Virus record (IMG/VR): IMGVR_UViG_3300037156_000058
Span: 1-64,000 of that record
Reading direction: 5' to 3' (one strand)
Length of the DNA stretch: 64,000 bases
Source: a virus
In this document: positions 1 to 64,000 of the stretch, piece by piece
Layout: each line of letters opens with the position of its first letter
How positions within the stretch are numbered: position 1 is the first letter of the stretch
Program-made: the position numbers and the translations under genes
Notes under the pieces: generated by a model
What the model saw: the letters and a program-made list of their open reading frames with translations, nothing else
Told to the model about the DNA's origin: nothing
The model's database searches: none

Positions 1-1
1 C

Positions 2-535
2 GCCACACCCCCGGACCCGCCCGGCCGTACCTCCGACCTCGAGGTATCCGCCCCGGCCGCGACGCGGCTGGACCTGAGCGGCTGTACCGGACTCACCGAG
101 GTATCCGCCCCGGCCGCGACGCGGCTGTACCTGAGCGGCTGTACCGGACTCACCGAGGTATCCGCCCCGGCCGCGACCTGGCTGGACCTGGGCGGCTGTA
201 CCGGACTCACCGAGGTATCCGCCCCGGCCGCGACCACACTGTACCTGAGCGGCTGTACCGGACTCACCGAGGTATCCGCCCCGGCCGCGACCTGGCTGCA
301 CCTGAGCGGCTGTACCGGACTCACCGAGGTATCCGCCCCGGCCGCGACCGTACTGAACTTGAGCGGCTGTACCGGACTCACCGAGGTATCCGCCCCGGCC
401 GCGACCGTACTGGACCTGAGCGGCTGTACCGGACTCACCGAGGTATCTGCCCCGGCCGCGACGCGGCTGAACCTGAGCGGCTGCAATCCGAACCTGAAAA
501 TCACAGCCAGAAAAGGCGCAAGGATATGCCTATGA
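2..535 (+). CDS. Leucine-rich-repeat protein, C-terminal part
   Basis: Frame is open from the left window edge to TGA at 533-535, so the start is missing. The product is almost wholly eight tandem 19-residue units (codons from 41 to 496) of the form EVSAPAATxLxLSGCTGLT, followed by a short basic tail ending ARICL. The L-x-L-S-G-C-x-x-L pattern matches leucine-rich repeats, in which the residues flanking the Leu of xLxL face the concave ligand-binding surface. Only those positions vary between units. A role in protein-protein recognition (host surface, host defence or virion decoration) is inference. The stop overlaps the next start (ATGA), which suggests translational coupling to two tiny membrane peptides. 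Confidence 0.75.
   Translation, partial: ATPPDPPGRTSDLEVSAPAATRLDLSGCTGLTEVSAPAATRLYLSGCTGLTEVSAPAATWLDLGGCTGLTEVSAPAATTLYLSGCTGLTEVSAPAATWLHLSGCTGLTEVSAPAATVLNLSGCTGLTEVSAPAATVLDLSGCTGLTEVSAPAATRLNLSGCNPNLKITARKGARICL
41..496 (+). repeat. Eight in-frame 57-bp tandem repeats (LRR array)
   Basis: Units begin at 41, 98, 155, 212, 269, 326, 383 and 440. Apart from the last unit's end, units are nearly identical, including synonymous sites. The changes cluster at codon 9 (CGG, TGG, ACA or GTA), the last base of codon 8, and the first base of codon 11, which shows all four bases (GAC, TAC, CAC, AAC). The length is a multiple of three and there are no spacers, so this is a protein repeat and not a CRISPR array. 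Confidence 0.95.
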
Positions 536-621
536 AGACGATCATCGCTGACGCCCTGACCATCTTCGGCGCCTTCCTCGGATGCGTGCTGCTGGCGTGC
601 CTTCTCGGAGGCGGACAATGA
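532..621 (+). CDS. 29-residue single-pass membrane peptide
   Basis: Starts with ATGA overlapping the stop of the LRR gene and ends TGA overlapping the next ATG. Residues about 4-26 are hydrophobic (IFGAFLGCVLLACLLGG), consistent with one transmembrane helix. No family recognised. It is held by overlap geometry and by a tandem neighbour of the same size and kind. Possible roles (small holin-like or membrane anchor) are guesses. Confidence 0.5.
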   Translation: MKTIIADALTIFGAFLGCVLLACLLGGGQ

Positions 622-707
622 GGCGACGTTTCGCGGAGGTCGCGATGTGGGGAGTGCTCGCAGGCGTGTTTATCGGCTTCATGGCTGCATTTCTGGCGGG
701 GAGGTAA
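618..707 (+). CDS. 29-residue single-pass membrane peptide
   Basis: Second tiny membrane peptide in a row, coupled by ATGA to the first. A basic start (MRRRF) precedes a hydrophobic stretch WGVLAGVFIGFMAAFLAG, giving a cytoplasmic N terminus by the positive-inside rule. Its last codons contain the GGGGAGGT ribosome-binding site of the following gene. Function unknown. Confidence 0.5.
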   Translation: MRRRFAEVAMWGVLAGVFIGFMAAFLAGR

Positions 708-710
708 ATC

Positions 711-1949
711 GTGACAGAAACAATGGAACTGACGGTAGTCAACGCACAGAACGCGGTGCAGATATTTACGGGCGGAGGGCTGGACGCGATCCTTGCCGGG
801 ATCGAGGGTCAGGTCCGGGCCATGACTTTGGATGGATCGACCTCGGATGGCCGGGACAAAATCCGTTCCGTGGCCTACAAGGTCGCGAGGACGAAAACGG
901 CCCTCGACTCCGAAGCGAAGAAACTCACTGAGGGCTGGCGGACTGCCACCGGCCAGGTGAACGCCGAGCGCAAGCGAGCGCAGGAACGGCTCGACGCACT
1001 GGCCGAGGAAGTTCGCGCGCCTCTGACCGCGTTCGAGAGTAAAGAAAAGAATCGCACTGCGGCGCACGAGGTGGCGTTGGCGGAGATGACGATATTCTCT
1101 TCGATCCAGTCGCAGGCAACAGCGGAAGAATTGGAAGAGGCGGTGCTGAAGTTCGCCGGACTGCATCAGGGCCGGGACTGGGAAGAGTTTGCCTTCCGCG
1201 CCAACCGGCAGCGCGTTGAGATCGGCGCTTATTTAGATAAGAGACTGGCCGACCGCAAGCAGTTCGACGCAGACCAAGCTGAACTGGCGAGACTCCGTAA
1301 GGCAGAGGCGGAGCGTATGGTCCGGGAGCACGAACAGCGCCTGAAGACCGAAGCGGCGGAGACGGCCAGACTCGAAGAGCAGCGTAAGGCCAAGGAAGCG
1401 TCGGACGCCGAGGCGCGGCGCGTGATCGAAGCCGCGCGGAAAGAGCAAGAGCGGGTCGCTGCAGAAGCGGAGCGCGTGCGCGTGGAGAATGAACGGGCAC
1501 AAAAACAAGCGGAAGCCGCGCGTAAGTCTGAGCAGGACGCACGCGAACTGGCCGAGCGACGGGTGATCGAGCAGGCAGAAGCCGCGAAGAAAGAACAGGC
1601 GCGGTTGGTCGAGTTCGCGGAAAAAGCCAGAGCCAAAGCGGCACTCGACCTGAAGGCCGCGCAGGCGAAGGCAGCCGAAGATCTGAAGGCCGCGAACCTG
1701 AAGGCCAAGAGCGACGCCGAAGCGGCAGTCGCGAAAGAGAAAGCGCGGGTGGAGGCGCTGCGCAAGGATCTCGCAGAGGCGCAGGCTAAGCGCGAAGCCG
1801 ACCAAAAGAACCGGGCTCAAGTCCGCAGGGAGATTGATGCCGACCTGGAAAGCGTATTCTCCGGGCTGGGGCTGGACTGTTTGGCCGCGGGCGCTATCGC
1901 GGATGCCATCATGGACGGCAAGGTACGCCACGTGCGAGTGATTTTTTAG
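711..1949 (+). CDS. TolA-like coiled-coil phage protein (DUF1351-like)
   Basis: 412 residues. The N-terminal 100 residues (IFTGGGLDAILAGIEGQV, SVAYKVARTKTALD, NAERKRAQERLDALAEEVR) match by eye the widespread phage proteins annotated as TolA-like or DUF1351 that sit next to recombination genes. Residues about 180-370 are a long Ala/Glu/Lys/Arg-rich coiled coil. A GTG start at 711 follows a strong GGAGG site inside the previous stop region. A Sak4-type ATPase lies two genes downstream, so a role in phage recombination or nuclease control is plausible but unproven. Confidence 0.65.
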   Translation: MTETMELTVVNAQNAVQIFTGGGLDAILAGIEGQVRAMTLDGSTSDGRDKIRSVAYKVARTKTALDSEAKKLTEGWRTATGQVNAERKRAQERLDALAEEVRAPLTAFESKEKNRTAAHEVALAEMTIFSSIQSQATAEELEEAVLKFAGLHQGRDWEEFAFRANRQRVEIGAYLDKRLADRKQFDADQAELARLRKAEAERMVREHEQRLKTEAAETARLEEQRKAKEASDAEARRVIEAARKEQERVAAEAERVRVENERAQKQAEAARKSEQDARELAERRVIEQAEAAKKEQARLVEFAEKARAKAALDLKAAQAKAAEDLKAANLKAKSDAEAAVAKEKARVEALRKDLAEAQAKREADQKNRAQVRREIDADLESVFSGLGLDCLAAGAIADAIMDGKVRHVRVIF

Positions 1950-1951
1950 CC

Positions 1952-2476
1952 ATGCGTAAGCAACGTGTTTTGCCGGATTTAACCGGGAAGAAATTTAACT
2001 GGTTGCTGGTGGAGTCATATTCTCACACGACTACTACCCTGAGCGGGAGGAACAAGAGACATTGGGTATGCCGTTGCGATTGCGGGTCAACATGCGTCGT
2101 GCTGGGGGAGGGCCTAAAATCTGGGAACACTAAGTCATGCGGATGCTTACTGGCTAAGATTACCGCAGCCCGTTGCTTGAAGCATGGAGAGCAAAGCGGG
2201 GAACGGCGCGGCCATTCAAGGATATATCGCATTTGGTGTGCTATGTTGACGCGGTGCAGGAATCCAAGATCAATCAATTTTAAATACTACGGAGGACGCG
2301 GCGTTACTGTTTGCGCGCGATGGCTGGACTTTAGGAACTTCTACGCCGATATGGGAGACGCGCTGAGCGCAACGCATTCTATAGACCGGATTAACAATGA
2401 CGGCAATTATGAACTCGGTAATTGCCGTTGGTCCACGCCAAAAGAGCAAGCCAACAATCGAAGGATGCCCGCATGA
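1952..2476 (+). CDS. HNH-like endonuclease, zinc-binding
   Basis: 174 residues. An N-terminal zinc-ribbon-like part (CRCDCG ... KSCGCL) precedes a C-terminal signature YYGGRGVTVCARW and SIDRINNDGNYELGNCRW, typical of a family of phage HNH-type nucleases often found as free-standing selfish genes. It starts 2 nt after the previous stop, and its TGA overlaps the ATG of the next gene. It may be a homing endonuclease inserted between the coiled-coil gene and the ATPase; host or self-DNA nicking is inferred from the family only. Confidence 0.65.
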   Translation: MRKQRVLPDLTGKKFNWLLVESYSHTTTTLSGRNKRHWVCRCDCGSTCVVLGEGLKSGNTKSCGCLLAKITAARCLKHGEQSGERRGHSRIYRIWCAMLTRCRNPRSINFKYYGGRGVTVCARWLDFRNFYADMGDALSATHSIDRINNDGNYELGNCRWSTPKEQANNRRMPA

Positions 2477-3414
2477 GCGACGAATTCACAATCGAGAGGT
2501 CCGTAAGAAAATCCGTCCCGCTGCTTGTGTCCCTGAGCGGAACGAGCGGGAGTGGCAAGACATTCTCTGGCTTGCTTCTGGCGGCCGGAATTGCGGGCGC
2601 CGATGGACAGGTCGGCATGATCGACGCCGAGAATCGCCGCGGATCACTTTATTCCGACGATCCAGATATCCTGCGGGCAATGCCAAACGGCTACATGCGG
2701 CTGGACCTGACGGCTCCGTTCACGCCGAAGCGTTACATTTTGGCGTTAACTGCGATGGAGTCGGCAGGTATAACGGTATGCCTGGTGGACTCGACAACGC
2801 ACGAGTGGGAAGGTGAGGGCGGTTGTCAGGATATCGCCGAGAATAACAAGCTGAAGGGAATGCCGAACTGGGCACTGGCGAAGCGCGAACATAAGAGGTT
2901 TATGGCCTATGCTCTATCGTCCCGGATGCACATTATTTTCTGTCTGCGCGCGCGGGAAAAAGTAAAGATCACGATGGACAACAAGGTGCTTCCGATGGGC
3001 ATACAGCCGGTTTGCGAAAAGAATTTCGTCTTTGAGCAACTACTTTCCCTGTCGTTCGACGAAGCCACACACCACTATGCCGGGATCAAAGTACCGAAGA
3101 TGCTGGCAGGCACGTTTCCCGGCGGTCAGTTAATCACGAAGGCGCATGGCGAACGCTTGCGCGAGTGGAACTCGGGCGGCCGCACGATTGACCCGGCGGA
3201 GCAACTTCAGATTCGCGCCCGATCAGCGGCAGAATGCGGCATGGAAGAGTACGGGTCGTTCTTCAAGGGGTTGGCAACCAAGGATAAGAACACTCTGTCT
3301 GGATCTACTCACGCGACAAATAAAGGCATTGCCGAGGCGCGCGATAAAGAAGTGGCGGATATTGCAGCCCGCGACAAAGCCGAGGAACTGGCCGCGCAGC
3401 AGGCGCCGGTTTAA
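2473..3414 (+). CDS. P-loop ATPase, Sak4/AAA_24 type
   Basis: 313 residues from ATG 2473, chosen over an upstream ATG because it forms an ATGA overlap and removes an unlikely leader. Walker A is GTSGSGKT (residues 23-30), followed by GMIDAENRRGS and a Walker-B-like VCLVDSTTHEWEGEGG. This layout is that of the RecA-like phage nucleotide-binding family that includes Sak4 single-strand annealing ATPases. The last 60 residues are Ala/Glu/Lys-rich and probably flexible. Likely acts in recombination or replication with the coiled-coil protein upstream and the nuclease at 4533. Confidence 0.75.
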   Translation: MSDEFTIERSVRKSVPLLVSLSGTSGSGKTFSGLLLAAGIAGADGQVGMIDAENRRGSLYSDDPDILRAMPNGYMRLDLTAPFTPKRYILALTAMESAGITVCLVDSTTHEWEGEGGCQDIAENNKLKGMPNWALAKREHKRFMAYALSSRMHIIFCLRAREKVKITMDNKVLPMGIQPVCEKNFVFEQLLSLSFDEATHHYAGIKVPKMLAGTFPGGQLITKAHGERLREWNSGGRTIDPAEQLQIRARSAAECGMEEYGSFFKGLATKDKNTLSGSTHATNKGIAEARDKEVADIAARDKAEELAAQQAPV

Positions 3415-3455
3415 GGAGTAAACGACATTGGAAACGGCACGCGGGGCGGTGGGAA

Positions 3456-3650
3456 GGCGCGAAAGCGTTAAAGGCGGCTGGGATAGCGTCAGTATGAGCG
3501 AAGCCCGGTCGAACTCCCTAACCTTTCCCGGCGGGGAGCATGGGTACTCCGTCCGTTTAGGCTGTCCCGGCCATGTATCGGGATGGCACAAGAGCACGCT
3601 ACGAGGCCCTAATATTGCCTTCAGCAGATGTCTGCCGTAGCGTGCTTTCA
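3456..3650 (+). ncRNA. Candidate structured RNA or leader in a 265-bp gap
   Basis: The gap holds several perfect or near-perfect stems: GCGC-GAAA-GCGU (3457-3468, GNRA loop); GGAG...CUCC near 3535-3550; a 9-bp stem with two wobbles, 3561-3569 with 3579-3587; and an 11-bp perfect stem, AGCACGCTACG (3593-3603) with its complement at 3636-3646. The last encloses two small stems (AGGC/GCCT at 3604-3620; GCAG/CTGC at 3624-3635), making a three-way junction. It sits 30 nt before the next gene's ribosome site. It could be a riboswitch-like leader, a processed ncRNA or an attenuator. No known class was recognised. Confidence 0.45.
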
Positions 3651-3679
3651 AGATTTTCAGCACCAAATAAAGGAGCACT

Positions 3680-4009
3680 ATGTCAAAGAAGAAACAGGAA
3701 GCACACAGCCCAGACGACGGCACCAAGCCCGAACCGCCGGCGGAGAATCCGGTACTGGCGACACAGGAAGAGATCGACGCGGCGCTTGCCGCATCGCAGG
3801 CTGCTCCGGGAGATCCGGCGGCCGTCATACCAGTCAAGACCCGCACACGTCGGAGCGCTCTTCAGATGTTCGCCGACGAAAAGGCAGAAACGGCGAAGGA
3901 AGTCGAGGACGCCCGCCAGGCAGTGAAGGACGCCGACGATCGGTTGCAGGCAGCTATCCAGGCGGAGATAGATTTTGTGGATCGGGCGAAGGCTGCGCTC
4001 GGGCTGTAA
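3680..4009 (+). CDS. Small charged protein with C-terminal helix, unknown
   Basis: 109 residues with a clear AAAGGAG site before ATG 3680. The N-terminal 55 residues are Pro/Ala/Glu-rich and look disordered. Residues 60-109 (ADEKAETAKEVEDARQAVKD) are strongly helical with heptad character. No family recognised. Structured intergenic regions lie on both sides, which is unusual in this otherwise overlapping operon. Confidence 0.7.
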   Translation: MSKKKQEAHSPDDGTKPEPPAENPVLATQEEIDAALAASQAAPGDPAAVIPVKTRTRRSALQMFADEKAETAKEVEDARQAVKDADDRLQAAIQAEIDFVDRAKAALGL

Positions 4010-4011
4010 AA

Positions 4012-4135
4012 CTTTCGCTGGCTGGTAACTGCCTTGATCCCTCGGGGCATGTCGATGCAGAAATCCAGCGATTGTTGTACCTCCGGAAACGGAGTAAAGG
4101 ATACCCCGCAGAACCGGAAAGGATGACCGGGGAAG
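4012..4135 (+). ncRNA. Second candidate structured RNA
   Basis: Gap of 162 bp. Perfect stems in order: TCGCTGG (4015-4021) with CCAGCGA (4065-4071); CTCCG-GAAA-CGGAG (4081-4094), a GNRA tetraloop hairpin; CCCCG (4104-4108) with CGGGG (4128-4132). Little reading-frame potential. The two GNRA loops here and at 3461 could dock with receptors, but no known RNA class was recognised. It may be the leader of the small gene at 4172. Confidence 0.35.
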
Positions 4136-4171
4136 GCTTTCGATTTGGTTCGGCGGGGGTTTTGAATTTCA

Positions 4172-4342
4172 ATGATCGTTTACATGAACTGCACCGAGGA
4201 TCAAATTCGCGCAGAGGCGCTCCGGGACGCCGCCGAAGCGTTCGAAAGATATCTGAGTGGCGGCCCGGTAGCCGGGGAATCGTGGCGCCAGTTCGTGGCG
4301 CGGAGATTACGCGAGATGGCAGATGAGGAAATCGAATCATGA
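4172..4342 (+). CDS. 56-residue acidic helical protein, unknown
   Basis: Begins MIVYMNCTEDQIRAEALRD and is predicted helical and acidic. An alternative start is the ATG at 4184. The ribosome site (GCGGGGG) is weak. It is kept because its TGA overlaps the next ATG (ATGA), codon use is like its neighbours, and it fills the space exactly. Function unknown. Confidence 0.55.
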   Translation: MIVYMNCTEDQIRAEALRDAAEAFERYLSGGPVAGESWRQFVARRLREMADEEIES

Positions 4343-4533
4343 CCGTCACCGCCCTTGAGCGCCTCATCGAGAATCTGGAGCAGGCGGAAAGGGATATCGC
4401 GGAGGTAATGGCGGGACTCCCGGCAACCGATGCAGGATTCGTTTGCGGATTCAACCCGAACCCGGCATCCTGCCAGCGTTACCTGCGAGAAGCACTGGCA
4501 TCGGCGCGGGACTACCAGCGAGGTCGAAAGTAG
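4339..4533 (+). CDS. 64-residue helical protein, unknown
   Basis: Starts in an ATGA overlap and ends TAG overlapping the GTG of the next gene. The N-terminal half is a helix with leucine spacing (LERLIENLEQAERDIAEVM) and the C-terminal half is basic. No family recognised. Position suggests it belongs with the nuclease that follows. Confidence 0.6.
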   Translation: MTVTALERLIENLEQAERDIAEVMAGLPATDAGFVCGFNPNPASCQRYLREALASARDYQRGRK

Positions 4534-4835
4534 TGCCGCGCGGAGTACAGCGTGCCAGGGTGGACGCGAATCATGTGGCCGTGGTGGCGGCGCTCAGGGC
4601 CGCTGGCATGAGCGTAGTGTCGCTTGCAGCGGTCGGCAATGGATGTCCGGATCTGGTGGTTGGGTGGCGGGGCCGAAATGTTCTTTTGGAAATTAAGGAT
4701 GGTTCCAAGCCTCCGAGCGCGCGCAAATTGACCCCGGATGAGGCCAAATTTCACAACGAGTGGATGGGTTACGTAGTGATAGCCGAATCGCCCTTAGAGG
4801 CGGTTCAGAAAGTTATGAGGTACTGCAATTTATGA
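4533..4835 (+). CDS. VRR-NUC/Holliday-junction-resolvase-like nuclease
   Basis: 100 residues from GTG 4533 (TAGTG overlap, GAGG site upstream). The core GCPDLVVGWRGRNVLLEIKDG shows the PD-(D/E)xK order: Asp in GCPD, then E-I-K in LLEIKDG. DEAKFHNEW then fits the conserved helix of VRR-NUC proteins. Likely a structure-specific DNA nuclease for recombination or replication intermediates. A similar nuclease lies at 58807, so the phage carries at least two. Confidence 0.7.
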   Translation: MPRGVQRARVDANHVAVVAALRAAGMSVVSLAAVGNGCPDLVVGWRGRNVLLEIKDGSKPPSARKLTPDEAKFHNEWMGYVVIAESPLEAVQKVMRYCNL

Positions 4836-5116
4836 CGCTACTTGAAAAGGCACTTCAGACAAAGACAATACGGAATCTATCTCAGAATAAGGGAGACAAT
4901 TTCGACGAAAGACTGGAATTGGCGCTGGCCTATGCAAACCGGAAGATATCAGTATCCCAGTCCATTGCGGCTGGAGGAACGAAAGGCGCTTCCGGCTTGG
5001 GATCTGTGATCGTAACAGCCATTCGCCGCGGGATTATCAAGGTCGAGCGGGTGCCTGAAGTGGGGTCTCAAGGACCGGCATCTCTAGTAGTTAGTAACGG
5101 GAGCGAGCCGCGATGA
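4832..5116 (+). CDS. 94-residue protein, unknown
   Basis: The start at 4832 forms ATGA with the nuclease stop; a longer reading frame upstream is in the nuclease gene and is rejected. The middle (ELALAYANRKISVSQSIAA) is helical and GSVIVTAIRRGIIKVERV suggests a small winged-helix or DNA-binding core. No family recognised. Confidence 0.6.
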   Translation: MTLLEKALQTKTIRNLSQNKGDNFDERLELALAYANRKISVSQSIAAGGTKGASGLGSVIVTAIRRGIIKVERVPEVGSQGPASLVVSNGSEPR

Positions 5117-5295
5117 CATCACTCTACATCGCAATCGTTTCCGGGTTCGGCTTCATGGGATTCATGGCCGTGCTCTGGATCTGCGCCACGCTCCACGAGA
5201 TCCACTTAGACCTGAAGGAACTAAACCGCGTTCTGGCGGAGAAGCAACTGGAGATACCGAGCCCGATGGTGGTTCGCGACTGGAAAGAGAGATGA
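5113..5295 (+). CDS. 60-residue membrane protein
   Basis: ATGA-coupled on both sides. Residues about 4-26 (YIAIVSGFGFMGFMAVLWIC) form one transmembrane helix, then a charged helix (HEIHLDLKELNRVLAEKQ) that could be a coiled coil. Function unknown. Confidence 0.6.
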   Translation: MTSLYIAIVSGFGFMGFMAVLWICATLHEIHLDLKELNRVLAEKQLEIPSPMVVRDWKER

Positions 5296-5504
5296 CGAAC
5301 TTCTTTGCGACAATCGGATTTCTCTCCGCAGCCTTCGTACTCTGCCTGCTGGTGTCCCGCTCAATCATCGACGGCGCCGTGCAGCGCGTCACGCGCCACA
5401 GGCAGCGGCTGGAGGCATGTCGTCCAGCGTGGCGTTCTGGCTGCGACGAATATCGGCGGTCGCTGCGATTTCAGGGGCTTTCGAATAGGGTGATGGAGCG
5501 ATGA
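5292..5504 (+). CDS. 70-residue membrane protein with basic tail
   Basis: ATGA-coupled to both neighbours. One N-terminal transmembrane segment (FFATIGFLSAAFVLCLLVS), then an Arg-rich tail. Paired with the membrane protein upstream. No family recognised. Confidence 0.55.
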   Translation: MTNFFATIGFLSAAFVLCLLVSRSIIDGAVQRVTRHRQRLEACRPAWRSGCDEYRRSLRFQGLSNRVMER

Positions 5505-6172
5505 GAGAACCGGCCGAACATTTTCTGAAAGACGTGCAGCACCACCAGATGACGATCCCGCTCAACGAAGGCGTCTACCGCCACGTCCGCTTCAAGCAGC
5601 CGGGAACGTCAAACATGTGGTTCGACCTGGTGACATGGCCCGGTTTCCTCACGATCAGCGGCGACATGGGTACGTGGACATTCTCTCGCGTGCCAGACAT
5701 GTTCACTTTCTTCCGTGATGACAAGCTACGAATCAACCCGTCGTACTGGGCTGAGAAGTTAGAGCATGGGAATTTCACCGGCCGGGAAGGTGGCAAGATC
5801 TGGGATCAGGATACGTTTCAGGCGCATCTCATCGACCAACTTGAGCGTCATTTCGAAGATGAGCCGAAGAAGCTGACCGAATTGAAAGCGGCCGTAGAAG
5901 AGGAAATATTCCGGTTGCATGACGGCGATGGCCCGCATGCTATGCGCCACGCCGCCTACGAGTTCACGTACGAGTTTGAGGCCGACCGGGACACGCGGAG
6001 TTACACGGAGAAGATTCGCTTCCCGCGCGAAGTTAAAAAGTTCCAGTTCGAAGGCATGGACCTACCCGATGGCATGGTCTACTCCTATCACTTCGTTTGG
6101 TGCCTCTACGCCATCGTGTGGGGAATCCAGAAGTGGGATAACGGCGACCTATTCGGGCAGGTGGAAGCATGA
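5501..6172 (+). CDS. 223-residue conserved-looking phage protein, unknown
   Basis: Starts with ATGA and ends with ATGA. Rich in aromatic residues (Trp in NMWFDLVTWPGF, MGTWTF, SYWAEKLEHG, FVWCLYAIVWGIQKWDNG), typical of a compact globular enzyme or binding protein. The N-terminal part alternates beta strands with a helical insert around residues 105-140. It resembles uncharacterised proteins of many phages of Gram-negative hosts, but I cannot name the family. Confidence 0.65.
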   Translation: MREPAEHFLKDVQHHQMTIPLNEGVYRHVRFKQPGTSNMWFDLVTWPGFLTISGDMGTWTFSRVPDMFTFFRDDKLRINPSYWAEKLEHGNFTGREGGKIWDQDTFQAHLIDQLERHFEDEPKKLTELKAAVEEEIFRLHDGDGPHAMRHAAYEFTYEFEADRDTRSYTEKIRFPREVKKFQFEGMDLPDGMVYSYHFVWCLYAIVWGIQKWDNGDLFGQVEA

Positions 6173-6690
6173 GGCTCACCGAGGCGCAGATCCAAAAGAC
6201 GTGCAGCGACTTCCTTGCCCTCGACGGCTGGCGTGTGCTCATAACCAATCCGTGCAGCGACAAGGCCCGAGGCAAGGGATTCGGGGAAGTTGGGATGAGT
6301 ATACCCGACGACGAGCTACTTACCCTGCACCTCGACATTGAGGAGCACATGGACAAAGTTGCCGCCATGTTCGCTCCCGGGGCGCAGGTCACGTTGGTGG
6401 TGCATTTCCCGGGGTTGCCCGAGAAGGGGCTGTGTTTGGGGGATGACATCGAGGGCGCGATCGAGCAGGTACGGCACCTGCAGGGCAGTAACAGGACGAA
6501 AGTGATTGAACCGATGAGGACGGTGGCGTCGCAGTTGGCGGATCCGGCAGTCGTGCAGGATGCGATGGGCGTGATTCACAAGCCAATGCCGTGCGCGGGG
6601 TGCTTTTGTAGTCAAACGCTACCGAATCAACTCCAATCGTGCCTTTGCGCTTGCCATCCCTCTGATCGGCGGGCGTGGAGCATGCGATGA
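6169..6690 (+). CDS. Chimera: VRR-NUC N terminus fused to an unknown domain
   Basis: The first 42 residues (LTEAQIQKTCSDFLALDGWR ... GKGFGEVGM) are the N-terminal part of a VRR-NUC nuclease, but the catalytic (D/E)xK core is absent. From MSIPDDELLTLHLDIEEHM the sequence changes to a different acidic domain ending in a Cys-rich tail (CAGCFC, SCLCAC). The second part has its own ATG at 6295 preceded by GGGGAAG, so it may be the only functional product. A deletion that fused two genes in frame explains this best. Confidence 0.6.
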   Translation: MRLTEAQIQKTCSDFLALDGWRVLITNPCSDKARGKGFGEVGMSIPDDELLTLHLDIEEHMDKVAAMFAPGAQVTLVVHFPGLPEKGLCLGDDIEGAIEQVRHLQGSNRTKVIEPMRTVASQLADPAVVQDAMGVIHKPMPCAGCFCSQTLPNQLQSCLCACHPSDRRAWSMR

Positions 6691-6788
6691 GCGTGACCAT
6701 AATCGGGCTCGACATCGCGCAGAAAACCACTGTTCTGGAACCACAGCCAATGGATACTCTGTTTGTTTGCTCAGAGGATTTTGCTTAA
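6687..6788 (+). CDS. 33-residue peptide, possibly a remnant
   Basis: ATGA-coupled to the previous gene. It begins MSVTIIGLDIAQK, which resembles the first strand of IS110-type DEDD transposases (IGLDIAK) or other RNase-H-like folds, then loses resemblance and stops. This may be chance or a truncated insertion remnant. No ribosome site besides the coupling. Confidence 0.25.
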   Translation: MSVTIIGLDIAQKTTVLEPQPMDTLFVCSEDFA

Positions 6789-6862
6789 CGCGATCGACCA
6801 TCTGTCCCGACGTGAAAACGAAGCAAGGATAGCAATCCAATGAGCGACCGTGGAGGTGAAAC

Positions 6863-7069
6863 GTGGATGAAGCAATCCTGATCGAGATGGCGCAGCGGTT
6901 CAGGGCGCTGGAAGACATCGCCGAATTCGCAGGCGCATTGCTTCCGCGCGATATGCCTCGTGACGAATTTGTTAATTTCACGTCCGAGGGAATGTCCGAA
7001 GCGCTGGAAGCCTGCCGGGATGACATGGTGGCGATGCAGGAAGCCATACGCGCGAGGGCCGGGAAATGA
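6863..7069 (+). CDS. 68-residue helical protein, unknown
   Basis: GTG start 6 nt after a strong GGAGG site. All-helical acidic sequence (MAQRFRALEDIAEFAGALL). Ends ATGA-coupled to the next gene. The 74 bp upstream carry no credible gene. Confidence 0.6.
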   Translation: MDEAILIEMAQRFRALEDIAEFAGALLPRDMPRDEFVNFTSEGMSEALEACRDDMVAMQEAIRARAGK

Positions 7070-7278
7070 ATCCAACTCCCGAAGTTATTCAGGCCGCCAC
7101 AGACCGTCTGCGGGCTGCGTTTATGCGGTACTCAATTGCCGGTCTGCGCTGGGATTACTGCTGCAATATCCACGAAGATACCCGGCAACTGATCCGCGAT
7201 GAGTTGGCGCGCCGAAGATTCCGTATGGCGACTTTCATGGCGATGGGCCGCGGCGAACGTGAAGTAGGGCGATTTTGA
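7066..7278 (+). CDS. 70-residue basic helical protein, unknown
   Basis: ATGA-coupled start. Predicted helical and basic (ELARRRFRMATFMAMGRG). Two adjacent Cys in RWDYCCNIHED. Nothing recognised. The stop overlaps the TTG of the disrupted gene that follows. Confidence 0.6.
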   Translation: MNPTPEVIQAATDRLRAAFMRYSIAGLRWDYCCNIHEDTRQLIRDELARRRFRMATFMAMGRGEREVGRF

Positions 7279-7514
7279 TCGAAGACGTAATTTCCTGCTT
7301 CGTTTGCAGCGAGCCGACCGGATGTCGGCATTTAGAACGTGATCTACGTCCGTTCATTGCCGCTCAGCGCCGCGCAGGAGCGATACTAAGCCAGCGCGCG
7401 GTAAATTCCATTGAGTAAGCGGCCCTGCGCGAATACGTGGCCCGTGTGGTCAAGCACAGTCGGTATAAACGACAGGAACAGTCGGCGGAGATGGGATTCG
7501 GGAGGAAATCATGA
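7275..7514 (+). pseudogene. Small gene split by an in-frame TAA
   Basis: TTG 7275 overlaps the previous TGA. The frame reads a Cys-containing segment (CFVCSEPTGCRHLERDL, then RRAGAILSQRAVNSIE) to TAA at 7416-7418. It continues open for 31 more codons (AALREYVARVVKHSRYK ...) to TGA 7512-7514, which forms ATGA with the next start. Both halves keep coding-like composition. This is best explained by a recent nonsense mutation (for example CAA to TAA); a 47-residue product may still be made. Confidence 0.5.
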
Positions 7515-7789
7515 GCGTGAAATGGGAAACAGTAAAAGTTGGGGACGTCCTGTGGGATAAGCAGCGTCAGAAGATGGGGAACACTACCATGAGTCGAGAC
7601 GCTATTTTCTCTGTACGTGTGGAATCCATCAATTACGCGCACGGTACTGCGATAGCATCGTGGAACGGAAATCCGGCGAGATGGTACCACAGGAGCGGAA
7701 TCGAGCGCCTGTATCGCAATAAGCCGAAAACCAAACCGAGCATATTCGACAGAGCGCTGGAAGCTGTGAAGGGGAAAGTAGATGTCTGA
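7511..7789 (+). CDS. 92-residue beta-rich protein, unknown
   Basis: GGGAGGAA site before ATG 7511. The first 70 residues alternate short strands (WETVKVGDVLWD, FSVRVESINY, TAIASWNG, RWYHRSGIERLY), like a small SH3/barrel fold. Common phage early-gene type, not nameable. Overlaps the next gene by 8 bp. Confidence 0.6.
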   Translation: MSVKWETVKVGDVLWDKQRQKMGNTTMSRDAIFSVRVESINYAHGTAIASWNGNPARWYHRSGIERLYRNKPKTKPSIFDRALEAVKGKVDV

Positions 7790-8312
7790 AATCGAGAACG
7801 AATTGTCGGAACCAGCAAAACGATACAAAGCGGAGAATGTCGTGTGCATGAACTGCGCGAGATCTCTGATCCCCGGCTGGATGCAGATGCCGGGACACGA
7901 CGGCGAAGCGTGCGAATCGTGCAATGGAAGTGTAAAATCGGATACCCCGCAAGATCCCTGCTACCCGGCGCTGAACAGGGAGCGCGGAGAGTTGATCGCG
8001 GAGAGCATTGCCGGGACGTTGACAGAGGGCGGAATACATCGCCTCACGTATCTGAACGGCTATACGGACGCCCATATTGCCCTAATGGCGCCGCACGATA
8101 CTTCGGTGCTGGATGCGCTGGAGGAAATCACCGGCACGGGGAAGTCGAAAGACCTGCTGGCCGCACTGAAGGAATGCCAAGTTGCATTTAAGGCAATGGA
8201 GCAGTCACCCGCGATCATGATGCGTGTGTCTGAGGAGCAGTATGATACTTGGTTCATTAAACTGGCAATGGACGTCCAATCCGCGATATCGCGTTACGAA
8301 GGGAAATCATGA
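7782..8312 (+). CDS. 176-residue zinc-ribbon protein, unknown
   Basis: CxxC pairs at CMNCARSL and CESCNGS form a probable N-terminal zinc ribbon. The rest is helical. ATGA-coupled to the coiled-coil gene downstream. Function unknown. Confidence 0.6.
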   Translation: MSEIENELSEPAKRYKAENVVCMNCARSLIPGWMQMPGHDGEACESCNGSVKSDTPQDPCYPALNRERGELIAESIAGTLTEGGIHRLTYLNGYTDAHIALMAPHDTSVLDALEEITGTGKSKDLLAALKECQVAFKAMEQSPAIMMRVSEEQYDTWFIKLAMDVQSAISRYEGKS

Positions 8313-9016
8313 GCACATTGAGAGATGACTTACTTAGCAGGGAAGTTGTGTTGAATCTGATCTGGCTGCGGAAGAGCCCGAATCCGATGGCGTGCGATGA
8401 CTCGCTAGATAAGCACGACGCAGCCCAGCGCGCCGACCTGTTCCGCGTTTCCAACGAACTGTGCGGCCTGAAAACAGTTCTCGGGTGCCAGAACGGAACA
8501 GTCCAAGACGCGATAGCCTCCGTCGAAGCGAAAGACGCCTACATCACGGAGTTGGGGGAACGCTGTAAATCTCTTGATGCGGGCGCATTGCCGCGGAGGC
8601 AGAGGATAGCTCAACTGGAGTCCGAGGTCCAGCGGATCACAGAAGCATTGGCCTCAGCAGTAGGGTCTTCAGAGGATCGCCTGCGGCAGATACGGGCCAT
8701 AGGGAAGGAACTTGCGGAAGCGAAAACCGCCTATCAAGGTTTGTTCGACTCGCTGGAAATAGTGGGCGAGGAAAGGGATGAATTACGGGGTGAATTGAAT
8801 TCCCTTAACGCGGAATTGAATGCGCAGGCCGAGACGATCCGTGCCCTCCGCGCCCGGCTGCAGGGGGCTGAGAAGGACACGAGGCGGTTGGATTGGATAC
8901 AGGGGAAAAGTGACTTATGTCGTGTAGATAACGATGCCGGTATCTCGCTCTCATGGAATCAGCGGACGCTTCGTGAGGCCATCGACGCCGCAATGGGCGA
9001 GAAGGAGGGGAAATAG
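8309..9016 (+). CDS. 235-residue coiled-coil protein, unknown
   Basis: Residues about 60-200 form long heptad-rich helices (LESEVQRITEALASAVGSSE, ELRGELNSLNAELNAQAET). The segment around ELNSLNAELNAQAETI recurs in the protein at 9421 (ELNSLNTELNAQAETI), so the two share a duplicated coiled-coil module. TAG overlaps the next GTG. Confidence 0.65.
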   Translation: MSTLRDDLLSREVVLNLIWLRKSPNPMACDDSLDKHDAAQRADLFRVSNELCGLKTVLGCQNGTVQDAIASVEAKDAYITELGERCKSLDAGALPRRQRIAQLESEVQRITEALASAVGSSEDRLRQIRAIGKELAEAKTAYQGLFDSLEIVGEERDELRGELNSLNAELNAQAETIRALRARLQGAEKDTRRLDWIQGKSDLCRVDNDAGISLSWNQRTLREAIDAAMGEKEGK

Positions 9017-9255
9017 TGACTAAGGGGGCTCTTGATGTTCTCATCCAGATGCAGGACGGCGTAGAATTCGCTTACGAAAACGGATGCGGGTACCTTGCAA
9101 ATCGGCGTGTAAAGAACGCCAGCAAGATTCTCATGGAATTGCTACGTATAATGGAGATCCGAAAGGTTGACACGGGCATGGAACCTACAGAGATATACCG
9201 CATTGGAGAAACAGGCCGGGAAATACTGAAGAAGGGGGGCCGTAATGCCGATTGA
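9016..9255 (+). CDS. 79-residue helical protein, unknown
   Basis: GTG start overlapping TAG, with GGAGGGG upstream. Helical, with a central RRVKNASKILMELLRIMEI. Overlaps the next small gene by 11 bp. Not recognised. Confidence 0.55.
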   Translation: MTKGALDVLIQMQDGVEFAYENGCGYLANRRVKNASKILMELLRIMEIRKVDTGMEPTEIYRIGETGREILKKGGRNAD

Positions 9256-9421
9256 CCCGAAAGTGTGGATACAATGCCTGGCCGACTGCATATGCCACAA
9301 ATGTGGAGGCCCAACGGAATACCGGATTGTAGAGGATTCAGAAGGCCACGAGGATGTTAATCACCGGTGCAAGGACGAAAAGTGCATGGCGACTCGATGG
9401 GTAGATGGGAGCGATGCGTAA
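9245..9421 (+). CDS. 58-residue zinc-binding protein
   Basis: Starts MPIDPKVWIQCLADC. Cys pairs at CICHKCGG and RCKDEKC form a probable zinc ribbon. The stop shares a base with the next start (TAATG). Its first six residues are the same as those of the next gene, which points to a duplication. An AAGGGGGGCCGT site precedes it. Confidence 0.6.
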   Translation: MPIDPKVWIQCLADCICHKCGGPTEYRIVEDSEGHEDVNHRCKDEKCMATRWVDGSDA

Positions 9422-10143
9422 TGCCTATTGACCCAAAGGATACTTATGCCGAGATTTGCAAGCGGGGGTGCGAGTGGTGCGCAAAGGGACATACTGCAAC
9501 CGTCGATAGAGGAACAGTTCACAAAGTTTATTCCATGAAATCGACAGCCCCGGACTGGCAAAAAGACGAAAGAGTCAAAGGATTTTCAGAATACTTTCGA
9601 TGCACCGCCTTTACCCGCGATCAGGTAATCGAGCGTCAAGCCACCGAGCTTACCGCGCAGGCCGAAATACTTCAGTTGAGAGAGCAGGAGTTGAACTCTC
9701 TCAATACAGAATTGAACGCTCAGGCCGAGACGATCCTGCGGCTGGAGATGGCTAATGTCGAAGCCCATGATGTAGCGACGGAACAACAGGAAATGCGTAT
9801 AGAGCAGAACGAGACGATCCAGCGACTGCGAGATGCGGTGGAAGGATTACTGGTCATGATGGATTACGGACCCAAACCGCAGAAACTTGATGCTGCACTC
9901 ACTTGGCGACAAAATGACGAACTGGCGAGATCGAACGCGCTCAGCGCTCTTGCTGACCAGCCAGCGCCGCCCGCTCCAGCAGAGAGGGAGTGGCGGGCGC
10001 AGCATCGTCAGTTCCCGGGCATCGCAGTAAAGATTAGCCGATCCTGCGAATGGCAATCCTCCATCAATCCGGATTACCAATTGCAGTACTCCGACGACGG
10101 CGGAAAAACGTGGACCGACGCGGAGGTTACCGATGGAAAGTAA
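9421..10143 (+). CDS. 240-residue coiled-coil protein with N-terminal Cys motif
   Basis: Start 9421 is chosen from the TAATG overlap. It begins MPIDPKDTYAEICKRGCEWC, then a long coiled coil (ERQATELTAQAEILQLREQE and onward), and ends with a beta segment (PDYQLQYSDDGGKTWTDAEV), a typical phage C-terminal module. Shares modules with 8309 and 9245. Function unknown. Confidence 0.6.
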   Translation: MPIDPKDTYAEICKRGCEWCAKGHTATVDRGTVHKVYSMKSTAPDWQKDERVKGFSEYFRCTAFTRDQVIERQATELTAQAEILQLREQELNSLNTELNAQAETILRLEMANVEAHDVATEQQEMRIEQNETIQRLRDAVEGLLVMMDYGPKPQKLDAALTWRQNDELARSNALSALADQPAPPAPAEREWRAQHRQFPGIAVKISRSCEWQSSINPDYQLQYSDDGGKTWTDAEVTDGK

Positions 10144-10465
10144 GACGACGTTGAAGCCGTGCCCGTTTTGCGGATGCCTGGCTTCCTTGTGCCAACGTAA
10201 TGGGGAGTTTCTAGCGGAGTGCGACAACCCGGAGTGCTCCGTAAACCCGTGTGCGGCAGAGGATTCCGAGGCTGCGGCGGTAGATGTGTGGAACACGCGC
10301 CCTCAGGACGCGATCCTCGAAGCGGCTCAACGGGTGGCGGATGCGCAGCGACGGTGGATGACCTGCGATTTGCCTGAATATGAATACGTATTGGCGGCTA
10401 GTGAATTTCGAAATTCCGTAAACGCCCTCGCCGCGCTGCTGCCCGCTAAAGGAGAGAAGCCATGA
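10133..10465 (+). CDS. Lar-like restriction-alleviation family protein
   Basis: LKPCPFCGCLASLCQRNGE then a CDNPECSVNP pair and a terminal VDVWNTRP are the signature of the Lar-type zinc ribbon found in many phages (KPCPFCG ... W-N-R). In known members Lar alleviates type I restriction; here only the fold is supported. Residues 60-110 are an added helical tail. Overlaps the previous gene by 11 bp. Confidence 0.65.
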   Translation: MESKTTLKPCPFCGCLASLCQRNGEFLAECDNPECSVNPCAAEDSEAAAVDVWNTRPQDAILEAAQRVADAQRRWMTCDLPEYEYVLAASEFRNSVNALAALLPAKGEKP

Positions 10466-10677
10466 GCGTTGACATGACCGACCGGAGATTTACCTATTCA
10501 CTACGCGTGTATTGTGATTCTCCCGGATGCGCAACATTCGAGGAAATCATCGGGAAAACTCAGCAAGGGTGTTTACGCCGCGCTGAACGTGAAGGGTGGA
10601 CAGTCACAAAGAACCGCTTATTTACGGCATGCCCAGCATGTACGAAGAAGCTTACCGCGATAAAGGATATAGTATGA
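10462..10677 (+). CDS. 71-residue zinc-finger protein
   Basis: ATGA-coupled. Cys at YCDSPGC and ACPACTKK could bind one zinc. Basic C-terminal half. Unknown function. Its TGA overlaps the next ATG. Confidence 0.6.
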   Translation: MSVDMTDRRFTYSLRVYCDSPGCATFEEIIGKTQQGCLRRAEREGWTVTKNRLFTACPACTKKLTAIKDIV

Positions 10678-11021
10678 CGGACGCAGAAATCACGAAACTG
10701 ATCGCAACGCGCGTGATGGGCTGGACGTGGCACCAGAGAAGCGCATGGGTCGATCAGGAGGAAGGGAATGAAGATCGGGGGGCATGGGAATGTAACAACC
10801 GATACGCCTATGGCCGCTACTTCAACCCGCCCGAATCCATCGCCGACGCGTGGCTCGTGGTCGAGAAATTGCGGGAACTGGACAATTATGTGCGTATTGA
10901 GCTACATCCTTCAGGTCAGTGGTGCCACGTAGCCGTTTGGAGACACGGAAAGATTACGAACATCAGGTCCGATACCGCCCCTATGGCGATTTGCCTGGCG
11001 GCACTGAGCGCGGTTAACTAG
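10674..11021 (+). CDS. Phage ABA-sandwich-type protein
   Basis: 115 residues from ATG 10674 (ATGA overlap; a longer upstream frame is the neighbour's shadow). Begins MTDAEITKLIATRVMGW and contains FNPPESIADAWLVVEKL, the hallmark of the phage ABA sandwich domain family. The family is common in phage accessory regions and its function is unknown. Confidence 0.65.
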   Translation: MTDAEITKLIATRVMGWTWHQRSAWVDQEEGNEDRGAWECNNRYAYGRYFNPPESIADAWLVVEKLRELDNYVRIELHPSGQWCHVAVWRHGKITNIRSDTAPMAICLAALSAVN

Positions 11022-11029
11022 GAGAAGGT

Positions 11030-11248
11030 ATGAACGATACTGCCGCAATCGCGATAGCTGAAGCTGTGGCGGGTTTGGATCTCACTCCGCCAGATTCTAA
11101 ATGCCCGGTTGAGGTCTGCCGGAAATGCCGGAAGAGCCCAGTTTGGTCCCTTTCAACAAGAGGAATCTGTCTTAAATGCTGGCGGTTACGCAAGCGCTCA
11201 GAATCGACTCCCTGGCCCACTGATTCCTTGCTGACTGAATCCCGTTAA
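11030..11248 (+). CDS. 72-residue zinc-finger protein, end of the (+) run
   Basis: AGGAGAAGGT precedes ATG 11030. Cys at VCRKCRK and GICLKCWRLRK form a probable zinc ribbon with a basic face. Its 3' end overlaps the end of the convergent lysozyme gene by 77 bp, so the two operons read into each other. Confidence 0.55.
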   Translation: MNDTAAIAIAEAVAGLDLTPPDSKCPVEVCRKCRKSPVWSLSTRGICLKCWRLRKRSESTPWPTDSLLTESR

Positions 11249-11741
11249 GCTCCGGCCGCTCGATTCGGTGAGATTCCCGAGCTGCAGTAACGTAGTCGCC
11301 AGCGTCCATAGCAGACCACATGCGCGGAAATGGCTTGCCGGTGTTGTACAGGCAATCCAATGCGGCATCTCGACACCCTGACGGCCATGCGCTCGATTGC
11401 GGATGCAGGCGCCCGAGCAGAGCAATCGTCTTGCCCATGTCGGCAGCTTTCAGGGCGTCGATCTGCGCATCGGTCAGGCGGCAGACCGTAGCTTCCTCAT
11501 ACGCTCCCGCTGCGAGGCCGGGAGCCATTCGTTTTACATTGGCCCAGTCTTCCTCCGCCCACTCGTCCTGGAACGCGCCTACGGCGTCCAGCCTGGTAAA
11601 CAGGGCATGCCCGACGCCGCAGGTTGGAGTCCCCCCGCCGTCTGCGTAAATCCAGCGCGACCGTCCTTCGAACTCGTCGAGCGCTTCGGACCAGCTCATC
11701 GGCATTATCGAGCCATCCACCACCGGAGCCTGACTACTCAC
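11172..11741 (-). CDS. Endolysin, T4-type lysozyme (GH24)
   Basis: 189 residues, start at 11741 fixed by ATGA overlap with the gene upstream. E25, D34 and T40 in DEFEGRSRWIYADGGG and PTCGVGHA have exactly the spacing of the catalytic E, D and T of T4 lysozyme. A late RNQWARESIL matches the conserved C-terminal part. It would cut the peptidoglycan glycan chain to release progeny. No signal peptide, so a holin is needed; candidates lie just upstream. The 3' end overlaps the convergent gene at 11030-11248. Confidence 0.85.
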   Translation of the reverse strand: MSSQAPVVDGSIMPMSWSEALDEFEGRSRWIYADGGGTPTCGVGHALFTRLDAVGAFQDEWAEEDWANVKRMAPGLAAGAYEEATVCRLTDAQIDALKAADMGKTIALLGRLHPQSSAWPSGCRDAALDCLYNTGKPFPRMWSAMDAGDYVTAARESHRIERPELNGIQSARNQWARESILSACVTASI

Positions 11742-11953
11742 GAAATGACTCCCTGCCGAAGTAATTCGTCAAGCGCCCTCTGCGCCACATCGATCCGCAA
11801 TTGCTTTTCGGCTGTGCCAAGTTGGTCCCATGGGGCGTCGGGATATGCTTCTGTGGGCGCCAATAGAGAAAGTTCCGCCCGTGCCGATTGCATGGACACC
11901 GCCAAGGACACAGCGTTGAATCTCTTTTGGTCGAACGTTCCATTAAGGATCAT
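11738..11953 (-). CDS. 71-residue helical protein of the lysis cassette
   Basis: Lies between the holin-like gene and the lysozyme, coupled to both by ATGA-type overlaps. Helical, with repeated Ala/Leu (QKRFNAVSLAVSMQSARAEL). No hydrophobic segment. Could be a spannin-like or regulatory protein; nothing specific recognised. Confidence 0.6.
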   Translation of the reverse strand: MILNGTFDQKRFNAVSLAVSMQSARAELSLLAPTEAYPDAPWDQLGTAEKQLRIDVAQRALDELLRQGVIS

Positions 11954-12240
11954 TTCGCTTCTCCCGCATCAACCGCTGGGGCCTGCGCTTCGACGCGAAC
12001 TTCCGTGACCTGTGACATGGCCACGGAGGCCGTGGATGGGCTCGCTGCCGCGACCTCTTCCACGGTCGAGTGTACGTTGGTGGACTTGCTCGTAAAGCCG
12101 AGCGCAAGCACCCCGCCACCCATGACGTACTTGGCGATTTGCACGACGACCGGGTAATGGACGAAAGTCTCCGGGCTGAAGACAACAAACCCAGCAACGA
12201 AGACGACGATCCCAGAAAGGGACGTGGGCCAGCTTTTCAC
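11950..12240 (-). CDS. Putative holin, two transmembrane segments
   Basis: 96 residues from GTG 12240, chosen because CGGAG lies 6 nt upstream and the start overlaps the previous stop (GTGA). Helices at about residues 6-25 (LSGIVVFVAGFVVFSP) and 33-48 (QIAKYVMGGGVLALGFTS), then a long Ala/Val/Ser tail. A short protein with two helices next to the lysozyme fits a holin. An upstream ATG at 12396 is rejected. Confidence 0.6.
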   Translation of the reverse strand: MKSWPTSLSGIVVFVAGFVVFSPETFVHYPVVVQIAKYVMGGGVLALGFTSKSTNVHSTVEEVAAASPSTASVAMSQVTEVRVEAQAPAVDAGEAK

Positions 12241-12419
12241 AGCACACTCCGTGAAATCTTCCAAAACAGACGGAGCATGGCAATCCTCGTTCGCCAGCCG
12301 CGATTCGTGCCAGAGGGAAGGACTACCGAGTAGCGCAGCGCGAACGCGATGCGGTCCGTTCGCTTCCGGAGTGATGGACCTTGATCTATGTACCACGGTA
12401 TGCGGAGGCTGTTGTGCAT
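12237..12419 (-). CDS. 60-residue basic protein, uncertain
   Basis: Begins MHNSLRIPWYIDQGPSLRK and ends KISRSVL with TGA overlapping the holin GTG. Third-position GC is high, as in real genes here. No clear ribosome site, and the start lies just after a terminator, so it may be read from a weak promoter or not at all. The longer frame from 12581 is rejected because it crosses the terminator. Confidence 0.4.
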   Translation of the reverse strand: MHNSLRIPWYIDQGPSLRKRTDRIAFALRYSVVLPSGTNRGWRTRIAMLRLFWKISRSVL

Positions 12420-12437
12420 GGATTCAGGATACCGCAC

Positions 12438-12480
12438 AAAAAACCGCCCCGGTTCCTTGTCGCAGGAGTTGCCGGGGCGG
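12438..12480 (-). terminator. Rho-independent terminator
   Basis: On the minus strand CCGCCCCGG (12480-12472) pairs with CCGGGGCGG (12452-12444), a 9-bp GC stem, and is followed by six T. It would end transcripts of the structural operon arriving from 12651 upward and separates them from the lysis genes. Confidence 0.8.
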
Positions 12481-12616
12481 GTACTGTACTGCGCGGGTTG
12501 TATGGGTGATATTGTGAGGGACGCGCCGCCAGCCCTCTTTGTTTTCGCTTTATCCGTCGTTCCGGTCACGTACCGGACCACTCGTTAGGCGATGGCCTTA
12601 TGGATGAGTAAATTCC

Positions 12617-12646
12617 ATCTTACACCCGGACGCCGGGAGATTGCAA
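12617..12646 (-). promoter_or_regulatory. Weak promoter candidate before the lysis genes
   Basis: Minus strand TTGCAA (12646-12641), 18-bp spacer, TAAGAT (12622-12617). The spacer contains the small palindrome CCCGG-CGT-CCGGG. It lies upstream of the terminator, so it could not by itself bypass it without readthrough. The remaining 12481-12650 shows no convincing gene. Confidence 0.2.
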
Positions 12647-12650
12647 GACT

Positions 12651-12923
12651 TTACTGCGCTGCCGGGGCAGTCGCCTTGCTGGTGAACACGCCAGCAGCAT
12701 TCAGCAGCGCAACGGCGATACCGATTGCCTTAACGAGCGCAGCCAGAAACGCGGTCTGATTGCCCCACGACTTCTGGAGATCCTGCTCTGTCTCGAAAGC
12801 CGCCTGGCCGATTGCAAGCCCGGCATCGAGCTTCGCCTTTCCCTGTCCAGAGATAGGTATTTCCGCTTCTATGACCTTCGCAATGGAGAAAGCCTGCGGG
12901 ATGAGAGATAGCCACTTAAACAT
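12651..12923 (-). CDS. Holin-like small membrane protein
   Basis: 90 residues, GAGGA 5 nt before ATG 12923. A short N-terminal amphipathic part (MFKWLSLIPQAFSIAKVIEA), then a C-terminal hydrophobic helix (LVKAIGIAVALLNAAGVF). Similar small proteins accompany phage tail and lysis genes, and it is a second holin or antiholin candidate. The terminator lies downstream. Confidence 0.55.
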   Translation of the reverse strand: MFKWLSLIPQAFSIAKVIEAEIPISGQGKAKLDAGLAIGQAAFETEQDLQKSWGNQTAFLAALVKAIGIAVALLNAAGVFTSKATAPAAQ

Positions 12924-13041
12924 GTTTTTCCTCGATTCTGAATTTGCTCCCGGTGCAGGTGGCTAACGACAGCGGAACCGAGGGATGACGCCGCGCCAGT
13001 ACCGTTGCCGGGAACAGGACCATCTTATCACGTTTTCGGCG

Positions 13042-13365
13042 TTACGGTTTATCGCAAACTTCAGTTCGTACGACTTCAGCCCTTCCGGTCCCGTTCCACG
13101 TTGCCACAAATACCGGAGTAAGACTATTCATGCTGCCATCGCGGTCATCGTAGGGGTATTTCTTGTCCGGGTCGGGGAAGTTTTCCCACTTCATTCCGAA
13201 TAGTGTCGCCTGATCCCGCGCCCACGCAATGGCCGGTTCCTTGCGGCTGAACGTGCAGGAATTTCCGCCACCAGCGGGAAATAGGATATTCGCCTGATAG
13301 ATGACGAATCTGCCCCACTCGGAAATCTCCAAATCGAGAATCCAGCGCTTTCCTGTGACGAACAT
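13042..13365 (-). CDS. 107-residue protein, unknown
   Basis: GGAGCGTAGGG before ATG 13365. Mixed alpha/beta, aromatic (RWILDLEISEWGRFVIYQAN, TFSRKEPAIAWARDQ). Starts 2 nt after the previous stop. The 118 bp following its stop hold no credible gene. No family recognised. Confidence 0.6.
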   Translation of the reverse strand: MFVTGKRWILDLEISEWGRFVIYQANILFPAGGGNSCTFSRKEPAIAWARDQATLFGMKWENFPDPDKKYPYDDRDGSMNSLTPVFVATWNGTGRAEVVRTEVCDKP

Positions 13366-13367
13366 CC

Positions 13368-13691
13368 CTACGCTCCCACCGGAGCCGCGCCGGATTTAAT
13401 TGTGAATGGGATTCCGCCGATGGTGCCGACGATTCCGGTTGCCATCACTTGCGCCACCAGTCCGCGCCATGCGATTGATTCCGCCATAACGGGCGCCAGA
13501 TCCGCCTGAATCACCGATCCGGCCTGCGCGATCCGATCCGAAAGCAGCGCCGACAGTGCATCGCTGGCCTGCTTGATGGCCGCCTGTTCGTCCGCGGACA
13601 GCGTATCCAAATCCCGCCCGAGCGCCTGCACCACGGGAGCGAGAATACCCGGAAGTTTGCCCGCAAGATCGTTGGTTACGTCGATTCCCAT
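13368..13691 (-). CDS. 107-residue helical protein, unknown
   Basis: GAGGTGAT precedes ATG 13691. Helical, with a hydrophobic C-terminal third (GLVAQVMATGIVGTIGGI) that may be membrane-associated. Holin-like properties are possible. Not recognised. Confidence 0.6.
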   Translation of the reverse strand: MGIDVTNDLAGKLPGILAPVVQALGRDLDTLSADEQAAIKQASDALSALLSDRIAQAGSVIQADLAPVMAESIAWRGLVAQVMATGIVGTIGGIPFTIKSGAAPVGA

Positions 13692-13696
13692 TCAGA

Positions 13697-13765
13697 TCAC
13701 CTCTTCGTCTCGCTGTCGATCTTCTGGACTGCGCCTATGCCTGCCTGATCGAGCCCGAACGCCAT
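13697..13765 (-). CDS. 22-residue micro-ORF
   Basis: ATG 13765 overlaps the previous TGA (TGATG). Encodes MAFGLDQAGIGAVQKIDSET plus two residues, and its end carries the ribosome site of the next gene. It may act as a translational coupler and not as a peptide. Confidence 0.35.
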   Translation of the reverse strand: MAFGLDQAGIGAVQKIDSETKR

Positions 13766-13950
13766 CAGATCACCACTTCTCGGTCCACGTAATCAGCGAC
13801 CTTTTCTAGCGCCTGTGATAACAGCACCACGGCATCAGTAAGGTCTGGGTGGCATCCCGCCGCCTCGACGATCTGCATCGCGTCATAGATAGCCTTCTCC
13901 GCAGGCGTAAACTGGTCGATTCGGTTTCGTCGCGAGATTTCGTTACTCAT
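13765..13950 (-). CDS. 61-residue helical protein, unknown
   Basis: Start ATG 13950 in an ATGA overlap with a 19-codon micro-ORF. Sequence RNRIDQFTPAEKAIYDAMQ then LTDAVVLLSQALEKVADYVD is two helices with a short turn. It is loosely like small phage helical-hairpin proteins (for example the anti-CBASS Acb2 type), but key residues of that family are not visible, so no function is assigned. Confidence 0.55.
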   Translation of the reverse strand: MSNEISRRNRIDQFTPAEKAIYDAMQIVEAAGCHPDLTDAVVLLSQALEKVADYVDREVVI

Positions 13951-14006
13951 CGCGGGCCGTCCAGTTCGTGTGCGAGGTTCAGCATGGCGAGTAGGGCGCG
14001 GATCAT
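13947..14006 (-). CDS. 19-residue micro-ORF linking two genes
   Basis: MIRALLAMLNLAHELDGPR, with ATGA overlaps at both ends (with the lyase stop and the next start). Probably a relay for translational coupling across a 53-nt gap. Confidence 0.35.
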   Translation of the reverse strand: MIRALLAMLNLAHELDGPR

Positions 14007-17000
14007 TGCGCCACCATCCCGCCAACTACAGTACTGGCGGATACCAGCCACGACCCGGAGCCGTTGCCGAACGTGATCGTGCTGCCGTCTGAGAGGGTGA
14101 CGGTAACCACTCCAGTTGTATACGCCACGACCGCGGTCGTTGCTCCCGTGCCGTCCAATGCAGCAGGGGAGAAGGTCGTTACCTCCGGCTTCGTGGCGTC
14201 AGCCGTGTAGGAGTTTGTGGCGGTCGTGTAGTTGGCCGGAATCGACGGCATGGAATAGTAAATCCATGATCCCCCAGCGGTAAAAGCTGGACTCCCTGCT
14301 GCATTTGCCTCGGTGTTCGTCGGCCCATTGAATTTGACGATCACTTCTGAGCGTTGCCCCTTCATCGTGAATCCGGAGTTGGATGCAGAACTGACAGCAG
14401 GGAGGGACTGAAGGTACTCTACGATTGCCCCCGCGCCGCTGGGTGTAATATCATCCAGCACGAATGCGAATCGCGACGCCCCACTGGTATACATCACCCA
14501 AGTCCTTCGCATAGCTGTGACGCCTGCCGAGTAGGCCGCGCCACACACCATCGGGACCACCTGCCATGATCCGTTGTTACTCGCAGTTCCGAGCGTCGTC
14601 ACGTTGGTATTCCCGCCGCCTACCGTGTTTCCATCCACCGAAAGCGAATTGTGATTAATCGCGGCTGGCAGGTTGTAGCCGGGGTCCAGAAGGAACTGCT
14701 CTCCCTGTGAGGACAAAGTGAACGTACAGGTGTCGTTCTCGTGGTGCTGTTGAGTTCCGACTTCATGATTAGAAGAACCTTTCAGTCCGATGTATAAATC
14801 AGGGGTAGCCGTGTTAGTCTGCGATTTGATCGACCCCCATTGTGTTGAGGTGAGCAACGAAGGGCTTGGTAAGTTTACCTTGCTGATCGTGGTAGAAGGA
14901 TTGGATGAGCGCCACATCATTGCGTACTGCGCGTATGGCAGTACATCGGATAGTGTGGCCATCCAGCGGTTGCCGCCCATCACGCAGTTTAGCGGCGCGC
15001 AATATGTCGCGTTGGGCTGCTGCGCCGCATCCTCTAGGTACATGAACCAGTCAGCCATCCAGGTTAGTTGCGCGTTTCCAGTGCGCTGCCCAATGTCGAT
15101 CATCTGCGGAATCAATTGCACCAGAGGCTGAGAATCATTAAACGTGGTTAGCGCCGCCCCGTCCCAAAGCGTGTTGACGAAGTTCGCAACGTACTGGTAG
15201 TTTGTTGCGAAGAATCCGGGGTCGGCAGGGGAGTTTCCGACCAGCGTATTCGTGTTGATCCGCGCCCGAGCATAGACATCATAGGCTGTCGTTCCGTACT
15301 GAGCATAAAGAATCCCCTCGACATACCCGCCGTCTGGCATCCAGGTATAACCAGCCCACGTTAGTAATTGTGTGTCGATGGCAGAAAGCAGGATTTGCGC
15401 CGACGTGTTCACATAGGTAGTTGGCGCAGCATATCCACGAAGCGACTGAAGGCTGCTGTAGAGCGCCAATAAACAAACCCCACCACCTCCCTGCGTGATC
15501 ACCACACGATTAGGCCATGAGTGGTCGGAACCCGATCCGCTGGGGTCATTTGTCTTTGCATAGTAGAAATAGTTAACCGCGTTCTGGAGAAATACTTCAT
15601 ACTGTGCGCGCTGAGTCGGAGTAAGTGACGGGAAGAGAAGGTCGTACATCTGCGCGACAGGTAGAGCCGCATTGTTAAGTCCAGCGGGGAAACCGTCCCA
15701 GTATAGATTCACGGTATCCAGCGGAAGCTGGTTATAAAAATCCCCTTGGTTGGCCGTCGTGATGCCAGCGCTGTAAGCCGTCAGGTCCGAAGCAACTCCG
15801 CTCAACAGGTATCTGTAACCATAGTCCATAAACGCCATATTGCGAAACGATGGATTTCCCCCGTTGATCGTGTCGTAAGTTATCGCCCGAGTCACAGCAT
15901 CGGTGTAGTTTATGTACGCAGGGTTGATCCAACGTGCCTGAATAGCAGGAAGACCCGCCGCATTGAACTGTAGGTATGGGTGACCCGAATACCCGAAACT
16001 GATCTTGCCTGTGGCCGGATACGTCCCGCTGCTGGTGGAGTCGTACACCGTGGTAGCCCCTGAGTTGCACTTCAGCATGATAGCGGGGCTTCCTTGCGAT
16101 CCATTGGGAACTGCCACCGAAAGGCTTGTTGGGTTATTATAGGTGACCGTCCCTGAGATTCCCGAAAACGTGACCGTGCATGTTGAGTCGAACCCAGCTC
16201 CGGCGAACTGCACTGTAGCGTCTGCCGAGTTCGCGGGAGTCGGAGGCACCTCAAATGGCATGATCGAGTACAGGATCGGAGCGGAGTAGTAAATGCCGGG
16301 ATAGTACTCGCTGTCGATGTTGTTGCAGATCAGGTGTAGCCCGTACGTCGAGCCATTGGATTCGGTCGGTAACGCCACCGTAATCAGAGAAGTGCTGACG
16401 AAGCTGGGTGTGGCTGTCTGGACCGTACTCCCCTGCCCGATGCGAACCGAACAGCTTGCACCGGAGTTGAAATTCGTTCCGATCAGATTGATCGTCTGTC
16501 CGGTCTGAAAACTTCCGCCTGCCGCAGCCGGGGAGATGCTCGTGACCGTCGCAGGGGTTCCTCCTGTGACTCCAGCCGCCACGCGGATGTTCGTAAACAC
16601 ACCGCCGGTATCGTAGCGTGACCCGACACCACCAGTGGTTCCCAAAGTATAGAGAGAAACGTACTGGAAAGACTTTGCCTGGTAAGCCGATGGAATCGCC
16701 ACGGTGTAGGAGTAGTACGGGACGGACCCATTCTTGTAGTTATCCGCCATCATGTTGAACGTCAGGTTATTCGATCCGTCTCGAATGATCTGAATCGTCC
16801 ACTGCCAATTGGGGATCTGTGCCGATTCGTTCGCGCTCTGAGGCCAATTAAAGGACGTGTAAGCAGGGCCGAACGATGTCCCGAGTTGCTGGCCGACAAT
16901 CAAATTAGTCGTCGTTGCGTAGTTCACAGGCAGGTTGCCGAGCCACATGCCCATGAAAGGACCTCCATTCATGTTTGCGAAAATAGACACGTCCAATGCT

Positions 17001-17341
17001 CCCATTGACGCAATCGGGGCGGTCGTAAGCGCGATCCCAACAGTTCCAGCAAGGAGGTAGTCCACGTATGCGTAGTTGTGAGTCGGGTAGATATCAGCCT
17101 GAAACGTGAATGACTGAGTACCAACCGCGCATGGCATGGAGGCCGTCCCTACGCCACCTTGGGCGATGGTAGACATACCTGGAGAGGCCGACCCCGACCC
17201 TTGATATACCATCGCCGCTCCATCGCTGGATGCGAGTGTCCATTGCGCGGGGAGCGTGGCCGCGTCAAAGTGTTCTGAGCAGTAGTTGGCTGGCGTGGCC
17301 TGGCCATAGCAGACCGCGATACCAGCAAAAAACAACCACAT
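14003..17341 (-). CDS. Heparinase II/III-like polysaccharide lyase with signal peptide
   Basis: 1112 residues from ATG 17341, just after the previous stop (a TTG at 17365 is less likely). Begins MWLFFAGIAVCYGQA, a Sec-type signal. Residues about 25-260 are a lectin-like beta domain. Around 260-340 is an IPT/TIG immunoglobulin fold (VTSISPAAAGGSFQTGQTIN), followed by a helical barrel (SGSDHSWPNRVVITQGGGGV) and then the C-terminal lyase sandwich (EVGTQQHHENDTCTF, then LDPGYNLPAAINHNSLSVDG). The last two match heparinase II/III-like lyases. Likely a depolymerase acting on host capsule or exopolysaccharide. Confidence 0.75.
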   Translation of the reverse strand: MWLFFAGIAVCYGQATPANYCSEHFDAATLPAQWTLASSDGAAMVYQGSGSASPGMSTIAQGGVGTASMPCAVGTQSFTFQADIYPTHNYAYVDYLLAGTVGIALTTAPIASMGALDVSIFANMNGGPFMGMWLGNLPVNYATTTNLIVGQQLGTSFGPAYTSFNWPQSANESAQIPNWQWTIQIIRDGSNNLTFNMMADNYKNGSVPYYSYTVAIPSAYQAKSFQYVSLYTLGTTGGVGSRYDTGGVFTNIRVAAGVTGGTPATVTSISPAAAGGSFQTGQTINLIGTNFNSGASCSVRIGQGSTVQTATPSFVSTSLITVALPTESNGSTYGLHLICNNIDSEYYPGIYYSAPILYSIMPFEVPPTPANSADATVQFAGAGFDSTCTVTFSGISGTVTYNNPTSLSVAVPNGSQGSPAIMLKCNSGATTVYDSTSSGTYPATGKISFGYSGHPYLQFNAAGLPAIQARWINPAYINYTDAVTRAITYDTINGGNPSFRNMAFMDYGYRYLLSGVASDLTAYSAGITTANQGDFYNQLPLDTVNLYWDGFPAGLNNAALPVAQMYDLLFPSLTPTQRAQYEVFLQNAVNYFYYAKTNDPSGSGSDHSWPNRVVITQGGGGVCLLALYSSLQSLRGYAAPTTYVNTSAQILLSAIDTQLLTWAGYTWMPDGGYVEGILYAQYGTTAYDVYARARINTNTLVGNSPADPGFFATNYQYVANFVNTLWDGAALTTFNDSQPLVQLIPQMIDIGQRTGNAQLTWMADWFMYLEDAAQQPNATYCAPLNCVMGGNRWMATLSDVLPYAQYAMMWRSSNPSTTISKVNLPSPSLLTSTQWGSIKSQTNTATPDLYIGLKGSSNHEVGTQQHHENDTCTFTLSSQGEQFLLDPGYNLPAAINHNSLSVDGNTVGGGNTNVTTLGTASNNGSWQVVPMVCGAAYSAGVTAMRRTWVMYTSGASRFAFVLDDITPSGAGAIVEYLQSLPAVSSASNSGFTMKGQRSEVIVKFNGPTNTEANAAGSPAFTAGGSWIYYSMPSIPANYTTATNSYTADATKPEVTTFSPAALDGTGATTAVVAYTTGVVTVTLSDGSTITFGNGSGSWLVSASTVVGGMVAQ

Positions 17342-17343
17342 CT

Positions 17344-20172
17344 TTACTGGCACATGAAGCTCCAATGTCCGAGAATAGCGCTGGTTCCCCCGGAGGATGT
17401 CACTTTGACTCCTATGCGGTCGCCTTTAGTGATCGTTCCCGTACTGCTCGAATCAAGCAATATGACCCCTGCGGAAGTACCGGCGCTGATAGTTCCACTC
17501 ATAAGCGTTGTGTCTGATGTTCCAGTGGAGCCCATGTCCACAACCGATATAGTGGTGGTTACGCCACCTGTCTGTGTTCCTGCAAGGGTAAGTTGCAGGT
17601 ACGTGGCAGAACAACCACGCGGGAACGCCACAAAAGCATAAGGCTCCGTCCCATTGCTATATCCACCAAACGGAGCGTAGTAAGTAGTGCTTGCATTAGT
17701 TCCCTCAATCGCTCCCTGCACAATGAATGCCGAGCCGGACGCGGGGGTTATAGACACTCCGAATTCTGTTAGTGAAGGAACCGTCGCAGCGCCCGGCTCG
17801 AACTCCATATCAATATAATGCCCTTGACTAACCGATACGGTATGAGTTAGATCAGCATAGGCGGCAGGGCTTGTGTCTGTTGTTGCCGGGGTAACGGTTA
17901 GGGTTGTTCCAAGCCCGTTGTCATTCATCACCGGGTTTACCGTGAAGACGTTCGTGGGAGCCGTTGTGTGCGAGTACATTAAAGCCTGCATGGTTCCCGA
18001 GAAGGGAAGCGGCGTGGCGTACTCCAGTTCGGTGGGTCCACATCCACCGGAAAAGCCGCAATATGCAACCGTGCTGGCGGTCATGGCAAATGCTTTTGCA
18101 TTCGTCAAGACCGAAGTCATAAGCCCGCTGTCGGCTAAAAACTCCGCAGTTATGCCACTTATATTAGGAGTGCCCCCGGAATTTTGCTTAGCCGACGCAA
18201 ACCCCCACTGCGATCCTTGATCTTCATGCCAATACAATGCGTTTGATTGCGTATAAGAGCCTACTCCAGCATTGGGCTGCACTATCACTCCACCGGGAGA
18301 CGTTCCGTTTATGGCGCTTCCGAATCCGGATGCCGCACAATCTACATCAGCCCCGAATCGTAAAGATGAACCAGCATTAGCAGCAGGAAGTGATATCGCT
18401 ACGTTCCGAAAGTACCCGGCTGATGGCCATTGCAAAACTGACCCTGAGGCCTGACATGGCGACGACCCGCTTGCTGCGACAGTCCCTGGCCAATAATTCC
18501 CATTGCCGGAAAAAAGGTTTCCGTATCCGACAATACTCCCAGATGCCGTTGACGATGGCCCTGTAGCGCACGTCGGGCAGGCAATAGTGCCAGCTGAAGT
18601 GATCGGGCCGCCGGTGATTGGTCCGGTTGTGGCGACACTGGTTACGGTTCCAGACCCACCACCACCCCCATTCAAGAGTGTCCATGCCCCGGTCGCCACG
18701 GACGTGCAGGCGGGAGCAGCCGTTCCGCTGGCCGCTGCACACCAGTAATCGTTATGGTTTGTCGTGTCAGAGAACAGATCACCAGGGAGATTGCCCGTTA
18801 CGCTGCCCGGTGCAGCAGTGCCAAAGAATTTCTGAGCCAGAAGTGTTTTATCCGCCGCGCATGTACCGCTGGTTGTGATCGCACCGCCCGTTAGGCCGCC
18901 ATTGCAGGTGATGCTAGATATTCCGCTCCCGGCAGCCCCGGTTGCACCTGTAGCCCCGGTTGCACCTGTAGCGCCCGTGGCTCCATTAGCCCCGGTCTGA
19001 GAAATGTAGTAGTTCGCTCCATCCGGTGCGACCTCAACCAGAAATCGTGGGCACCCGCCGGCTGCGGTACAGACTGCAATCGGACCATAAGCGGCTTGCC
19101 CGTTCGCCGTCGCTCCATTCAACCCCACGGCTAAAGTCTGCGTCTGCGACTGATTCATGATCGCCAGCTTGCAATTCGTTCCGCCGAGGGTGATAGCCGA
19201 CGCAGGGAGTGAGAACGTAAGGCCGCTGCCTGAGAAGGGAATCGTAGACCCGCAGTCCGATGCCTGCGCCGTGTAGTTGGTGGTCTGCACAGCCTCAACC
19301 GCCGTGGCAATCCCCTGCGGCCCAGCGGGGCCGACGCTGAGAATGTTGAATTGAGTCCCGTCATAGCCGAGGTTGTAAAGATTCCCTGTTCCGGCTCCGA
19401 CCGTAATCGTGTTGAGGGCCAGAGGAGCACCCGCGCTGTAGATATTCTTCGCTCCCAGCGTCGATATATCGAGCGTGGCCGCGCCGCTGTTGTTCACGTC
19501 AACCTTCAGGCTCACGGTCATGCCTGCCGTATAGGATGTAAGGGCTGGTGACGGCGTGCAGGTATAAGTAGTCGCGCTGGATGATGCTGTTTGGCAGTAG
19601 GTGCCGCCTGTGACGGAACCCCCTCCCCCACTCAGCACCTGATAGTTCGCGCCGTCGCTGAAAACCTGTTTGCTGGTGTGTGCGGGAACCGTCAACACGC
19701 TGCCGCTGATGTCTGCTGTTGGGCCACCATAGAACGTGCTCGTGGTCGCGGTGACTGTGAGAGAGCCCGCGCCGATATTGTTCACTACTACAAACCAGCC
19801 CGCCGCGAATCCCGTCGTGCCGGCCTGCGCGATGGTCCACGCCGCTGCCGTGTTCGTGGTCAGGGATGTACCGCAGTCGCCCGTCACAATTGGGTAGGAA
19901 CCATTGTGCGCGGCAGTGGCAAGCGTTTCGGATGCCGCTGGAGTTGTCGTGCCCGTCGCTACCGAAATACCGCACGATCCGCTAACCGAGGTCACTGTAC
20001 CTGCCGTTGGCGTTGCCCATGAGCATGGCGGCGCCGTTCCGCCAGAATTTGCCTTCAAGACTTGGTTCGTCGTAGCGGAGTTTGTAACGCTCTCGCATGG
20101 ACCTGGATTCTGTGCCATCGCAAGAGCGGATCCGAAGGCCATGAGGGCCAGGAGAATTATTAACCGTTTCAT
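17344..20172 (-). CDS. Tail-fibre-like protein with signal peptide and collagen-like segment
   Basis: 942 residues. ATGA overlap with the preceding gene. The N terminus MKRLIILLALMAFGSALAMA then Q is a textbook signal peptide. The body is Gly/Thr/Ser/Ala-rich beta repeats of fibre type. A collagen-like GAT repeat (GATGATGATGATGATGAAG) lies near residue 400, and TSVATTGPITGGPITSAGTI matches phage fibre repeats. C-terminal domain may bind receptor. A cleavable export signal on a phage fibre is unexpected. Confidence 0.65.
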   Translation of the reverse strand: MKRLIILLALMAFGSALAMAQNPGPCESVTNSATTNQVLKANSGGTAPPCSWATPTAGTVTSVSGSCGISVATGTTTPAASETLATAAHNGSYPIVTGDCGTSLTTNTAAAWTIAQAGTTGFAAGWFVVVNNIGAGSLTVTATTSTFYGGPTADISGSVLTVPAHTSKQVFSDGANYQVLSGGGGSVTGGTYCQTASSSATTYTCTPSPALTSYTAGMTVSLKVDVNNSGAATLDISTLGAKNIYSAGAPLALNTITVGAGTGNLYNLGYDGTQFNILSVGPAGPQGIATAVEAVQTTNYTAQASDCGSTIPFSGSGLTFSLPASAITLGGTNCKLAIMNQSQTQTLAVGLNGATANGQAAYGPIAVCTAAGGCPRFLVEVAPDGANYYISQTGANGATGATGATGATGATGAAGSGISSITCNGGLTGGAITTSGTCAADKTLLAQKFFGTAAPGSVTGNLPGDLFSDTTNHNDYWCAAASGTAAPACTSVATGAWTLLNGGGGGSGTVTSVATTGPITGGPITSAGTIACPTCATGPSSTASGSIVGYGNLFSGNGNYWPGTVAASGSSPCQASGSVLQWPSAGYFRNVAISLPAANAGSSLRFGADVDCAASGFGSAINGTSPGGVIVQPNAGVGSYTQSNALYWHEDQGSQWGFASAKQNSGGTPNISGITAEFLADSGLMTSVLTNAKAFAMTASTVAYCGFSGGCGPTELEYATPLPFSGTMQALMYSHTTAPTNVFTVNPVMNDNGLGTTLTVTPATTDTSPAAYADLTHTVSVSQGHYIDMEFEPGAATVPSLTEFGVSITPASGSAFIVQGAIEGTNASTTYYAPFGGYSNGTEPYAFVAFPRGCSATYLQLTLAGTQTGGVTTTISVVDMGSTGTSDTTLMSGTISAGTSAGVILLDSSSTGTITKGDRIGVKVTSSGGTSAILGHWSFMCQ

Positions 20173-20552
20173 CGAGTGGCCTTAATCACAGGAACATCGC
20201 CCGCGGCGAAAGTCGAGATCAGGACGCGGCGAAACGGAGAAGCGCCGGAATCAGTGTAGGCTCCGTTGCCGGTCGTCAGTCCGATTGTGGCAATCGTCAG
20301 GTACTGAGCAGCAACGTCATTCCCTGCTACTTGCACCTCCACCACGGAACCATTCGGGCACCTAGAGACATTGAACGTAATCGGATACTGCCCCGCATCG
20401 TGATATCCCTTCGAGAACGAGATCGACGCAGATCCGGAGACAATCGTTTCCGTGCCGTCGAGGAGCGTTAGACTCTGCCCCGCTTCGAGACTGGCGATGT
20501 TGAGGCCAGCGCCTCCTGTGTTTGAGCCGGATTGAGGGGTGCTGTAGAGCAT
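20169..20552 (-). CDS. 127-residue beta-structured virion protein
   Basis: ATGA-coupled to both neighbours. Alternating strands (GQSLTLLDGTETIVSGSASI, QYPITFNVSRCPNGSVVEVQ) suggest a small beta sandwich, perhaps an attachment or tail-associated protein. No family name. Confidence 0.55.
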   Translation of the reverse strand: MLYSTPQSGSNTGGAGLNIASLEAGQSLTLLDGTETIVSGSASISFSKGYHDAGQYPITFNVSRCPNGSVVEVQVAGNDVAAQYLTIATIGLTTGNGAYTDSGASPFRRVLISTFAAGDVPVIKATR

Positions 20553-22021
20553 TATTTTTTCTCCTTTATATTTGGGGCAATCTGCCCAATACGGCCTGTC
20601 GTTGGGCGCCGCAGTGTCCTGCCTGTTTGGTTGACGCCCTTCGCGAGTGCTGCCTGCGCAACTGGATCGGCTGCAATTTCCGGCAATATAAGGCCAGCCG
20701 CTGCTCCGAGAGGGCCAAACTCGTGACCGCCATAAAGAGCGGCCGCCAGCGCCCCGGTTCTAGCCGTACCGCGGTTGAATACGCGGGGAAGAAGCGACGG
20801 TCGCAGGGCGTTCATCTGCGATGCGCGCTCAACGGGAATGCCGCTCGATATCCGCTGATTAAGTTCCGCGCCTTCAGGCGCAACTCGGTCAAGTTCCGTA
20901 TCCATCGCGTTGTATGCGCCGCGTGCGGTAGGCATGTCGATGATGCCGGGATGAAGTTGGTTCCAGGTAGTGAAGTCTTTCCCAAATTCGGTTTTCATCC
21001 TGCGAAGTTGGGCTGGGTCTTGAAAGGCTGAGATTTTAATAGGGCCGGATGGTCCAATTGTTCCAGGCGGAGGCGTGTTTATCGGACCAACGTCGCCCGC
21101 GAAATTCTGTCCGGGATCAGTCAACTGTTGACGCATCTGCTGCAACTCAGGGACACGCCCCCTGCCGAACGGAGGAGCATATGTGCTGTTCCCTGCCTGC
21201 GCCTGCGTGATGCGTGCGTCGATCACGTCACGGGCTGGCGTAAGGCTTCCCTGCGCGGAAGAGTTGGCGTACACCTGGTCAACTTGCCCCGTAAGGTCGT
21301 TCACTCTTTGTCGCGCACGAGCTTCAATTGTTCCAGGACGAATCGCTCCACCCGTTTCGTCGAGCGCAAAACGACCGGGAGTTTTCCCGAACATCTTATC
21401 GGCCAATTTTATCTTTAGGGCGTGCTCCATCAAAGGCTCTGCCGTTCGCATCAGGCCAGCGCCTGTTCCGCGTGAAATCTCAGGAGCAGCCACCGTGGAG
21501 ATTAAACCGGCTCCGGACCCCAATCCGCCAGCCACGTCCCCGCTACCGATTTGATCGCCAGCGTTGGCAGCGGCAGGGCCGACAAGGGGAATCATTCCCG
21601 CCAGTCCGTGGCCGAATGCTGACGACGCACGCTCAACTCCGTTCATACCGCTGAATTCGCCTTTGCCTTGTGCCGCCTGTTTCGCCTTTGAAAATTGGTC
21701 TATCTGCGGGTCGATCAGGTGAGTTCCGAGGGTGCGCGATAGTCCGATATTTGGGTCCAGCGCTTCTTTACCCATTTCGATTATTCCCGGAACTGGGTTG
21801 ACGGCACTGGCGAAATTTGAGACGAATCGCTCAGTTGGGCCTGATCCTTCGGTGCCAGGAGTCAGACTGAGCGGCTTATCTGGTACGGAGCCGCCTTCAC
21901 GTTTCGCAGCCAATGCGGTCAACGGGTCTTGACTTACTCCCGACGTAGAAACAGGTGCACCGGTAGCAGCCCCTCCATTTGAGGCACGCTGTGCGGCGAG
22001 CTGTTCCAGTCGGTCGGCCAT
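20552..22021 (-). CDS. 489-residue internal-virion/ejection-like protein
   Basis: Low-complexity N terminus (LEQLAAQRASNGGAATGAP), then Gly/Ala-rich hydrophobic helices (GHGLAGMIPLVGPAAANAGD, GLGSGAGLISTVAAPEIS) and a helical core with Arg/Gln-rich segments. Glycine/alanine-rich long proteins next to tail genes are typical of ejected internal proteins of short-tailed phages. Assignment is by context. Confidence 0.5.
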   Translation of the reverse strand: MADRLEQLAAQRASNGGAATGAPVSTSGVSQDPLTALAAKREGGSVPDKPLSLTPGTEGSGPTERFVSNFASAVNPVPGIIEMGKEALDPNIGLSRTLGTHLIDPQIDQFSKAKQAAQGKGEFSGMNGVERASSAFGHGLAGMIPLVGPAAANAGDQIGSGDVAGGLGSGAGLISTVAAPEISRGTGAGLMRTAEPLMEHALKIKLADKMFGKTPGRFALDETGGAIRPGTIEARARQRVNDLTGQVDQVYANSSAQGSLTPARDVIDARITQAQAGNSTYAPPFGRGRVPELQQMRQQLTDPGQNFAGDVGPINTPPPGTIGPSGPIKISAFQDPAQLRRMKTEFGKDFTTWNQLHPGIIDMPTARGAYNAMDTELDRVAPEGAELNQRISSGIPVERASQMNALRPSLLPRVFNRGTARTGALAAALYGGHEFGPLGAAAGLILPEIAADPVAQAALAKGVNQTGRTLRRPTTGRIGQIAPNIKEKK

Positions 22022-23749
22022 TTAGTACGTCCACCCGTCTTCGGTAAGCATCTTCTTTGCTTTCGCCGGATCGTTGCCAGTCATGTCCAGATAATGCTCC
22101 ATCGTAGACTGGCTGGGAACCCGATCCGGCCCGTCATCGGTAGATCCCTGATACTTCGCCTCACTTCGTGCCTTAACGACGTCCTCAGACAGCCGGGAAC
22201 GGCCAAGATCGACCATCTGTTTCATCTGCGGAGCGGTCAGTGTCAACCCAGCGAGATAGCCGTCTTTGTCGAACTTAGCCTTCATGCCCTGGAGCCACGG
22301 CCGAGATTTTTCAGCTTCCGAGATAATCGCCTGATTGATGCGCGCGCCCTTCGCGAGTCCCATTGTCATGCCAAGATGATTTGCCAGCAACGAGAGCATG
22401 GCTTGCTGGTCGTGGTTTTTCACGGCATCGTCGTAATTCTTCGTCATCACATTGACGCGCTCTGCGGAGTCCATCGCGGGAGTGAACGCCTTGAATGCGG
22501 CGGCCTTGACGCCCTGCTCGTCCTTATGTGTCCGGTTGGCCTGTGCTAATTCGGATGTCTGCTTGCGGAGTTCGGCCGTCTGTTTTCGGTTTTCGTTGGT
22601 GCCGAAAGCAGACTCTTCGCCCTGAAGCAACTTATCTGTGCGGTCGAAGTCTTTTTGCGTGGCGTCGGCAGGCAGAACGTAATGCGCCGGAAGCGCGGCG
22701 CCGGGATGAAGCACCTGGTAGCGTGCGGTCATTGCCTGATTGATCTGATCCACGCGCGGACCAAGTGGCTTATCCCCCTCGGTAACGGTGGCTGGCTTGG
22801 CTGCATTTTCAGCCTTTATGAATTCAACCGGATCTTTGTCTTTGTTCTCCGGACGTGCCTGCCACGCCTCGAACGGAGTCTTGGGCGCCGCATCAGGCTT
22901 GGCTTTCCCGGCCTGAAGTACCTGTTTTACCGCCGGATCAAGATTGGGGTCGTTCGGGCCGTGAATCTTGCCGAGAGCGTCACGATATCCGATATAGCTT
23001 CCATCTCCAGCCTTGAAAAACTCCTCGTCGTGAGGCTTACCTACTGGATTCCTTAACGCATCGGTTTCCGCCTGCTCGTGCCCAGTCTGAGCCGCTTCGT
23101 GCTCTTGTTTCGCCACAGATTCATTCGCGCCCTGCTCAGACTTCGCGGCACTCTCCGCGTCAGCCACAACGCCCTGGTGGTAGCCTTCGGTCCCCGGCAA
23201 TGCAGCCTCAAGTCCGGGAGTAGCGAACCTTCCAACCGCGTCAAGTACCTGCAACGGAATCCGAGCCCACGGATTATGAATCTGGCCGATACCACTACGG
23301 CCAGTGTCGGCATGAGTGTGCGCCTGATCGCCATGGAGCGGTGCTTTCGTCACCCGCGATAATTCGTCGTACATCGGCGTAGACGGAGGTTGAAACTTCG
23401 CGGGAACTGGGATAGAGCCAGCGACTGCTGGTTTTGCTGCTGCCTGTGAAACCGGAATAGTACCGGGAGCCGTGATTCCTTCAGGCATCCCCATCGGCGC
23501 GGATTGGCGCTGCGGAAGCGGAATTGCGCCAGTGTCCGGAGCGGGGGCCGCGCCAGATTGCAGCGGAATAGAGCCCTGTACCGGACCCTCAGACGGAGGA
23601 GCGGAAGTATCGCCGGGACGGAGCGTACCCGTCATTGCGATGTGACGATCCACGCCCTGCATGAGCGCGTCTTTCGCGTGCGGGGTCAGGCGAATCAGTT
23701 CGTCCGCTATCGGGTTTCCGGTTTGCGTCTCCTGCGGATATGTGGTCAT
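22022..23749 (-). CDS. 575-residue internal-virion-like protein
   Basis: Start ATG 23749 (MTTYPQETQTGNPIADELIR) preferred over TTG 23773, which overlaps the previous gene. N-terminal 150 residues are Pro/Gly/Ala-rich with repeated SIPL/GSIPV motifs. The rest is helical and highly charged with Gln/Lys/Glu-rich coiled coils (NRKQTAELRKQTSELAQANR). Likely an internal core or ejection protein by size and position. Adjacent to 20552 without a gap. Confidence 0.5.
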   Translation of the reverse strand: MTTYPQETQTGNPIADELIRLTPHAKDALMQGVDRHIAMTGTLRPGDTSAPPSEGPVQGSIPLQSGAAPAPDTGAIPLPQRQSAPMGMPEGITAPGTIPVSQAAAKPAVAGSIPVPAKFQPPSTPMYDELSRVTKAPLHGDQAHTHADTGRSGIGQIHNPWARIPLQVLDAVGRFATPGLEAALPGTEGYHQGVVADAESAAKSEQGANESVAKQEHEAAQTGHEQAETDALRNPVGKPHDEEFFKAGDGSYIGYRDALGKIHGPNDPNLDPAVKQVLQAGKAKPDAAPKTPFEAWQARPENKDKDPVEFIKAENAAKPATVTEGDKPLGPRVDQINQAMTARYQVLHPGAALPAHYVLPADATQKDFDRTDKLLQGEESAFGTNENRKQTAELRKQTSELAQANRTHKDEQGVKAAAFKAFTPAMDSAERVNVMTKNYDDAVKNHDQQAMLSLLANHLGMTMGLAKGARINQAIISEAEKSRPWLQGMKAKFDKDGYLAGLTLTAPQMKQMVDLGRSRLSEDVVKARSEAKYQGSTDDGPDRVPSQSTMEHYLDMTGNDPAKAKKMLTEDGWTY

Positions 23750-23754
23750 CGCGG

Positions 23755-23982
23755 TCAGAAATAATCCTGCCAATTTGTCTTAAAAATCCCGTTGGGAGAT
23801 GCGTCTTCCTGCTGCTGTGGGCCTGTAGGCTGCTTATTCACGGGCATTCCAGCAAGTAGAGCTCCCCTGTAATTGTCTTGCTGCGGAGGGTACTGAACCT
23901 GAGAACCAAAAACGTCTGGCAAAAACGCATGGAGTCCAGATTGAATGGCACCAGGGAGCAATGTTCCAAGTAAAGAGGCCAT
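23755..23982 (-). CDS. 75-residue small virion-region protein
   Basis: Begins MASLLGTLLPGAIQSGLHAF (amphipathic helix), then Pro/Gln-rich, ending NWQDYF. Sits 2 nt after the previous gene. Unknown function, likely a structural partner of the long proteins downstream. Confidence 0.55.
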   Translation of the reverse strand: MASLLGTLLPGAIQSGLHAFLPDVFGSQVQYPPQQDNYRGALLAGMPVNKQPTGPQQQEDASPNGIFKTNWQDYF

Positions 23983-23984
23983 AT

Positions 23985-24542
23985 TTATTTACCCTTCTTG
24001 AATCCAGCCGCTGAGGTTGCCGCACCACTCAACGCCCCAGTAATGTTATTGAAGGCGTCCCAAGAAGCGTTCTCTTCCCCCGTGTTAGCCTGGACCAAAG
24101 GCGCGACTTCCCCGAGCGCGTTATTCGCCCCGCCAACATCAGTCCCGTAAATCCCCTGGAGTCCAGACAATCCAGCCTGCTGTTCTTTCGCCTTCAGTTC
24201 CGCGTTCTGAGCGTCGATATCCTGACCTGTTCGCGCCAGAGCCTCGGTGCCGGAGCGTGCGGAATCTGCGATTGCTGCCGCCGGAGTACCTGCGTTGCGA
24301 GTCCTGCCAGCTAGTAAAGCCCCGCGTCCCGTCGCTCCAGCCGTAGCGCCACCGGCCGTTTCCATCGCGTGCGTGTTCATCGACGCGAGATCGGTTGGCG
24401 CGAACCCGGCGGGGTGCGCTGCCTCGGTGGTAAGTTGCGGCATGAGAGACGAGAATATCCCGTTGGATTTTCCCGTGAGGGCGTTGGAATTTGTCTGCGC
24501 GGTAGCCGAAGCTGCCTGCGCGGGGTCACTGCCTCTTCCCAC
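23985..24542 (-). CDS. 185-residue Ala/Gly-rich virion protein
   Basis: Rich in Ala, Thr and Gly with helical segments (QDIDAQNAELKAKEQQAGLS) and a C-terminal SGAATSAAGFKKGK. Resembles small internal or ejection proteins of short-tailed phages in composition. No family recognised. Confidence 0.55.
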   Translation of the reverse strand: MGRGSDPAQAASATAQTNSNALTGKSNGIFSSLMPQLTTEAAHPAGFAPTDLASMNTHAMETAGGATAGATGRGALLAGRTRNAGTPAAAIADSARSGTEALARTGQDIDAQNAELKAKEQQAGLSGLQGIYGTDVGGANNALGEVAPLVQANTGEENASWDAFNNITGALSGAATSAAGFKKGK

Positions 24543-24553
24543 TTTTCACCCCC

Positions 24554-24943
24554 TCAGATCCGCTTACACCAGGAATCCCAGTTGCGAACCCACCCGAAAT
24601 GGCGGCATAGCCATCGCCCAAACTGCTTTGATATCTCTGGTGGAAGAAACGCATTGGCCTCATTATAACCCTTTGCATTCAACTCCGCATGAACTGAATC
24701 GTGGAGCATTCGGATTGCGGACATTCGGGCGTGCGGCGGGCCAAAGTCACTTGACAGGAAGTAAATCTGCACAATGCGCTCCGCTATCCCGGCGCATAGC
24801 GGTTCATCGTTATCGTCCACAACCACGCAAGCCGATTCGATGTGCTGGCCGTTCAGGTCGGGGAAGTCGTACTGAAGACCGGACGCAGCGTGGAATTTAC
24901 GGAGTTTCGGAATGTCGTCGTTGCGGAGCTGGCGTACGGTCAT
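24554..24943 (-). CDS. GNAT-like acetyltransferase fold protein
   Basis: 129 residues. Begins MTVRQLRNDDIPKLRKFHAA, the GNAT beta1-alpha1 start; VVVDDNDEPLCAGIAE gives beta2-beta3; a helix and AFLPPEISKQFGRWLCRHFG fits the last helix before the terminal strand. The acetyl-CoA loop (Q/RxxGxG/A) is not obvious, so it may be degenerate. GNAT-like genes next to internal-protein genes occur in several short-tailed phages. Substrate unknown. Confidence 0.55.
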   Translation of the reverse strand: MTVRQLRNDDIPKLRKFHAASGLQYDFPDLNGQHIESACVVVDDNDEPLCAGIAERIVQIYFLSSDFGPPHARMSAIRMLHDSVHAELNAKGYNEANAFLPPEISKQFGRWLCRHFGWVRNWDSWCKRI

Positions 24944-24983
24944 TTGAGGTCAATTCAGGCTTGTGCCGCCCTGACTGCGGGTG

Positions 24984-27623
24984 TTACTGCGGAACTGGGT
25001 AGTAATTCGGGTTAGCCAAAGTCCCCGTGCAGGTGTAGCCGAAATTCGTTCCGGACATGCTCCCGGATGAGGTAACTGTTACCTGTGTATTGGATTCCGC
25101 TGACACGTAAAACGTGAGATTCGAGGAATCCATAAAATTGCAGGCCGGGGAGTTTACGAATCCGGTTCCAGCGAAAACAATAGTGCAGGCGGTCACAGCT
25201 CCGTCAGGAGATATCCTGCCCTGCGTATTTGTCGAATACGACGCTATCGAAGGGGCAGATCCACATGAGCTAATAGTAGGCATCAAAGTCGGTACTGGGT
25301 AGTAGAAAGTTCCGCACGGCCCGCTGCACGTGTTGTTCTGGTCGTATCGAATCTGGCTCACAGCCGGAGTCAGCCCCGTGTTGTCCTCAAACGCAATGTG
25401 AAGCGCGTTACCAGCGTCATTTCTCAGTGTGTTGCTATCGACTTCCACGCTGTATGTGCCTGCACCGTTAAGTAGGATGCCAGCATAAGATCCTCCGCCT
25501 CCGTAGCGGAGCGTGTAGCTTGCGCCTGACGCCACAGCCGCAAGGGGGGAGCTCAGCGCGATACTCGTGGCACTGCTGTAGCTCGCCACCGTGTAGGTAG
25601 TCCCGTTGACGGTGAACCCTCCGCCCACCATGCCTACTGAGAACGTAGTTCCACTCCCGGTAATAGCGGTCGATCCTTTTGTGCCGCTGACTGTTCCCGT
25701 TGAGTACGTTGTACCACCGGCGACGTTGCAGTTGTAGCAGTAGTTGTGCCCAATATATCCGTCCACCACCGATGAAAACGTCCAGCCTCCGTTGTTGGAG
25801 TTGGCGCAGAAATTGTCCGTGAACGAGAATCCAGTCATTGAGCCCATGGCTCCGCAGTCGTTGCTGTTCGTAACAGACACCGCCTTGACGGAGTTGTTTA
25901 CTCCGGATGTCGGGTTGTCATAAGAAAACAGTAAAGGGGACACCCCAGACAGCAGGATTGGATTTCCGGTAACATTATTCAGGGTTGAGTCGTGGATATG
26001 CACGTTACTGCACGGTAGGTTCATGACCGTTCCATTATATGGGATCTGTAAGGTAGACCCCAAGCACGTAATTCCGCCCTGCGAGGAATGCGCTATGTCG
26101 CTGATCCACACGTCACCGATATCGATGTCGGATACGCCCTCCATGAAAATGGCGTTTTGCGTTCCGTATCCGCCGCAGTTTCCGTCAACAATGCATCCTG
26201 CCGTCGGGTCGCCTTGAATAGTGATCCCGCTTACTGACGCCTTCGCATGGGGTGTCTGCACAAACGATAGATTACTGTTCTGATAGACCTCGTTAGAAAC
26301 GGAAATGTCAGAACAAAAGAAGTTGATTCCAAGGCCAATTGGGTTCTGGGTGTAAGTATTTCCGTGGATATTATACCCGTATTGATAAACAGGGGAAACC
26401 GTGCTGCCCATACCGCAACCGACTGATACTCCGAACCATTCATTGTGATCGAACGTCGAGTTGGAGATCGTCACGTTTGAAGCATTGTTGATTTGCAAGC
26501 CGACGACCTGACCGCGGGCAACGTAAAGATGGTCGATGTCCACCTTCGATGGCCCAACCTGCGCATTACCTGTCGGGTTGATTACGATATCGTACCCAGT
26601 AAAGGGCGTCCCCGTGGCATTCAAAGAGTCGATCCCAAAATCGTGCAGGTACACTGCTCCTGTAGTCTGGATCGCGATCATATTGGCCGACTGGGCGAGA
26701 CAGGATGAGTGCGTCGTGAACATCGTTGACTTCGGGCCGTCACCGTAGAGGGAAATTGTGGCTCCGCTTGTTGTAGTAGGCGCCACGTTGCAAATTCGAT
26801 AAGTGCCAGCCGTAAAGTGAAGAGATGCGCCCGATGCCGCCGCCACCGTGATCGCGTTCGAAACCGCAGTGGTGGTGTTCGTTGAGTTGTCGCCAACTGC
26901 CCCGAACCACTGACCCTCAATAGGGGAAGTACTGGGAAGCACCACCGTTCCCCCCGCCGACAGATCGAAGTGCTGCGTAAGGGTGCCAGAGAAGGAACCG
27001 GTCAAGGTAACCGTTTGGCCGGATGCCGGTTTGATGATGCCATTGGCGACCGCCTGGATATTACACGCCAAACTTTGCGTGGTAAGGCCGCTCCATGTCT
27101 TCGTGACGTACAGAGTGCCTGCTCCAGCCGCCGTACAGGCCAACGGCAGTGTCGAATAACTCGCGTCGCACGTCACACCCAGCGGGCACCCGGCAGACGC
27201 TCCCACGTTGACAGGGTACGGCCCATAGGTTCCACCGCCAGCATTTGACGGAGGACGAAGATAAAACGAATATTGGCCTGGAAGCAACCACGCTCCGAAC
27301 TCGCCTTGGTTGTTGGATTTTGTCGTGCATGGATTCGAGGTAGTCGCTGGCGTCAACTGCGCGGTCGTCGCGCACGGAGTTACGGCGGTGAAACTGGTGT
27401 AGGTGGTCGCTGGGCTGGCGAGACATAGCGCCAGAGTGGAAGCAGTCCCTGAGCAGAAATTCACAGTCGCGCCGGGGATGGCAAGTACCGGGCAAAGCGA
27501 ACCTCCAGAGCACCCCGAATTCGTCGTGTAGGTATTCGAGCCGAAGCGCACAGCCTGAGCATGAAGCGCAATCGGGGCGACGAGAAGTGCAATCAAAATC
27601 AGTGAGTATCGCATTGTGGTCAT
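24984..27623 (-). CDS. Pectate-lyase-like tailspike with signal peptide
   Basis: 879 residues, AGAGG just before ATG 27623. N terminus MTTMRYSLILIALLVAPIAL then HAQA is a signal peptide. Around residue 235 the stretch WFGAVGDNSTNTTTAVSNAI then LHFTAGTYRI is the hallmark start of the Pectate_lyase_3 right-handed beta-helix, continuing as repeated coils (VTISNSTFDHNEW, DIDIGDVWISDIAHSSQGGI). Such spikes bind and often cut surface polysaccharide. Second enzyme-like spike beside the lyase at 14003. Confidence 0.75.
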   Translation of the reverse strand: MTTMRYSLILIALLVAPIALHAQAVRFGSNTYTTNSGCSGGSLCPVLAIPGATVNFCSGTASTLALCLASPATTYTSFTAVTPCATTAQLTPATTSNPCTTKSNNQGEFGAWLLPGQYSFYLRPPSNAGGGTYGPYPVNVGASAGCPLGVTCDASYSTLPLACTAAGAGTLYVTKTWSGLTTQSLACNIQAVANGIIKPASGQTVTLTGSFSGTLTQHFDLSAGGTVVLPSTSPIEGQWFGAVGDNSTNTTTAVSNAITVAAASGASLHFTAGTYRICNVAPTTTSGATISLYGDGPKSTMFTTHSSCLAQSANMIAIQTTGAVYLHDFGIDSLNATGTPFTGYDIVINPTGNAQVGPSKVDIDHLYVARGQVVGLQINNASNVTISNSTFDHNEWFGVSVGCGMGSTVSPVYQYGYNIHGNTYTQNPIGLGINFFCSDISVSNEVYQNSNLSFVQTPHAKASVSGITIQGDPTAGCIVDGNCGGYGTQNAIFMEGVSDIDIGDVWISDIAHSSQGGITCLGSTLQIPYNGTVMNLPCSNVHIHDSTLNNVTGNPILLSGVSPLLFSYDNPTSGVNNSVKAVSVTNSNDCGAMGSMTGFSFTDNFCANSNNGGWTFSSVVDGYIGHNYCYNCNVAGGTTYSTGTVSGTKGSTAITGSGTTFSVGMVGGGFTVNGTTYTVASYSSATSIALSSPLAAVASGASYTLRYGGGGSYAGILLNGAGTYSVEVDSNTLRNDAGNALHIAFEDNTGLTPAVSQIRYDQNNTCSGPCGTFYYPVPTLMPTISSCGSAPSIASYSTNTQGRISPDGAVTACTIVFAGTGFVNSPACNFMDSSNLTFYVSAESNTQVTVTSSGSMSGTNFGYTCTGTLANPNYYPVPQ

Positions 27624-27630
27624 TTTACCT

Positions 27631-29214
27631 CTACGGGATCGACTCGATCAGCATCCAGTTGAAAGTGGACGTGTCGAGAACGTTAGTGCTTGTCACAACG
27701 AAACCCACCCCGGCAGTGTTTACGACGGTCAGGCTGCCGATGTTGGCGAATACGCCACCGCCAGTATCCGTCACAAATGTTCGCGTGTTTGCCGTCACTG
27801 ACGTATTCGCTACCGTCAATGTTCCACCAACCAAGGCACCTGTTCCGATTCTGGAGTTCGTGCCGGCCTTGACCTGCAATCCCTTGCCGAGCGTGATTGC
27901 TTTGATGTCACCAGTCACAGGAAAATCGCCGGACGCTTGCGCCACGGCAGGATTTGGGTATGTGCCACTGAGATCGCCGCCCGCGGAGCCGGTTGGAGGG
28001 CCACCGCCAGTTCCACTGACCGCCGCCGTGATCCGCCCCTTGGAATCTACCGTCAGGCTGGTATTGGTGTAGTTATTTGGCGTTACAGCCGTGTTCGCAA
28101 GTGTCAATGCACCGCTAGCGGCAAGCGTGGCATCGCCCGACATCGTTTGCTCAACGGGAAGATTACCCGTGCTCCCGATGTAAAACTTGTTGGTCGCTAG
28201 CGCCGCTGCCGTTGGAACCCCGTGCGTGTCTGAGCCAAGAACGGTCGCACTGATCGGAGCAATTTGCCCGATGAGTTGGAACCGCGTGCCATCGTACATC
28301 AGGAGGTAGCACCGCCCGGTCACCAGTTCCCCGCCAGCCAGCGCAACGGTCCCGTTCTTCGTGATCGCCTTTGCTCCAATGGAGTTTACGTTCAGCGTTA
28401 CCGCCGAACTGTTGTCGTGAATCGGAATATAGCGAACAAAGAAATCCACCGCCAGTGCCGAATACGGAACCGCCGTTACGCCCGTGATCGCATCCCCGGT
28501 CCCTGCGATGGCTGACAGGGTTTCGCACGGAGAGATAACCGGCTCGGAAATAGAGACTGATCCGCCGCCGGGGGTGCTGCCTCCGGCCGTGACAGCTCCA
28601 GTGCCCACCAGGGACGGTGAGCCAAGCCCCCCCCGCGCCAGTTTTAGCGTATTATCGAATCCACTGTTTACCGTGCGCTTCGGTACAGGACCTGGACCCA
28701 CGCCGCCCTGCCCTGGGGCGCCAGTCCCACTTCCCTGAGATGGCAGGTACGCGGGAGGGCCGATGGAGCCGCCGCCGCTCACTGGGATAGGAGTCGCTCC
28801 GCCGTGAACGATAATCGGACCCGCCCCGCTCCCAGGGACAGCATTGTAGGCTCTCACGTACCGAGTGCCGTTGCCGATAAATTCGGTATGACTCCGCGAA
28901 TCTCCGAGGTAGCGTATCTGTGGGTCAGTGAATTGCGGATTATCCGCGTGCTCGATATAGTTGATCGCTCCGCGTTGCAGCCCTGCGCCATTGTGAATTA
29001 TCGAAACATGAAGCACGCCGTTCTGTCCAATAGCCTGAACGTCCTGAATCGGAGGCGGCAAGTTAGGCTGCCCTTGCGGGTTGACGTTGCCCTGCTGCTC
29101 GGTATTTGAAGTCTGCCGCTCGATAGACTTCATCATTTGGTAAAAGCGTGCCCCGGCATCGGGTACGCCATCGATTACCAACTTTCGGAGCCAGTTCAAC
29201 TGAGATATTTTCAT
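27631..29214 (-). CDS. Tail-fibre-like protein
   Basis: 527 residues from ATG 29214 (ATGA overlap). No signal peptide. N-terminal 100 residues helical/Gln-rich, then a Gly/Pro hinge (GTGAPGQGGVGPGPVPKRT) and a long fibre part with the phage repeats FYIGSTGNLPVEQTMSGDAT and LTVDSKGRITAAVSGTGGG and SGTYPNPAVAQASGD. These are common in side-tail fibres. The N-terminal part probably attaches to the tail hub encoded upstream. Confidence 0.7.
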   Translation of the reverse strand: MKISQLNWLRKLVIDGVPDAGARFYQMMKSIERQTSNTEQQGNVNPQGQPNLPPPIQDVQAIGQNGVLHVSIIHNGAGLQRGAINYIEHADNPQFTDPQIRYLGDSRSHTEFIGNGTRYVRAYNAVPGSGAGPIIVHGGATPIPVSGGGSIGPPAYLPSQGSGTGAPGQGGVGPGPVPKRTVNSGFDNTLKLARGGLGSPSLVGTGAVTAGGSTPGGGSVSISEPVISPCETLSAIAGTGDAITGVTAVPYSALAVDFFVRYIPIHDNSSAVTLNVNSIGAKAITKNGTVALAGGELVTGRCYLLMYDGTRFQLIGQIAPISATVLGSDTHGVPTAAALATNKFYIGSTGNLPVEQTMSGDATLAASGALTLANTAVTPNNYTNTSLTVDSKGRITAAVSGTGGGPPTGSAGGDLSGTYPNPAVAQASGDFPVTGDIKAITLGKGLQVKAGTNSRIGTGALVGGTLTVANTSVTANTRTFVTDTGGGVFANIGSLTVVNTAGVGFVVTSTNVLDTSTFNWMLIESIP

Positions 29215-32200
29215 CGGGCCGCGCCCCGGATCGGCAGTCTCGCATTCGTCCGCAACCATGCACGAATCAATTGAAGAACGAACGAATTGTCTGTTCCAGT
29301 GACAGGAGAACTACTGCACTTGAAAGACATGCGGTTCGCTACCGCGTTGGCGCCAACCCACTCCAGGTCGAACTTCGGATTGACGGTCATCGTTCGGGAG
29401 CAAGACAACGCCCACGGATTCGACAGATTGTCGCAGAACGGAGTAATCGTCATGAGGCCGACACCATAAATCTGCGCCGTCAGGTAAGCCAGCATCGAGC
29501 GCGAACCGATACCCATCTGCTGCCCCTGCTCAGTCCCAGGCAAGAAGTAGAGGAAATAGTACGGATGAATCTGGCCGTAGTCGTCATCGGTCAACTTCGC
29601 CGGATCGAGAGTGTAGACGTTGCCGTAGAGCAAAAGTGATCCGGTATTCGGGGCCACTCCGTCGCCGCCGAAAAACACAGGTTGAAGTTTCCCTGCCGCC
29701 CGGTACATCAGCGCGGCACCATTCATCGTTAAAACCCACGGACACCACTTGCGCGCATTGTCCTTCGCGCTTAGTTTCCCGGTCAATGAAACGTGAACCG
29801 GATCGGCACCCGCAATCTCGCTGGCGGTGCTCATCTGCCGGTAATTCATCGTGTAGATGCGGTTTGGAACACGGTTTTCGGCGCTGGATATCGGCAGTCC
29901 GAAATAAATCACGCGCCCATTGGGGTCGTTGAGTGCCCACGCGCTGGCGAGCGTTGCCGTGTTGACCGAGTCCCAATCCGGCTGAATCTCCTGGCTTATT
30001 TTCGGGACGTCGCCGCCGCTGAATATCCGTGCCCCGGAAGACGAAGCCCATGCCATCCAGGTTTCCCCGCCCGACTCCGTATTTTCGTCAGCCTGCGAAA
30101 CCGTGAGAGCGAAGGTGGATATCAATCCGCACTCCGAAGCCGTTGGATCTACATCCCACCCTGCTGGCTCAGTCGTTCCGTTGTCCGCCGTCTCGTGCAG
30201 GTGCCCGCCGGGGTCCCGTGTCAGAACGTAGAGCGTCTTCCTGATCTCAGAAAGCCCCATGACCTTGTGGGTATCTTCAGGGCCAAACACACCGGAAACG
30301 CCGTCGAATCCCTCAGGATTGTTGACGTAAGAACCGTTGATGATTTCGTCGGTGTATGGATTGTCGGAGTAGATAATGAACATCTCGTCAACCAGAAGCG
30401 TAGGGCTTGTCGTGACGGACGAAGCGTAAACGCTCAACAGTAAATCAGCCGGGATGATCGATGGGGTCTTTAGCGAGAATGGCGCTTCCAGCCACGAACC
30501 TGACGTGCTCATCAATGCCCCTGAGATAGTTGCGACTGACGAGAACGTAGCTCCGGTCGCGCTCGTGATCGCCACCGTGAATGTCAGGTTGGCAGTTGCT
30601 ACGCTTGGCTTGAGCCAGGCACGGATTTTATACTGTGTACTGGCTGCCGCAACCGGAGCTCCGGAATAATTCTGGTACATCGACTGGCTGAGGATGCCTT
30701 TATTCCCGCCGCCTGCTACGGTTGTGATGAGCCAGCCTGATCCGTAATGCCCTGTCGCGAGGGCGCCGCCAACATTCAGCGTTGCATCCCATCCGGTCGG
30801 CAGTGTCGGGTTCGACTTAAAATATCCTCCGTCGAAGCCCATATTCAGCAGCCCGCCCGCGCCGGTTCCTCCCTGAATGGCATTGCGCTGGCCGTAGGCG
30901 AGCAGCCGTGAGCTATACAGCCCGAACCCCAGTGCACCGTCGAGAACGATCTGGTTCGCCAGATTGTTGCCTTGCAGGGAGATCCCGATGGCGGAAAAAA
31001 GAGCGTTATCCGAGAAATCCAGGACGATGTTCGCTGTCGTGTTGTCGTTAATCTGCGTGGCGGTGCCGACCAGAATTCCGTTGACCTGCGGAGGCGTGGG
31101 GATGTAGTAAAAATACGCACCCTGCGCGCCCGTGAAGCAAAGGATTCTCCCCTTGATATTCGACGGACCAATCGGGATATCCTTCACGCTTATGTACTGG
31201 CCACCGTTGGCGGTGAACTTCACTGGTGGACTCGGTGCCGTGATAGCGTCCTGCCGTGTGAGGAACGCCACCTGAAGTTGATGCTGCCCTGGAGCTGCCT
31301 GCCCGTAAGGAGTCGCCAGCGTACCTACCGTCGTCGATGTACTGGCGTTCGGGCCGTACTGCTGATACGTGAAACTCGTTGCCGTAGGGACTGACGACAC
31401 GAAGAATGAGCCGCTCCAGGCGTATTTAACTGTGCCTGTGGCCCATCCGCCCGCGGGCGAGTTTGAATAGTTAATGGCGATCTGGAACACAGTCGGACTG
31501 GGGGCCGTAAGAACCTGAAAATAATCCGGAGACGGGCTGTTGTTGGGGATGTACCAATTGACGCTAATCACCCCCGTTGTGTCCGTCGCGTCTACGTCCA
31601 CTTGAACGAAAGTGAATTGGGTTGGCGAAATTACGCTCTGAACGAATGCGGTTGTGTTGAAACTTCCGGTGGCGAATGACGATGTAGTTATTTGCGCGTT
31701 AGGGCTTAATCCATGCGATGTTGCCGTCGTGACCGTGACAATTTGACCGACGCGAACCGCTGCTGTGGCTCCGCCGCCGACAGCGACCCCGATTACTCCC
31801 GTCAGGGAAATAAACAGGCCAGGGATAAGCCCGTGCGCCGATCCCATCGTTACTGTCGCCAAACCAGGATTGTCCTCGTTGTTGATGACGATGGTAGAAA
31901 CCGAAGTTCCGATCGTTGCGGCCGGCACTCCTGAAACCTGAACCTGATACCCAGCCTGTAAATTATGTGCGCTTGCCGTGGTCCCCGTTACCACGTTCCC
32001 GGATCGACTGAGGGAAGGACCGCCGTAGGTAATCTGCCCCCCCGCAGCGGGCCCGTAAAACGCCCCGGTGGCCGAATAAGCTGCAGCCTGAATAAGCGTG
32101 TCGCCGAATACTGCGGTCACAGTGTACGTGAGATTAAACGTCGCGTTCGTGCCGGAAACCGTGATACTGATCCCGATGTTGTCCGCAAGCGCAGATGCGC

Positions 32201-32810
32201 CACTCGAAACGAAGATGTTAACGCCAGTGAAGTATCCGCCAGTCACTCCCGTTGGATCTATTTCTATCGTGGCCGGGTTGATGTTGACAACCGAAGCCGC
32301 GGCCAATACCACGCCGGGATAAGAGAAGCAACTCACTGTCGGCGGAGCTCCGGGTCCGTCTTGCGTCACGCGGTCCAGATTTGTGCCATCGTACTGAAGC
32401 GGAACGTCCGTGCCGTGTAGCCCGTCTGAGATCGCGATGTACTCGCGCCCGAACGCCGTGATCGACTTCGCGTAAGAGCCGGGAGTCGTGGTCGCCAGAA
32501 GCGTGTACGTTCCCGGCGATGATGTCAGGTTCTCGACCCACAGGTTGCCCGCAGAGTCCAGATAAAGATTGCGAATAACGCCAACCGGGTCAACGTAGCT
32601 TTTCCCGTAGGTGACGGTCACCGCGCCCATCGGCGTGTTGAAAACTTTCTTGAGGCCTCTGCGGGAGAAAACGGAGCCGGGAAGGAACTCCATATCGGAG
32701 CAATCAGGGGAGACGCCTTCGGGGAGATCCGAAGGGTTCATGTCCGTGACAAGGCCACCGAATACGTCTACGGCGATATCTTTGTCAGTGGGTTGCGGAT
32801 TAAAGGCCAC
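29211..32810 (-). CDS. Large tail-hub/stabilisation protein (P22 gp10-like)
   Basis: 1199 residues. The N terminus DVFGGLVTDMNPSDLPEG then CSDMEFLPGSVFSRRGLKK has the pattern of the phage stabilisation or tail-tube-B type proteins of short-tailed phages. Multiple beta domains follow, some with repeated VTVTTATSHGLSPNAQI-type Ig-like repeats, and a C-terminal SCSRTMTVNPKFDLEWVGAN. It probably closes the channel below the adaptors at 33721 and 34571. Larger than usual for the family through inserted beta repeats. Confidence 0.65.
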   Translation of the reverse strand: MAFNPQPTDKDIAVDVFGGLVTDMNPSDLPEGVSPDCSDMEFLPGSVFSRRGLKKVFNTPMGAVTVTYGKSYVDPVGVIRNLYLDSAGNLWVENLTSSPGTYTLLATTTPGSYAKSITAFGREYIAISDGLHGTDVPLQYDGTNLDRVTQDGPGAPPTVSCFSYPGVVLAAASVVNINPATIEIDPTGVTGGYFTGVNIFVSSGASALADNIGISITVSGTNATFNLTYTVTAVFGDTLIQAAAYSATGAFYGPAAGGQITYGGPSLSRSGNVVTGTTASAHNLQAGYQVQVSGVPAATIGTSVSTIVINNEDNPGLATVTMGSAHGLIPGLFISLTGVIGVAVGGGATAAVRVGQIVTVTTATSHGLSPNAQITTSSFATGSFNTTAFVQSVISPTQFTFVQVDVDATDTTGVISVNWYIPNNSPSPDYFQVLTAPSPTVFQIAINYSNSPAGGWATGTVKYAWSGSFFVSSVPTATSFTYQQYGPNASTSTTVGTLATPYGQAAPGQHQLQVAFLTRQDAITAPSPPVKFTANGGQYISVKDIPIGPSNIKGRILCFTGAQGAYFYYIPTPPQVNGILVGTATQINDNTTANIVLDFSDNALFSAIGISLQGNNLANQIVLDGALGFGLYSSRLLAYGQRNAIQGGTGAGGLLNMGFDGGYFKSNPTLPTGWDATLNVGGALATGHYGSGWLITTVAGGGNKGILSQSMYQNYSGAPVAAASTQYKIRAWLKPSVATANLTFTVAITSATGATFSSVATISGALMSTSGSWLEAPFSLKTPSIIPADLLLSVYASSVTTSPTLLVDEMFIIYSDNPYTDEIINGSYVNNPEGFDGVSGVFGPEDTHKVMGLSEIRKTLYVLTRDPGGHLHETADNGTTEPAGWDVDPTASECGLISTFALTVSQADENTESGGETWMAWASSSGARIFSGGDVPKISQEIQPDWDSVNTATLASAWALNDPNGRVIYFGLPISSAENRVPNRIYTMNYRQMSTASEIAGADPVHVSLTGKLSAKDNARKWCPWVLTMNGAALMYRAAGKLQPVFFGGDGVAPNTGSLLLYGNVYTLDPAKLTDDDYGQIHPYYFLYFLPGTEQGQQMGIGSRSMLAYLTAQIYGVGLMTITPFCDNLSNPWALSCSRTMTVNPKFDLEWVGANAVANRMSFKCSSSPVTGTDNSFVLQLIRAWLRTNARLPIRGAAR

Positions 32811-32838
32811 GGTAGGTTCCGATTGGCGTCAACCGCGA

Positions 32839-33186
32839 TTACAGTTTCTGGAAAAACGCCCGGAAGTAGAGCGTGGCCGGAATCGTGCCGGAATAGGCCG
32901 ATGCTCCCGTGTACTGTGTAGTTCCGTTGAACACTTCCACCCTGCCATTTGCCTGCGTGCTGCCGGGGTCGAATTTGTACTCCCATCCAGATTGAGACGC
33001 GCCGGCGGGGGCAATCTCAAACACGTTGGCGGAAGTTGGCGGCGTGCTACTCGGAACGCCAATAGTGGACAGGTCGAGCGGATCGCCGGTCGTGACGTAG
33101 TTTCCGCTGGTAGTGATTGTGCCGTTCACGATGAACTGCGAAGCTGTGAAGTCGATGCTGGTTACGGTTGCGACGACGAGTGCCAT
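32839..33186 (-). CDS. 115-residue beta-rich structural protein
   Basis: GGGAGATC precedes ATG 33186. Strand-rich (MALVVATVTSIDFTASQFIV, GRVEVFNGTTQYTG). Position between adaptors and tail hub suggests a virion component. Not recognised. Confidence 0.6.
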   Translation of the reverse strand: MALVVATVTSIDFTASQFIVNGTITTSGNYVTTGDPLDLSTIGVPSSTPPTSANVFEIAPAGASQSGWEYKFDPGSTQANGRVEVFNGTTQYTGASAYSGTIPATLYFRAFFQKL

Positions 33187-33223
33187 GTGATCTCCCTGCC
33201 TTCAGGAGATAGAATATCACAGG

Positions 33224-33388
33224 TCATTTCACCACCGGCCTGTCCGCAAACTCGCGCAACCGCTTCGACGCTGCAATAACCCGCTTCGGACGCTTCTCGC
33301 ACGTCTTGAAGTGCGGGCGGTCCTCAACTGCGGTCTGAGGTTTTCCGCACCAGCCACAGGGACGGGTTACGCCGGGTTTACCTGACAT
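33224..33388 (-). CDS. 54-residue zinc-binding basic protein
   Basis: Begins MSGKPGVTRPCGWCGKPQ, with a second Cys in HFKTCEKRPKR, so a CxxC plus His/Cys zinc knuckle, then a basic helix (ASKRLREFADRPVVK). Overlaps the end of the previous gene by 11 bp. Likely a small nucleic-acid-binding protein. Unknown function. Confidence 0.55.
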   Translation of the reverse strand: MSGKPGVTRPCGWCGKPQTAVEDRPHFKTCEKRPKRVIAASKRLREFADRPVVK

Positions 33389-33563
33389 TCATAGCCTCTG
33401 CGATTACGTCCCGCATCTTAAGCGCCGAACCGCACGGACCCAGTAAAGCGCCAGCGAATAATACGCGATCGCTCATAACGGAAGCGTCTGGCGTGACCTT
33501 TATCTCGACGGAATCGAAACCGTCAAGCCAATCGAGTATTTGAGTGTCGGTCGGACGTTCCAT
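33378..33563 (-). CDS. 61-residue acidic protein, unknown
   Basis: Begins MERPTDTQILDWLDGFDSVE, then VMSDRVLFAGALLGPCGSAL. The same opening style (ILDWLD) occurs in small phage accessory proteins. Start lies just beyond the inverted-repeat element at 33595-33719. Not recognised. Confidence 0.55.
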   Translation of the reverse strand: MERPTDTQILDWLDGFDSVEIKVTPDASVMSDRVLFAGALLGPCGSALKMRDVIAEAMNVR

Positions 33564-33593
33564 GACAGAAGCATATCACATCTCTGTCAGGAA

Positions 33594-33602
33594 TGGTATA
33601 CT
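33594..33602 (+). promoter_or_regulatory. Extended -10 promoter on the plus strand
   Basis: TGGTATACT is an extended -10 (TGnTATAMT) against the direction of the late operon. The expected start of transcription, about 33609, coincides with the first base of a 12-bp inverted repeat. No good -35 is visible, which extended -10 promoters do not need. Confidence 0.45.
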
Positions 33603-33608
33603 TGATTT

Positions 33609-33719
33609 GGAGATTCGGCACAAACATGGCTCATGGTCAGAGTACTCGTACTGCGACTAATCTTAAAGATGGTCAAGGCCCACGCGGATACAGTGGAAAG
33701 CGCTGACTGCCGAATCTCC
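33609..33719 (+). ncRNA. Candidate 111-nt RNA with paired ends
   Basis: GGAGATTCGGCA (33609-33620) is perfectly complementary to TGCCGAATCTCC (33708-33719). The 87-nt loop holds smaller stems (CATG-GCT-CATG near 33625; ATCT-TAA-AGAT near 33660; CAGTG-GAAAG-CGCTG near 33691-33705). It lies exactly in the gap between two late genes and would be antisense to their mRNA. Alternatives: a translation-control hairpin for the small frame inside, or an RNA element in the late mRNA. T-loop and other tRNA marks are absent. Confidence 0.4.
33626..33706 (+). CDS. 26-residue reading frame inside the inverted repeat
   Basis: ATG 33626 to TGA 33706 encodes MAHGQSTRTATNLKDGQGPR plus six residues and just fills the loop between the two arms. 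Codons end mostly in T or A, unlike the GC-ending codons of the neighbours. The only ribosome-site-like sequence (GGAG) is locked in the left arm, 13 nt away. Coding status unproven. Confidence 0.3.
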   Translation: MAHGQSTRTATNLKDGQGPRGYSGKR

Positions 33720-33720
33720 G

Positions 33721-34569
33721 TTAATACCCGCCGCCGTAATACCCAGCGTTACCTCCACGGCCTGAACGCGGTTGACGTGTGACGGTTACGCGCTGTTTCA
33801 TGCGGACATCGCGATTGAACATCAATTTCGCGCCAGCCTCCGCAGCCTTCGACTGAGACTCCGAAGCTGCCGCCGCCTGCTCTGCCGCTTCCGCATCGTT
33901 CGACGGAGTTCTCGCAATTGAGTACTCGTGAACAATGCGCCATGCGAACGGTTCAAGACAGCGTGCCAACGGGCACGATTGTTGATACCAACGTGTCGTG
34001 GCGCTATTCACGAAGTCCGCCAGGTACTGCACGTACAGAATCCGCAAATCCATCGACATAGAAGATCCGGGAAGGTAGATCGACGCATTACGCCACTCCC
34101 ACATGCCGTTGCACGTTGAAGACTTCGACTGCGACGGCATCCCGTCCAGATAACACTCCATCGGCGTATCGGGGAAAAACTGATTCTGATTCGTCCAGCG
34201 TTCCCAGACTTTCAGCGGGTGAACGAACGTGGACGGCAGCACCGGCGTGCTCTGATAATTCGTGCCGTCGAAGAATGTATTCCAGTTGATGAACTGCTGG
34301 GTGGAAGGGTCTTGGCTGGTCATCGCCGGAATGCCCGTGATGATGACTTCCTGCTTCAGGGGCGTGTAGCCCATGTCGGCAAGAGTTTCCTGCAGCCATC
34401 GCCACGCTGCGTTCGTGACCGTCTGGCTGAAGGCGTCTTCGGTGTCGAGAATCTTTCCGCCTGTCGCGACGATGGACTTCAGCTTGTCGTTGAGGCGGGT
34501 TCGCGCAAGGTTTAAGATCGAGATCAGCGGGTCGTTGATGGTGGAATTCGGCGGAATAATAGTCGGCAC
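33721..34569 (-). CDS. Tail-tubular/head-tail adaptor-like protein, copy 2
   Basis: 282 residues. Opens with a helix (DPLISILNLARTRLNDKLKS), then DTEDAFSQTVTNAAWRWLQE ... PLKQEVIITGIPAM and GMWEWRNASIYLPGSSMSMD and YLADF. The same series of blocks occurs in the gene immediately upstream, so the two are paralogues. The layout resembles the gp11/gpA-type adaptors of short-tailed phages. Ends in a Gly/Tyr-rich tail (GRGGNAGYYGGGY). Confidence 0.6.
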   Translation of the reverse strand: MPTIIPPNSTINDPLISILNLARTRLNDKLKSIVATGGKILDTEDAFSQTVTNAAWRWLQETLADMGYTPLKQEVIITGIPAMTSQDPSTQQFINWNTFFDGTNYQSTPVLPSTFVHPLKVWERWTNQNQFFPDTPMECYLDGMPSQSKSSTCNGMWEWRNASIYLPGSSMSMDLRILYVQYLADFVNSATTRWYQQSCPLARCLEPFAWRIVHEYSIARTPSNDAEAAEQAAAASESQSKAAEAGAKLMFNRDVRMKQRVTVTRQPRSGRGGNAGYYGGGY

Positions 34570-34570
34570 G

Positions 34571-35473
34571 TTACTGCGCTCCCATCGGCTGCGCTCCAGG
34601 CGTCAAGCGATCCGGCATCTTCCCCACTTCACTCGCCTTGGCCAGCGCCCGTGCTGCCTGCAAATCCCGACCAGCAATCAAAGCAATCCCCGCATCGGCC
34701 TTCGCGCTGAACGAAGCTGCGTCGATATCGCCGCGAGAGCCAGCCATTTCCACGCAGATGAGATCCGCGAACGGGCTCAAGCATTGCACGATCGGTACAG
34801 CCTGATTGGGACTCACCGAAATATCCGTGAAGTCAGCCAAATACGATCCGCCGCGGACTCGCAGATCCGTCAACCCCAAAGCACCGGGAAGGTAAATCTT
34901 GTTGTCTCGCCAGTCCCAGGAGAAATTCCACGAGTCCTGCGGAACGGCCGGCAGTCCGTTCAATACCTGATCCATATCGAGGAAACTCTGATTGGGCGCA
35001 TCGACAGGAAAGGGCGGTGCCAGAGCGACGATCTGGTCGATCTGGCTCTGAGTGTAGCCGTCATTCGCCAGCGCGTTCTCGAAGTCCTGTAGCGTCGTAC
35101 TGGCTGGCGCCGCGATGTTGATTCGCTCCCAAAGAGTCAGCGGAGAAATGAACCACTGCGGACAGACGAAAGAAGTGTTGAGGGAGTTTCCGTCCCAATA
35201 GCCGGTCCAATCAAGCCACACCTGAGTTCCTGGGTCCGGAGGGGAGCCGAATACTGGAGGAAGTCCGGACAGAATGAATTCTTTCTCGAACAGGAGGTAG
35301 CCGAGCCCCGCGAGTTTTCGCTGGAGAACGCGCCACGCGAGGTTCACAATGGGAAGCGTAAATGGCTGCGAGTCCATCAAAACTTCGCCGCCGAGAGACT
35401 GAATAGAATCGTTCAGACGAACGCGCGCTGCGTTGCAAACCGTTTCTATCGTATCGAGGGGGGCCGTTGGCAC
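34571..35473 (-). CDS. Tail-tubular/head-tail adaptor-like protein, copy 1
   Basis: 300 residues, 1 nt before its paralogue. Blocks TVCNAARVRLNDSIQSLGGE, PIVNLAWRVLQRKLAGLGYL, EFILSGLPPVFG, WDWRDNKIYLPGALGLTDLR and GSYLADFTDIS line up one by one with the downstream gene. It has an extra segment (TLQDFENALANDGYTQSQID) around residues 125-145. Probably docks to the portal ring. Confidence 0.6.
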   Translation of the reverse strand: MPTAPLDTIETVCNAARVRLNDSIQSLGGEVLMDSQPFTLPIVNLAWRVLQRKLAGLGYLLFEKEFILSGLPPVFGSPPDPGTQVWLDWTGYWDGNSLNTSFVCPQWFISPLTLWERINIAAPASTTLQDFENALANDGYTQSQIDQIVALAPPFPVDAPNQSFLDMDQVLNGLPAVPQDSWNFSWDWRDNKIYLPGALGLTDLRVRGGSYLADFTDISVSPNQAVPIVQCLSPFADLICVEMAGSRGDIDAASFSAKADAGIALIAGRDLQAARALAKASEVGKMPDRLTPGAQPMGAQ

Positions 35474-35491
35474 GTATTCAGTGTACTAAAC

Positions 35492-35851
35492 TCACGCTTC
35501 GATAATCGTCACACCGGGAGTATCGACGGGAGCTACGCCGCGCATGGGGTCGTAGTGGCTGATCTGAGCCCCGTTGCGGACCTGACGGGCCGTTAGATTG
35601 GACACAACCAAATCTTCCTTCTTCAGCAACTCCGGGTATTTCTCTATAGTTTCCGGCTTGACGATGCGGAATGATGGACGACGGGCGGCGCGAATCTGTG
35701 CTGCGATTACTTGGCACGCTGTTCTGGCAAGTTCCCCACCCGGCTCTGCTGGATCGATGGCTGCGAGTGATGCGTCCGCTATTTTTGCCGTGCGTTCTCG
35801 CTCCAGGAGAATTTGACGGGTTACCTCGTCACGGAAAACTTTCAGTGTGAT
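35492..35851 (-). CDS. 119-residue late protein with ATC in the start position
   Basis: A well-formed coding frame (ITLKVFRDEVTRQILLERER to GVTIIEA, TGA 35492) fills the gap between the adaptor and the zinc-ribbon gene. No ATG, GTG or TTG exists in the usable upstream part. GAGGGTAGG sits about 5 nt before ATC 35851, exactly where ATG would be; CTG 35845 is the alternative. It is helical at the N terminus, with PETIEKYPELLKKEDLVVSN and a beta C terminus. Family not recognised. Confidence 0.7.
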   Translation of the reverse strand: MTLKVFRDEVTRQILLERERTAKIADASLAAIDPAEPGGELARTACQVIAAQIRAARRPSFRIVKPETIEKYPELLKKEDLVVSNLTARQVRNGAQISHYDPMRGVAPVDTPGVTIIEA

Positions 35852-35861
35852 AGGCCTACCC

Positions 35862-36773
35862 TCAGTTCTTCTTTGCCGCTTTCAGACGTTCGTTCTCCGC
35901 GCGGGCTCGGTCCAGTTCGATCTCGTCCGCAGACTTGACGGGCGGCGCGGCCTGAGCCATGGGAGCCGGAACCGCAGGAGCCACAGCCACCGCAACGCCA
36001 AACTTCTGGTTATACAACTCCCGATCGATGACCATGTTGCACTTCTGGCAGGTCGGATACTTCGGATTCCGCTGTTCGCCGCAGTTGTCGCAGGGAATCG
36101 TCTCAGCCTTCGGAGGAGCGACCTTCGCCTTGAACCACGGCACTCCGGTTTGTCCGGTCAGTTCCGCTGCGAGGTAGTGCTTGCTACCCACGCGAGATTT
36201 GAACTCCGCATCGTTGCCCGTCCCCCAGGCTCCGTTCGCTTCGAGCACGAGATCGTACAGGTACTGATTTACGGCTGCCTGAGCTTCCAGAATCTCTTCG
36301 TGAAGTGGAGTGGCTCCAGCGGGGCCACGAACAGAACCGATGAACAGTCCAGTCTTGCGCCGCGACTCTCCGGAATAGTTACGGAGATCCGGACCTTCAC
36401 CGAGAATCTCCTGAGCGATGTAGTTGCCGCTGATATCTTCCGCTTCAAACTTGTCCTCGCCGGGAATCGTCTCCATGAATATGCCAGGAACTTCGCAGAC
36501 GTAGACGTAATCGACACCCTTCGGGCACGCTGGGATCTGGACCTGTCCCCAACTTCCGAGGAATACGTGCGGGTCGTTGAACGGCCCGACGTTGAAAATG
36601 TGGACGGCCTTGGCCTTGGAGATTTCCTCAATCTCGTTGAGCCGGCGCGGCAGGCGACGGCCTTTGTTCATTTTCTCCTGATAGACTTTCGCCGACCGTG
36701 CGGCTGCGTCCGTCATCGACTGGTCCCACTTCACGCCGCCCATTTGCTCTACTTTTGGATGAATCTGGATCAA
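35862..36773 (-). CDS. 303-residue virion-region protein with zinc ribbon
   Basis: Residues about 50-140 alternate strands and helices (AKAVHIFNVGPFNDPHVFLG, YVYVCEVPGIFMETIPGED). A zinc ribbon CDNCGEQRNPKYPTCQKC lies near 225-245, then a Pro/Ala-linker and a charged helix to the end. Sits between capsid and adaptors, so structural or assembly role is likely. Family not recognised. Confidence 0.65.
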   Translation of the reverse strand: MIQIHPKVEQMGGVKWDQSMTDAAARSAKVYQEKMNKGRRLPRRLNEIEEISKAKAVHIFNVGPFNDPHVFLGSWGQVQIPACPKGVDYVYVCEVPGIFMETIPGEDKFEAEDISGNYIAQEILGEGPDLRNYSGESRRKTGLFIGSVRGPAGATPLHEEILEAQAAVNQYLYDLVLEANGAWGTGNDAEFKSRVGSKHYLAAELTGQTGVPWFKAKVAPPKAETIPCDNCGEQRNPKYPTCQKCNMVIDRELYNQKFGVAVAVAPAVPAPMAQAAPPVKSADEIELDRARAENERLKAAKKN

Positions 36774-36800
36774 AATTATTCTCCTGTTTTTGTTGCGGGA

Positions 36801-37496
36801 CTACGCCACCTTAACCGGCACAGAAAAAGCCCGGCGCCGCTTACCGCCAAACAATTTATGCGAGCCAGTCAGCGGGATATCCGACTTGGCAGCGCCGCCC
36901 ATCGGCAACCCCAGTTCATTCGCAGACTTGATAATCGGAGCCGTCTTCGTCCCACGACCGGGCGCATGTCCGCCGCCGACCATCGGAGCCGTTCCGTAAG
37001 CCGGGAGCACGTTCCTGATACGCGCCTCAATCTCGTTATTCTTGTCCTTCTCTTCAGCCGCGTACTGCGCCTGGCAGGCATCGAGATTGTCCTGAAACGA
37101 ACCCTCGCGTCCAGCGAGAATCCACTTCACGAGTTTGTCCACGCTGGAGTTCGCCGGGTCCGATGCCTCAAAAGTGTGGCAGTGGTCGTAATCGCCGCGA
37201 TCCTGAAACGGAATAGACGGGAAACGTAAGTCCCACTGTTCCCGTGTGAGACCAGCGTGGTACAGAGACGCCGGCAGCCAACCCTCCATAATCCAGAATC
37301 CAGCGAGTTGCCGATACCGCGGGCGCCACTTCCCACCCACTGAGCCGTCTACCCACTGTCCCGTGACCATGTGCTTGCGGGAGTCGGCAAACACGATTCG
37401 GAATTTCGGTTCGCCGTAGAGGTTCACGCCGTAGCGTTTCATTGCTTCGGGGCCGAAGCCGGGGGCGTGGGTTAGGGTTGGGGGAGTTTCAAGCAT
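36801..37496 (-). CDS. 231-residue protein of the capsid region
   Basis: Trp/Tyr-rich first half (KWRPRYRQLAGFWIMEGW), a helical middle (NLDACQAQYAAEEKDKNNEI) and a Gly-rich basic C terminus (GSHKLFGGKRRRAFSV). Overlaps the previous gene by 8 bp. Not recognised; probable structural or assembly protein. Confidence 0.6.
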   Translation of the reverse strand: MLETPPTLTHAPGFGPEAMKRYGVNLYGEPKFRIVFADSRKHMVTGQWVDGSVGGKWRPRYRQLAGFWIMEGWLPASLYHAGLTREQWDLRFPSIPFQDRGDYDHCHTFEASDPANSSVDKLVKWILAGREGSFQDNLDACQAQYAAEEKDKNNEIEARIRNVLPAYGTAPMVGGGHAPGRGTKTAPIIKSANELGLPMGGAAKSDIPLTGSHKLFGGKRRRAFSVPVKVA

Positions 37497-37707
37497 GGGG
37501 ACGCAGCGTGTCGTAATCGTTGATAGGACTGACGCGACCCTTATCGTTATCCCGGAACCAATTCCTCAACCGGGTCGCAGCCGGGTAACGATCCACCGCG
37601 GGCCGCACATCCCCCGCCATCCCCTGATCGCCGGGAAGGGAAACGTCGTCGTTGTCGGTCATGCGGTAGCCATGCATGTCTGACATAATAGCACGGGTTG
37701 GGGTCAT
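37489..37707 (-). CDS. 72-residue polar protein, unknown
   Basis: Start ATG 37707 from the ATGA overlap with the endonuclease stop. Acidic and polar (MTDNDDVSLPGDQGMAGDVR), likely partly disordered. The longer frame to 37857 is a shadow. Unknown function. Confidence 0.5.
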   Translation of the reverse strand: MTPTRAIMSDMHGYRMTDNDDVSLPGDQGMAGDVRPAVDRYPAATRLRNWFRDNDKGRVSPINDYDTLRPHA

Positions 37708-38717
37708 CGGGTCACCGTGATTTTGGGTTCGGCAAGGAAGGTGTCTACCTTGAAATCCACGCCTGGACGGAACTGAGGTGCTGTCGTCGTGTCGAAAACT
37801 ACGTCCTCCGCCCTGGGTTCGTGGTTGGGCGGGAGATCGGGATTCTTCGCAAGCCAATCAGCCTTGGATTTGCGGTCGCTGCCGTAACGCTCTAAATACC
37901 TGAGCGCGTTCAATGCCCATCCGTCAACGTACTCGACCGGGTGCAAAGCGGTATTGCACTTGGCGCACAACAGACCGCGCGCCTCTCCTGTCTCATGATC
38001 GTGGTCGATTACGAGGTACAGGCGCTCTCCAACGATTGCGTTTGGCGGTAGTTTTCTCCCATCGGTGGTTGCTGGACACAATGCACAGTGGCCACCCTGT
38101 TCCGCCAGTTTAGCGTCGTACCAGGCTGGAGTCACCTTGTACTTTTTCATCATCCAAGAAGCACGTACCGAGTCTCTGTTTTCTACGCGCCATCCGCTTA
38201 TCCATTCAGCGAACTCCGCTTTTTCTTCGGGTGTTTGCGCGTCCCTGCGGTCTTGCATTTTAGATCCGACGCAAAGTTTGCATTTTCCGTGAGTTTGATC
38301 CCCAGCAAATTGCGTGACTGGCACGAAAGATTTGCACTTTCCCGCGCACCACTTCAACCCATTGGATTCGGCATCGCGAACCATTTCAATCGTTATGCCG
38401 CGCTTTGCCAGTCTGGGATGTACTTGGTTTGCCCGCGCCTGTCGAAGCAATTCTTTGGCTTCTTCGGTATGGTGCTGACCGTTGCGGGTTCCTGGTTGCC
38501 CAGTGTGGGCGAGCCGCATCTTTTCAATAGTCTCTGGACTGAAAATGCGCCCCTTCATCTTGAGGCTCATAGCGGCCCGCGACTCGGCAGACCTGACCCG
38601 CCCCGTAGACGCTAACGCTTTCTTTTGCCGCGTCTCCTCGCTGTCTTTCCAGCCCGTTCGTGCGGCGCTTAACCGCGCCTTTTGTTCTTCGGTAAAATGC
38701 TGTCCTTTTGGTGGCAT
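37704..38717 (-). CDS. NUMOD3 + endonuclease VII homing-type nuclease
   Basis: 337 residues. The N-terminal part has repeated NUMOD3-type DNA-binding modules (HFTEEQKARLSAARTGW, IFSPETIEKMRLAHTGQPG, HHTEEAKELLRQARANQ). The C-terminal part is an endonuclease VII core (GGHCALCP ... LYLVIDHDHETGEARGLLCA ... HPVEYVDGWALNALRYLERYG) with the conserved DHDH and Cys pairs. This fusion is typical of free-standing homing endonucleases. It sits directly downstream of the capsid gene. Its start is inside a large hairpin with its own promoter. Confidence 0.8.
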   Translation of the reverse strand: MPPKGQHFTEEQKARLSAARTGWKDSEETRQKKALASTGRVRSAESRAAMSLKMKGRIFSPETIEKMRLAHTGQPGTRNGQHHTEEAKELLRQARANQVHPRLAKRGITIEMVRDAESNGLKWCAGKCKSFVPVTQFAGDQTHGKCKLCVGSKMQDRRDAQTPEEKAEFAEWISGWRVENRDSVRASWMMKKYKVTPAWYDAKLAEQGGHCALCPATTDGRKLPPNAIVGERLYLVIDHDHETGEARGLLCAKCNTALHPVEYVDGWALNALRYLERYGSDRKSKADWLAKNPDLPPNHEPRAEDVVFDTTTAPQFRPGVDFKVDTFLAEPKITVTR

Positions 38718-38740
38718 ACCATCAGTATACCACCAAAAGG
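38704..38740 (-). promoter_or_regulatory. Promoter plus start-codon hairpin of the homing endonuclease
   Basis: The two 11-bp arms CCTTTTGGTGG (38704-38714) and its exact complement (38730-38740) extend to about 16 bp with one mismatch around a 5-nt loop. The ATG (38717) lies inside. On the minus strand TGGTATACT (extended -10) reads toward the gene, placing the transcript start at about the ATG. Transcripts from the capsid side would fold and hide the start; those from this promoter would not. Confidence 0.55.
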
Positions 38741-38755
38741 ATACTTCGAATCGCC

Positions 38756-40024
38756 CTAGTGATTAAAATAGCCCTTGGGGATTGTGATATTTGATAACAC
38801 ACCGCCGCTTCGGGCGTTCGAGTTGCCCACCTGGACCATCTGGACGAGGTACATCAACATCGAAGAAGCTACGCCACCACTGATCCCGTAAGCGGGGAAA
38901 ATGGTCTGACCCGAAACCTCATAATAATCGAGAGGCTTCGTTTCAATGCGGAACCAATTCTTCAGACTGACGTAATCGATCAGGCCTGGAATTGCGCGCT
39001 CATTGTAGAGAGCTTCGCGTCCACCGATCTGTGTGGGAGCGCGCTTCTTCAACATATCTTCGGACGAGTCGCCCTTGATCTGCTGATAGATGTTCGCTGT
39101 CACCAGAAGCCCGACATTTTCCCACGCAGCCCGCATATCCACGTTGCAATGCGGGGTCAGGTCGAGCGCGTCGGCTTCGTCGATACCGATCGCCAGTTCG
39201 ATGTTCGCTTCGAGCGCGCGAACGATTGCGGGGGTGAGCGATCCGTTCACGGCCACTGTGCTGGTCGAGAACTTGCCGGGAAAGGCCGAGCGCTGGATAC
39301 CCATGAAACTGCCAGCGTTGCCGCCGACCTGGTAGGCACGGAGGCCGGCCAGTCCGGAGTTAGCTACGCCAGCGGAACCGGAGATCAGGAGCAGAGTGCC
39401 AGTTGCGAACCCGACAGGAACCGGGCCGGTCAGCCAGATCGTGTTGTTGCCGATGTCCACGGAGTCAATGGTCACGGTAGCGATGAAGCCCGCGGCGCCG
39501 GTCAGAGCGCTGTAGCCGTCGAGATCCTGATTGTCCTGGAACAGATTGGCATTGTTGACGACGAGCCCGTTGGTCGTGGTGCTGACCACGGTATCGAGCG
39601 TGTTGCTGCCGTTGCCCTGGAACGCAGCGTCCATGTACCCGGCGAAAGTCTTGGTCGCCTGAGTCTGAACCAGCGTGACATAGGCCTTGATTGCCTGTTC
39701 GTCAGTCGCGGTAGCCCATTCGGCGAGCGCGGAATACTGGCTGCACTGGAGGAAACTCGTGCACGAGAGATACCCATTGGTTTCCATGGGGCCGCTGCCG
39801 AGGTTCATGTCTCCGCCGTTGAAGTTATCGGCGTTCGCGCGGAATTTCGCGCCGGAGAGCGGCAGGAAGGGGATTCTTGCGGGACGGTTGGAAACGGGAC
39901 GGACATCGGTGCGTACACCGATCTTCGACCATAAACGTGAGGCGAGCATGAAAAGGACGGGAAGCTCATCGCGACACCATTCAAGTTGACTAGCTATCGA
40001 GTTTTGGACTCCGGCTGCGGGCAT
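38756..40024 (-). CDS. Major capsid protein, P22-like
   Basis: 422 residues. CAGGAG precedes ATG 40024. N-terminal VLFMLASRLWSKIGVRTDVRP, an E-loop-like Gly/Asn-rich stretch and a C-terminal half with LLVTANIYQQIKGDSSEDML fit the HK97-fold coat protein of P22-like phages in size and order. Position between scaffold and adaptor genes supports it. Flanked on both sides by homing-type nuclease genes (37704 and 40225). Confidence 0.75.
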   Translation of the reverse strand: MPAAGVQNSIASQLEWCRDELPVLFMLASRLWSKIGVRTDVRPVSNRPARIPFLPLSGAKFRANADNFNGGDMNLGSGPMETNGYLSCTSFLQCSQYSALAEWATATDEQAIKAYVTLVQTQATKTFAGYMDAAFQGNGSNTLDTVVSTTTNGLVVNNANLFQDNQDLDGYSALTGAAGFIATVTIDSVDIGNNTIWLTGPVPVGFATGTLLLISGSAGVANSGLAGLRAYQVGGNAGSFMGIQRSAFPGKFSTSTVAVNGSLTPAIVRALEANIELAIGIDEADALDLTPHCNVDMRAAWENVGLLVTANIYQQIKGDSSEDMLKKRAPTQIGGREALYNERAIPGLIDYVSLKNWFRIETKPLDYYEVSGQTIFPAYGISGGVASSMLMYLVQMVQVGNSNARSGGVLSNITIPKGYFNH

Positions 40025-40215
40025 ATAAAGACACTCCTGGGTTTGAATTTTGGAATTGTCTTCAATCGCTATGCGCCCCTTTTGCCTGAGTCGGCTAGCC
40101 GTGGGGTACTGCTATTGGCGTGGCATGTGATGAAGCTACTACAAATCAAAACCGAGTGGCTTTACGTCCGCTTAGGGGTGTCGGACTCCCTCCTCAATTT
40201 CTGAAGAACAGTTTA

Positions 40216-40231
40216 CCACTGTTGTCAGTGG
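40216..40231 (-). other. Hairpin over the stop codon of the AP2-HNH gene
   Basis: CCACTG-ACAA-CAGTGG on the minus strand includes the gene's TGA. No T-run follows, so it is not a canonical terminator. The rest of 40025-40215, between this gene and the capsid gene, shows no further gene; it may be a long leader for the capsid mRNA. Confidence 0.4.
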
Positions 40232-40743
40232 CTTGTGAATGCGCCGTGGAATTCCGCGCGTTTCTTGACCACAACCGCGTGTGCTTCTTCTTTCGTGTCG
40301 AAGAACCCGAAACTGATCTTCTTGCCCTTTACATGGAGCGTGGCTCTCCATTTGTTGCGGTCGGGAGACACACCTTTATAGCCAGACGTGTTCGTGATCG
40401 GCATCTTTCGATTACGCGCGTTCTCTTCGTCCGACGCCTTGCGGAGATTGTCTCGTCGATTATCGAGCGTATCGCGGTTTGCGTGATCGACCTTCACAGA
40501 TGGATTGCCTTTGATTTGGCGGTGCATCCCCTGCGGACGCTTGCGGGGATGGTCGAGCCCAGTGAAAACCTTCCGGGAAGCATAGAACGACTTCGTATTC
40601 GGTGCCCAGATAGCGTGCCACTTCCATCTGGAAAGGCGGTGAAAGTCTCGGGGATCGACCTTGACAAACTGGCCTTGGGTGAGAGGAATAAGGCAGTACT
40701 TGCCGTGTTCGTCGGTGTAAACTGTAGGTACGGGCTGGGTCAT
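40225..40743 (-). CDS. HNH homing endonuclease with AP2 DNA-binding domain
   Basis: 172 residues. HNH core VDHANRDTLDNRRDNLRKAS (residues about 95-115) plus SGYKGVSPDRNKWRATLHVK, FGFFDTKEEAHAVV, an AP2 domain. N-terminal LIPLTQGQFVKVDPRDFHRL is the usual start of this family. Predicted site-specific nicking or cutting and lateral spread. Sits between scaffold and capsid genes with its own promoter and hairpin. Confidence 0.85.
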   Translation of the reverse strand: MTQPVPTVYTDEHGKYCLIPLTQGQFVKVDPRDFHRLSRWKWHAIWAPNTKSFYASRKVFTGLDHPRKRPQGMHRQIKGNPSVKVDHANRDTLDNRRDNLRKASDEENARNRKMPITNTSGYKGVSPDRNKWRATLHVKGKKISFGFFDTKEEAHAVVVKKRAEFHGAFTSH

Positions 40744-40766
40744 CTGTTACCTCAGATTCAAGATTG

Positions 40767-40809
40767 CCGCGTTACGAGCGCGGTGAACTACTCAGCCTCT
40801 ATTTTACCA
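40767..40809 (-). promoter_or_regulatory. Promoter and leader hairpin of the AP2-HNH gene
   Basis: Minus strand TGGTAAAAT (40809-40801) is an extended -10. The 5-bp stem CCGCG-CGCGG with a 7-nt loop lies in the leader (40783-40767), ahead of GAGGT and the start. It directly follows the scaffold gene's TAG, so the gene is both in the late operon and separately promoted. Confidence 0.4.
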
Positions 40810-40812
40810 CTT

Positions 40813-42204
40813 CTAACGCGGAAACTTAACCTTCCGCCCATCCTTCAAAACAGCCTGGCCGTTGGAGTAGGCGTTCGGACCCAGGTTGCGAGTGCGGTCG
40901 AAGTCGATCTCCGCGATACCGGGCTTCACGGTGAGATTCTTCCATCCCGCTTCGGCGATGGGCGCTTTGACCGGGACACCGTTCTCACTCTGGCGCACAC
41001 CGGGTGCGGCCGCGGCAGGTTTCTTGCCAGCCTTAGCGGGGGCGAAGTGATCGACAACCGACGCCAAAGTCTTCGGCGCTTCTTCGCGGAACAGAGCCCG
41101 AATCGCGTTTTGGTATCCGGCCTTGTCGCCAGCCTTGAAAAATTTCGCCGCGTTCTGGCCCTTTGCCGCCACGACCTTATCAAAACGTGAAGCGAACAGT
41201 TCCTTGATGGCGGCTTCAGTCGTCGAGTTGAATCCGCGTTCAGTGCGAAGTTTGGTGAGCGCGGGGCCCACCACACCAGTCAGTTCTGATTTCCACGTCA
41301 GGCCGTATTCCTGATTTTTAACGGATTGCTCGCGTTGAGTCAGTGCCGTTTCCCGGCCATCGTCTCTCGCCGGCGCATCCTGCACGCCCTCAATCTTCGG
41401 TGCCGCAACCTGCTTGCCAGCTTTCTCAACCACCGGGTTGAACGTGCCCGCAACCGTCTGGCTCCAGCGGTCCAGCACTTCATTCTTCTCAGGAGAATCC
41501 GGTATCCGGTCGATGAAATATTTCATCTCGCGGAGGGTAGTGCCGAGTCCGGACTGATCGAACTGCGCCTTCATCTTGCCAGCCAGATAGGAATCGAATC
41601 CTTCCGGGTGCATGGAAGCATACTTTTCGATCATCGCGGGAGCAACCTTCAGGAATGACGCCTTGCCTTCCGGGGACGCGACGAGAGCTTCGATGAAACG
41701 CGGATCGCCCGCCGTGAACTGCTGGTCGATATCGTTGAAGTAGGCCAGGTCTTCTTTGGTCTTCGCAACGCCGTCCGCGCCGCCCAGTTCATTGATCGTC
41801 GCTTCGTATCCGGCGATCTTCGCTTTCACGTCCTGAACGCTGCCGAATTCGCGGGCGAATACGTCCTGCCGGATCAGCGCATTGCGAATCTGTTTTTCGA
41901 GCGCGGGCGACTTCGCTTTGATTTCGTCGAGAACGGCTTTCGCGGCCGGATTGATCTTGCCGTTTTCAATCGCGCGGCCTTTGAACGGTTCGCCAGTGGC
42001 TGCGGTGTCTTCGACTGGTGCCGCTTCGTCCGTGGTCGTGTCGTCGGTCGTTCCAGTTGCATCGTCTACAGCGCCTTCGTCTGCGCCCGTATCAGTCCCG
42101 GTGTCGATGGTCGAGTCCATCACCCCGGACATATCGCCGCCACCGCCCCCCATATCAATACCGGCAGATCCCATCAGTGGGGTGGATGGCAAGAAAAATC
42201 CCAT
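40813..42204 (-). CDS. Scaffolding protein
   Basis: 463 residues, immediately before the capsid region. Very acidic, low-complexity N terminus (Asp/Thr/Ala repeats such as TGTDTGADEGAVDD, residues 30-70), then a long helical body (AVLDEIKAKSPALEKQIRNA, QSGLGTTLREMKYFIDRIPD) and a basic C terminus (NGQAVLKDGRKVKFPR). This charge pattern and position are those of phage scaffolds. Confidence 0.65.
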   Translation of the reverse strand: MGFFLPSTPLMGSAGIDMGGGGGDMSGVMDSTIDTGTDTGADEGAVDDATGTTDDTTTDEAAPVEDTAATGEPFKGRAIENGKINPAAKAVLDEIKAKSPALEKQIRNALIRQDVFAREFGSVQDVKAKIAGYEATINELGGADGVAKTKEDLAYFNDIDQQFTAGDPRFIEALVASPEGKASFLKVAPAMIEKYASMHPEGFDSYLAGKMKAQFDQSGLGTTLREMKYFIDRIPDSPEKNEVLDRWSQTVAGTFNPVVEKAGKQVAAPKIEGVQDAPARDDGRETALTQREQSVKNQEYGLTWKSELTGVVGPALTKLRTERGFNSTTEAAIKELFASRFDKVVAAKGQNAAKFFKAGDKAGYQNAIRALFREEAPKTLASVVDHFAPAKAGKKPAAAAPGVRQSENGVPVKAPIAEAGWKNLTVKPGIAEIDFDRTRNLGPNAYSNGQAVLKDGRKVKFPR

Positions 42205-42231
42205 GTGGTTAGTTTACCTTATTCCTGACAG

Positions 42232-42942
42232 TTATGACAGCGATGATCCGCTGCGCGGTTGAATGCTGAAATAATCTTCCGGCCACGGCATTTCTTCTTC
42301 CCACTTCTTTTTAAGTTGCGCCCGTGACGGGAAATCGTTTGGTAATGGACGCAGGCGATTGTTCGTGTTTGGGTCAAGTCCAGCCTGAATCATAGCTTCG
42401 TCGGTCCCGCCAAACCTGGACTCAATAGCCCCGAGGCTCAACTGGTCGCATTCCCGGATGTCTTGGTGCGTAGGAGTATGTCCGATGGTCGCAGCCAAAA
42501 CCTGAATACGGAAAAGCATCTGAGCCGTGCACCGCGCCTTGAGATTGTGGTTTTCAACGACGCGGGGAGTTACCGACTTGCCTGTCCTGGCTATAGTGGA
42601 ACGCTTTACGGCCTCTCTGGCCTCGCGGGACTGAACACCACGACCGGGACCGCCGTGTTGTTTTGCTACGACCCGATGTTTGGCCCTAGTCCCCAGGCTG
42701 GATATCGGACTAGACGGACGCAATCCGTGAAGTCGATTGTATTCCGCCTTATTGATGGAGTGCTTTGCTCTGATGTGATTGCCGAGTCCCTTGAGCCATG
42801 CGCCGCACTCATGGCATTTGGTTTGGTCCAACGCTTCGTCGTACTCAATCGCGCCGAGCAAGGATTGTCCACTCTGCATAAATGGGGCTTTTTCGGCGAT
42901 AGGGAAGGGGTGTCCGTGAATCAAAACGTGTGACGCTTGCAT
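42232..42942 (-). CDS. ROS/MucR-like zinc finger with homing-endonuclease-associated repeat
   Basis: 236 residues. The zinc finger TKCHECGAWLKGLGNHIRAK then HSINKAEYNRLHGL is of ROS/MucR type. Further on, TIGHTPTHQDIRECDQLSLG with AIESRFGGTDEAMIQAGLDP matches the homing-endonuclease-associated HNH-repeat module. No HNH catalytic core is seen. It may bind DNA as a partner or remnant of a homing element, or as a regulator. Sits between scaffold and portal. Confidence 0.65.
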   Translation of the reverse strand: MQASHVLIHGHPFPIAEKAPFMQSGQSLLGAIEYDEALDQTKCHECGAWLKGLGNHIRAKHSINKAEYNRLHGLRPSSPISSLGTRAKHRVVAKQHGGPGRGVQSREAREAVKRSTIARTGKSVTPRVVENHNLKARCTAQMLFRIQVLAATIGHTPTHQDIRECDQLSLGAIESRFGGTDEAMIQAGLDPNTNNRLRPLPNDFPSRAQLKKKWEEEMPWPEDYFSIQPRSGSSLS

Positions 42943-42949
42943 ACACAGC

Positions 42950-43144
42950 CTACTTTAACACATAAATATATGCGCGACGGCGGCCAACCGATATATCGCC
43001 AACAATACGTGTTTCGCCGCGCCTCTTGAGTTCCGTCATCCATGCGGCAGCGCGCGGGAAAGTCCAGTTCAGCGTGGCAGACAGTTCAGACGACGTAGCT
43101 GGACCCTCCCGCAAGACAGCGCGTACTTGGTCGCCCTTCGACAT
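42950..43144 (-). CDS. 64-residue winged-helix DNA-binding protein
   Basis: Begins MSKGDQVRAVLREGPATSSE, LSATLNWTFPRAAAWMTEL forms the helix-turn-helix, and RIVGDISVGRRRAYIYVLK the wing. Follows the portal stop directly. A small transcription regulator is the likely role. Confidence 0.65.
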   Translation of the reverse strand: MSKGDQVRAVLREGPATSSELSATLNWTFPRAAAWMTELKRRGETRIVGDISVGRRRAYIYVLK

Positions 43145-45604
43145 TTATGCTTGCGCGGGAGCGGCAGGAGAGCCAAGCGAAGCCTGCGGAGCGGGAGGCA
43201 TCCCGGCAGACGGCGGCAATTGCCGAGCCCGGTTCCCTTCCTTCTCCTGCTTCTTTGTCTTCGGCGGACCTTCCGGCTCGCCGAGCATCTGTTGTTGTGC
43301 CGCCGCTTGCATTGCTTCCGCCTGCATGACTTTCTGGTGTGCCATCGCGTGCAGAATTACGTTCAGAACGCCAAGTGGATTACCAGCCGGATACTGTTCC
43401 GTTCGCAGTGCCGCCTGACGGCGTCGCGCGTTGCTGGATAGCCACTCTTTGCCCTTCTCAAATTCCGGCTGGTGGTAGTCGAGTTGATCGACAGGGACAG
43501 ACGGCTGCAATAACTGTAACGCCATCAGATCGCCCGTGAGCGCGCGCTGATAGAGCGCGCCGAGAGACATATCCGGGAACGGAGTTGGAGGCGGTTCCGG
43601 TTGTCCTGCCGCAAGTGCGGCGGCATTCGCCTGAACCATTTCTGTCGCGTGCGCCACCTGGAGTTTCTGAATTACTTCAGGATCAGGCGGCAACGGCTGC
43701 CCCTTCAGTAATTCCTCGATCTCGATCAACTGCTTATCACGAGATTCCGCTGCCGGGATCACGAGTTCCGAGAATCCCTGAAGGTCTGCGAACGTGCGCC
43801 AGTTGTCGGGACTGGTCATCAATTCTTCGCCAACTTGCGGAGACTGCGCGGCCATCTGGAGCATGACCGTTAGATTCTGCCGTTTCTGTGCTGTGGTTTC
43901 AGGGAAACTCGAATCTTCATCCGGGTAGGCGCCGAAGTGGCCCTTGGAAATCTTCTCGATCTGGAGTTGATCGCTCTGATCGCCGGTCGCAACCACAATT
44001 CCGTTCTCGTAATCAGGATTGCGGGATGCCAGCAATGCCGCCTGATACCGGATGCGCGCCCACTGCCGCTGCATGGCGCTCCAGATCAGGCCGAGTTGCC
44101 CCATTGCCTGTTGGCGTAATTGTGCCGCGCCTGAGCTAGTCTGCGCATGTTCGTCTCCACTGCCCGACAGAACTGGCGGGGTCGCCAACATCAACTGCGA
44201 TAACGGACCAGCGACGTCCTGAATCCACGCCATGACAGTTTGCGGCAAAACCAGATCGGGCTCACGGAAGAATGACGCCGCCAACGCGAGATCCTTACGT
44301 GCTTTGCGGATACGGATTGCGTATGGCTCCGCACGTTGATTCGTTACCGCGTCGATGTCCTGTTCTTCGCCGTCGATCCATGTTGACGGCCAGCCAGTAT
44401 CCGACGCCTGCCGTAGCCCGTTCGTGACATCGTTGAAAGTGTCCTGAATGACAACGAACAGATCGAAGATCGCCTGGCGAGACATGCCGTCGCCTTCATA
44501 CGGAAACGCTATATCGAGCGCGTCGTCCATCGACTCATCCCACGATCCAACATAAGTTTCTCCGATGAAAACGACGTGGCAGCCAGATGGGAATAATTCA
44601 AGGAGTTTGTCTTTGACTGTCCCGGTTCCGTCTTCGCACGGCGCGTCACATTCCTCGTCCTCGAAATTCGCCGGCCGAAGCCAGCAATTCATGCGAGTGA
44701 CAACGTGCGTCATCGCATCGCCCTGCTGAGTTTGCGTGCGCGTTCCCTGAAGAATACCGAGGCGAGCGGTGCGCTCGTATGCAGATTCTCCGACACCGGA
44801 CACTCCCGGCTGGATCATCTTCGAGAAAAGTTTACCTTCGACGTTCTCGCCGGGATACTGCGCTTTTGCCTGCGTTACGTCCGGATCGTCCATCAGGAAG
44901 CAGTACAGGCATTCCTTCTGGCTGGCCGCGAGTATCGGCACCTTGGATTCGAGCGTGCCGTGGAACGTAGTCAGTTCCATCCGCTTCGCGGTGCCGTCGT
45001 CGTTCAGGCCGAACATCTGCGCGTCCGCTTCCGTGCGCGTCCAGGAAACCGTGCGCCCCGACACGCGCATGAACCGGACCTGTTTTTTCATCAGGCCCTT
45101 CACGTCGTTCGCGCGGTCGAATATTTCGGTGTAGACTCCAGCCTGATCCGCGGCTTCCTTGTCCTCTTCGAGTTGCGAGTTGATCGGACGGAAGGCGATT
45201 CCGGGAGGGGACTGCGTGAGAACGGAGTCGATCACGCGGGCATACGGCAGGGTGATGTTGTAGTCGTCGATGTACTTCGGGGCCTGCCCTTTGCCGTTGA
45301 TCCCGTTGCATATCTGGCCGGCCACCATCGGCTGAAGTCCCTGGGTGTTCTCGTAGAGATGCTGGACGCCTTTTTCGTAATAACGATTTCGTCGGTCGCG
45401 CATAATTTCGCGGCGCCGGGGGAATTCGTCCTGGTGTTGACGCTTAGAAACGAGGGAACTTAGGACTTTTACGATCTGGAGCGGGAGCTGTTCGTTGCGT
45501 GGACCGTAATCGTCTTCCGGCTGAGACTCCGCGCCTTCAGGGTGATCCTGTGCGGCTTCGAGTCCTTCGTTTGGCGGGGCTTCGAGTTCGAGAGTGGGGG
45601 TCAC
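43145..45604 (-). CDS. Portal protein
   Basis: 819 residues, large helical protein in the position between terminase and scaffold. N-terminal acidic Pro-rich arm, then RRREIMRDRRNRYYEKGVQH and helical stem/wing with many Asp/Glu and Gln, ending in a long Ala/Gln/Pro tail (QAEAMQAAAQQQMLGEPEGP). The size and order fit portal proteins of short-tailed phages with C-terminal barrel extensions. Would form the dodecameric DNA gate. Confidence 0.7.
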   Translation of the reverse strand: MTPTLELEAPPNEGLEAAQDHPEGAESQPEDDYGPRNEQLPLQIVKVLSSLVSKRQHQDEFPRRREIMRDRRNRYYEKGVQHLYENTQGLQPMVAGQICNGINGKGQAPKYIDDYNITLPYARVIDSVLTQSPPGIAFRPINSQLEEDKEAADQAGVYTEIFDRANDVKGLMKKQVRFMRVSGRTVSWTRTEADAQMFGLNDDGTAKRMELTTFHGTLESKVPILAASQKECLYCFLMDDPDVTQAKAQYPGENVEGKLFSKMIQPGVSGVGESAYERTARLGILQGTRTQTQQGDAMTHVVTRMNCWLRPANFEDEECDAPCEDGTGTVKDKLLELFPSGCHVVFIGETYVGSWDESMDDALDIAFPYEGDGMSRQAIFDLFVVIQDTFNDVTNGLRQASDTGWPSTWIDGEEQDIDAVTNQRAEPYAIRIRKARKDLALAASFFREPDLVLPQTVMAWIQDVAGPLSQLMLATPPVLSGSGDEHAQTSSGAAQLRQQAMGQLGLIWSAMQRQWARIRYQAALLASRNPDYENGIVVATGDQSDQLQIEKISKGHFGAYPDEDSSFPETTAQKRQNLTVMLQMAAQSPQVGEELMTSPDNWRTFADLQGFSELVIPAAESRDKQLIEIEELLKGQPLPPDPEVIQKLQVAHATEMVQANAAALAAGQPEPPPTPFPDMSLGALYQRALTGDLMALQLLQPSVPVDQLDYHQPEFEKGKEWLSSNARRRQAALRTEQYPAGNPLGVLNVILHAMAHQKVMQAEAMQAAAQQQMLGEPEGPPKTKKQEKEGNRARQLPPSAGMPPAPQASLGSPAAPAQA

Positions 45605-45611
45605 TTGCTCA

Positions 45612-45881
45612 TCAGTTTACCGCAAGAGAGATTGGCGAGGTCTTGTCTACGTTCTCCGCGATCTGCGCGGCCATCTGAAGTTGGGAAGTGGTTTCAAACT
45701 TAAAGAGCACCGCATGGACCGCTTGGCCGAGTAAATCGCAACAAAGGGACTCAGCGCCGACCATGCAGGCGATGCCGCAGTAGGGGCAACAAATCATCTC
45801 GACTTCTCCGCGTTGCGCCAATACGATTTGCCTCTCTACGTACTGGACTTTTTGCTCTGGCGTGAGGGTCGGTTCACTCAT
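45612..45881 (-). CDS. 89-residue zinc-binding protein
   Basis: CCPYCGIACMVGAESLCCDLL has clustered Cys that could form one or two zinc sites. The rest is helical (TEQKVQYVERQIVLAQRG-like N terminus). Precedes the portal by 7 nt. Unknown function. Confidence 0.6.
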   Translation of the reverse strand: MSEPTLTPEQKVQYVERQIVLAQRGEVEMICCPYCGIACMVGAESLCCDLLGQAVHAVLFKFETTSQLQMAAQIAENVDKTSPISLAVN

Positions 45882-46060
45882 TTCTTTTTCCGTCCAGCCA
45901 AAATCGCTCCCGGTTTTTTCTCTGGGTCGGGGGCACCAAAGTTGATCACAGCATGGGGGCTGCTTGTCAGGGTGACGGTCTTGTTGCCGTAGGTGGTCGC
46001 TTCCGTTGCCGTTCGCGTTGCCGTGGAAGTTTTGGTTTTGCTCTTGGTGCTATCTGACAT
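45878..46060 (-). CDS. 60-residue basic protein with PGAILAGRKKK end
   Basis: Start ATG 46060 with GGAG 7 nt upstream. Thr/Lys-rich N terminus (SDSTKSKTKTSTATRTATEA) and a C-terminal EKKPGAILAGRKKK that recurs in the next gene upstream. Probably an assembly-related or DNA-associated small protein. Overlaps the next gene by ATGA. Confidence 0.55.
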   Translation of the reverse strand: MSDSTKSKTKTSTATRTATEATTYGNKTVTLTSSPHAVINFGAPDPEKKPGAILAGRKKK

Positions 46061-46079
46061 GTACTTGCTCCTGGCGGCG

Positions 46080-46247
46080 CTACTTTTTCTTCCATCCAGA
46101 CAGAATTGCTCCCGGCTTTTTCTTCTCCGGGAGCTTGCTGTAATCGGTGGCCGTTTCCCATTCTTTAACATTGGACAAGCCCCCGAGGGCCTTCTTTCCG
46201 GTAGGAGTGAAGGCCCACTTGGCTTGTTGGCGGGAGACGAATGGCAA
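46080..46247 (-). CDS. 55-residue protein with PGAILSGWKKK end, TTG start
   Basis: TTG 46247 with GGCGGAG upstream encodes MPFVSRQQAKWAFTPTGKKA, then GLSNVKEWETATDYSKLPEK, KKPGAILSGWKKK. The MPFVS...KWAF opening is that of a widespread small phage protein family in capsid regions. No ATG exists in frame. Its C-terminal 11 residues match the gene downstream. Confidence 0.65.
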   Translation of the reverse strand: MPFVSRQQAKWAFTPTGKKALGGLSNVKEWETATDYSKLPEKKKPGAILSGWKKK

Positions 46248-46250
46248 TGA

Positions 46251-46424
46251 CTACTCCGCCGCCGCGATGTGCCCCTGTACCGACACTTCGCGGGGGTCGG
46301 GATGCGCGGTGCCGATCCCGTAGACGGCGTAATCGAGAGCGGCCTGAAGTTCGACCACCCTCTTTTCGAGATCGCCAATGCGATCTTCGTTGGATTTTGT
46401 AAGTCCTTCGTTGTTGGTTGGCAT
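46251..46424 (-). CDS. 57-residue coiled-coil protein
   Basis: ATG 46424 overlaps the previous TAA (TAATG). A single coiled coil (NEDRIGDLEKRVVELQAALD) then a loop with HPDPREVSVQGHIAAAE. Probably an assembly factor or structural linker. Longer upstream frames are rejected. Confidence 0.6.
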   Translation of the reverse strand: MPTNNEGLTKSNEDRIGDLEKRVVELQAALDYAVYGIGTAHPDPREVSVQGHIAAAE

Positions 46425-47914
46425 TACTGCATCACCTCGATCATCAAGAACCGAACCCTTGCGCTGGTGAGATTTGCGGTGCCGCTGTTGATCTGGAACG
46501 ACAGGGTATCCTGCGTCACCAGATTGGCGGCGCCGGAAGCCGCCGTAACGGAGTCGATAACAGCCAGCGCAGCGGGGGGTGAGCCGGACGCCGACTGGTA
46601 AGTCATGCGACCGTGCGCCTCGATTGTGCCAGCCGCTCCGGTAGCTGCCGTGCACAGCCACATCTCTATGATGAGGTTAGACTGCGTGGTCCCGGAAGTC
46701 GCGGCCGTCGTGACGGTCCACATTGCCGTGGTGGTGGTCCCGTATACCGACTCCAGGAGCAGCGTCGGAATCAGCGTCGCGGTGGACCCGGGCGTGAAGC
46801 TGGCAATCAGCGTGATTCGCAGCGTGCGCCCGATGTTGTTCAGGAACCCGGCAGGCAGGTCAACGCGCGCCCATTCCTGAGCCGTGCCGGCCGTAACGGT
46901 CGTGATGTTTGCGAAAGGAGGGAACACGGTCTGGAACGGCTGCACCATATTCGGTGATGCCACCGGCAGAGAAGCGATGCCGGTGAATGCGTTACTGGTC
47001 GTAGGGGGCAATGCCGTTGCCACGGTGGTGATAGTCGGCGAACTGAACGAAGTTCCGATCAGGAACGCCGTGATGGCACCGCACTGAACAGTCGTGCCGT
47101 TGGCAGCCGTGCAGGGCACCTGATAATTGACGTTGGTCGTGGTTCCAATGAATACCAGGTAGCCAACGGCCCCGGTAGCCGCAATCGGGCCGGTGCCGCC
47201 GATGGCTTTGCTCACCGTCGCAGTGAAACTGTACTCACTGGACGGAATAGTGATTCCGCCAGCCGCATTGACATACGCGAACTTAACGTAAGTCGTTACC
47301 GCAGTCCATGTTCCGGTTGCCGCTGTGCTTGCAACCTGCGTGATGAGCGGAATAGATGGCGCGGCCAACAGGGACACCGAGCCGGAACGGTTTGAAATGC
47401 CGACCGAGCTTGCTGCCGAATTGTCCTCAACCCGAACGGTTCCACCCGAAGGAAGAGTAGCTGCCGAAACAATCGCCGCTGTCCCGCCACGCGAATACCA
47501 CGGCGCTGTTACAACAACAATTCCACCGCCGGAAGCCGCCGCTACGTTAATGGCCTCCTGGAGTCCGTAAGTCGATGACGTAACGAAATCGCCCGTTCCG
47601 TGAGCGTTGTCGAAAGTAGCCGTGATCTGCGCAGTCCCAAGGGTCCCGGGAGTCGGATTGGAGATGGCGGTGAGCGTCACCGTTTCCGCGTTACTGCCGG
47701 TTCCCACCGTAAGAGGGTTATTGGTGTTCAACGGAGAGAAAACGGTCCCGTCTGTCGCCGTTACCTGACCGTAAGCGAGCGTCAGCGTAGCCGATCCGAC
47801 AGCGCTGGGGGCTACCTGATAGACCTGAAGTGCGGGAGGAGTATCGTTTCCGGCACCTCCGAAATTGTAGTCAAGAGCCACATAACGGCCCCCGAATCTG
47901 GAGCGATTTGCCAT
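46424..47914 (-). CDS. 496-residue beta-structured virion protein
   Basis: AAAGGA before ATG 47914. Begins MANRSRFGGRYVALDYNFGG. Dominated by Thr/Ser/Ala/Gly beta repeats; a module like FVTSSTYGLQEAINVAAASG occurs in phage head-decoration or fibre proteins. Starts right after a terminator, so it may open the structural transcript. Head fibre or decoration protein is the likeliest role. Confidence 0.55.
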   Translation of the reverse strand: MANRSRFGGRYVALDYNFGGAGNDTPPALQVYQVAPSAVGSATLTLAYGQVTATDGTVFSPLNTNNPLTVGTGSNAETVTLTAISNPTPGTLGTAQITATFDNAHGTGDFVTSSTYGLQEAINVAAASGGGIVVVTAPWYSRGGTAAIVSAATLPSGGTVRVEDNSAASSVGISNRSGSVSLLAAPSIPLITQVASTAATGTWTAVTTYVKFAYVNAAGGITIPSSEYSFTATVSKAIGGTGPIAATGAVGYLVFIGTTTNVNYQVPCTAANGTTVQCGAITAFLIGTSFSSPTITTVATALPPTTSNAFTGIASLPVASPNMVQPFQTVFPPFANITTVTAGTAQEWARVDLPAGFLNNIGRTLRITLIASFTPGSTATLIPTLLLESVYGTTTTAMWTVTTAATSGTTQSNLIIEMWLCTAATGAAGTIEAHGRMTYQSASGSPPAALAVIDSVTAASGAANLVTQDTLSFQINSGTANLTSARVRFLMIEVMQ

Positions 47915-47977
47915 TTCCTTTTCCTTTCGGCCCTTGCGAGGCCTGGAACTTTGCGAGTTCTGCAATTACTATACACT

Positions 47978-48002
47978 AAAAAAAGAGCCGTCCGAAGACG
48001 GC
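47978..48002 (-). terminator. Rho-independent terminator
   Basis: Minus strand GCCGTC-TTCG-GACGGC (48002-47987), stable UUCG-type tetraloop, then a T-run (seven T at 47984-47978). Placed after the gene at 48031. Confidence 0.85.
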
Positions 48003-48030
48003 CCTTTCTCGTTTGAAGTTTTACCGCAAC

Positions 48031-48519
48031 CTACCCTCGCATCATGGCGTGCATCCCCGCCATTCCCATACCTTCGTCGCCATCATTGTCGCTCGGCATT
48101 TCGCCGCCTTCTCCGTTCATGACAGAGGCCATGTGCTGTCCAGCCTCTTCCGGGGATTCGTGTTCGCTTGCCTGCGGATCGCCACCATCAGCCGCGTGGT
48201 GCATCTTGACCGACATTCCGTCGTGGTGCGCGTGGACGTGAGTGCCTTCCGGCTCGTGATGCGCGGCCATGTGAACGAGAGCGTGTCCTATCGACGGATG
48301 CTCTGTCTTTGCGCCGTCGATAACGGAATGATAACTACCGTCGCCGTGGGCGTGAAGTTCGGAGCCGCCGCCTTCGTTGGGATCTTCCATGGCAGGCTTA
48401 CCTGCCATCCCAGGCTTACTTGCTTGCGGGGGCTTCGCTGTGCGGGCCGCTGCTGATTTGTCTGCCTGTCTCGCTAATTGATGGTTGGGGCGAAACTTTC
48501 CGTCAGATGATATTGGCAT
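48031..48519 (-). CDS. Histidine-rich protein
   Basis: 162 residues. Basic N terminus (FRPNHQLARQADKSAAARTA) then a His/Asp/Glu-rich part with repeated motifs (ELHAHGDGSYHSVIDG, HALVHMAAHHEPEGTHVHAH, KMHHAADGGD) and an acidic Met/Gly end. The His repeats suggest metal binding. Similar short proteins occur in phage structural regions but the role is not known. The 17-bp overlap with the GIY-YIG gene suggests that gene inserted upstream. Confidence 0.6.
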   Translation of the reverse strand: MPISSDGKFRPNHQLARQADKSAAARTAKPPQASKPGMAGKPAMEDPNEGGGSELHAHGDGSYHSVIDGAKTEHPSIGHALVHMAAHHEPEGTHVHAHHDGMSVKMHHAADGGDPQASEHESPEEAGQHMASVMNGEGGEMPSDNDGDEGMGMAGMHAMMRG

Positions 48520-49243
48520 TCTTTTGTTCCTTCCTTTTTGCCCACCATGCGGTTATCGAGGCGGACATTTTCTTTCTGTATTCCGGATCAGTGTTACTTA
48601 TCCTAACGGCCGCTGTGAGATTTTTTTTATGAATCTCCGAAAGCGGTTTTCCTATATACCGTTCCCTTTGCCGTTGCTGGTTTTGGGGGTCAGACCAGTA
48701 CAATTTACCTCGCTCGCCAAGCGCCCTGCACTCTTCCTTGGTACGCGTCCTGGAATGGCAAAATGGGTGGGTTCCGTCTGCGATCCCGCGCTTAGCAAAG
48801 TCACTTAACAGGCGCTTTGTCTCGTCGCTAACCCTGTACCCCAATCGACCAGATACGACTTTAGCCCTAAAATCGGAATCCTGCCACAACAAGAGCATTC
48901 TCTTGCGGGACGCTTCTAGTTGTTCCTTGGTGGGCGGAATGCCACGCACTCCATCTCCCCCGATAGTTCTGTTGTAGCCGTATTTTGGGTGATTGCTGCC
49001 AGCCGCCTCAATGGACTTGATTTCCATCATAGCCAGCTCCCATTCATCGAACGTTTCCAGGATGCTTTCGATGGTGAAGTTTTCGACTCCGTATTTTTTA
49101 ATTGCAGCGTAGATGCCGTACCCGTAGCGCGGCAGTTTAGCGGCCCATAGATGCTCCCTCCATCTGCGGGACAGGTTCTTGTGAACCGTCTTACCGATAT
49201 ATACCTTGCCGTTTTTATGGTTACGGATTCTGTATAGGTGCAT
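48503..49243 (-). CDS. GIY-YIG homing endonuclease with NUMOD3 modules
   Basis: 246 residues. N-terminal GIY-YIG domain: HLYRIRNHKNGKVYIGKT, then RRWREHL and YGIYAAIKKYGVENFTIESI, with the catalytic Glu near residue 75. C-terminal NUMOD3-type repeats (ETKRLLSDFAKRGIADG, LSEIHKKNLTAAVRISN). Free-standing mobile nuclease gene in the late operon. A GCGGC-ATT-GCCGC hairpin (49250-49262) lies just upstream of its start, inside the neighbouring gene. Confidence 0.85.
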   Translation of the reverse strand: MHLYRIRNHKNGKVYIGKTVHKNLSRRWREHLWAAKLPRYGYGIYAAIKKYGVENFTIESILETFDEWELAMMEIKSIEAAGSNHPKYGYNRTIGGDGVRGIPPTKEQLEASRKRMLLLWQDSDFRAKVVSGRLGYRVSDETKRLLSDFAKRGIADGTHPFCHSRTRTKEECRALGERGKLYWSDPQNQQRQRERYIGKPLSEIHKKNLTAAVRISNTDPEYRKKMSASITAWWAKRKEQKNANII

Positions 49244-49721
49244 CTTGTGGCGGCAATGCCGCTGGTGTCAGACTATCAGACTTCACGCCAAGCAATTCAA
49301 GCGGAGACTTCTCCGCCGCCTGCTTCTCGTGCTCATCCGCAATCGCTTTCAACTCTGCCGGGACAACCAGTGCTGGCGTTTCCCGCTGTCTCGCCTTCTC
49401 GTCCGGCATCTGCGCCGTGGGGGATTTCGTTTTCGGGCCATCATGCCCGCACTGCGGGCAGCGGTACATGTCCGGGTCGGTCGGTGGATGAATAATCAGG
49501 CAGGCACTGCACGCACGGCAGTACACTACTTCGGGTCGTGCCTCGACGTGCGGAGCAACTTGCACGTTAGGTGGAGTCGGCGGCGGCACCGCCTGGTGGC
49601 CTGTCGGAGTCGAGCGGTGCGCTTCGAGATGATCGATACGCATGTGGCCGCAAGTCTCGCACTCGTTGAGCGGGAGCGCACGACCTGGCGCGAATGAGGT
49701 ACAGGGAGTCGGTTGCTTCAC
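49221..49721 (-). CDS. 166-residue zinc-ribbon protein
   Basis: Two Cys-rich parts: CETCGHMRIDHLEAH and CRACSACLIIHPPTD ... YRCPQCGHDG. Pro-rich linker between. C-terminal helix (EARQRETPALVVPAEL-like). Likely an assembly or nucleic-acid-binding protein next to the terminase. Overlaps the neighbour by ATGA. Confidence 0.6.
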   Translation of the reverse strand: MKQPTPCTSFAPGRALPLNECETCGHMRIDHLEAHRSTPTGHQAVPPPTPPNVQVAPHVEARPEVVYCRACSACLIIHPPTDPDMYRCPQCGHDGPKTKSPTAQMPDEKARQRETPALVVPAELKAIADEHEKQAAEKSPLELLGVKSDSLTPAALPPQDAPIQNP

Positions 49722-50056
49722 TGTGTATTTCCTTCCATGAACGAGCGGAATCCCCGTCCGGTTGAGAACTGCGTTACTTTTTCGTCGGGATCAACTGGTT
49801 TAACGGGAGCGTGGCGAACCGGCTCCAGATCCTCAATACGGCGCGTTGTCTCTGCGAATCGGGCGACCGCGATGTCCTCGTCAACATGCATGTCGCGCCG
49901 GATTTCTTTTTCGGTGGCGCCGATCAACATCACCGCGTTGTCCGTGTCCGTCTGGAGTTCGTGCGTGCGTTTCCAAAACCAGAACACGACAACCGCAATC
50001 GCTGCCCATGTGAGTAGCAACAATACACCGAGCGTAATCAAGATCATATTCTCCAT
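49718..50056 (-). CDS. 112-residue membrane protein with coiled coil
   Basis: N-terminal transmembrane helix (ILITLGVLLLLTWAAIAVVV) then a coiled coil (DMHVDEDIAVARFAETTRRI) and a polar tail. Overlaps the terminase end by 13 bp. Spannin-like or other membrane function possible; no family recognised. Confidence 0.6.
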   Translation of the reverse strand: MENMILITLGVLLLLTWAAIAVVVFWFWKRTHELQTDTDNAVMLIGATEKEIRRDMHVDEDIAVARFAETTRRIEDLEPVRHAPVKPVDPDEKVTQFSTGRGFRSFMEGNTQ

Positions 50057-51879
50057 CGTGGCCTCGAAATTATCGACGTTGACTGCTTGTTCCGCGCCTC
50101 AAACTGCCGCATCGCCATTGCCCGCGCGTTCGGGTCTTCTCCTGCCGATGTTAGCACTTCGCGGACCTGAACTTCGCGGGGAACTTTGGAACGGGTTGAC
50201 AATTTTGACTTCAATAAATACCTAAGCATATCCCCGATGTTGTCCCAGATGTTGTCAACCTTCAGGACGTCTTCCGGCTTCTTTGGGTCGCGTATCAGGA
50301 TAGGAATCGTGGAAATTATGCCAGTGCATTCCTCGCTGATAAGCAGCATTGGGAATCCGCCAGGATATAGGCTTGGCGTGTCGCTCAACATCGAACACGT
50401 CTGTTTTAGGCAGTTCCAAAGAAGACGCCACCCGCCAGCGCGGTCATCATCAGCCTTGTCGGGTATCGGAAATTTGTTCTTTCTCATTACGGCGTCGATG
50501 CCGTCCGAAATTGTGTTCGCCGTACTTCTTTTCTGCCAGGCATCTGGCGATAACCAGTATTCGCGGAGCATACGGCGCTCGGCTTCTCCAACGGTCATAT
50601 CCACGATGGTCTGAGCCATCTCGCCTTCGCCTGTTTGGGAGACAACGTATTCCCTGTTTACCACTACCACGTCAACAGGGAAGTCTATTTCCTTGTTGAA
50701 GAACTTTTTGAATTCTTTCGGCGAAAGTTGTCCGGTCGCTGCCCATCCAGTTGCCGACTCGTGAGCGAATCCCCAGTCAGAGGCGATCCAGCGCGGCCAC
50801 CACGGCTTTACGATGTCCTCTGCCGCTTGAGCCTTGATGACGATCTTCTCTTTTTGCCAAACTCCGAGATAATACTGCCCCTCAAACTGATCGAACGAGC
50901 CGAATAAATCGCCAGCGCGAATGGCTTCGGGCTTGGCCCACATTTTCCGGCCTTCGGATGTCTTCTTGACGAAAATTTTGAAACGGTAATGATCTGGGAC
51001 CGTTGCGAGCCACGCTTCATCGTACTTTCCGTCAAGAGCGGGCGGAACGTCGCCGGGGAGCGCGTAGAATGATTCAAACGTCAGCGGAGATCCGTTGACT
51101 TCGATGTTTTCACCGGAGAACCAATTCCAGCAGTCCCACCCAAACATTTGCACAAAGAAATAATCGCCAGGGGTCTCGTTTTCTTTGAATTCCTTGTCGT
51201 GAAATACACGACGAAGGTATCCGGCGCCCTGCCCACCTGGATTGTGCAGATGTAGCGTCTTGACCTGGCCAGGGAGTGCGTCAGGCCATCGGGCGCAGGT
51301 ATTTAATTCCTGAAGTTCTCTCTCGCTGAACATTTCTGCCTGTTCTATGACCATGAAAAATACTTCAGGTCCGCGCGCCAGACCAATGATGTCGTCTAGT
51401 GAGTCTCCGTAGCGAAATGCAATACGGGAACCGCCCAATTCTGGAGGAAAGGCGAACTCTGGAGGAGAACTTGCCTTGTAATACTTCATCAACTCCGGAC
51501 GTTCTATGCGATATTTTTCTGTGAAGTTTTCTTCGGCTTTTGCGAGGTTTCGGCAAACGATCCAGACCGTAACTCCGGGATTGGAAAACGCAACCAGGAG
51601 GGCAATATCCCTTCCGCATCTCGATTTTGCCGACCCGCGACTTCCGCCCCCGCTTATTTTCGTGGGCACGTTGGGGCCTGTCGATCTAATTACGTCATAC
51701 AATTTTCTCTGCTTCGGCTGAAGCGTTATTCTCATCAGAAACTGGCCGCAGGCACATCGAATTTCCCCGCGACGAATCGGCTTCTTGCAGTTGGGGCATT
51801 TTTCGATAGTGGTCTTGGTGAACAGGCCCTTGTAGCCTGGAACTGTTTGGGAATCGGTTGATGAGAACGGTGTTTTCAT
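50044..51879 (-). CDS. Large terminase subunit with N-terminal zinc ribbon
   Basis: 611 residues. A zinc ribbon CPNCKKPIRRGEIRCACG (Cys 28, 31, 42, 44) comes first. Walker A GGGSRGSAKS at 77-86; Walker-B-like VFFMVIEQAE near 173-182. The nuclease part starts WIASDWGF (Asp 368) and ends with a helical region rich in charged residues. It packages DNA with the portal. The zinc ribbon is an extra module for a terminase. The small subunit is 11 kb away (63002). Confidence 0.8.
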   Translation of the reverse strand: MKTPFSSTDSQTVPGYKGLFTKTTIEKCPNCKKPIRRGEIRCACGQFLMRITLQPKQRKLYDVIRSTGPNVPTKISGGGSRGSAKSRCGRDIALLVAFSNPGVTVWIVCRNLAKAEENFTEKYRIERPELMKYYKASSPPEFAFPPELGGSRIAFRYGDSLDDIIGLARGPEVFFMVIEQAEMFSERELQELNTCARWPDALPGQVKTLHLHNPGGQGAGYLRRVFHDKEFKENETPGDYFFVQMFGWDCWNWFSGENIEVNGSPLTFESFYALPGDVPPALDGKYDEAWLATVPDHYRFKIFVKKTSEGRKMWAKPEAIRAGDLFGSFDQFEGQYYLGVWQKEKIVIKAQAAEDIVKPWWPRWIASDWGFAHESATGWAATGQLSPKEFKKFFNKEIDFPVDVVVVNREYVVSQTGEGEMAQTIVDMTVGEAERRMLREYWLSPDAWQKRSTANTISDGIDAVMRKNKFPIPDKADDDRAGGWRLLWNCLKQTCSMLSDTPSLYPGGFPMLLISEECTGIISTIPILIRDPKKPEDVLKVDNIWDNIGDMLRYLLKSKLSTRSKVPREVQVREVLTSAGEDPNARAMAMRQFEARNKQSTSIISRPRWRI

Positions 51880-51887
51880 GGGATAAT
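51858..51887 (+). promoter_or_regulatory. Promoter candidate for the plus-strand HNH gene
   Basis: TTGATG, 18-bp spacer ending TGG, then GATAAT (extended -10). Overlaps the start of the divergent terminase gene, so the two could interfere. Start of the transcript would be about 51894, 64 nt before the HNH ATG. Confidence 0.4.
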
Positions 51888-51957
51888 GGAGACGGGCCAG
51901 AACGACGTTACCCGCGTCACCCCGGCCCTGAACTTTGCGATTGAAAGGACAATCACA

Positions 51958-52488
51958 ATGCCTATTGGAAAGTATACCCGCAAAATAATTCCGGTCAAAG
52001 ACCGTCTTTTAAGCAAGAGATCCATTCAGCCGAACGGTTGCTGGCACTGGACTGGTCACGTGTCCAGGTATGGGTATGGGAAAATCAACGTCGGCGGCGT
52101 AATCAAACCGGCGCATCGTGTTTCGTATGAGGAGTTCGTCGGACCCATCCCCGAAGGGACGGAGCCAGATCATACTTGCCATGATCCAAGAGAATGTTCG
52201 GGTGGTGTCACATGCCCGCACAGAAGATGCTTCAATCCTGAACACATCGAACCCGTCACGAGAGAAAAGAACGCAAGCCGGGAACGCAGTTGCCATCGCG
52301 CGATAAATCCAGCGGTAATGGCTCTTGGCCAACAAGCCGCTGCTAAGAAAAAGAGAGAGCGAACGCATTGCGTTAACGGTCACGAGTTCACTCCAGACAA
52401 TACAAGCATGAAGGCTGGATATCGTCGCTGTAAGGAATGCCACCGGGAAAGCATGAGGGTCACGCAGCCACCTTCTCCCGCTTCATAA
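51958..52488 (+). CDS. HNH endonuclease on the opposite strand
   Basis: 176 residues from ATG 51958 with AAGGA 8 nt upstream; an ATG at 51886 is less likely. NGCWHWTGHVSRYGYGKINV, a strand pair typical of phage HNH_3-type nucleases, then DHTCHDPREC, HRRCFNPEHIEPVT (the HNH core with Zn-binding Cys) and a C-terminal HCVNGHEFTPDNTSMKAGYR zinc finger. Flanked by minus-strand genes and reading out of phase with them, as expected for an intruder gene. Confidence 0.85.
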   Translation: MPIGKYTRKIIPVKDRLLSKRSIQPNGCWHWTGHVSRYGYGKINVGGVIKPAHRVSYEEFVGPIPEGTEPDHTCHDPRECSGGVTCPHRRCFNPEHIEPVTREKNASRERSCHRAINPAVMALGQQAAAKKKRERTHCVNGHEFTPDNTSMKAGYRRCKECHRESMRVTQPPSPAS

Positions 52489-53212
52489 TCACCTTAGTAT
52501 AAATCCTGTGAACAGCCTGATACACCCATTCACCACCGCTGCGGGTTCGATGCCCTTCGTGATTCAGCCTGTGGGCTATCCAAGGCCACGATTTTTTCTG
52601 TGCGTGAAGATCGGTTATCCGCGCCATGATTTTTTGTTCTTCGGGGTTTTCCAGAAGGGGCTTTCGGATTTTAAGTTCTTTCTCCGCGGCCGTTCTCGGT
52701 TGCGAAGAGTATCCGAACGCGGGAGGCCCTGCCGGAAAACCCTGAGATTTTATATGCTGGAGGACGGACGTGGTCCTCTCGCCAATTGTCTCCCTCTCCC
52801 AAGAGCTTACTGAGGTCATTATGTTGAGTACGAGACGCCCCGATGCTGAGTTTGTATCGAGAGAGTCTACAACCGACACCAGGCTAACATCCATCTTTGC
52901 AAATATTTTCAGCAGGTCGTTCAGGTCGCCTACGTTTCTCGTCAGCCTGTCCAGCTTGTATATCGCCACGATATCCACTTCGCCGCGAGCGATCATTTCA
53001 AGCAGGCGCTGCATACCTGGACGCTCCAGTGATTTTGCCGAGGCGTCGGAATCGACTATGGTTTCGATAAGCTCGGCCCCTTTGACTACAGACATGGCTT
53101 CCAGTTTGTGCTTCTGCATATCTAAACTGACGTCTTGCTTGCACGTTGAAACGCGGCAGTACGCAACCATTCGCGGTGTTTTTATATGTGTGTCCATGTC
53201 ATGCTTGAGCAT
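52460..53212 (-). CDS. Serine recombinase (resolvase/invertase type)
   Basis: 250 residues. The catalytic Ser motif AYCRVSTCKQ is at residues about 17-26; IVDSDASAKSLERPGMQRLL, AIYKLDRLTRN and SVSSWERETIGERT follow the family order. The C-terminal recombinase-type HTH is short (WPWIAHRLNHEGHRTRSGGE). Could be the phage integrase, a resolvase, or an invertase acting on the fibre genes. Overlaps the convergent HNH gene by 29 bp. The only recombinase visible, so a temperate lifestyle rests on it. Confidence 0.85.
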   Translation of the reverse strand: MLKHDMDTHIKTPRMVAYCRVSTCKQDVSLDMQKHKLEAMSVVKGAELIETIVDSDASAKSLERPGMQRLLEMIARGEVDIVAIYKLDRLTRNVGDLNDLLKIFAKMDVSLVSVVDSLDTNSASGRLVLNIMTSVSSWERETIGERTTSVLQHIKSQGFPAGPPAFGYSSQPRTAAEKELKIRKPLLENPEEQKIMARITDLHAQKKSWPWIAHRLNHEGHRTRSGGEWVYQAVHRIYTKVIMKREKVAA

Positions 53213-53213
53213 G
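53200..53213. repeat. Palindrome CATGCT-TG-AGCATG over the recombinase start
   Basis: A 14-bp near-perfect palindrome with a 2-bp centre overlaps the recombinase ATG. Small serine recombinases use sites with a 2-bp core, so it could be part of a crossover or operator site; a second copy was not found in the window. Confidence 0.25.
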
Positions 53214-53249
53214 GAGCTATCGTAACAGGTTGCATTCTCTAACGCAACT

Positions 53250-53280
53250 AAAAAAGGCGGGAGATCCGAAGATCGCCCGC
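53250..53280 (-). terminator. Rho-independent terminator
   Basis: Minus strand GCGGG-C-GATC-TTCG-GATC-T-CCCGC with a single mismatch, followed by CTTTTTT. Ends transcripts of the small membrane-gene cluster before the recombinase. Confidence 0.8.
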
Positions 53281-53303
53281 TGAGGTTTCGTGCTGAGTGA
53301 CAG

Positions 53304-53519
53304 CTATCGCCGGAGGTAAGGACCGCCTGGCGTTGGACCTATTCCACCGCCGTATCCGAGCAGGATCGAAATAAGCCAGAGAACGACGCAGATAATCACG
53401 ACGGCGCGAATGATCTGCATGATGGTCGGGTCGATACCGGGGATGATGGAGAGCAGCCAAAGAATCAGGCCGACAACCAACAGGGCAACGACAACGCTGA
53501 TAAGAAATCCGGGAAACAT
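53304..53519 (-). CDS. 71-residue two-helix membrane protein (Thivi_2564-like)
   Basis: Two hydrophobic helices (FLISVVVALLVVGLILWLLS and IIRAVVIICVVLWLISILLG) around PGIDPTIMQ, with a Gly/Pro-rich end. This layout matches the Thivi_2564-type membrane proteins seen in phages and proteobacteria. TAATG coupling to the gene upstream. May be holin-like. Confidence 0.65.
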   Translation of the reverse strand: MFPGFLISVVVALLVVGLILWLLSIIPGIDPTIMQIIRAVVIICVVLWLISILLGYGGGIGPTPGGPYLRR

Positions 53520-53716
53520 TACTTCACTCCTTTAGCGTTCTTACCGGGTGTTCCGTCGTGTCCGGCATGACCCGCCGCTCCGGTGTCGCCCTGAATTCCG
53601 TGCTCTCCGCGGACTCCCTGCGGACCCGCTGGACCTTTCGCGCGCGACGTTGTGAGAGCCACAAACAGCGCGACCGCCGACATCAGAAACGAAATAACGC
53701 AGATTGCCGTATGCAT
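53519..53716 (-). CDS. 65-residue membrane-anchored collagen-like protein
   Basis: Start ATG 53716 with AAAGGGG upstream. N-terminal helix (ICVISFLMSAVALFVALTTS) then five or six Gly-x-y collagen-like triplets (GPAGPQGVRGEHGIQGDT). A one-pass membrane anchor carrying a collagen stalk. The longer frame from 53773 is rejected. Confidence 0.6.
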   Translation of the reverse strand: MHTAICVISFLMSAVALFVALTTSRAKGPAGPQGVRGEHGIQGDTGAAGHAGHDGTPGKNAKGVK

Positions 53717-53775
53717 GACATTACCCCTTTGGAAACTAAGCCTGGCTGACTGATTCGCCAACCAGGCCCGCAATG

Positions 53776-53895
53776 TTAACTGTTCTGCTTTGCAACCAGC
53801 GCCGCGAGTTCATTCTTTTCGAGTTGGGTCTGCTGCGCCACTGGCTTTGCCTGGAGTGCTGCAATTCTGGCGGTTTCGGTCGGGTTAAGTGTCAT
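53776..53895 (-). CDS. 39-residue helical peptide
   Basis: AGGA before ATG 53895. TETARIAALQAKPVAQQTQL then EKNELAALVAKQNS is a short two-helix peptide. Between two membrane-protein genes. Unknown; a longer upstream frame crosses an 11-bp inverted repeat and is not credible. Confidence 0.45.
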   Translation of the reverse strand: MTLNPTETARIAALQAKPVAQQTQLEKNELAALVAKQNS

Positions 53896-53904
53896 GATAT
53901 TTTG

Positions 53905-53961
53905 TCCTGGCCCATATAGGGCTGCCGTCAAGGTTGCACTTTTAACGCCAATGGGCCAGGA
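53905..53961. repeat. 11-bp perfect inverted repeat, 35-nt spacer
   Basis: TCCTGGCCCAT (53905-53915) pairs with ATGGGCCAGGA (53951-53961) and fills the gap between two small genes. No T-run follows, so it is not a plain terminator. It could be an RNA element, an operator, or a recombination site for the serine recombinase 0.7 kb away. Confidence 0.6.
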
Positions 53962-53968
53962 ATAGGAG

Positions 53969-54247
53969 TTAAGCAGCGGGTGTGTTCTGCGTGATTGCTG
54001 ACGCCAAGGCGTCATCGTTCTGTGTTAGCTGGTCGGTAATCGCCTTCAGGGCGACCGGATCGGTTCCGGCTGCTTTGATCTGCGCCGCCAGTCCCTGAAT
54101 AAGAACAAGAGCCGAAGCCTCAACCGTCGTGTTTCGTGTTACTTCCGCCTGCAATGCGTCAAGTGTCTGTGCCATTTTATTGAGTCCCCTAATGATCCAT
54201 CCAACCCCACAGACGAGGACCGCAAGCAGGAATGGAATGTAGATCAC
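53969..54247 (-). CDS. 92-residue membrane-anchored coiled-coil protein
   Basis: N-terminal transmembrane segment (IYIPFLLAVLVCGVGWIIRG) then coiled coil and a C-terminal TDPVALKAITDQLTQNDDAL, a pattern frequent in small phage proteins next to fibre or lysis genes. Ends PAA. Function unknown. Confidence 0.6.
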   Translation of the reverse strand: MIYIPFLLAVLVCGVGWIIRGLNKMAQTLDALQAEVTRNTTVEASALVLIQGLAAQIKAAGTDPVALKAITDQLTQNDDALASAITQNTPAA

Positions 54248-54255
54248 AGCTTTTA

Positions 54256-55293
54256 TTACAACACGTTTGGGGCCGAAACGGTTACCAAGTAGGTGTCAGC
54301 GTAGTTCGCGTCGTAAGGCGCATCTGCCTGCCTGTCATGGTTACTGGCGAATAGCGCACACGTCCCGTCGCGCGATGCCGTCACCTTAGCCTGCGAGTTG
54401 TAGCTCGACGTCGGGCCATGATCGCACAGATCGGTGACCGTGCCATCAAATCCGATCTTCATAATCTTGTTGCGGTGGTCGCACGCGACCGTGCTGGTCG
54501 CGGCCTGTTCCGTTGAAACGAAGCAGAATCCAGCCTGCGTTGGGCACGAGATGTGGACCGCTAAGCTCCAGTCGAGTTCAAGCAGGACTGTGCTCTGGCC
54601 GTCCGCCAGCCGCACCTTGCATATTGCGTTCTTGGCGTTCAGGCCTGGGTCAGGATCGTCGGAGTTCGTCCATATCAGAACTTCGTCGCCGTTCTGGTCT
54701 AGGCAGACGCCCTTGTGCCCGTTGACGTTCTCGATGTGGCGCAAGAACATCATATCGCCGTCGAACAGGTCCATGCCGTGATACTCAGTCGGGCCTTTGT
54801 CTTCCCATGAAACCAGCACGTTACCCTTCGGGGTTAGGTATACGGAGTCGAAGTCTCCCGGCGTGATAAACCTTTTCCCTGTCTCTCCGGTAGTCAGATT
54901 GGTGACGAATATGACTCGCTTGTCGCCCACCGTTACCCGCTTCATTCCGTCCGGGGTCAGCAGGATATCCGCTTCCCCGTTGTCATCGATGCTGGAGAAT
55001 TCAGGGAACATCTTCACGGGACCGTAGTTCGCGCCGTCGAACCTCATCCAGGCGTTGCCGTACCGGAAACTGATCTCGTTATCAGTCATCCAGCGCGGTC
55101 TGGAGTCTGCCCGCAGCATCGTGTCGTTAAAGCAGCCGCCGTTGGGGGTGTATAGCTTCACGTGGTCTACAGCGATTAGCGCGACCGCCAGAGGGTCAAC
55201 GGAGAGTGGGGCGAATGAACAGGATGCTGAGTACTCCGGGGTGATCCACGGAAAGCCTTCAGCCAGTGCGTTGGTGATCCTCGTGACTGTCAT
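54256..55293 (-). CDS. 345-residue beta-propeller-like protein
   Basis: Start ATG 55293 in ATGA overlap with the HD gene. Opens MTVTRITNALAEGFPWITPE, then repeated four-strand blades with Asp/Gly turns (RVTVGDKRVIFVTNLTTGET, VLVSWEDKGPTEYHGMDLFD, ICKVRLADGQSTVLLELDWS, GTVTDLCDHGPTSSYNSQAK). The blades resemble TolB or lyase-type propellers. Its first 16 residues are nearly the same as the end of the gene at 55961. Secreted or virion-attached use is possible, but no signal peptide is seen. Confidence 0.6.
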   Translation of the reverse strand: MTVTRITNALAEGFPWITPEYSASCSFAPLSVDPLAVALIAVDHVKLYTPNGGCFNDTMLRADSRPRWMTDNEISFRYGNAWMRFDGANYGPVKMFPEFSSIDDNGEADILLTPDGMKRVTVGDKRVIFVTNLTTGETGKRFITPGDFDSVYLTPKGNVLVSWEDKGPTEYHGMDLFDGDMMFLRHIENVNGHKGVCLDQNGDEVLIWTNSDDPDPGLNAKNAICKVRLADGQSTVLLELDWSLAVHISCPTQAGFCFVSTEQAATSTVACDHRNKIMKIGFDGTVTDLCDHGPTSSYNSQAKVTASRDGTCALFASNHDRQADAPYDANYADTYLVTVSAPNVL

Positions 55294-55964
55294 TTCCAGA
55301 CTCCGGTTTCCGTGGTTGCCTGTTTCTGTGCCGGGGTCCATGTATCTTCGCGTCCATCTTTGTGCTCCGCAACCCATCGCCGCAAGTAATCCTGAACGTC
55401 CGCATACCACGCTTTCTGGTCCTTCGTCGAGATGTTCATCGCGGAGTACTTGCCGCCGCCCGCGCCGTCGTTCATTGCCTCCGCGAGTTTCATATACTCC
55501 CGAATCTCTCCAGTCGCCCGCACCATCGGCAGGTAGAGCCACGCAGGGGTCAGGCACAGAGCGAACTTATCAGCCACGCACAACAGGGAAGGATTTACGC
55601 CATTCTGTTTAGACAGGAAACGTGAGTGCAAAAGGCTGAACTGGCCCCACTTTCCATAAGGCTCGTTGTCAACCCACAGATAATCTTTTTCGTTGTGGCG
55701 GATGGGAGTAAAGTCCCAGTCGATTGTCGGCTCATCGTCAAACCACAGCGTCATAATTTGAGCGCCCAACTTGGGGTGTGATTCACCTTCTGGCCCGTCC
55801 ATGTTCGGCTTCCCAAGATACCCGAGATCATGAACGAAAAACGCTACCCACAGGCGCGGGTCCAGCGGGAATCCGTAGAGTTTCCACCAAGCGAGTGCGA
55901 CGAACCACGGATGAAGGAAAAAGCAATGCGCTCCGAACAGGACAGACTTCGTTCCGACTCTCAT
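55290..55964 (-). CDS. HD-domain-like phosphohydrolase
   Basis: 224 residues. LFGAHCFFLHPWFVALAWWK and LWVAFFVHDLGYLGKPNMDG show H ... HD spacing typical of the HD superfamily; a later Asp in LLCVADKFALCLTP completes the metal set. Likely a phosphohydrolase on nucleotides or second messengers. Trp-rich C terminus. ATGA-coupled to the propeller gene. Substrate unknown. Confidence 0.6.
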   Translation of the reverse strand: MRVGTKSVLFGAHCFFLHPWFVALAWWKLYGFPLDPRLWVAFFVHDLGYLGKPNMDGPEGESHPKLGAQIMTLWFDDEPTIDWDFTPIRHNEKDYLWVDNEPYGKWGQFSLLHSRFLSKQNGVNPSLLCVADKFALCLTPAWLYLPMVRATGEIREYMKLAEAMNDGAGGGKYSAMNISTKDQKAWYADVQDYLRRWVAEHKDGREDTWTPAQKQATTETGVWK

Positions 55965-56140
55965 TTTGGGAATCCTTCATTAATGGCTTTGGTTATGCGG
56001 GTGACGGTCATGTATCCTGCATTGCAGCCATTGCCGCGCCGCGAAGACTGACGAAAACCTGATCCGGCCATCGCGTCGTCGGTTTTGTTCGCAAGCAGAG
56101 GTGACGCCAGAAGAAGAACAGTCAGCGCGGATTTGGGCAA
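55961..56140 (-). CDS. Small protein with signal-like N terminus, or 16-residue leader
   Basis: Two readings. From TTG 56140: MPKSALTVLLLASPLLANKT, a signal-peptide-like start, 59 residues in all, but a weak ribosome site. From ATG 56011: only MTVTRITKAINEGFPK. Either way it ends TGA overlapping the HD gene's ATG. The 16-residue part is a near-copy of the start of the propeller protein (MTVTRITNALAEGFPW). Confidence 0.4.
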   Translation of the reverse strand: MPKSALTVLLLASPLLANKTDDAMAGSGFRQSSRRGNGCNAGYMTVTRITKAINEGFPK

Positions 56141-56202
56141 TGAAGATCGACCGAGAACGAAGTTCCTCAGTACCTTGGTGCTGCGGTCGAGCGAACGGAC
56201 GA

Positions 56203-56463
56203 TTACCAGTGTCTTGCCCCGTACGCAAGTATGGCAGCGAGAATTGCAGCAACCATCCACTTGATTAGATCGAGTTGGCCGGACCATGCGGCGAGACGCT
56301 CCTTGATTTCCCCCATCACCAGATCATCCTTCACCGCGTGCGCCTGGTGATCGTCGCGAATAACGGAAATGTCATGGCGTACCTGCCCCACTTCTTCCCT
56401 TAACCCCGTGATGGCAATTTCCACCGCTTCATCCATCTCTCTCCCATGCACTTGGCTGGCCAT
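56203..56463 (-). CDS. 86-residue tail-anchored membrane protein
   Basis: Coiled-coil N-terminal part (VEIAITGLREEVGQVRHDIS), then a C-terminal helix (LIKWMVAAILAAILAYGA). A second start at 56436 (GGGAGAG site) is possible. Looks like a tail-anchored holin-region protein (Rz-type or holin accessory). First gene of the minus run. Confidence 0.55.
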   Translation of the reverse strand: MASQVHGREMDEAVEIAITGLREEVGQVRHDISVIRDDHQAHAVKDDLVMGEIKERLAAWSGQLDLIKWMVAAILAAILAYGARHW

Positions 56464-56690
56464 GTTGCCGCCGTTGGTGGAATCTTACCACAGACGGAGC
56501 ACTTGATACTGTAATCTGTCCTGGCTGTAAATAGTACTGGCTTCTGCGCAGGAAGTGTAGTAATGTACACATTGTCGCCTGGTTTGCAAGCCTTCCGACG
56601 CGGGCATAGTTCCGAGATCAGCGGCGGGCCGTCACCCTCGCCGCTGAAACAAATCCAGGTGACGGAAGGTGACGATGAAAGATTCCCCAC
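56400..56690 (-). CDS. Possible Cys-rich protein, uncertain
   Basis: 96 residues, containing ELCPRRKACKPGDNVYITTL and YSIKCSVCGKI, a plausible zinc-binding fold. Against it: it overlaps the start of the plus gene at 56675 by 16 bp and the minus gene at 56203 by 64 bp, and a divergent promoter may lie inside. Reported as uncertain. Confidence 0.35.
   Translation of the reverse strand: MGNLSSSPSVTWICFSGEGDGPPLISELCPRRKACKPGDNVYITTLPAQKPVLFTARTDYSIKCSVCGKIPPTAATWPAKCMGERWMKRWKLPSRG
56503..56531. promoter_or_regulatory. Possible bidirectional promoter
   Basis: Plus strand: TTGATA, 17 bp, TGTAAA. The same 29 bp read on the minus strand give TTTACA, 17 bp, TATCAA. One block could drive both the replication operon and the minus membrane cluster. 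Its TGTAAA/TATCAA -10 boxes match only 4 of 6 positions, and the region also carries the uncertain minus gene. Confidence 0.3.
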
Positions 56691-56833
56691 AGACGTCCAC
56701 GCAGGGCGTTTTCAAATTCGACTGCGACCATTGCGGCCGTGAGGTGGTTACCGCTCCGAACGGATCCGGGAAGTGCGGCAACTGCGATCGGCAGTATCAG
56801 ATCGTATTGCCCGAGCGGCGGGCCACCGCATGA
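56675..56833 (+). CDS. 52-residue zinc-ribbon protein
   Basis: GGAAGGTGA before ATG 56675. FKFDCDHCGREVVTAPN then KCGNCDRQYQIVLP is a two-CxxC zinc ribbon. First gene of the replication operon; its TGA overlaps the next start (ATGA). Confidence 0.65.
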   Translation: MKDSPQTSTQGVFKFDCDHCGREVVTAPNGSGKCGNCDRQYQIVLPERRATA

Positions 56834-57078
56834 TCCGATACCCGCCCGGATATCAAAGCACTTTGGGTAGACGCACGGACGACGAGGTAATGCGGGAACT
56901 TGACCGCCGAGCCGGATTCATCAAGGGAGAGTGCCGAAGTATCCCGCTGTCGGAGGCCAGTCCGGCGCCCGAAGAGCAATTCGTGCGCGCGTCGAAATTC
57001 ATCAAAGCGCAGCCGAAGAAAAATCCAGTGCCGGGACTGGCGAGTGCCTGTGGGCGAAACTCGAAGGCGAAGCGGTGA
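56830..57078 (+). CDS. 82-residue basic protein, unknown
   Basis: Start ATG 56830 (ATGA). Begins MIRYPPGYQSTLGRRTDDEV with Arg/Lys-rich tail (AQPKKNPVPGLASACGRNSK). Ends TGA overlapping the GTG of the next gene. Likely nucleic-acid-binding; not recognised. Confidence 0.55.
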   Translation: MIRYPPGYQSTLGRRTDDEVMRELDRRAGFIKGECRSIPLSEASPAPEEQFVRASKFIKAQPKKNPVPGLASACGRNSKAKR

Positions 57079-57290
57079 GCGTAACCGTCCACCGACTCCC
57101 GCACGTTACCGTGACCGTGGACTCCGAAGAATTAGCTGCCTGGATCGCGAAGCACGGGCCTGATAATAAGGCACGACTCGAATCGACTGCCTTTTCTACC
57201 GGACGCGACAACTATGGGCTCGTCGGGAAAGCCGGAAAGAAAGCGAAAACCGTCAACCACTTCAAGGTTGGCGCGGAGATCGGGCGATGA
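57075..57290 (+). CDS. 71-residue alpha/beta protein, unknown
   Basis: GTG start 57075 in a GTGA overlap (an earlier ATG is the neighbour's shadow). VSVTVHRLPHVTVTVDSEEL then a helix, ending HFKVGAEIGR. ATGA-coupled to the helicase. Not recognised. Confidence 0.6.
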   Translation: MSVTVHRLPHVTVTVDSEELAAWIAKHGPDNKARLESTAFSTGRDNYGLVGKAGKKAKTVNHFKVGAEIGR

Positions 57291-58810
57291 TCCTCCGTCC
57301 TGCGCAAATTAAATTCCGCGAAGACCTCCGTGACGCGTTGCGCTCGAATCGGGCCGTTCTCGGGGTCGCCAGTTGCGGATTCGGCAAAGGCACGGTGATG
57401 CAAAACATCCTGATGTCTGCCGTCGAAAAAGACAAACACGTGTTGATGTTGGTTCATGGCCGCGACCGCGTTAACGATGCTGTTGAACGTGCGACAAAAC
57501 TCGGAATTCCCCACGGCGTTCTGATGGGCAGCAAAAAGCGTGAGCGCTGGCACAAGATCCAACTCGCATCGTCCGATACCGTCCACCGGATGAAGGATAA
57601 GCCAAAGGGCGACCTGATCGTGATTGACGAGGCCCACCTCAGTCTTAGCCCTACGTTCCGTGGTGTGCTCGAAGAATACCCGAACGCGAAAATTATCGGG
57701 CTCACTGCTACACCAGTTCTCGGTAATGGAAAGCCGCTCGGCATCCGCTCGGGAGGAATTTTCGATTCGATGGTCAAGGGGCCTTCCGTTAAGGAACTAA
57801 TCTCTGACGGTCACCTTGTTCGATCTGAGGTCATTGCCCCTACTCCGCCGACCGATCTGAAGGGGTTGAAAAAACTCAAGACTGGCGAATTTGATTCTGA
57901 ACAGGGAGCCGCGATCTGCGACAACGCGAAGATCATCGGCGACGTGGTGGACCACTACCGACGCTACGCTTCGCATCTGAAGGCCGTCTCGTTTGGGTTC
58001 AACCAGAAGCACGCCTTCGATATCGCGGAGTCGTTTCGCGCTGCCGGTTTCAATTGGGCATATGTGGACGCGAATACTCCAGACGGAGACATTCACACGC
58101 CGGGAACAAGAAAGTTCATCTGGCACCAGTACGACAATGGCGACTTGCAGGGGATAAGCGCGGTAGGTGTCGTCGCGACCGGCTGGGACCATGCGGTCTG
58201 TAAATGCTTACTGCTTTGCAGCAAGACTAGCAGCCTTCCGCTCTATCATCAGCGCCTCGGGCGTGGCTCGCGTCCGCACACTGGACACGATCATTTCCGG
58301 GTCCATGACCACACAGGAAACCTGTTTGAGTTTATGGACGTAGGCCCGTTCTTCGAATCGGAGATCGACTGGAAACTCGACGGACCTCCGTCGAAAGACT
58401 CAGAGAAGCGAATGAGTACCTGCGATCAGCAGGTCCCTGGCGATCCCGCTCCCCGGTTCATCGGCCCGTACCTGAATGGCGTCATGCTTCCCTGCATGCG
58501 CCCGTTCGAGACCGGGCCGAGGGAATGCCCGAACTGTTTTATCCCGATCGTCACAGCAGGGCGCGATGCGTCCGAGATCGAAGCGGAGGCGGGTGAGCTT
58601 GAGGCGATCACGGAAGAAATGCGCGCCGCGGCGGAAGATCGTATTCGAGCGCAGTCGGTTCGTAAGGCGGAATATCTCGACCTCGTGAAGCTTCAGAAAA
58701 ATAAAGGCTACAAAAAAGGCTACCCGGCTATTATTTTTAAGTCCAAATACGGGCAGTGGCCGCCGAGCGGCTGGAAAGCTGAAGTAGAGTTCGCTGCGGG
58801 GGTCCGATGA
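57287..58810 (+). CDS. SF2 DEAH-box helicase with C-terminal zinc site
   Basis: 507 residues. Walker A in CGFGKGTV (Lys 34, with Gly-Thr after it, unlike the usual GKT/S), DEAH at 114-117 (VIDEAHLSLS), GLTATP near 138, motif VI HQRLGRGSRP. C-terminal CMRPFETGPRECPNCFIP gives a zinc ribbon. Fits a phage replication or recombination-repair helicase of the UvsW/Rad54-like SF2 class. Coupled with a VRR-NUC nuclease, CHC2 primase and P-loop ATPase. Confidence 0.8.
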   Translation: MILRPAQIKFREDLRDALRSNRAVLGVASCGFGKGTVMQNILMSAVEKDKHVLMLVHGRDRVNDAVERATKLGIPHGVLMGSKKRERWHKIQLASSDTVHRMKDKPKGDLIVIDEAHLSLSPTFRGVLEEYPNAKIIGLTATPVLGNGKPLGIRSGGIFDSMVKGPSVKELISDGHLVRSEVIAPTPPTDLKGLKKLKTGEFDSEQGAAICDNAKIIGDVVDHYRRYASHLKAVSFGFNQKHAFDIAESFRAAGFNWAYVDANTPDGDIHTPGTRKFIWHQYDNGDLQGISAVGVVATGWDHAVCKCLLLCSKTSSLPLYHQRLGRGSRPHTGHDHFRVHDHTGNLFEFMDVGPFFESEIDWKLDGPPSKDSEKRMSTCDQQVPGDPAPRFIGPYLNGVMLPCMRPFETGPRECPNCFIPIVTAGRDASEIEAEAGELEAITEEMRAAAEDRIRAQSVRKAEYLDLVKLQKNKGYKKGYPAIIFKSKYGQWPPSGWKAEVEFAAGVR

Positions 58811-59172
58811 CCGCCAACGACGTCACCAAAGATTTTCTACTGCTCGCGGCGAAGAGGTTCCCCGACGCGTTCATGTGGCGGAATAATCGAGTCAACGCGA
58901 AGATAAGAAATCCCGGCGAAAAGTCACGCTACGTAAAGGCCGGCATCAACGGCCAGGCCGACATAAGCGGGTGCTTTCCGGTTACGGTTAACGGCCGCAA
59001 GTTCGGTATTCGTTGCGAGATCGAGATCAAGGCTGGCGACGACGTGCAGAGCAAAAACCAGATCAATTTTGAGCAGGCCATGAAGCGCGCCGGTGGGATC
59101 TACATCATCGTTCGCGAGGCGGAAGCCGGTGTTGGTTGGTTGGACATGTTGCTTGTAGAGATGGAGCGATAG
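58807..59172 (+). CDS. VRR-NUC domain nuclease
   Basis: 121 residues. Core INGQADISGCFP then IRCEIEIKAGDDVQSKNQIN gives Asp, then E-I-K, the PD-(D/E)xK catalytic order, followed by Q...NFEQAMKRAGGIYIIVRE. Structure-specific nuclease; in phages these often process replication forks. Overlaps the primase by GTG/TAG. Confidence 0.8.
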   Translation: MTANDVTKDFLLLAAKRFPDAFMWRNNRVNAKIRNPGEKSRYVKAGINGQADISGCFPVTVNGRKFGIRCEIEIKAGDDVQSKNQINFEQAMKRAGGIYIIVREAEAGVGWLDMLLVEMER

Positions 59173-59822
59173 TGGGTGCCGACCTCCAGGCTATCCGTGA
59201 AGCAACTGACCCGTGGGCGTTGTACAGTTCCGCTGTCAGGCTTAAAAGACTGCCTGGGAATGTTGCGGTTGGATTGTGTGTTTTCCATAGCGAGAAGACC
59301 GGAAGTTTCCGCGTGAACCTCGCGGGCCACCGCTTCGCTGGAAAGTTTCACTGTCACTCTTGCCACGCTGCCGGAGATATTTACGATTTCGTCCGCCACA
59401 TAGACGGCTGCGATCTTCCTACCGCGATACGCACGCTGGCAGCAGACGCGGGCATAACCGTCTACGACCGTCCCGATACGCCGGCGGAACGGCGGCAGCG
59501 CGAAGCCGCCCGCATAGAAAAGGAAATCTGCCAGTGGTACTTCCGTCAGGAGTGGCAGAAGGCTCGACGCGGGCTTAACCTGGCGATGGCTGCATGGGCG
59601 GACGGAAATATTTTCGCCGATGACGTGGCTACCATCTACGGTACGCGACTGCGTTGGATCGAGCGTGAGCGCGGGACGGCGCTGGGACTGGCAGAATTCC
59701 GCGCGTCGAAGATCCCTGAACGGCGCTACCGGGAATGGCTGAGTGGCCACCTTGCGCGATATGCCGCGCGCCTTGATTTCGTTGCTCTTATACTGGATTC
59801 CGGCAACCAGATTCAGGTATGA
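59172..59822 (+). CDS. CHC2-type primase, zinc and N-terminal part only
   Basis: 216 residues from GTG 59172 (TAGTG overlap). Zinc ribbon C36, H39, C61, C64 (LCVFHSEKTGSFRVNL ... FHCHSCHAAGDIYDFVRH) is CHC2 of DnaG-type primases. No TOPRIM Glu/Asp motif is visible, so the catalytic half may be missing, or the protein may act as a zinc-binding helper of the ATPase at 60186. The helical second half (EWLSGHLARYAARLDFVAL) is unlike DnaG. Confidence 0.7.
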   Translation: MGADLQAIREATDPWALYSSAVRLKRLPGNVAVGLCVFHSEKTGSFRVNLAGHRFAGKFHCHSCHAAGDIYDFVRHIDGCDLPTAIRTLAADAGITVYDRPDTPAERRQREAARIEKEICQWYFRQEWQKARRGLNLAMAAWADGNIFADDVATIYGTRLRWIERERGTALGLAEFRASKIPERRYREWLSGHLARYAARLDFVALILDSGNQIQV

Positions 59823-59853
59823 TGGTGGTGCGGAGTTGCTGCCGCGCGGAACT

Positions 59854-59917
59854 GACCCAACGGGTCGCCTGCTCCTCACCTGGCGGGCGGCCCGCAGTCC
59901 TCCGAACTTCAGGTGAG
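59854..59917 (+). promoter_or_regulatory. Structured leader, two hairpins
   Basis: GACCC-AAC-GGGTC (59854-59866) is followed by an 8-bp stem CTCACCTG (59875-59882) with CAGGTGAG (59910-59917) that encloses GCGGG-CGG-CCCGC (59883-59895). The ribosome site AAGGTGA follows at once. The gap between the primase and the next gene (106 bp) is otherwise without a gene. Confidence 0.45.
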
Positions 59918-59928
59918 AAGGTGAGACG

Positions 59929-60189
59929 ATGCCGAACAAAGACAGGCTGTCAGAAGAAGAGTTTGTACGCAAAACCGTTATTTCCAATATCGTCGGAATC
60001 ACGAAATTTTGGATAACTCTTCGCGACTATCCGATAGAGAAAATGGTTTACTCCGGCGATCAGATGGTTGCTGAGATGTTGGAAAAATCCGGGCTTCGCG
60101 AAGAGATTATCCGCGTCATCGGCCTATACGACAGGGCTTCCAATACATCTACGGACTTGAGCGTGTTGCAGTACCGGGACTCCAAGTGA
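59929..60189 (+). CDS. 86-residue helical protein, unknown
   Basis: AAGGTGA precedes ATG 59929. Helical, charged (FVRKTVISNIVGITKFWITL), possibly DNA-binding or a small regulator. Ends GTGA-coupled to the ATPase. Not recognised. Confidence 0.6.
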   Translation: MPNKDRLSEEEFVRKTVISNIVGITKFWITLRDYPIEKMVYSGDQMVAEMLEKSGLREEIIRVIGLYDRASNTSTDLSVLQYRDSK

Positions 60190-61988
60190 CTCCGGAACCA
60201 GAACCTGAATCTGTAGACGCCAAAGAACTGGCGAAAAAAATAATTGAATCAGGCAAGGCCAGCGACACGATGGAGGAATCTTTTCTCCGCGCCGTCGCGC
60301 TGCTGACGGAACTTGAACAGGCACGCATCAAAATGGATCTTCGGGCGGCGTTTAAGTCCGCATTCGTGAAATCCGAATGGATGAGCCAGGTGCGGATATT
60401 TATTCCAAAGAAGCCTGTAATCGTCACACCGCGCCCACGTTCAGACCTGCCGGAAATCATCGTATCCGACCGTCAACTTCGCGATATCACGAAAGACGCG
60501 GTAGCGGCTCTATGCAGGGCCAATCTGGATAATCCGTTTCTTTTTGTGCGTTCAGGATCTGTCTGCCATGTAGTCCGAGATGAAATCGGCAGGCCGTCTG
60601 TTGAGGATGCTTCTGATTCCTGGATACGCGGCACGATGTCGCGAACAGCGGACTGGACGCGAGTGAACGAATACAACCAATTCAAGGGCACGTTCCCGTC
60701 GCCGGAAGTTGTGCGCGATGTTTTATCTCTCGATAACCCGCCGTTTCCGCCACTGATGTCCGTCACGGAAGTTCCGACGTTGCGCGCGGACGGCACAATC
60801 CTAGACCGTCCCGGATACGATCCGGTTTCCTCCGTTTTTTATTCTCCAGCCTCGACACTGACAACTTACCCGCTCCCAAAAACTCCCAGTCGCGAACAGG
60901 TCAAAGAGGCCCGCGATCTCATCAACGAAGCCATCGGTGAGTTCCCCTACGCCAACAGAGCCAGCCGCGCAAATGTATTCGGGCTCCTGTTGACTCCCGT
61001 TCTGCGGCCCGCTCTTTATGGCTGCACACCGCTCGCGGTAGTTGACGCTCCACAGGCCGGAACAGGAAAGTCTCTCTTGATCGACGTTCTCTCAATCATC
61101 ACCACCGGGCGGCCGGCGGCGATGGTTCCGTTTCCCTACCAGGAAGACGAGATGAAAAAGCAAATCGGCGCGAGTCTCACCGCTGGGCGCCAATTGATTG
61201 CGTTCGACAATCTGGAAGGGAAGTTGAAATCCCCGGCACTGGCTCTCGCGCTCACCGCCAAAGAATTCGAGTCCCGCATTTTGGGGTTCTCGAAAAATAT
61301 GACGGTCCCGAATATGGCGACATGGATCGTCACCGGAAACAACATCGTCCCCGCAGGAGACATGCCGCGGCGTTGCTACCAGATCCGGCTCGATGCAAAA
61401 GAGTCGAAACCATATACCGGTCGATCATTCAAGCATCCGGACCTTCTCCGGTGGGTGACGGAAAACCGCAGCCAGCTTCTTCACGCCCTTCTACTCATCG
61501 CCCGTTACTGGTTCGCATCCGGGAGTCCGGTGTACGACCTCGGCCCGGTAATTGGCTCCTTCGAGGACTGGCACCGCAAGGTGGGCGGGATTGTCACCCA
61601 CGCCGGGATACCGGGGTTCCTGTCCAACTACGCGACGTTCATTGAGCAGGAAGACGAGTCGCCCGCACAGTGGGAAGACTTCCTTGCCAGAATCATGGAA
61701 CTTTGGGTGGACATCGCAGAGCCGGATGCTTCCAAGTACTTCTCCATCGCGGAGATTGTAGACCGATTACGGGCAGCAGAATCATCCATACGCGACCAAG
61801 CTCCCGCCGAAATCGCGGACTGCCTTGAGCGAAAAGTAAACCACCGCATTGCAGTCGGCCGACTTTTCAGTTCCCGCCGCGACCGGCGCTTCGGAAACGG
61901 GAAAGAGCAACTGCATCTCGACCGGGAAGTGCAGGCCACCGACCACAAGGGATCTTTCCGGTGGCGGGTTGTTCGCACCACGTCGTAG
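60186..61988 (+). CDS. P-loop ATPase, replication-initiation type (D5/AAA-like)
   Basis: 600 residues, GTG 60186 in a GTGA overlap. A long N-terminal region (helical, DPPFPPLMSVTEVPTLRADG-like linker around 185-205) precedes the P-loop core: Walker A in VVDAPQAGTGKSLLID (289-296) and a Walker-B-like RQLIAFDNLEG near 338, then NMATWIVTGNNIVPAGDMPR (sensor-1 like). Resembles phage primase-helicase/AAA proteins that load at an origin. An iteron array follows its stop directly, so it is the best candidate for initiator or origin-bound helicase. Confidence 0.7.
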   Translation: MTPEPEPESVDAKELAKKIIESGKASDTMEESFLRAVALLTELEQARIKMDLRAAFKSAFVKSEWMSQVRIFIPKKPVIVTPRPRSDLPEIIVSDRQLRDITKDAVAALCRANLDNPFLFVRSGSVCHVVRDEIGRPSVEDASDSWIRGTMSRTADWTRVNEYNQFKGTFPSPEVVRDVLSLDNPPFPPLMSVTEVPTLRADGTILDRPGYDPVSSVFYSPASTLTTYPLPKTPSREQVKEARDLINEAIGEFPYANRASRANVFGLLLTPVLRPALYGCTPLAVVDAPQAGTGKSLLIDVLSIITTGRPAAMVPFPYQEDEMKKQIGASLTAGRQLIAFDNLEGKLKSPALALALTAKEFESRILGFSKNMTVPNMATWIVTGNNIVPAGDMPRRCYQIRLDAKESKPYTGRSFKHPDLLRWVTENRSQLLHALLLIARYWFASGSPVYDLGPVIGSFEDWHRKVGGIVTHAGIPGFLSNYATFIEQEDESPAQWEDFLARIMELWVDIAEPDASKYFSIAEIVDRLRAAESSIRDQAPAEIADCLERKVNHRIAVGRLFSSRRDRRFGNGKEQLHLDREVQATDHKGSFRWRVVRTTS

Positions 61989-62044
61989 ACAATACCAACA
62001 TCCTTGGCCATTGATCCCGCGCGCAGGACATTCACAACTGTAGT

Positions 62045-62315
62045 TTGGGGAATCAATTCCCCAACCCCCCACAAATAAGTCCCATAGAATCAACGTTGGG
62101 GAAATTGGGGAAAGTTGCTGACCGCCAGCCCTCATGCACGTAAAGCTACAACACGAGCAACACACAGTAACAACAGAATTACGGCTCTTATGTGAGTCCC
62201 ATATTATTTCCCCAATTCCCCAATTTCATACTGAAATCTTTTGTACCTGAAAGAAAATTAAGAAGTTAACTATTTGGGGAATTGCTTGGGGAATGGTTGG
62301 GGAAACGTGGGGAAT
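62045..62315 (+). other. Candidate replication origin with TTGGGGAAW iterons
   Basis: Copies of TTGGGGAAW: 62045-62053 and the inverted copy 62056-62064 (a near-palindrome with CA centre); direct pair 62096-62104 and 62105-62113; inverted pair 62207-62215 and 62215-62223; direct series 62274, 62286, 62297 with a variant at 62307 (steps 12, 11, 10 bp). Segments between are AT-rich compared with the genes. It lies after the replication ATPase. Also in this stretch (61989-62715) no convincing gene is seen. Confidence 0.7.
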
Positions 62316-62532
62316 TGGAAATATACCTCGGAGCCCACTCGCCGCCCCACCCCAAAACCCCCACGACGAATCGCCAGACCACCGTATTTAGCGTTTACAG
62401 CCCCGCCAGCGATTTCCGTGTGTACTGGGTGCGGAAAACCCCCAACGATTGAAATTTACCGTGGTTCTGTGATACTGGAGGCCATCCTGCATTCACACCG
62501 TACCAACAATTCTCGATAGGGGGGCGACGTGT

Positions 62533-62562
62533 GAGGTACTTGGTTCAGGCCCCCGGTACCTC
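62533..62562. repeat. 7-bp inverted repeat and small hairpins
   Basis: GAGGTAC (62533-62539) pairs with GTACCTC (62556-62562). Further on, small stems CTAC-AGC-GTAG near 62618 and CCTT-CGAC-AAGG near 62648. Part of the gene-free stretch; possibly an attenuator, ncRNA or origin-related structure. Confidence 0.35.
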
Positions 62563-62679
62563 ATGGTGGCAAGGAGATGGCTAGGAGGGTAGATGGCACA
62601 GGTCTACGTCTACAGCGTAGTCCTCGTCTATACCTGGAAGTAGTCCTTCGACAAGGAGTAGACCTACCTTGTCCTGTTG

Positions 62680-62709
62680 TTGATAACACTAGACTTACTG
62701 GGGTATACT
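62680..62709 (+). promoter_or_regulatory. Strong sigma70-type promoter
   Basis: TTGATA (62680-62685), 18-bp spacer, TATACT (62704-62709). Both boxes match 5 of 6 consensus positions. Expected start falls on the ATG at 62716. Confidence 0.65.
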
Positions 62710-62715
62710 GTAGCT

Positions 62716-62865
62716 ATGAAGACAGCAGAGCAGGTTCAGGCAAGGATTGAAGAGTTGATGAAGTGCCGAGAGGTGCTGAAGGACGCGAAGCCAGCCAGGG
62801 AAGACTGCGAAGCTCGGATCAATACCTTGCGTTGGGTTCTGGACATCGTCACACGGAAGTTCTGA
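62716..62865 (+). CDS. 49-residue coiled-coil protein, possibly leaderless
   Basis: Begins MKTAEQVQARIEELMKCREV, then helical to VTRKF. ATG is 7 nt after the -10 box, so the mRNA is predicted to start at or next to the start codon. A frame from 62677 would run through the promoter and is rejected. May be a small regulator near the origin. Confidence 0.55.
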   Translation: MKTAEQVQARIEELMKCREVLKDAKPAREDCEARINTLRWVLDIVTRKF

Positions 62866-62942
62866 CCACAACCTGTAGTGATCAGGCGCTTTACGCCGCA
62901 AAGCACGCCAGTAAACCCTTTGTTTTCAATCAACTTCCGATA

Positions 62943-62979
62943 ACAGCCATTATGTCAAATTATCCCGCTTTTTGGCTGT
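62943..62979. other. Inverted repeat between convergent genes
   Basis: ACAGCCA (62943-62949) pairs with TGGCTGT (62973-62979) in the gap between the plus gene and the small terminase. No T-run; perhaps a weak bidirectional terminator. GGCG-CTTTA-CGCC (62885-62897) lies nearby. Confidence 0.3.
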
Positions 62980-63001
62980 AAATCGCTGAAAACTTAGGCG
63001 T

Positions 63002-63442
63002 TTATTCTCCAGGAGCGCCGTCAACGATGATCGTAATGCCGGCCTTAGCTGGTTTACCGTGCTCATCGAGCATCTGGAGTGCTGTACGGTCGCCGTAACG
63101 GTTCGGAGCGAGCTTCGAGGCCACCCAGCGTCTCTGTTCGATCCGGAGCTTAGACCGTGCAACCCACTCAGAATCGACCTTCGCATCGCCATTTCCGGCC
63201 GTCGTAGTGTCCCTGGAAGCGTCGTCTGCGATCTCAGTTGCTTCGTCGATCAAAGCATCGCAGCCCAACCCGCGTGCACGCGCAAACTTGTTTCCCCACT
63301 CTTCCGATTCAGCCCAATCGAGCACCGTAAATCGAGACGGCATATCGGGATCGCGGCAGATTGCAGAGAGAGTTTCACCATGGCTCAAACGGACTAAGAT
63401 CCGCTCTTTCACCTCGTCGCCGTAGATTGCAATTCCTGCCAT
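63002..63442 (-). CDS. Small terminase subunit
   Basis: 146 residues. N-terminal HTH (DEVKERILVRLSHGETLSAI then CRDPDMPSRFTVLDWAESEE) and a helical core ending RIEQRRWVASKLAPNRYGDR, the signature of the phage small-terminase (terminase_6-like) family. Binds packaging sites and hands DNA to the large subunit at 50044. Lies apart from it, across the replication operon. Confidence 0.8.
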   Translation of the reverse strand: MAGIAIYGDEVKERILVRLSHGETLSAICRDPDMPSRFTVLDWAESEEWGNKFARARGLGCDALIDEATEIADDASRDTTTAGNGDAKVDSEWVARSKLRIEQRRWVASKLAPNRYGDRTALQMLDEHGKPAKAGITIIVDGAPGE

Positions 63443-63483
63443 GTGGAGATTTTAGCGCGTTTGCAGTCATGTGGCGAGATATG

Positions 63484-63870
63484 TCACTGATTAAGTAATC
63501 GGGTTATATGGGAATTTAACTCCTCAGTCCAGCGAAACCACTCGCCAACCGAACGAAGTTTTGCAAATGAATTATGGACCTGCCGTTCTAGTTTGCGGGT
63601 TCCGTGGATTGCGCCGATTAACCGCAACGTAGATTGCATGGCGTTCCTGGGAATTGCTACGCACGGCGTGCAGCAACGTAAAGACTGGATGCGTTTTTGC
63701 GGATTTTGCGACCATCCGATTTTGACGTAACCGAAACCTGTAACGATGGATTGACAATGGGCGAAATATACATAGCCAGCCTTTGCAATTTTGGTTTTTG
63801 GTTTGCGCTTCCTTCGGGTAATAGGGCATGGGTCCAATCCATCCAGGATTCGCCTTACTGAGGTTTTCAT
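63484..63870 (-). CDS. GIY-YIG/T5orf172-type nuclease-like protein
   Basis: 128 residues from ATG 63870 (ATGA with an upstream gene). GYVYFAHCQSIVTGFGYVKI then GWSQNPQKRIQSLRCC and KLERQVHNSFAKLRSVGEWF match the T5orf172/MUG113 type of GIY-YIG domain. Basic N-terminal tail. May be another mobile nuclease next to the terminase; catalytic residues partly present (Tyr-Tyr/Arg/Glu). Confidence 0.65.
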   Translation of the reverse strand: MKTSVRRILDGLDPCPITRRKRKPKTKIAKAGYVYFAHCQSIVTGFGYVKIGWSQNPQKRIQSLRCCTPCVAIPRNAMQSTLRLIGAIHGTRKLERQVHNSFAKLRSVGEWFRWTEELNSHITRLLNQ

Positions 63871-64000
63871 AGCGGCTTCAGGCTTTCGCGTTTTGCTCTG
63901 CTGAGTTGTTCGGAGACTCTCGCACGGCAGCGTTTGCAGTCGAGTCTGGGTTTGCGGTGGCACGGTTTTGGGCCTGGCCGTTTTTTCGGGATTGGGCGTG
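63867..64000 (-). CDS. 3' end of a basic zinc-motif protein, runs off the window
   Basis: Frame from the right edge ends TGA 63869-63867, overlapping the GIY-YIG start (ATGA). It reads RPIPKKRPGPKPCHRKPRLD then CKRCRARVSEQLSRAKRESL; Cys/His spacing suggests a zinc knuckle. Start is outside the window. Confidence 0.55.
   Translation of the reverse strand, partial: RPIPKKRPGPKPCHRKPRLDCKRCRARVSEQLSRAKRESLKPL

What the first reader, a model, noticed from the sequence alone, without database searches (positions are those of the whole stretch)
41..496. LRR array whose eight near-identical units differ almost only at exposed codons
Seen: eight 57-bp in-frame units with conserved framework, even at silent positions, and variation clustered at codon 9 (Arg, Trp, Thr, Val) and the first base of codon 11 (Asp, Tyr, His, Asn: all four bases), both flanking the xLxL strand. 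Known: in LRR proteins these residues face the concave ligand surface (as in lamprey variable lymphocyte receptors). Inference: a recently expanded, recombining phage recognition protein, whose diversity is made by repeat shuffling or targeted mutation. No reverse transcriptase of a diversity-generating retroelement was seen in the window.
Basis: partly seen in the sequence, partly recalled or inferred. Interest (0 to 1): 0.75.

Follow-up and report, generated by a model that had tools for sequence, protein, structure and literature searches.

The report
Phage LRR protein with recombining, diversifying repeats
The window starts inside a phage gene for an undescribed protein family that joins one constant start domain to a string of near-identical repeats, and the repeats differ almost only on one exposed face, the signature of a fast-changing binding surface such as those of fungal and vertebrate recognition proteins.

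Summary
Window 41-496 holds eight 57-bp in-frame LRR units. Every amino-acid-changing difference between complete units falls on the three outward-facing codons of one strand. The missing upstream part lies at the other end of the 68,691-bp virus record: the contig broke inside the array. The whole gene encodes a constant ~95-aa N-domain, at least 11 units and a C-cap.

The N-domain matches nothing in Pfam, PHROGs, NCBIfam, PADLOC or PDB sequences. I found it in about 50 phage or prophage loci, before a repeat tract wherever the contig continues: 19- or 21-aa LRRs, or 8-9-aa beta-solenoid repeats in gut phages. Pooled over 14 LRR arrays, amino-acid changes exceed silent ones (213 to 28), with 61% on three codons where 16% is expected. 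Near-identical phages differ by whole units or by a crossover inside a unit.

Targeted mutation by a reverse transcriptase is not supported: no RT in 19 phages, and the pattern does not fit. 'Recognition protein' stands as inference, but the gene sits in the early recombination module, not with tail genes. I read it as an intracellular adaptor, possibly counter-defence, whose surface evolves as in Podospora HET-D/E or PRDM9. The ligand is unknown.

The parts
1..40 (+). contig-end remnant of a further repeat unit (in frame, C-rich mismatches; sequencing error or degenerate unit)
   Evidence: 26/40 bases match the unit consensus in frame, random windows mean 10.5
41..496 (+). eight 57-bp (19-aa) LRR units, EVSAPAATxLxLSGCTGLT
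   Evidence: TRF; unit table; Pfam LRR_1/LRR_4; position statistics
481..535 (+). C-terminal cap CNPNLKITARKGARICL and stop; same cap motif in relatives L009, L019, L021, L022, L025
   Evidence: translations
711..1949 (+). downstream early gene (phrog_1376, unknown function); its first ~104 bp are duplicated (91%) upstream of the array gene at record 66502-66605 (L007:3003-3106)
   Evidence: The array gene's own N-terminal part lies outside the window: N-domain at record 68271-68558 and further units to record 68691

Best explanation
The array is the variable half of an early, intracellular phage protein: a constant ~95-aa N-domain, a solenoid of LRR units, and a C-cap. Shown by computation: the units stay near-identical in DNA; copy number and order change by recombination between units and between paralogues in relatives; amino-acid changes concentrate on the outward residues of one strand per unit, next to a conserved inward residue. 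Inferred: homogenisation keeps the units recombinable while diversifying selection keeps the exposed ladder variable, so the phage can rapidly remake a binding surface against a changing partner, most likely a polymorphic host protein such as a defence component, with the N-domain as the constant effector or anchor.
For: N-domain and array joined across the record ends. Family in about 50 phage/prophage loci, with a repeat tract wherever the contig continues. Same exposed codons vary in independent arrays with different silent frameworks; pooled 14 LRR arrays 213 N to 28 S changes, 26% S expected, p about 1e-8, and 129.5 of 213 N changes on 3 strand codons; short-unit arrays show pS = 0 in six of thirteen. 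Strand 1 is variable-inward-variable and strand 2 invariant in the model. LRR fold. Recombination: L029 gene 2 crosses over inside an identical 63-bp unit from paralogue 2 to paralogue 5 of L066; L058/L059 flanks 99.98% identical, arrays differ by two units; up to five paralogues in one phage. Early module context.
Against: No ligand, no expression and no functional data. The window's own array alone has pN/pS 0.56. Short-read assembly could create or hide unit changes, including the L029 chimaera. Several arrays (L064, L088, L093) show ordinary silent divergence. The counts treat related units as independent. Early-module location does not exclude a virion role. Host defence as the partner is a guess.
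Confidence: 0.5

Rival explanations
1. Neutral coding minisatellite: slippage and unequal crossover expand a tolerant solenoid, and exposed residues vary because they are less constrained, with no recognition role.
For: Copy number varies and units are near-identical; the window's own array has no overall N excess; inward residues would be conserved by folding alone.
Against: Relaxed constraint cannot give N rates above S rates, yet pooled arrays show 213 N to 28 S and individual arrays reach pN/pS 12 or pS = 0 over 13-18 units. Other exposed positions, such as strand 2, hardly vary.
Confidence: 0.2
2. Receptor-binding or other virion recognition protein, diversifying to track host surface receptors.
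For: LRR solenoids bind ligands through this face in many proteins; the nearest fold matches include bacterial internalins.
Against: Lies after exonuclease VIII in the early module and on the strand opposite to the structural genes; relatives sit with YqaJ, ERF, SSB and AAA_24 or near a repressor.
Confidence: 0.1
3. Modular binder of a repetitive ligand or nucleic acid (TALE- or PRDM9-like code), tied to the neighbouring recombination genes.
For: Two-residue toggles per near-identical unit; repeated proximity to recombination genes.
Against: No nucleic-acid-binding fold or charge pattern was shown; residue choices (Asp, Tyr, Asn, His, Arg, Trp, Thr, Val) do not suggest a DNA code; solenoid classes differ between relatives.
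Confidence: 0.1
4. Diversity-generating retroelement target or other enzyme-targeted mutagenesis.
For: Codon 11 shows all four first bases.
Against: No RVT_1 in 19 phage records while the control rings; codon 11 base 2 is A in every unit; silent and non-adenine changes occur.
Confidence: 0.03

Closest known systems
Podospora anserina NWD/HNWD recognition genes (het-d, het-e WD repeats; PMC1805685)
   Same: Near-identical repeats under concerted evolution within and between paralogues; positively selected codons in pairs around a conserved one, on the interaction surface.
   Different: Eukaryotic NACHT protein with WD40 beta-propeller repeats; no sequence relation claimed.
PRDM9 zinc-finger minisatellite (PMC8925151)
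   Same: Coding minisatellite with variable copy number, concerted evolution, positive selection on contact residues.
   Different: DNA-binding zinc fingers in vertebrates; target known.
Lamprey variable lymphocyte receptors (PMC3900441)
   Same: LRR solenoid with variable ligand-facing strand residues.
   Different: Somatic assembly by gene conversion with cytosine deaminases; secreted or membrane receptor.
Bacterial short LRR proteins (internalin J, SspH2, IpaH, YopM; BspA-like 4fd0)
   Same: Predicted fold: VIA Z 13-15 over about 190-230 residues.
   Different: 19-aa unit, near-identical DNA units, unrelated N-domain, phage early gene.
TAL effector repeats (from general knowledge)
   Same: Near-identical units differing at two adjacent exposed residues.
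   Different: Helical 34-aa repeats that bind DNA; not tested here.

Membership tests
Leucine-rich repeat proteins | LRR profile match and LRR solenoid fold | tested here: met
   Pfam LRR_1 28.3 bits and LRR_4 28.4 bits over their cut-offs for the window part; AlphaFold model of ortholog L021 with all top matches LRRs
Leucine-rich repeat proteins | Variable residues outward on the parallel strand | tested here: met
   Strand is S-A-Y/Y-A-D, the two variable residues around an inward Ala, by DSSP strand position in the model
N-domain family (this work) | N-terminal domain with MC.F.S, K, DSH and DQD..P.W motifs | tested here: met
   Own record 68271-68558, E 1.3e-47; no match in Pfam, PHROGs, NCBIfam, PADLOC or PDB sequences
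N-domain family (this work) | The window array and the N-domain belong to one gene | tested here: inconclusive
   Both record ends lie in the same array, same frame, with family N-domain and C-cap; tandem paralogues in relatives leave two genes possible
Diversity-generating retroelement targets | Reverse transcriptase in the genome | tested here: not met
   0 of 19 records with RVT_1; some records may be fragments
Diversity-generating retroelement targets | Substitutions at template adenines | tested here: not met
   Codon 11 second base A invariant; changes at other bases
Podospora-type recombining recognition repeats (works like) | Exchange of units within and between genes | tested here: met
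   L029/L066 chimaera, L058/L059 unit gain/loss; assembly artefact not excluded
Podospora-type recombining recognition repeats (works like) | Recognition or incompatibility function | not testable with these tools
   needs experiments
Phage tail or receptor-binding proteins | Location with structural genes | tested here: not met
   early module
Variable lymphocyte receptors | Assembly by deaminase-driven gene conversion from cassettes | not tested
   no deaminase was looked for; vertebrate system

The most novel reading that the evidence does not exclude
Phages carry a widespread, previously undescribed family of early recognition proteins in which one constant N-domain is joined to different solenoids, and the binding face is remade by recombination and diversifying selection, in some phages as a repertoire of several tandem genes: a phage counterpart of fungal HET-D/E or jawless-vertebrate receptors, used against host defence or rival phages.
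Probability: 0.35. Interest if true: 0.85.

Novelty: new variant of a known kind. Interest (0 to 1): 0.66.

Why it matters
The combination of concerted evolution of repeat units with diversifying selection on their contact residues is documented for fungal and vertebrate recognition genes. My literature searches found no phage example (open-access library only). If the pattern holds in long-read data, the N-domain gives a handle for finding these genes, and the variable codons point to the binding face, so the partner can be sought directly. It also shows that assemblies break at these genes, so they are under-reported.

Tried and rejected
DGR: no RT in 19 records. Virion protein: context argues against it. 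Relatives in annotated phages by DNA: none; by protein: only three distant gut-type records and BspA-like LRRs. L011-L013 hits are BspA-type LRRs without the N-domain; L010 is a phage protein with 20-aa GCTGLTEV repeats but no N-domain; my unit regex failed on it, so it was not scored. Host search: N-domain in 1 of 399 sampled genomes of the Acidobacteriia-MAG class and 2 of 391 of the Clostridia-MAG class (one weak), so mostly phage-borne. Synteny: no tblastn match of six own neighbour proteins in the flanks of 23 relatives. Free exchange of LRR and short-beta tracts: the N-domain tree needs only 2 such changes, though 16 changes among finer classes, with many weak forks, so I do not claim frequent swapping. 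The first site count was biased by boundary units and replaced. N-domain fold: not folded or searched alone, so no statement on its novelty as a fold. Rfam: nothing in L007.

Full report
Observation. The window begins inside an open frame (2-535, +). TRF finds a 57-bp array at 40-483 with no indels. Aligned units are identical but for codon 9 (Arg CGG, Trp TGG, Thr ACA, Val GTA), the first base of codon 11 (all four bases), one Ser/Gly at codon 13, and three silent sites (codons 3, 8, 12). The third base of codon 8 goes with codon 9 (ACG only with CGG), so a short cassette ACG-CGG, ACC-TGG, ACC-ACA or ACC-GTA is what differs. Pfam scores the frame as LRR.

The missing half. The window is bases 1-64000 of a 68,691-bp virus record. 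The last 133 bases of the record are the same array, preceded by an ATG at record 68271 and a 97-aa N-terminal region. So the contig broke inside the array, and its two ends are the two ends of one gene, or of two tandem copies. The first 40 bases of the window align in frame to a unit with 26 of 40 matches (random mean 10.5), like a corrupted read end or a degenerate unit. At least 11 units exist; the true number is unknown.

The family. Using the N-domain I fetched relatives from viral contigs and bacterial genomes: an Acidobacteriia MAG and several gut Clostridia MAGs among them. The domain matches nothing in Pfam, PHROGs, NCBIfam, PADLOC or PDB sequences. A repeat tract follows in nearly every case where the contig continues: 19-aa LRR units (own, L009, L021, L022, L023), 21-aa LRR units (L028, L055), 18-19-aa GGNLEV types, an Ala-rich type (L031), and 8-9-aa beta-type units in gut phages. 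Many contigs stop just inside the tract. Several phages have two copies and one has five in tandem. On an N-domain tree the LRR types mostly fall together, with 16 changes among eight fine classes but only 2 between LRR and short-beta types.

Pattern of variation. In arrays of different phages the framework uses different silent codons, yet within each array it is almost constant, and the variable codons are the same ones. Counting changes on minimum spanning trees of distinct units in 14 LRR arrays: 213 non-synonymous, 28 synonymous (26% expected synonymous; p about 1e-8), and 129.5 of 213 on the three codons at -6, -4 and -2 from the Cys (16% expected). Arrays from L028/L066/L029 share units, so these counts are not independent. 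Single arrays: L009 13 units pS 0; L066e 15 units pN/pS 12; L055 5; the window 0.56. Short-unit arrays behave alike: pS 0 in L077, L082, L081, L079, L072, L084; not in L064, L088, L093 (the regular expressions used there constrain which amino-acid changes can be seen, but not silent ones).

Structure. The AlphaFold model of ortholog L021 (17-row alignment) has mean pLDDT 94.2 and pTM 0.87. Each unit has two strands. The first is exactly variable-Ala-variable, so the two variable residues point to the same side, away from the inward Ala; the second (EVS) is invariant. Fold matches are LRRs (Foldseek; VIA Z up to 14.8, 231 residues, 4.5 A, internalin J). A gut-type member, L085, gives a similar order of secondary structure in the N-domain followed by a beta-solenoid (pLDDT 90.6) with weak matches to beta-helices and pentapeptide repeats (Z 7-9).

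Recombination. L029 and L066 come from phages about 99% identical. L029 gene 2 follows L066 gene 2 up to an identical 63-bp unit and then continues as the end of L066 gene 5, removing about 4.7 kb. L058 and L059 are 99.98% identical outside the array and differ by 48 bp, two units. L068 has lost most of the N-domain by an in-frame joint into the array. Short-read misassembly remains possible for each.

Context and function. Own gene order: exonuclease VIII (phrog_412), a short frame, the array gene, then phrog_1376, an HNH nuclease and an AAA_24-type ATPase, with helicase and primase-like genes upstream, all on +. The structural genes lie on the - strand from about 14 to 51 kb, with a serine integrase near 52.5 kb. 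Only a few of the structural genes have a family match (tail fibre and virion hits); the rest are assigned by size, order and strand. Relatives lie near YqaJ, ERF, SSB, AAA_24 and DUF3799 genes or after a repressor. Own neighbours were not found around relatives, so the gene seems to move between phages. No RT occurs in 19 records. I therefore read it as an early intracellular binding protein with a fast-evolving face. The partner (host defence, host factor, rival phage) is not known.

Known parallels. In Podospora NWD genes, WD repeats evolve in concert between loci and positively selected codons occur in pairs around a conserved codon on the interaction surface (PMC1805685). PRDM9 shows a coding minisatellite with concerted evolution and positive selection on DNA-contact residues (PMC8925151). 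The phage arrays resemble these in the way they evolve; membership in those families is not claimed.

Noticed in passing
window 717-820 and L007:3003-3106 (record 66502-66605): A 104-bp stretch, 91% identical, starts both the gene after the array (phrog_1376) and a short truncated copy before it, flanking the array gene on both sides.
   Followed up: partly
L066:2087-7806, L028:4965-8452: Five tandem paralogues of the repeat gene in one ~90-kb phage; one has a frameshift in the N-domain and one (L066:4798-5118) has its frame end after the N-domain.
   Followed up: partly
L022:8794-9681, L068:9032-9375: A second repeat region with 24-bp periodicity about 3.5 kb downstream of the LRR gene in the same phages.
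   Followed up: no
L010:4755-6158: Phage protein with near-identical 20-aa GCTGLTEV repeats, variable at similar strand positions, but with a different N-terminus.
   Followed up: no
window 18934-18996: 18-bp tandem repeat (AGCCCCGGTTGCACCTGT) inside a large predicted gene on the - strand.
   Followed up: no
window 52460-53212 (-): Serine recombinase (integrase-like, phrog_95), suggesting a temperate phage.
   Followed up: no

What the first reader, a model, noticed from the sequence alone, without database searches (positions are those of the whole stretch)
14003..27623. Three fibre/spike genes carrying Sec signal peptides
Seen: the proteins at 14003 (MWLFFAGIAVCYGQA), 17344 (MKRLIILLALMAFGSALAMA) and 24984 (YSLILIALLVAPIALHAQA) start with cleavable-type signals, while the fibre at 27631 does not. 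Known: phage virion parts are normally assembled in the cytoplasm without signals. Inference: exported depolymerases or adhesins that alter the host surface (superinfection, biofilm, prophage benefit), or host-derived genes captured for spikes, or surface-assembled particles.
Basis: partly seen in the sequence, partly recalled or inferred. Interest (0 to 1): 0.75.

Follow-up and report, generated by a model that had tools for sequence, protein, structure and literature searches.

The report
Phage tailspikes built for export
A family of viruses of soil Acidobacteria appears to send its receptor-binding spikes out of the cell's interior through the host's ordinary secretion route, where they gain disulphide bonds, although virus parts are normally built inside the cell; if true, these spikes must be added to the particle late, outside the cytoplasm.

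Summary
The window is part of an IMG/VR phage record (68.7 kb). Its relatives include prophages in Granulicella and other Acidobacteriota. The three genes (all on the minus strand) begin with Sec/signal-peptidase-I-type signals and no alternative start removes them, though the signal at 14003 is weak. Across about 55 related loci, 56 of 65 genes of 300 aa or more in the spike block carry such signals; almost no head, hub or ejection gene does.

Export and cleavage are supported independently of signal prediction. Complete signal-bearing proteins are rich in cysteine (median 1.97% against 0.66%), and 53 of 59 have an even number in the mature chain (p about 1e-10; controls 46%). When the signal itself holds an odd number of cysteines, the mature part is still even in 20 of 21 cases. 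In the module that follows the signal, cysteine pairs are kept or lost together.

That module (29 aligned spikes, first the one at 24984) resembles tailspike head-binding domains: its top PDB matches are Pam1 and Pan3 tailspikes, though scores are moderate. Best reading: true tailspikes, exported, disulphide-bonded, then added to virions outside the cytoplasm. Presence in virions is not shown. I found no published precedent for a tailed phage.

The parts
24984..27623 (-). Main exported tailspike, 879 aa: signal, head-binding-like module, variable receptor-binding or enzymatic part; 28 Cys
   Evidence: distal part has a weak tail-fibre match (PHROG 1980)
27558..27623 (-). Sec signal peptide of the 24984 spike (likely cleavage HA|QAVRF)
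   Evidence: sequence; family consensus A|Q(x)VRxD in A2 and A5
27189..27557 (-). Mature N-terminal module resembling podophage tailspike head-binding domains, with Cys pairs 57-67 and 84-99 (extra pair 38-44)
17344..20172 (-). Second exported fibre, 942 aa, 22 Cys; weak collagen-like stretch; residues 213-279 resemble a domain of another phage's signal-bearing fibre that is also found in the signal-less fibre at 27631
20113..20172 (-). Sec signal peptide of the 17344 fibre
14003..17341 (-). Third signal-bearing protein (ORF to TTG at 17365): two TIG domains and a weak heparinase II/III / DUF4962-like part; probable polysaccharide lyase; 11 Cys in the mature chain (odd, an exception)
27631..29259 (-). 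Fibre without a signal, 542 aa, K1-lyase C-terminal domain, 3 Cys: in-window contrast
29211..32810 (-). Large tail-hub-like virion protein, conserved in all relatives; used to find them
22022..23773 (-). Ejection-protein-like gene, 583 aa, no Cys, no signal (function inferred from position)
20552..22021 (-). Ejection-protein-like gene, 489 aa, no Cys, no signal (function inferred from position)
20169..20552 (-). Small conserved protein next to the signal-bearing fibres, no signal; possible adaptor (speculative)
38756..40024 (-). Major capsid protein, conserved in the relatives
11172..11741 (-). Endolysin (phage lysozyme family, weak match), downstream of the spike block

Best explanation
These are receptor-binding tailspikes and fibres of an Acidobacteriota phage that are made as Sec precursors. 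Supported by sequence evidence: signals on nearly the whole spike block, removal of the signal, pairing of cysteines in the mature chain, and a head-binding-like domain directly after the signal in one spike family. Inferred: late in infection the chains cross the inner membrane unfolded, lose the signal, fold, trimerise and form disulphides in the periplasm, while heads and tails assemble in the cytoplasm; when the holin and endolysin open the cell, the waiting spikes dock through their N-terminal domain onto otherwise finished particles. Not shown: that the spikes are in virions, and the moment of docking.
For: Signals: 56 of 65 genes of 300 aa or more in the spike block, against 10 of 336 genes upstream, several of which are spikes. 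Disulphides and cleavage: 53/59 mature chains with an even Cys number, 20/21 when the signal holds an odd number, median 1.97% against 0.66% Cys; non-signal genes 167/362 even. Cys pairs kept or lost together in 29 modules, no half pairs. Virion anchor: the module is shared by spikes with unrelated distal parts. AF2 model pLDDT 78.5, about 90 in the core; top VIA matches 7eeq_A 'Tailspike head-binding domain' and 9vyg_o 'Tail spike protein', with P22 tail chains among the first 14 rows; viral matches are mostly phage pectate lyases, EPS depolymerase and tail spikes. Profile match to cytosolic tailspike N-termini: E 1.1e-4, score 30.8 against at most 19.9 in 60 column shuffles. Gene order ejection protein then spike, as in Pan3 and PspP-H6/1. 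Genes nearly abut or overlap within the structural operon.
Against: No proteomics shows the proteins in particles. Structural matches are moderate (Z 5.8 and 5.5 with pilins at 5.0; Foldseek PDB E above 0.05 at best), and the fold (CnaB/transthyretin-like sandwich) is common. Two of the three window proteins (17344, 14003) lack the recognised module, and 14003 looks like a lyase and has an odd Cys number. Stand-alone copies exist in two bacterial genomes without clear phage genes nearby (L050, L051). No signal predictor beyond a script was available. Proteins were counted as independent although some are related.
Confidence: 0.55

Rival explanations
1. The proteins are exported and disulphide-bonded but are not virion parts: they are secreted depolymerases or adhesins that thin the capsule, ease progeny escape, or mask receptors against superinfection.
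For: Signals and disulphides fit any exported protein. 14003 looks like a heparinase II/III-type lyase. Some relatives have a GDSL esterase part. Stand-alone copies sit in two genomes. A tailspike-like bacterial enzyme, WceF, is Tat-exported and modifies the cell's own polysaccharide (PMC7949094).
Against: The first spike carries a head-binding-like module shared by spikes with unrelated distal parts. If these were not spikes, several phages would lack any obvious spike. The genes lie inside the late structural operon.
Confidence: 0.25
2. Mixed use: the module-bearing spike is a virion part docked after export, while further signal-bearing genes (17344, 14003 and like genes) are free secreted enzymes, or branch spikes that dock on the first one.
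For: Only one N-terminal family (36 of 84 signal proteins) has the anchor module; the rest are diverse. Branched spike systems are known in other podophages (own knowledge).
Against: The 17344 and 27631 fibres each match the same signal-bearing fibre of another phage over one domain, so 17344 is fibre-like too.
Confidence: 0.15
3. The hydrophobic N-terminus is not cleaved and serves inside the cell, as a membrane tether or hydrophobic plug that inserts into the tail.
For: The signal lies directly before the anchor domain in every module-bearing spike read.
Against: Ala at -1 in 48/62 and Gln at +1 in 43/62, with a conserved mature start Q(x)VRxD. The mature chain is even in Cys in 20/21 cases where the signal has an odd number; the uncut precursor would be even in 1/21.
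Confidence: 0.03
4. Host secreted proteins were captured whole by the phage and kept their signals as relics.
For: Acidobacteria secrete many polysaccharide-active proteins (own knowledge); signals look host-like.
Against: The module is found in 3/396 Acidobacteriota genomes. Signals are kept over deep divergence (hub proteins down to about 30% identity) on nearly every spike gene, with conserved disulphides, so they are under selection.
Confidence: 0.02

Closest known systems
Podophage tailspikes with an N-terminal head-binding domain (P22 gp9; cyanophages Pam1 and Pan3; Xanthomonas phage PBR31)
   Same: N-terminal beta-sandwich anchor, variable distal part, gene following the ejection-protein genes, similar fold by model
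   Different: Known ones have no signal and few or no cysteines in this domain; here there is a Sec signal and conserved disulphide pairs
WceF of Pantoea stewartii (PMC7949094)
   Same: Tailspike-like protein with an export signal
   Different: Bacterial gene, Tat-exported, in a polysaccharide cluster; not a phage structural gene
Lambda Lom
   Same: Signal-bearing gene between the tail spike and tail-fibre genes (PMC12309495)
   Different: Beta-barrel put into the host outer membrane, expressed in lysogens; not a spike
Signal-bearing phage endolysins (fOg44 Lys44, SAR endolysins)
   Same: Tailed phages using host Sec for one of their late proteins (PMC6116005)
   Different: Lysis enzymes, not virion parts
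Filamentous phage coat proteins (own knowledge)
   Same: Virion proteins made with Sec signals
   Different: Those virions assemble in the membrane by extrusion; not tailed phages

Membership tests
Podophage tailspike with head-binding domain | N-terminal beta-sandwich that binds the tail or head | tested here: inconclusive
   Top VIA rows 7eeq_A Z 5.8 and 9vyg_o Z 5.5, P22 4.6; hhalign E 1.1e-4 with clean shuffle control; moderate scores and a common fold
Podophage tailspike with head-binding domain | Conserved N-terminal part, variable distal part | tested here: met
Podophage tailspike with head-binding domain | Gene placed in the structural block next to ejection-type genes | tested here: met
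   ejection role itself inferred
Podophage tailspike with head-binding domain | Present in the virion as a trimer | not testable with these tools
   needs proteomics or cryo-EM
Sec / signal peptidase I exported protein | n-, h- and c-regions with an AxA-type site | tested here: met
   (own script, not SignalP); weak for 14003
Sec / signal peptidase I exported protein | Maturation in an oxidising compartment with the signal removed | tested here: met
   indirect: Cys parity and pair co-loss
Host-captured secreted lyases | Close relatives in non-phage loci of the host phylum | tested here: not met
   (without a positive control)
Heparinase II/III-like polysaccharide lyase (14003 only) | Hepar_II_III_C domain above the curated cut-off | tested here: not met
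   18 bits against cut-off 24; phmmer to 8khw DUF4962 E 5.6e-4

The most novel reading that the evidence does not exclude
A clade of tailed phages exports its whole set of receptor-binding spikes through the host Sec pathway, lets them form disulphides in the periplasm, and completes its particles only outside the cytoplasm, during or after lysis: a split assembly route not known for tailed phages.
Probability: 0.5. Interest if true: 0.9.

Novelty: new variant of a known kind. Interest (0 to 1): 0.76.

Why it matters
Tailed phages are taught as being assembled in the cytoplasm. Sec-exported, disulphide-bonded tailspikes would mean that the last assembly step takes place in another compartment, that spikes from one cell could be shared with particles of another in the same lysis, and that disulphide-hardened receptor-binding proteins can evolve in phages, which may suit acid soils. 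It also gives a simple test (signal plus even cysteine number) for finding exported virion proteins in other phages, and a culturable host genus for the experiment.

Tried and rejected
Direct searches for the 24984 spike and for the hub in the phage collection gave nothing, nor did a consensus of the module. The single-protein scan of viral contigs with the 24984 spike failed, and the module alignment was too diverse for a scan; relatives were found through the hub instead. PHROGs and Pfam give almost no names for this phage. The first AF2 model (16 sequences, pLDDT 64) gave weak matches; it was redone with 29. Foldseek against PDB was weak for both models; the ranking by VIA-align 2 and the viral library carry the fold argument. 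The profile of the module against PDB sequences gave only a chance hit. Tunturi virus genomes (Acidobacteriota isolates, PMC11924767) are not in the collection under PP885684; its main text mentions neither signal peptides nor mass spectrometry. Literature searches found no tailed phage with an exported tailspike; only open-access papers were searched. I first took L027-L032 for spike-less remnants; in L030 and L032 the signal-bearing spike lies upstream of the hub.

Full report
WHAT WAS CHECKED. The window belongs to an IMG/VR virus record of 68,691 bases. The three genes are real long open frames on the minus strand, at 24984-27623 (879 aa), 17344-20172 (942 aa) and 14003-17365 (1120 aa). 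The third is weaker: from ATG 17341 it has no positive charge before the core, and it needs a GTG or TTG just upstream to gain one. The fibre at 27631 has no signal. Spacing is tight (7 bases between 24984-27623 and 27631-29259, overlaps of 4 and 22 bases around 17344), so the genes belong to one late structural run.

RELATIVES AND HOST. The large protein 29211-32810 found 22 related viral loci, then 70 with an alignment, and prophages or phage-like clusters in Acidobacteriota genomes, including the isolates Granulicella sp. S156 and Granulicella mallensis. The major capsid protein (38756-40024) is shared by 20 of 22 records. The host is therefore most likely an acidobacterium (Terriglobia).

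A CLADE-WIDE PATTERN. In the relatives, the long genes after the two ejection-like genes nearly all begin with Sec signals, in runs of two to six. Counted over about 55 loci, 56 of 65 genes of 300 aa or more after the first signal-bearing gene have a signal; the nine others are replication genes of a side clade, an integrase-like gene and doubtful frames. Upstream of the hub only 10 of 336 genes score, and several of these are spikes in other gene orders. The predictor is a simple script, not SignalP.

DISULPHIDE AND CLEAVAGE SIGNATURE. Export can be tested without trusting the signal prediction alone. Complete signal-bearing proteins have a median of 1.97% cysteine against 0.66% in the others (Mann-Whitney p 3e-15), and 53 of 59 with any cysteine have an even number in the mature chain (p 8.8e-11). 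Among non-signal genes 167 of 362 are even; among those with four or more cysteines, 121 of 214. In 21 proteins the signal itself contains an odd number of cysteines; in 20 of them the mature part is even, so the uncut precursor would be odd. This says that the signal is removed and that the mature chain pairs its cysteines. One further exception (L064) becomes even if cut two residues later. The window's 24984 and 17344 proteins have 28 and 22 cysteines; 14003 has 11 and is an exception; the hub has 8 in 1199 aa and the ejection-like proteins none. p values treat related proteins as independent, but their distal parts are mostly unrelated.

THE MODULE AFTER THE SIGNAL. The first ~140 residues of the 24984 spike are shared with spikes of other phages whose distal parts are unrelated (36 of 84 signal proteins by N-terminal clustering). 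The mature start is conserved as Q(x)VRxD directly after the cleavage site. In 29 aligned modules the pair at columns 43/45-55 is complete in 28 and absent in one; the pair 72-87 is complete in 26 and absent in three; no sequence has half a pair; an extra pair is shared only by the window and L040. One related sequence without a signal, in L081, also lacks the pairs, a single but telling contrast.

LIKENESS TO HEAD-BINDING DOMAINS. Known podophage tailspikes carry an N-terminal domain of similar pattern without signal or cysteine pairs (records, several annotated as tail spike, some directly following an ejection protein gene). A profile comparison gives E 1.1e-4, score 30.8, with the motifs in register, against at most 19.9 for 60 column-shuffled controls. 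An AF2 model from 29 sequences (pLDDT 78.5, core about 90) has as best VIA-align matches the Pam1 'Tailspike head-binding domain' (Z 5.8) and the Pan3 'Tail spike protein' (Z 5.5), with P22 tail chains at 4.6 and 4.4. Gram-positive pilin and carboxypeptidase domains of the same general fold score nearly as well (up to 5.0), so this is support, not proof. In the viral library the best matches are mostly phage pectate lyases, an EPS depolymerase and tail spikes.

HOW IT PROBABLY WORKS. Spikes are translated late with the other structural proteins, exported by Sec, processed by signal peptidase I, and folded with disulphides in the periplasm. Heads and tails form in the cytoplasm. At lysis the two meet and the spikes dock by their N-terminal domain. 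Export, cleavage and disulphides are supported here by sequence statistics; the anchor domain is moderately supported; docking and its timing are inferred. That tailspikes can be added last to finished particles is known for P22 (own knowledge; not found in the papers read).

RIVALS. The main rival is that they are secreted enzymes or adhesins rather than virion parts. This is a fair reading for 14003, which has TIG domains and a weak heparinase II/III or DUF4962 likeness. A mixed case is also likely. An uncleaved hydrophobic anchor is contradicted by the parity test, and recent capture of host genes by the rarity of the module in 396 host-phylum genomes.

NOVELTY. Searches of the open-access literature found no tailed phage with exported tailspikes. 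The nearest precedent is a bacterial, Tat-exported, tailspike-like enzyme (WceF, PMC7949094). Tailspikes themselves are well known, so the class is a new variant; the assembly route it implies would be new.

Noticed in passing
L028-L032 (Acidobacteria/Terriglobia MAGs); L030:4322-12685, L032:4547-12916: A phage-like cluster (hub homologue of about 900 aa, signal-bearing spike upstream) recurs in several Acidobacteria MAGs next to similar host genes (NAD synthetase-like, secreted proteins): possibly a long-resident prophage or gene-transfer-agent-like element.
   Followed up: partly
L050:10766-14182 and L051:10810-14256: Stand-alone signal-bearing spike genes with the module in two bacterial genomes without clear phage structural genes nearby; L051 has an integrase-like gene about 4.5 kb downstream.
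   Followed up: partly
window 52460-53212 (-): 250-aa serine recombinase matching only the N-terminal part of large serine integrases (PHROG 95) and DNA invertases; a short or broken integrase, so the phage may be temperate.
   Followed up: no
window 37704-38717 (-) and 48503-49243 (-): Homing-endonuclease-like genes within the structural block: endonuclease VII-type and GIY-YIG with NUMOD3.
   Followed up: no
window 24554-24943 (-): Conserved 129-aa protein in nearly all relatives between the fibre and ejection genes; looks by eye like a small acetyltransferase but matches no family; role unknown.
   Followed up: no
L014:16418-17008, L016:18784-19356, L018:7098-7718: A side clade lacks the long signal-bearing spikes in the fetched stretch but has a ~190-aa signal-bearing protein ending in an aromatic residue, which may be a small outer-membrane barrel (Lom-like?).
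   Followed up: partly
L081:3836-4501: A spike N-terminal module without signal and without the conserved cysteine pairs, just before a signal-bearing spike gene in the same phage.
   Followed up: partly
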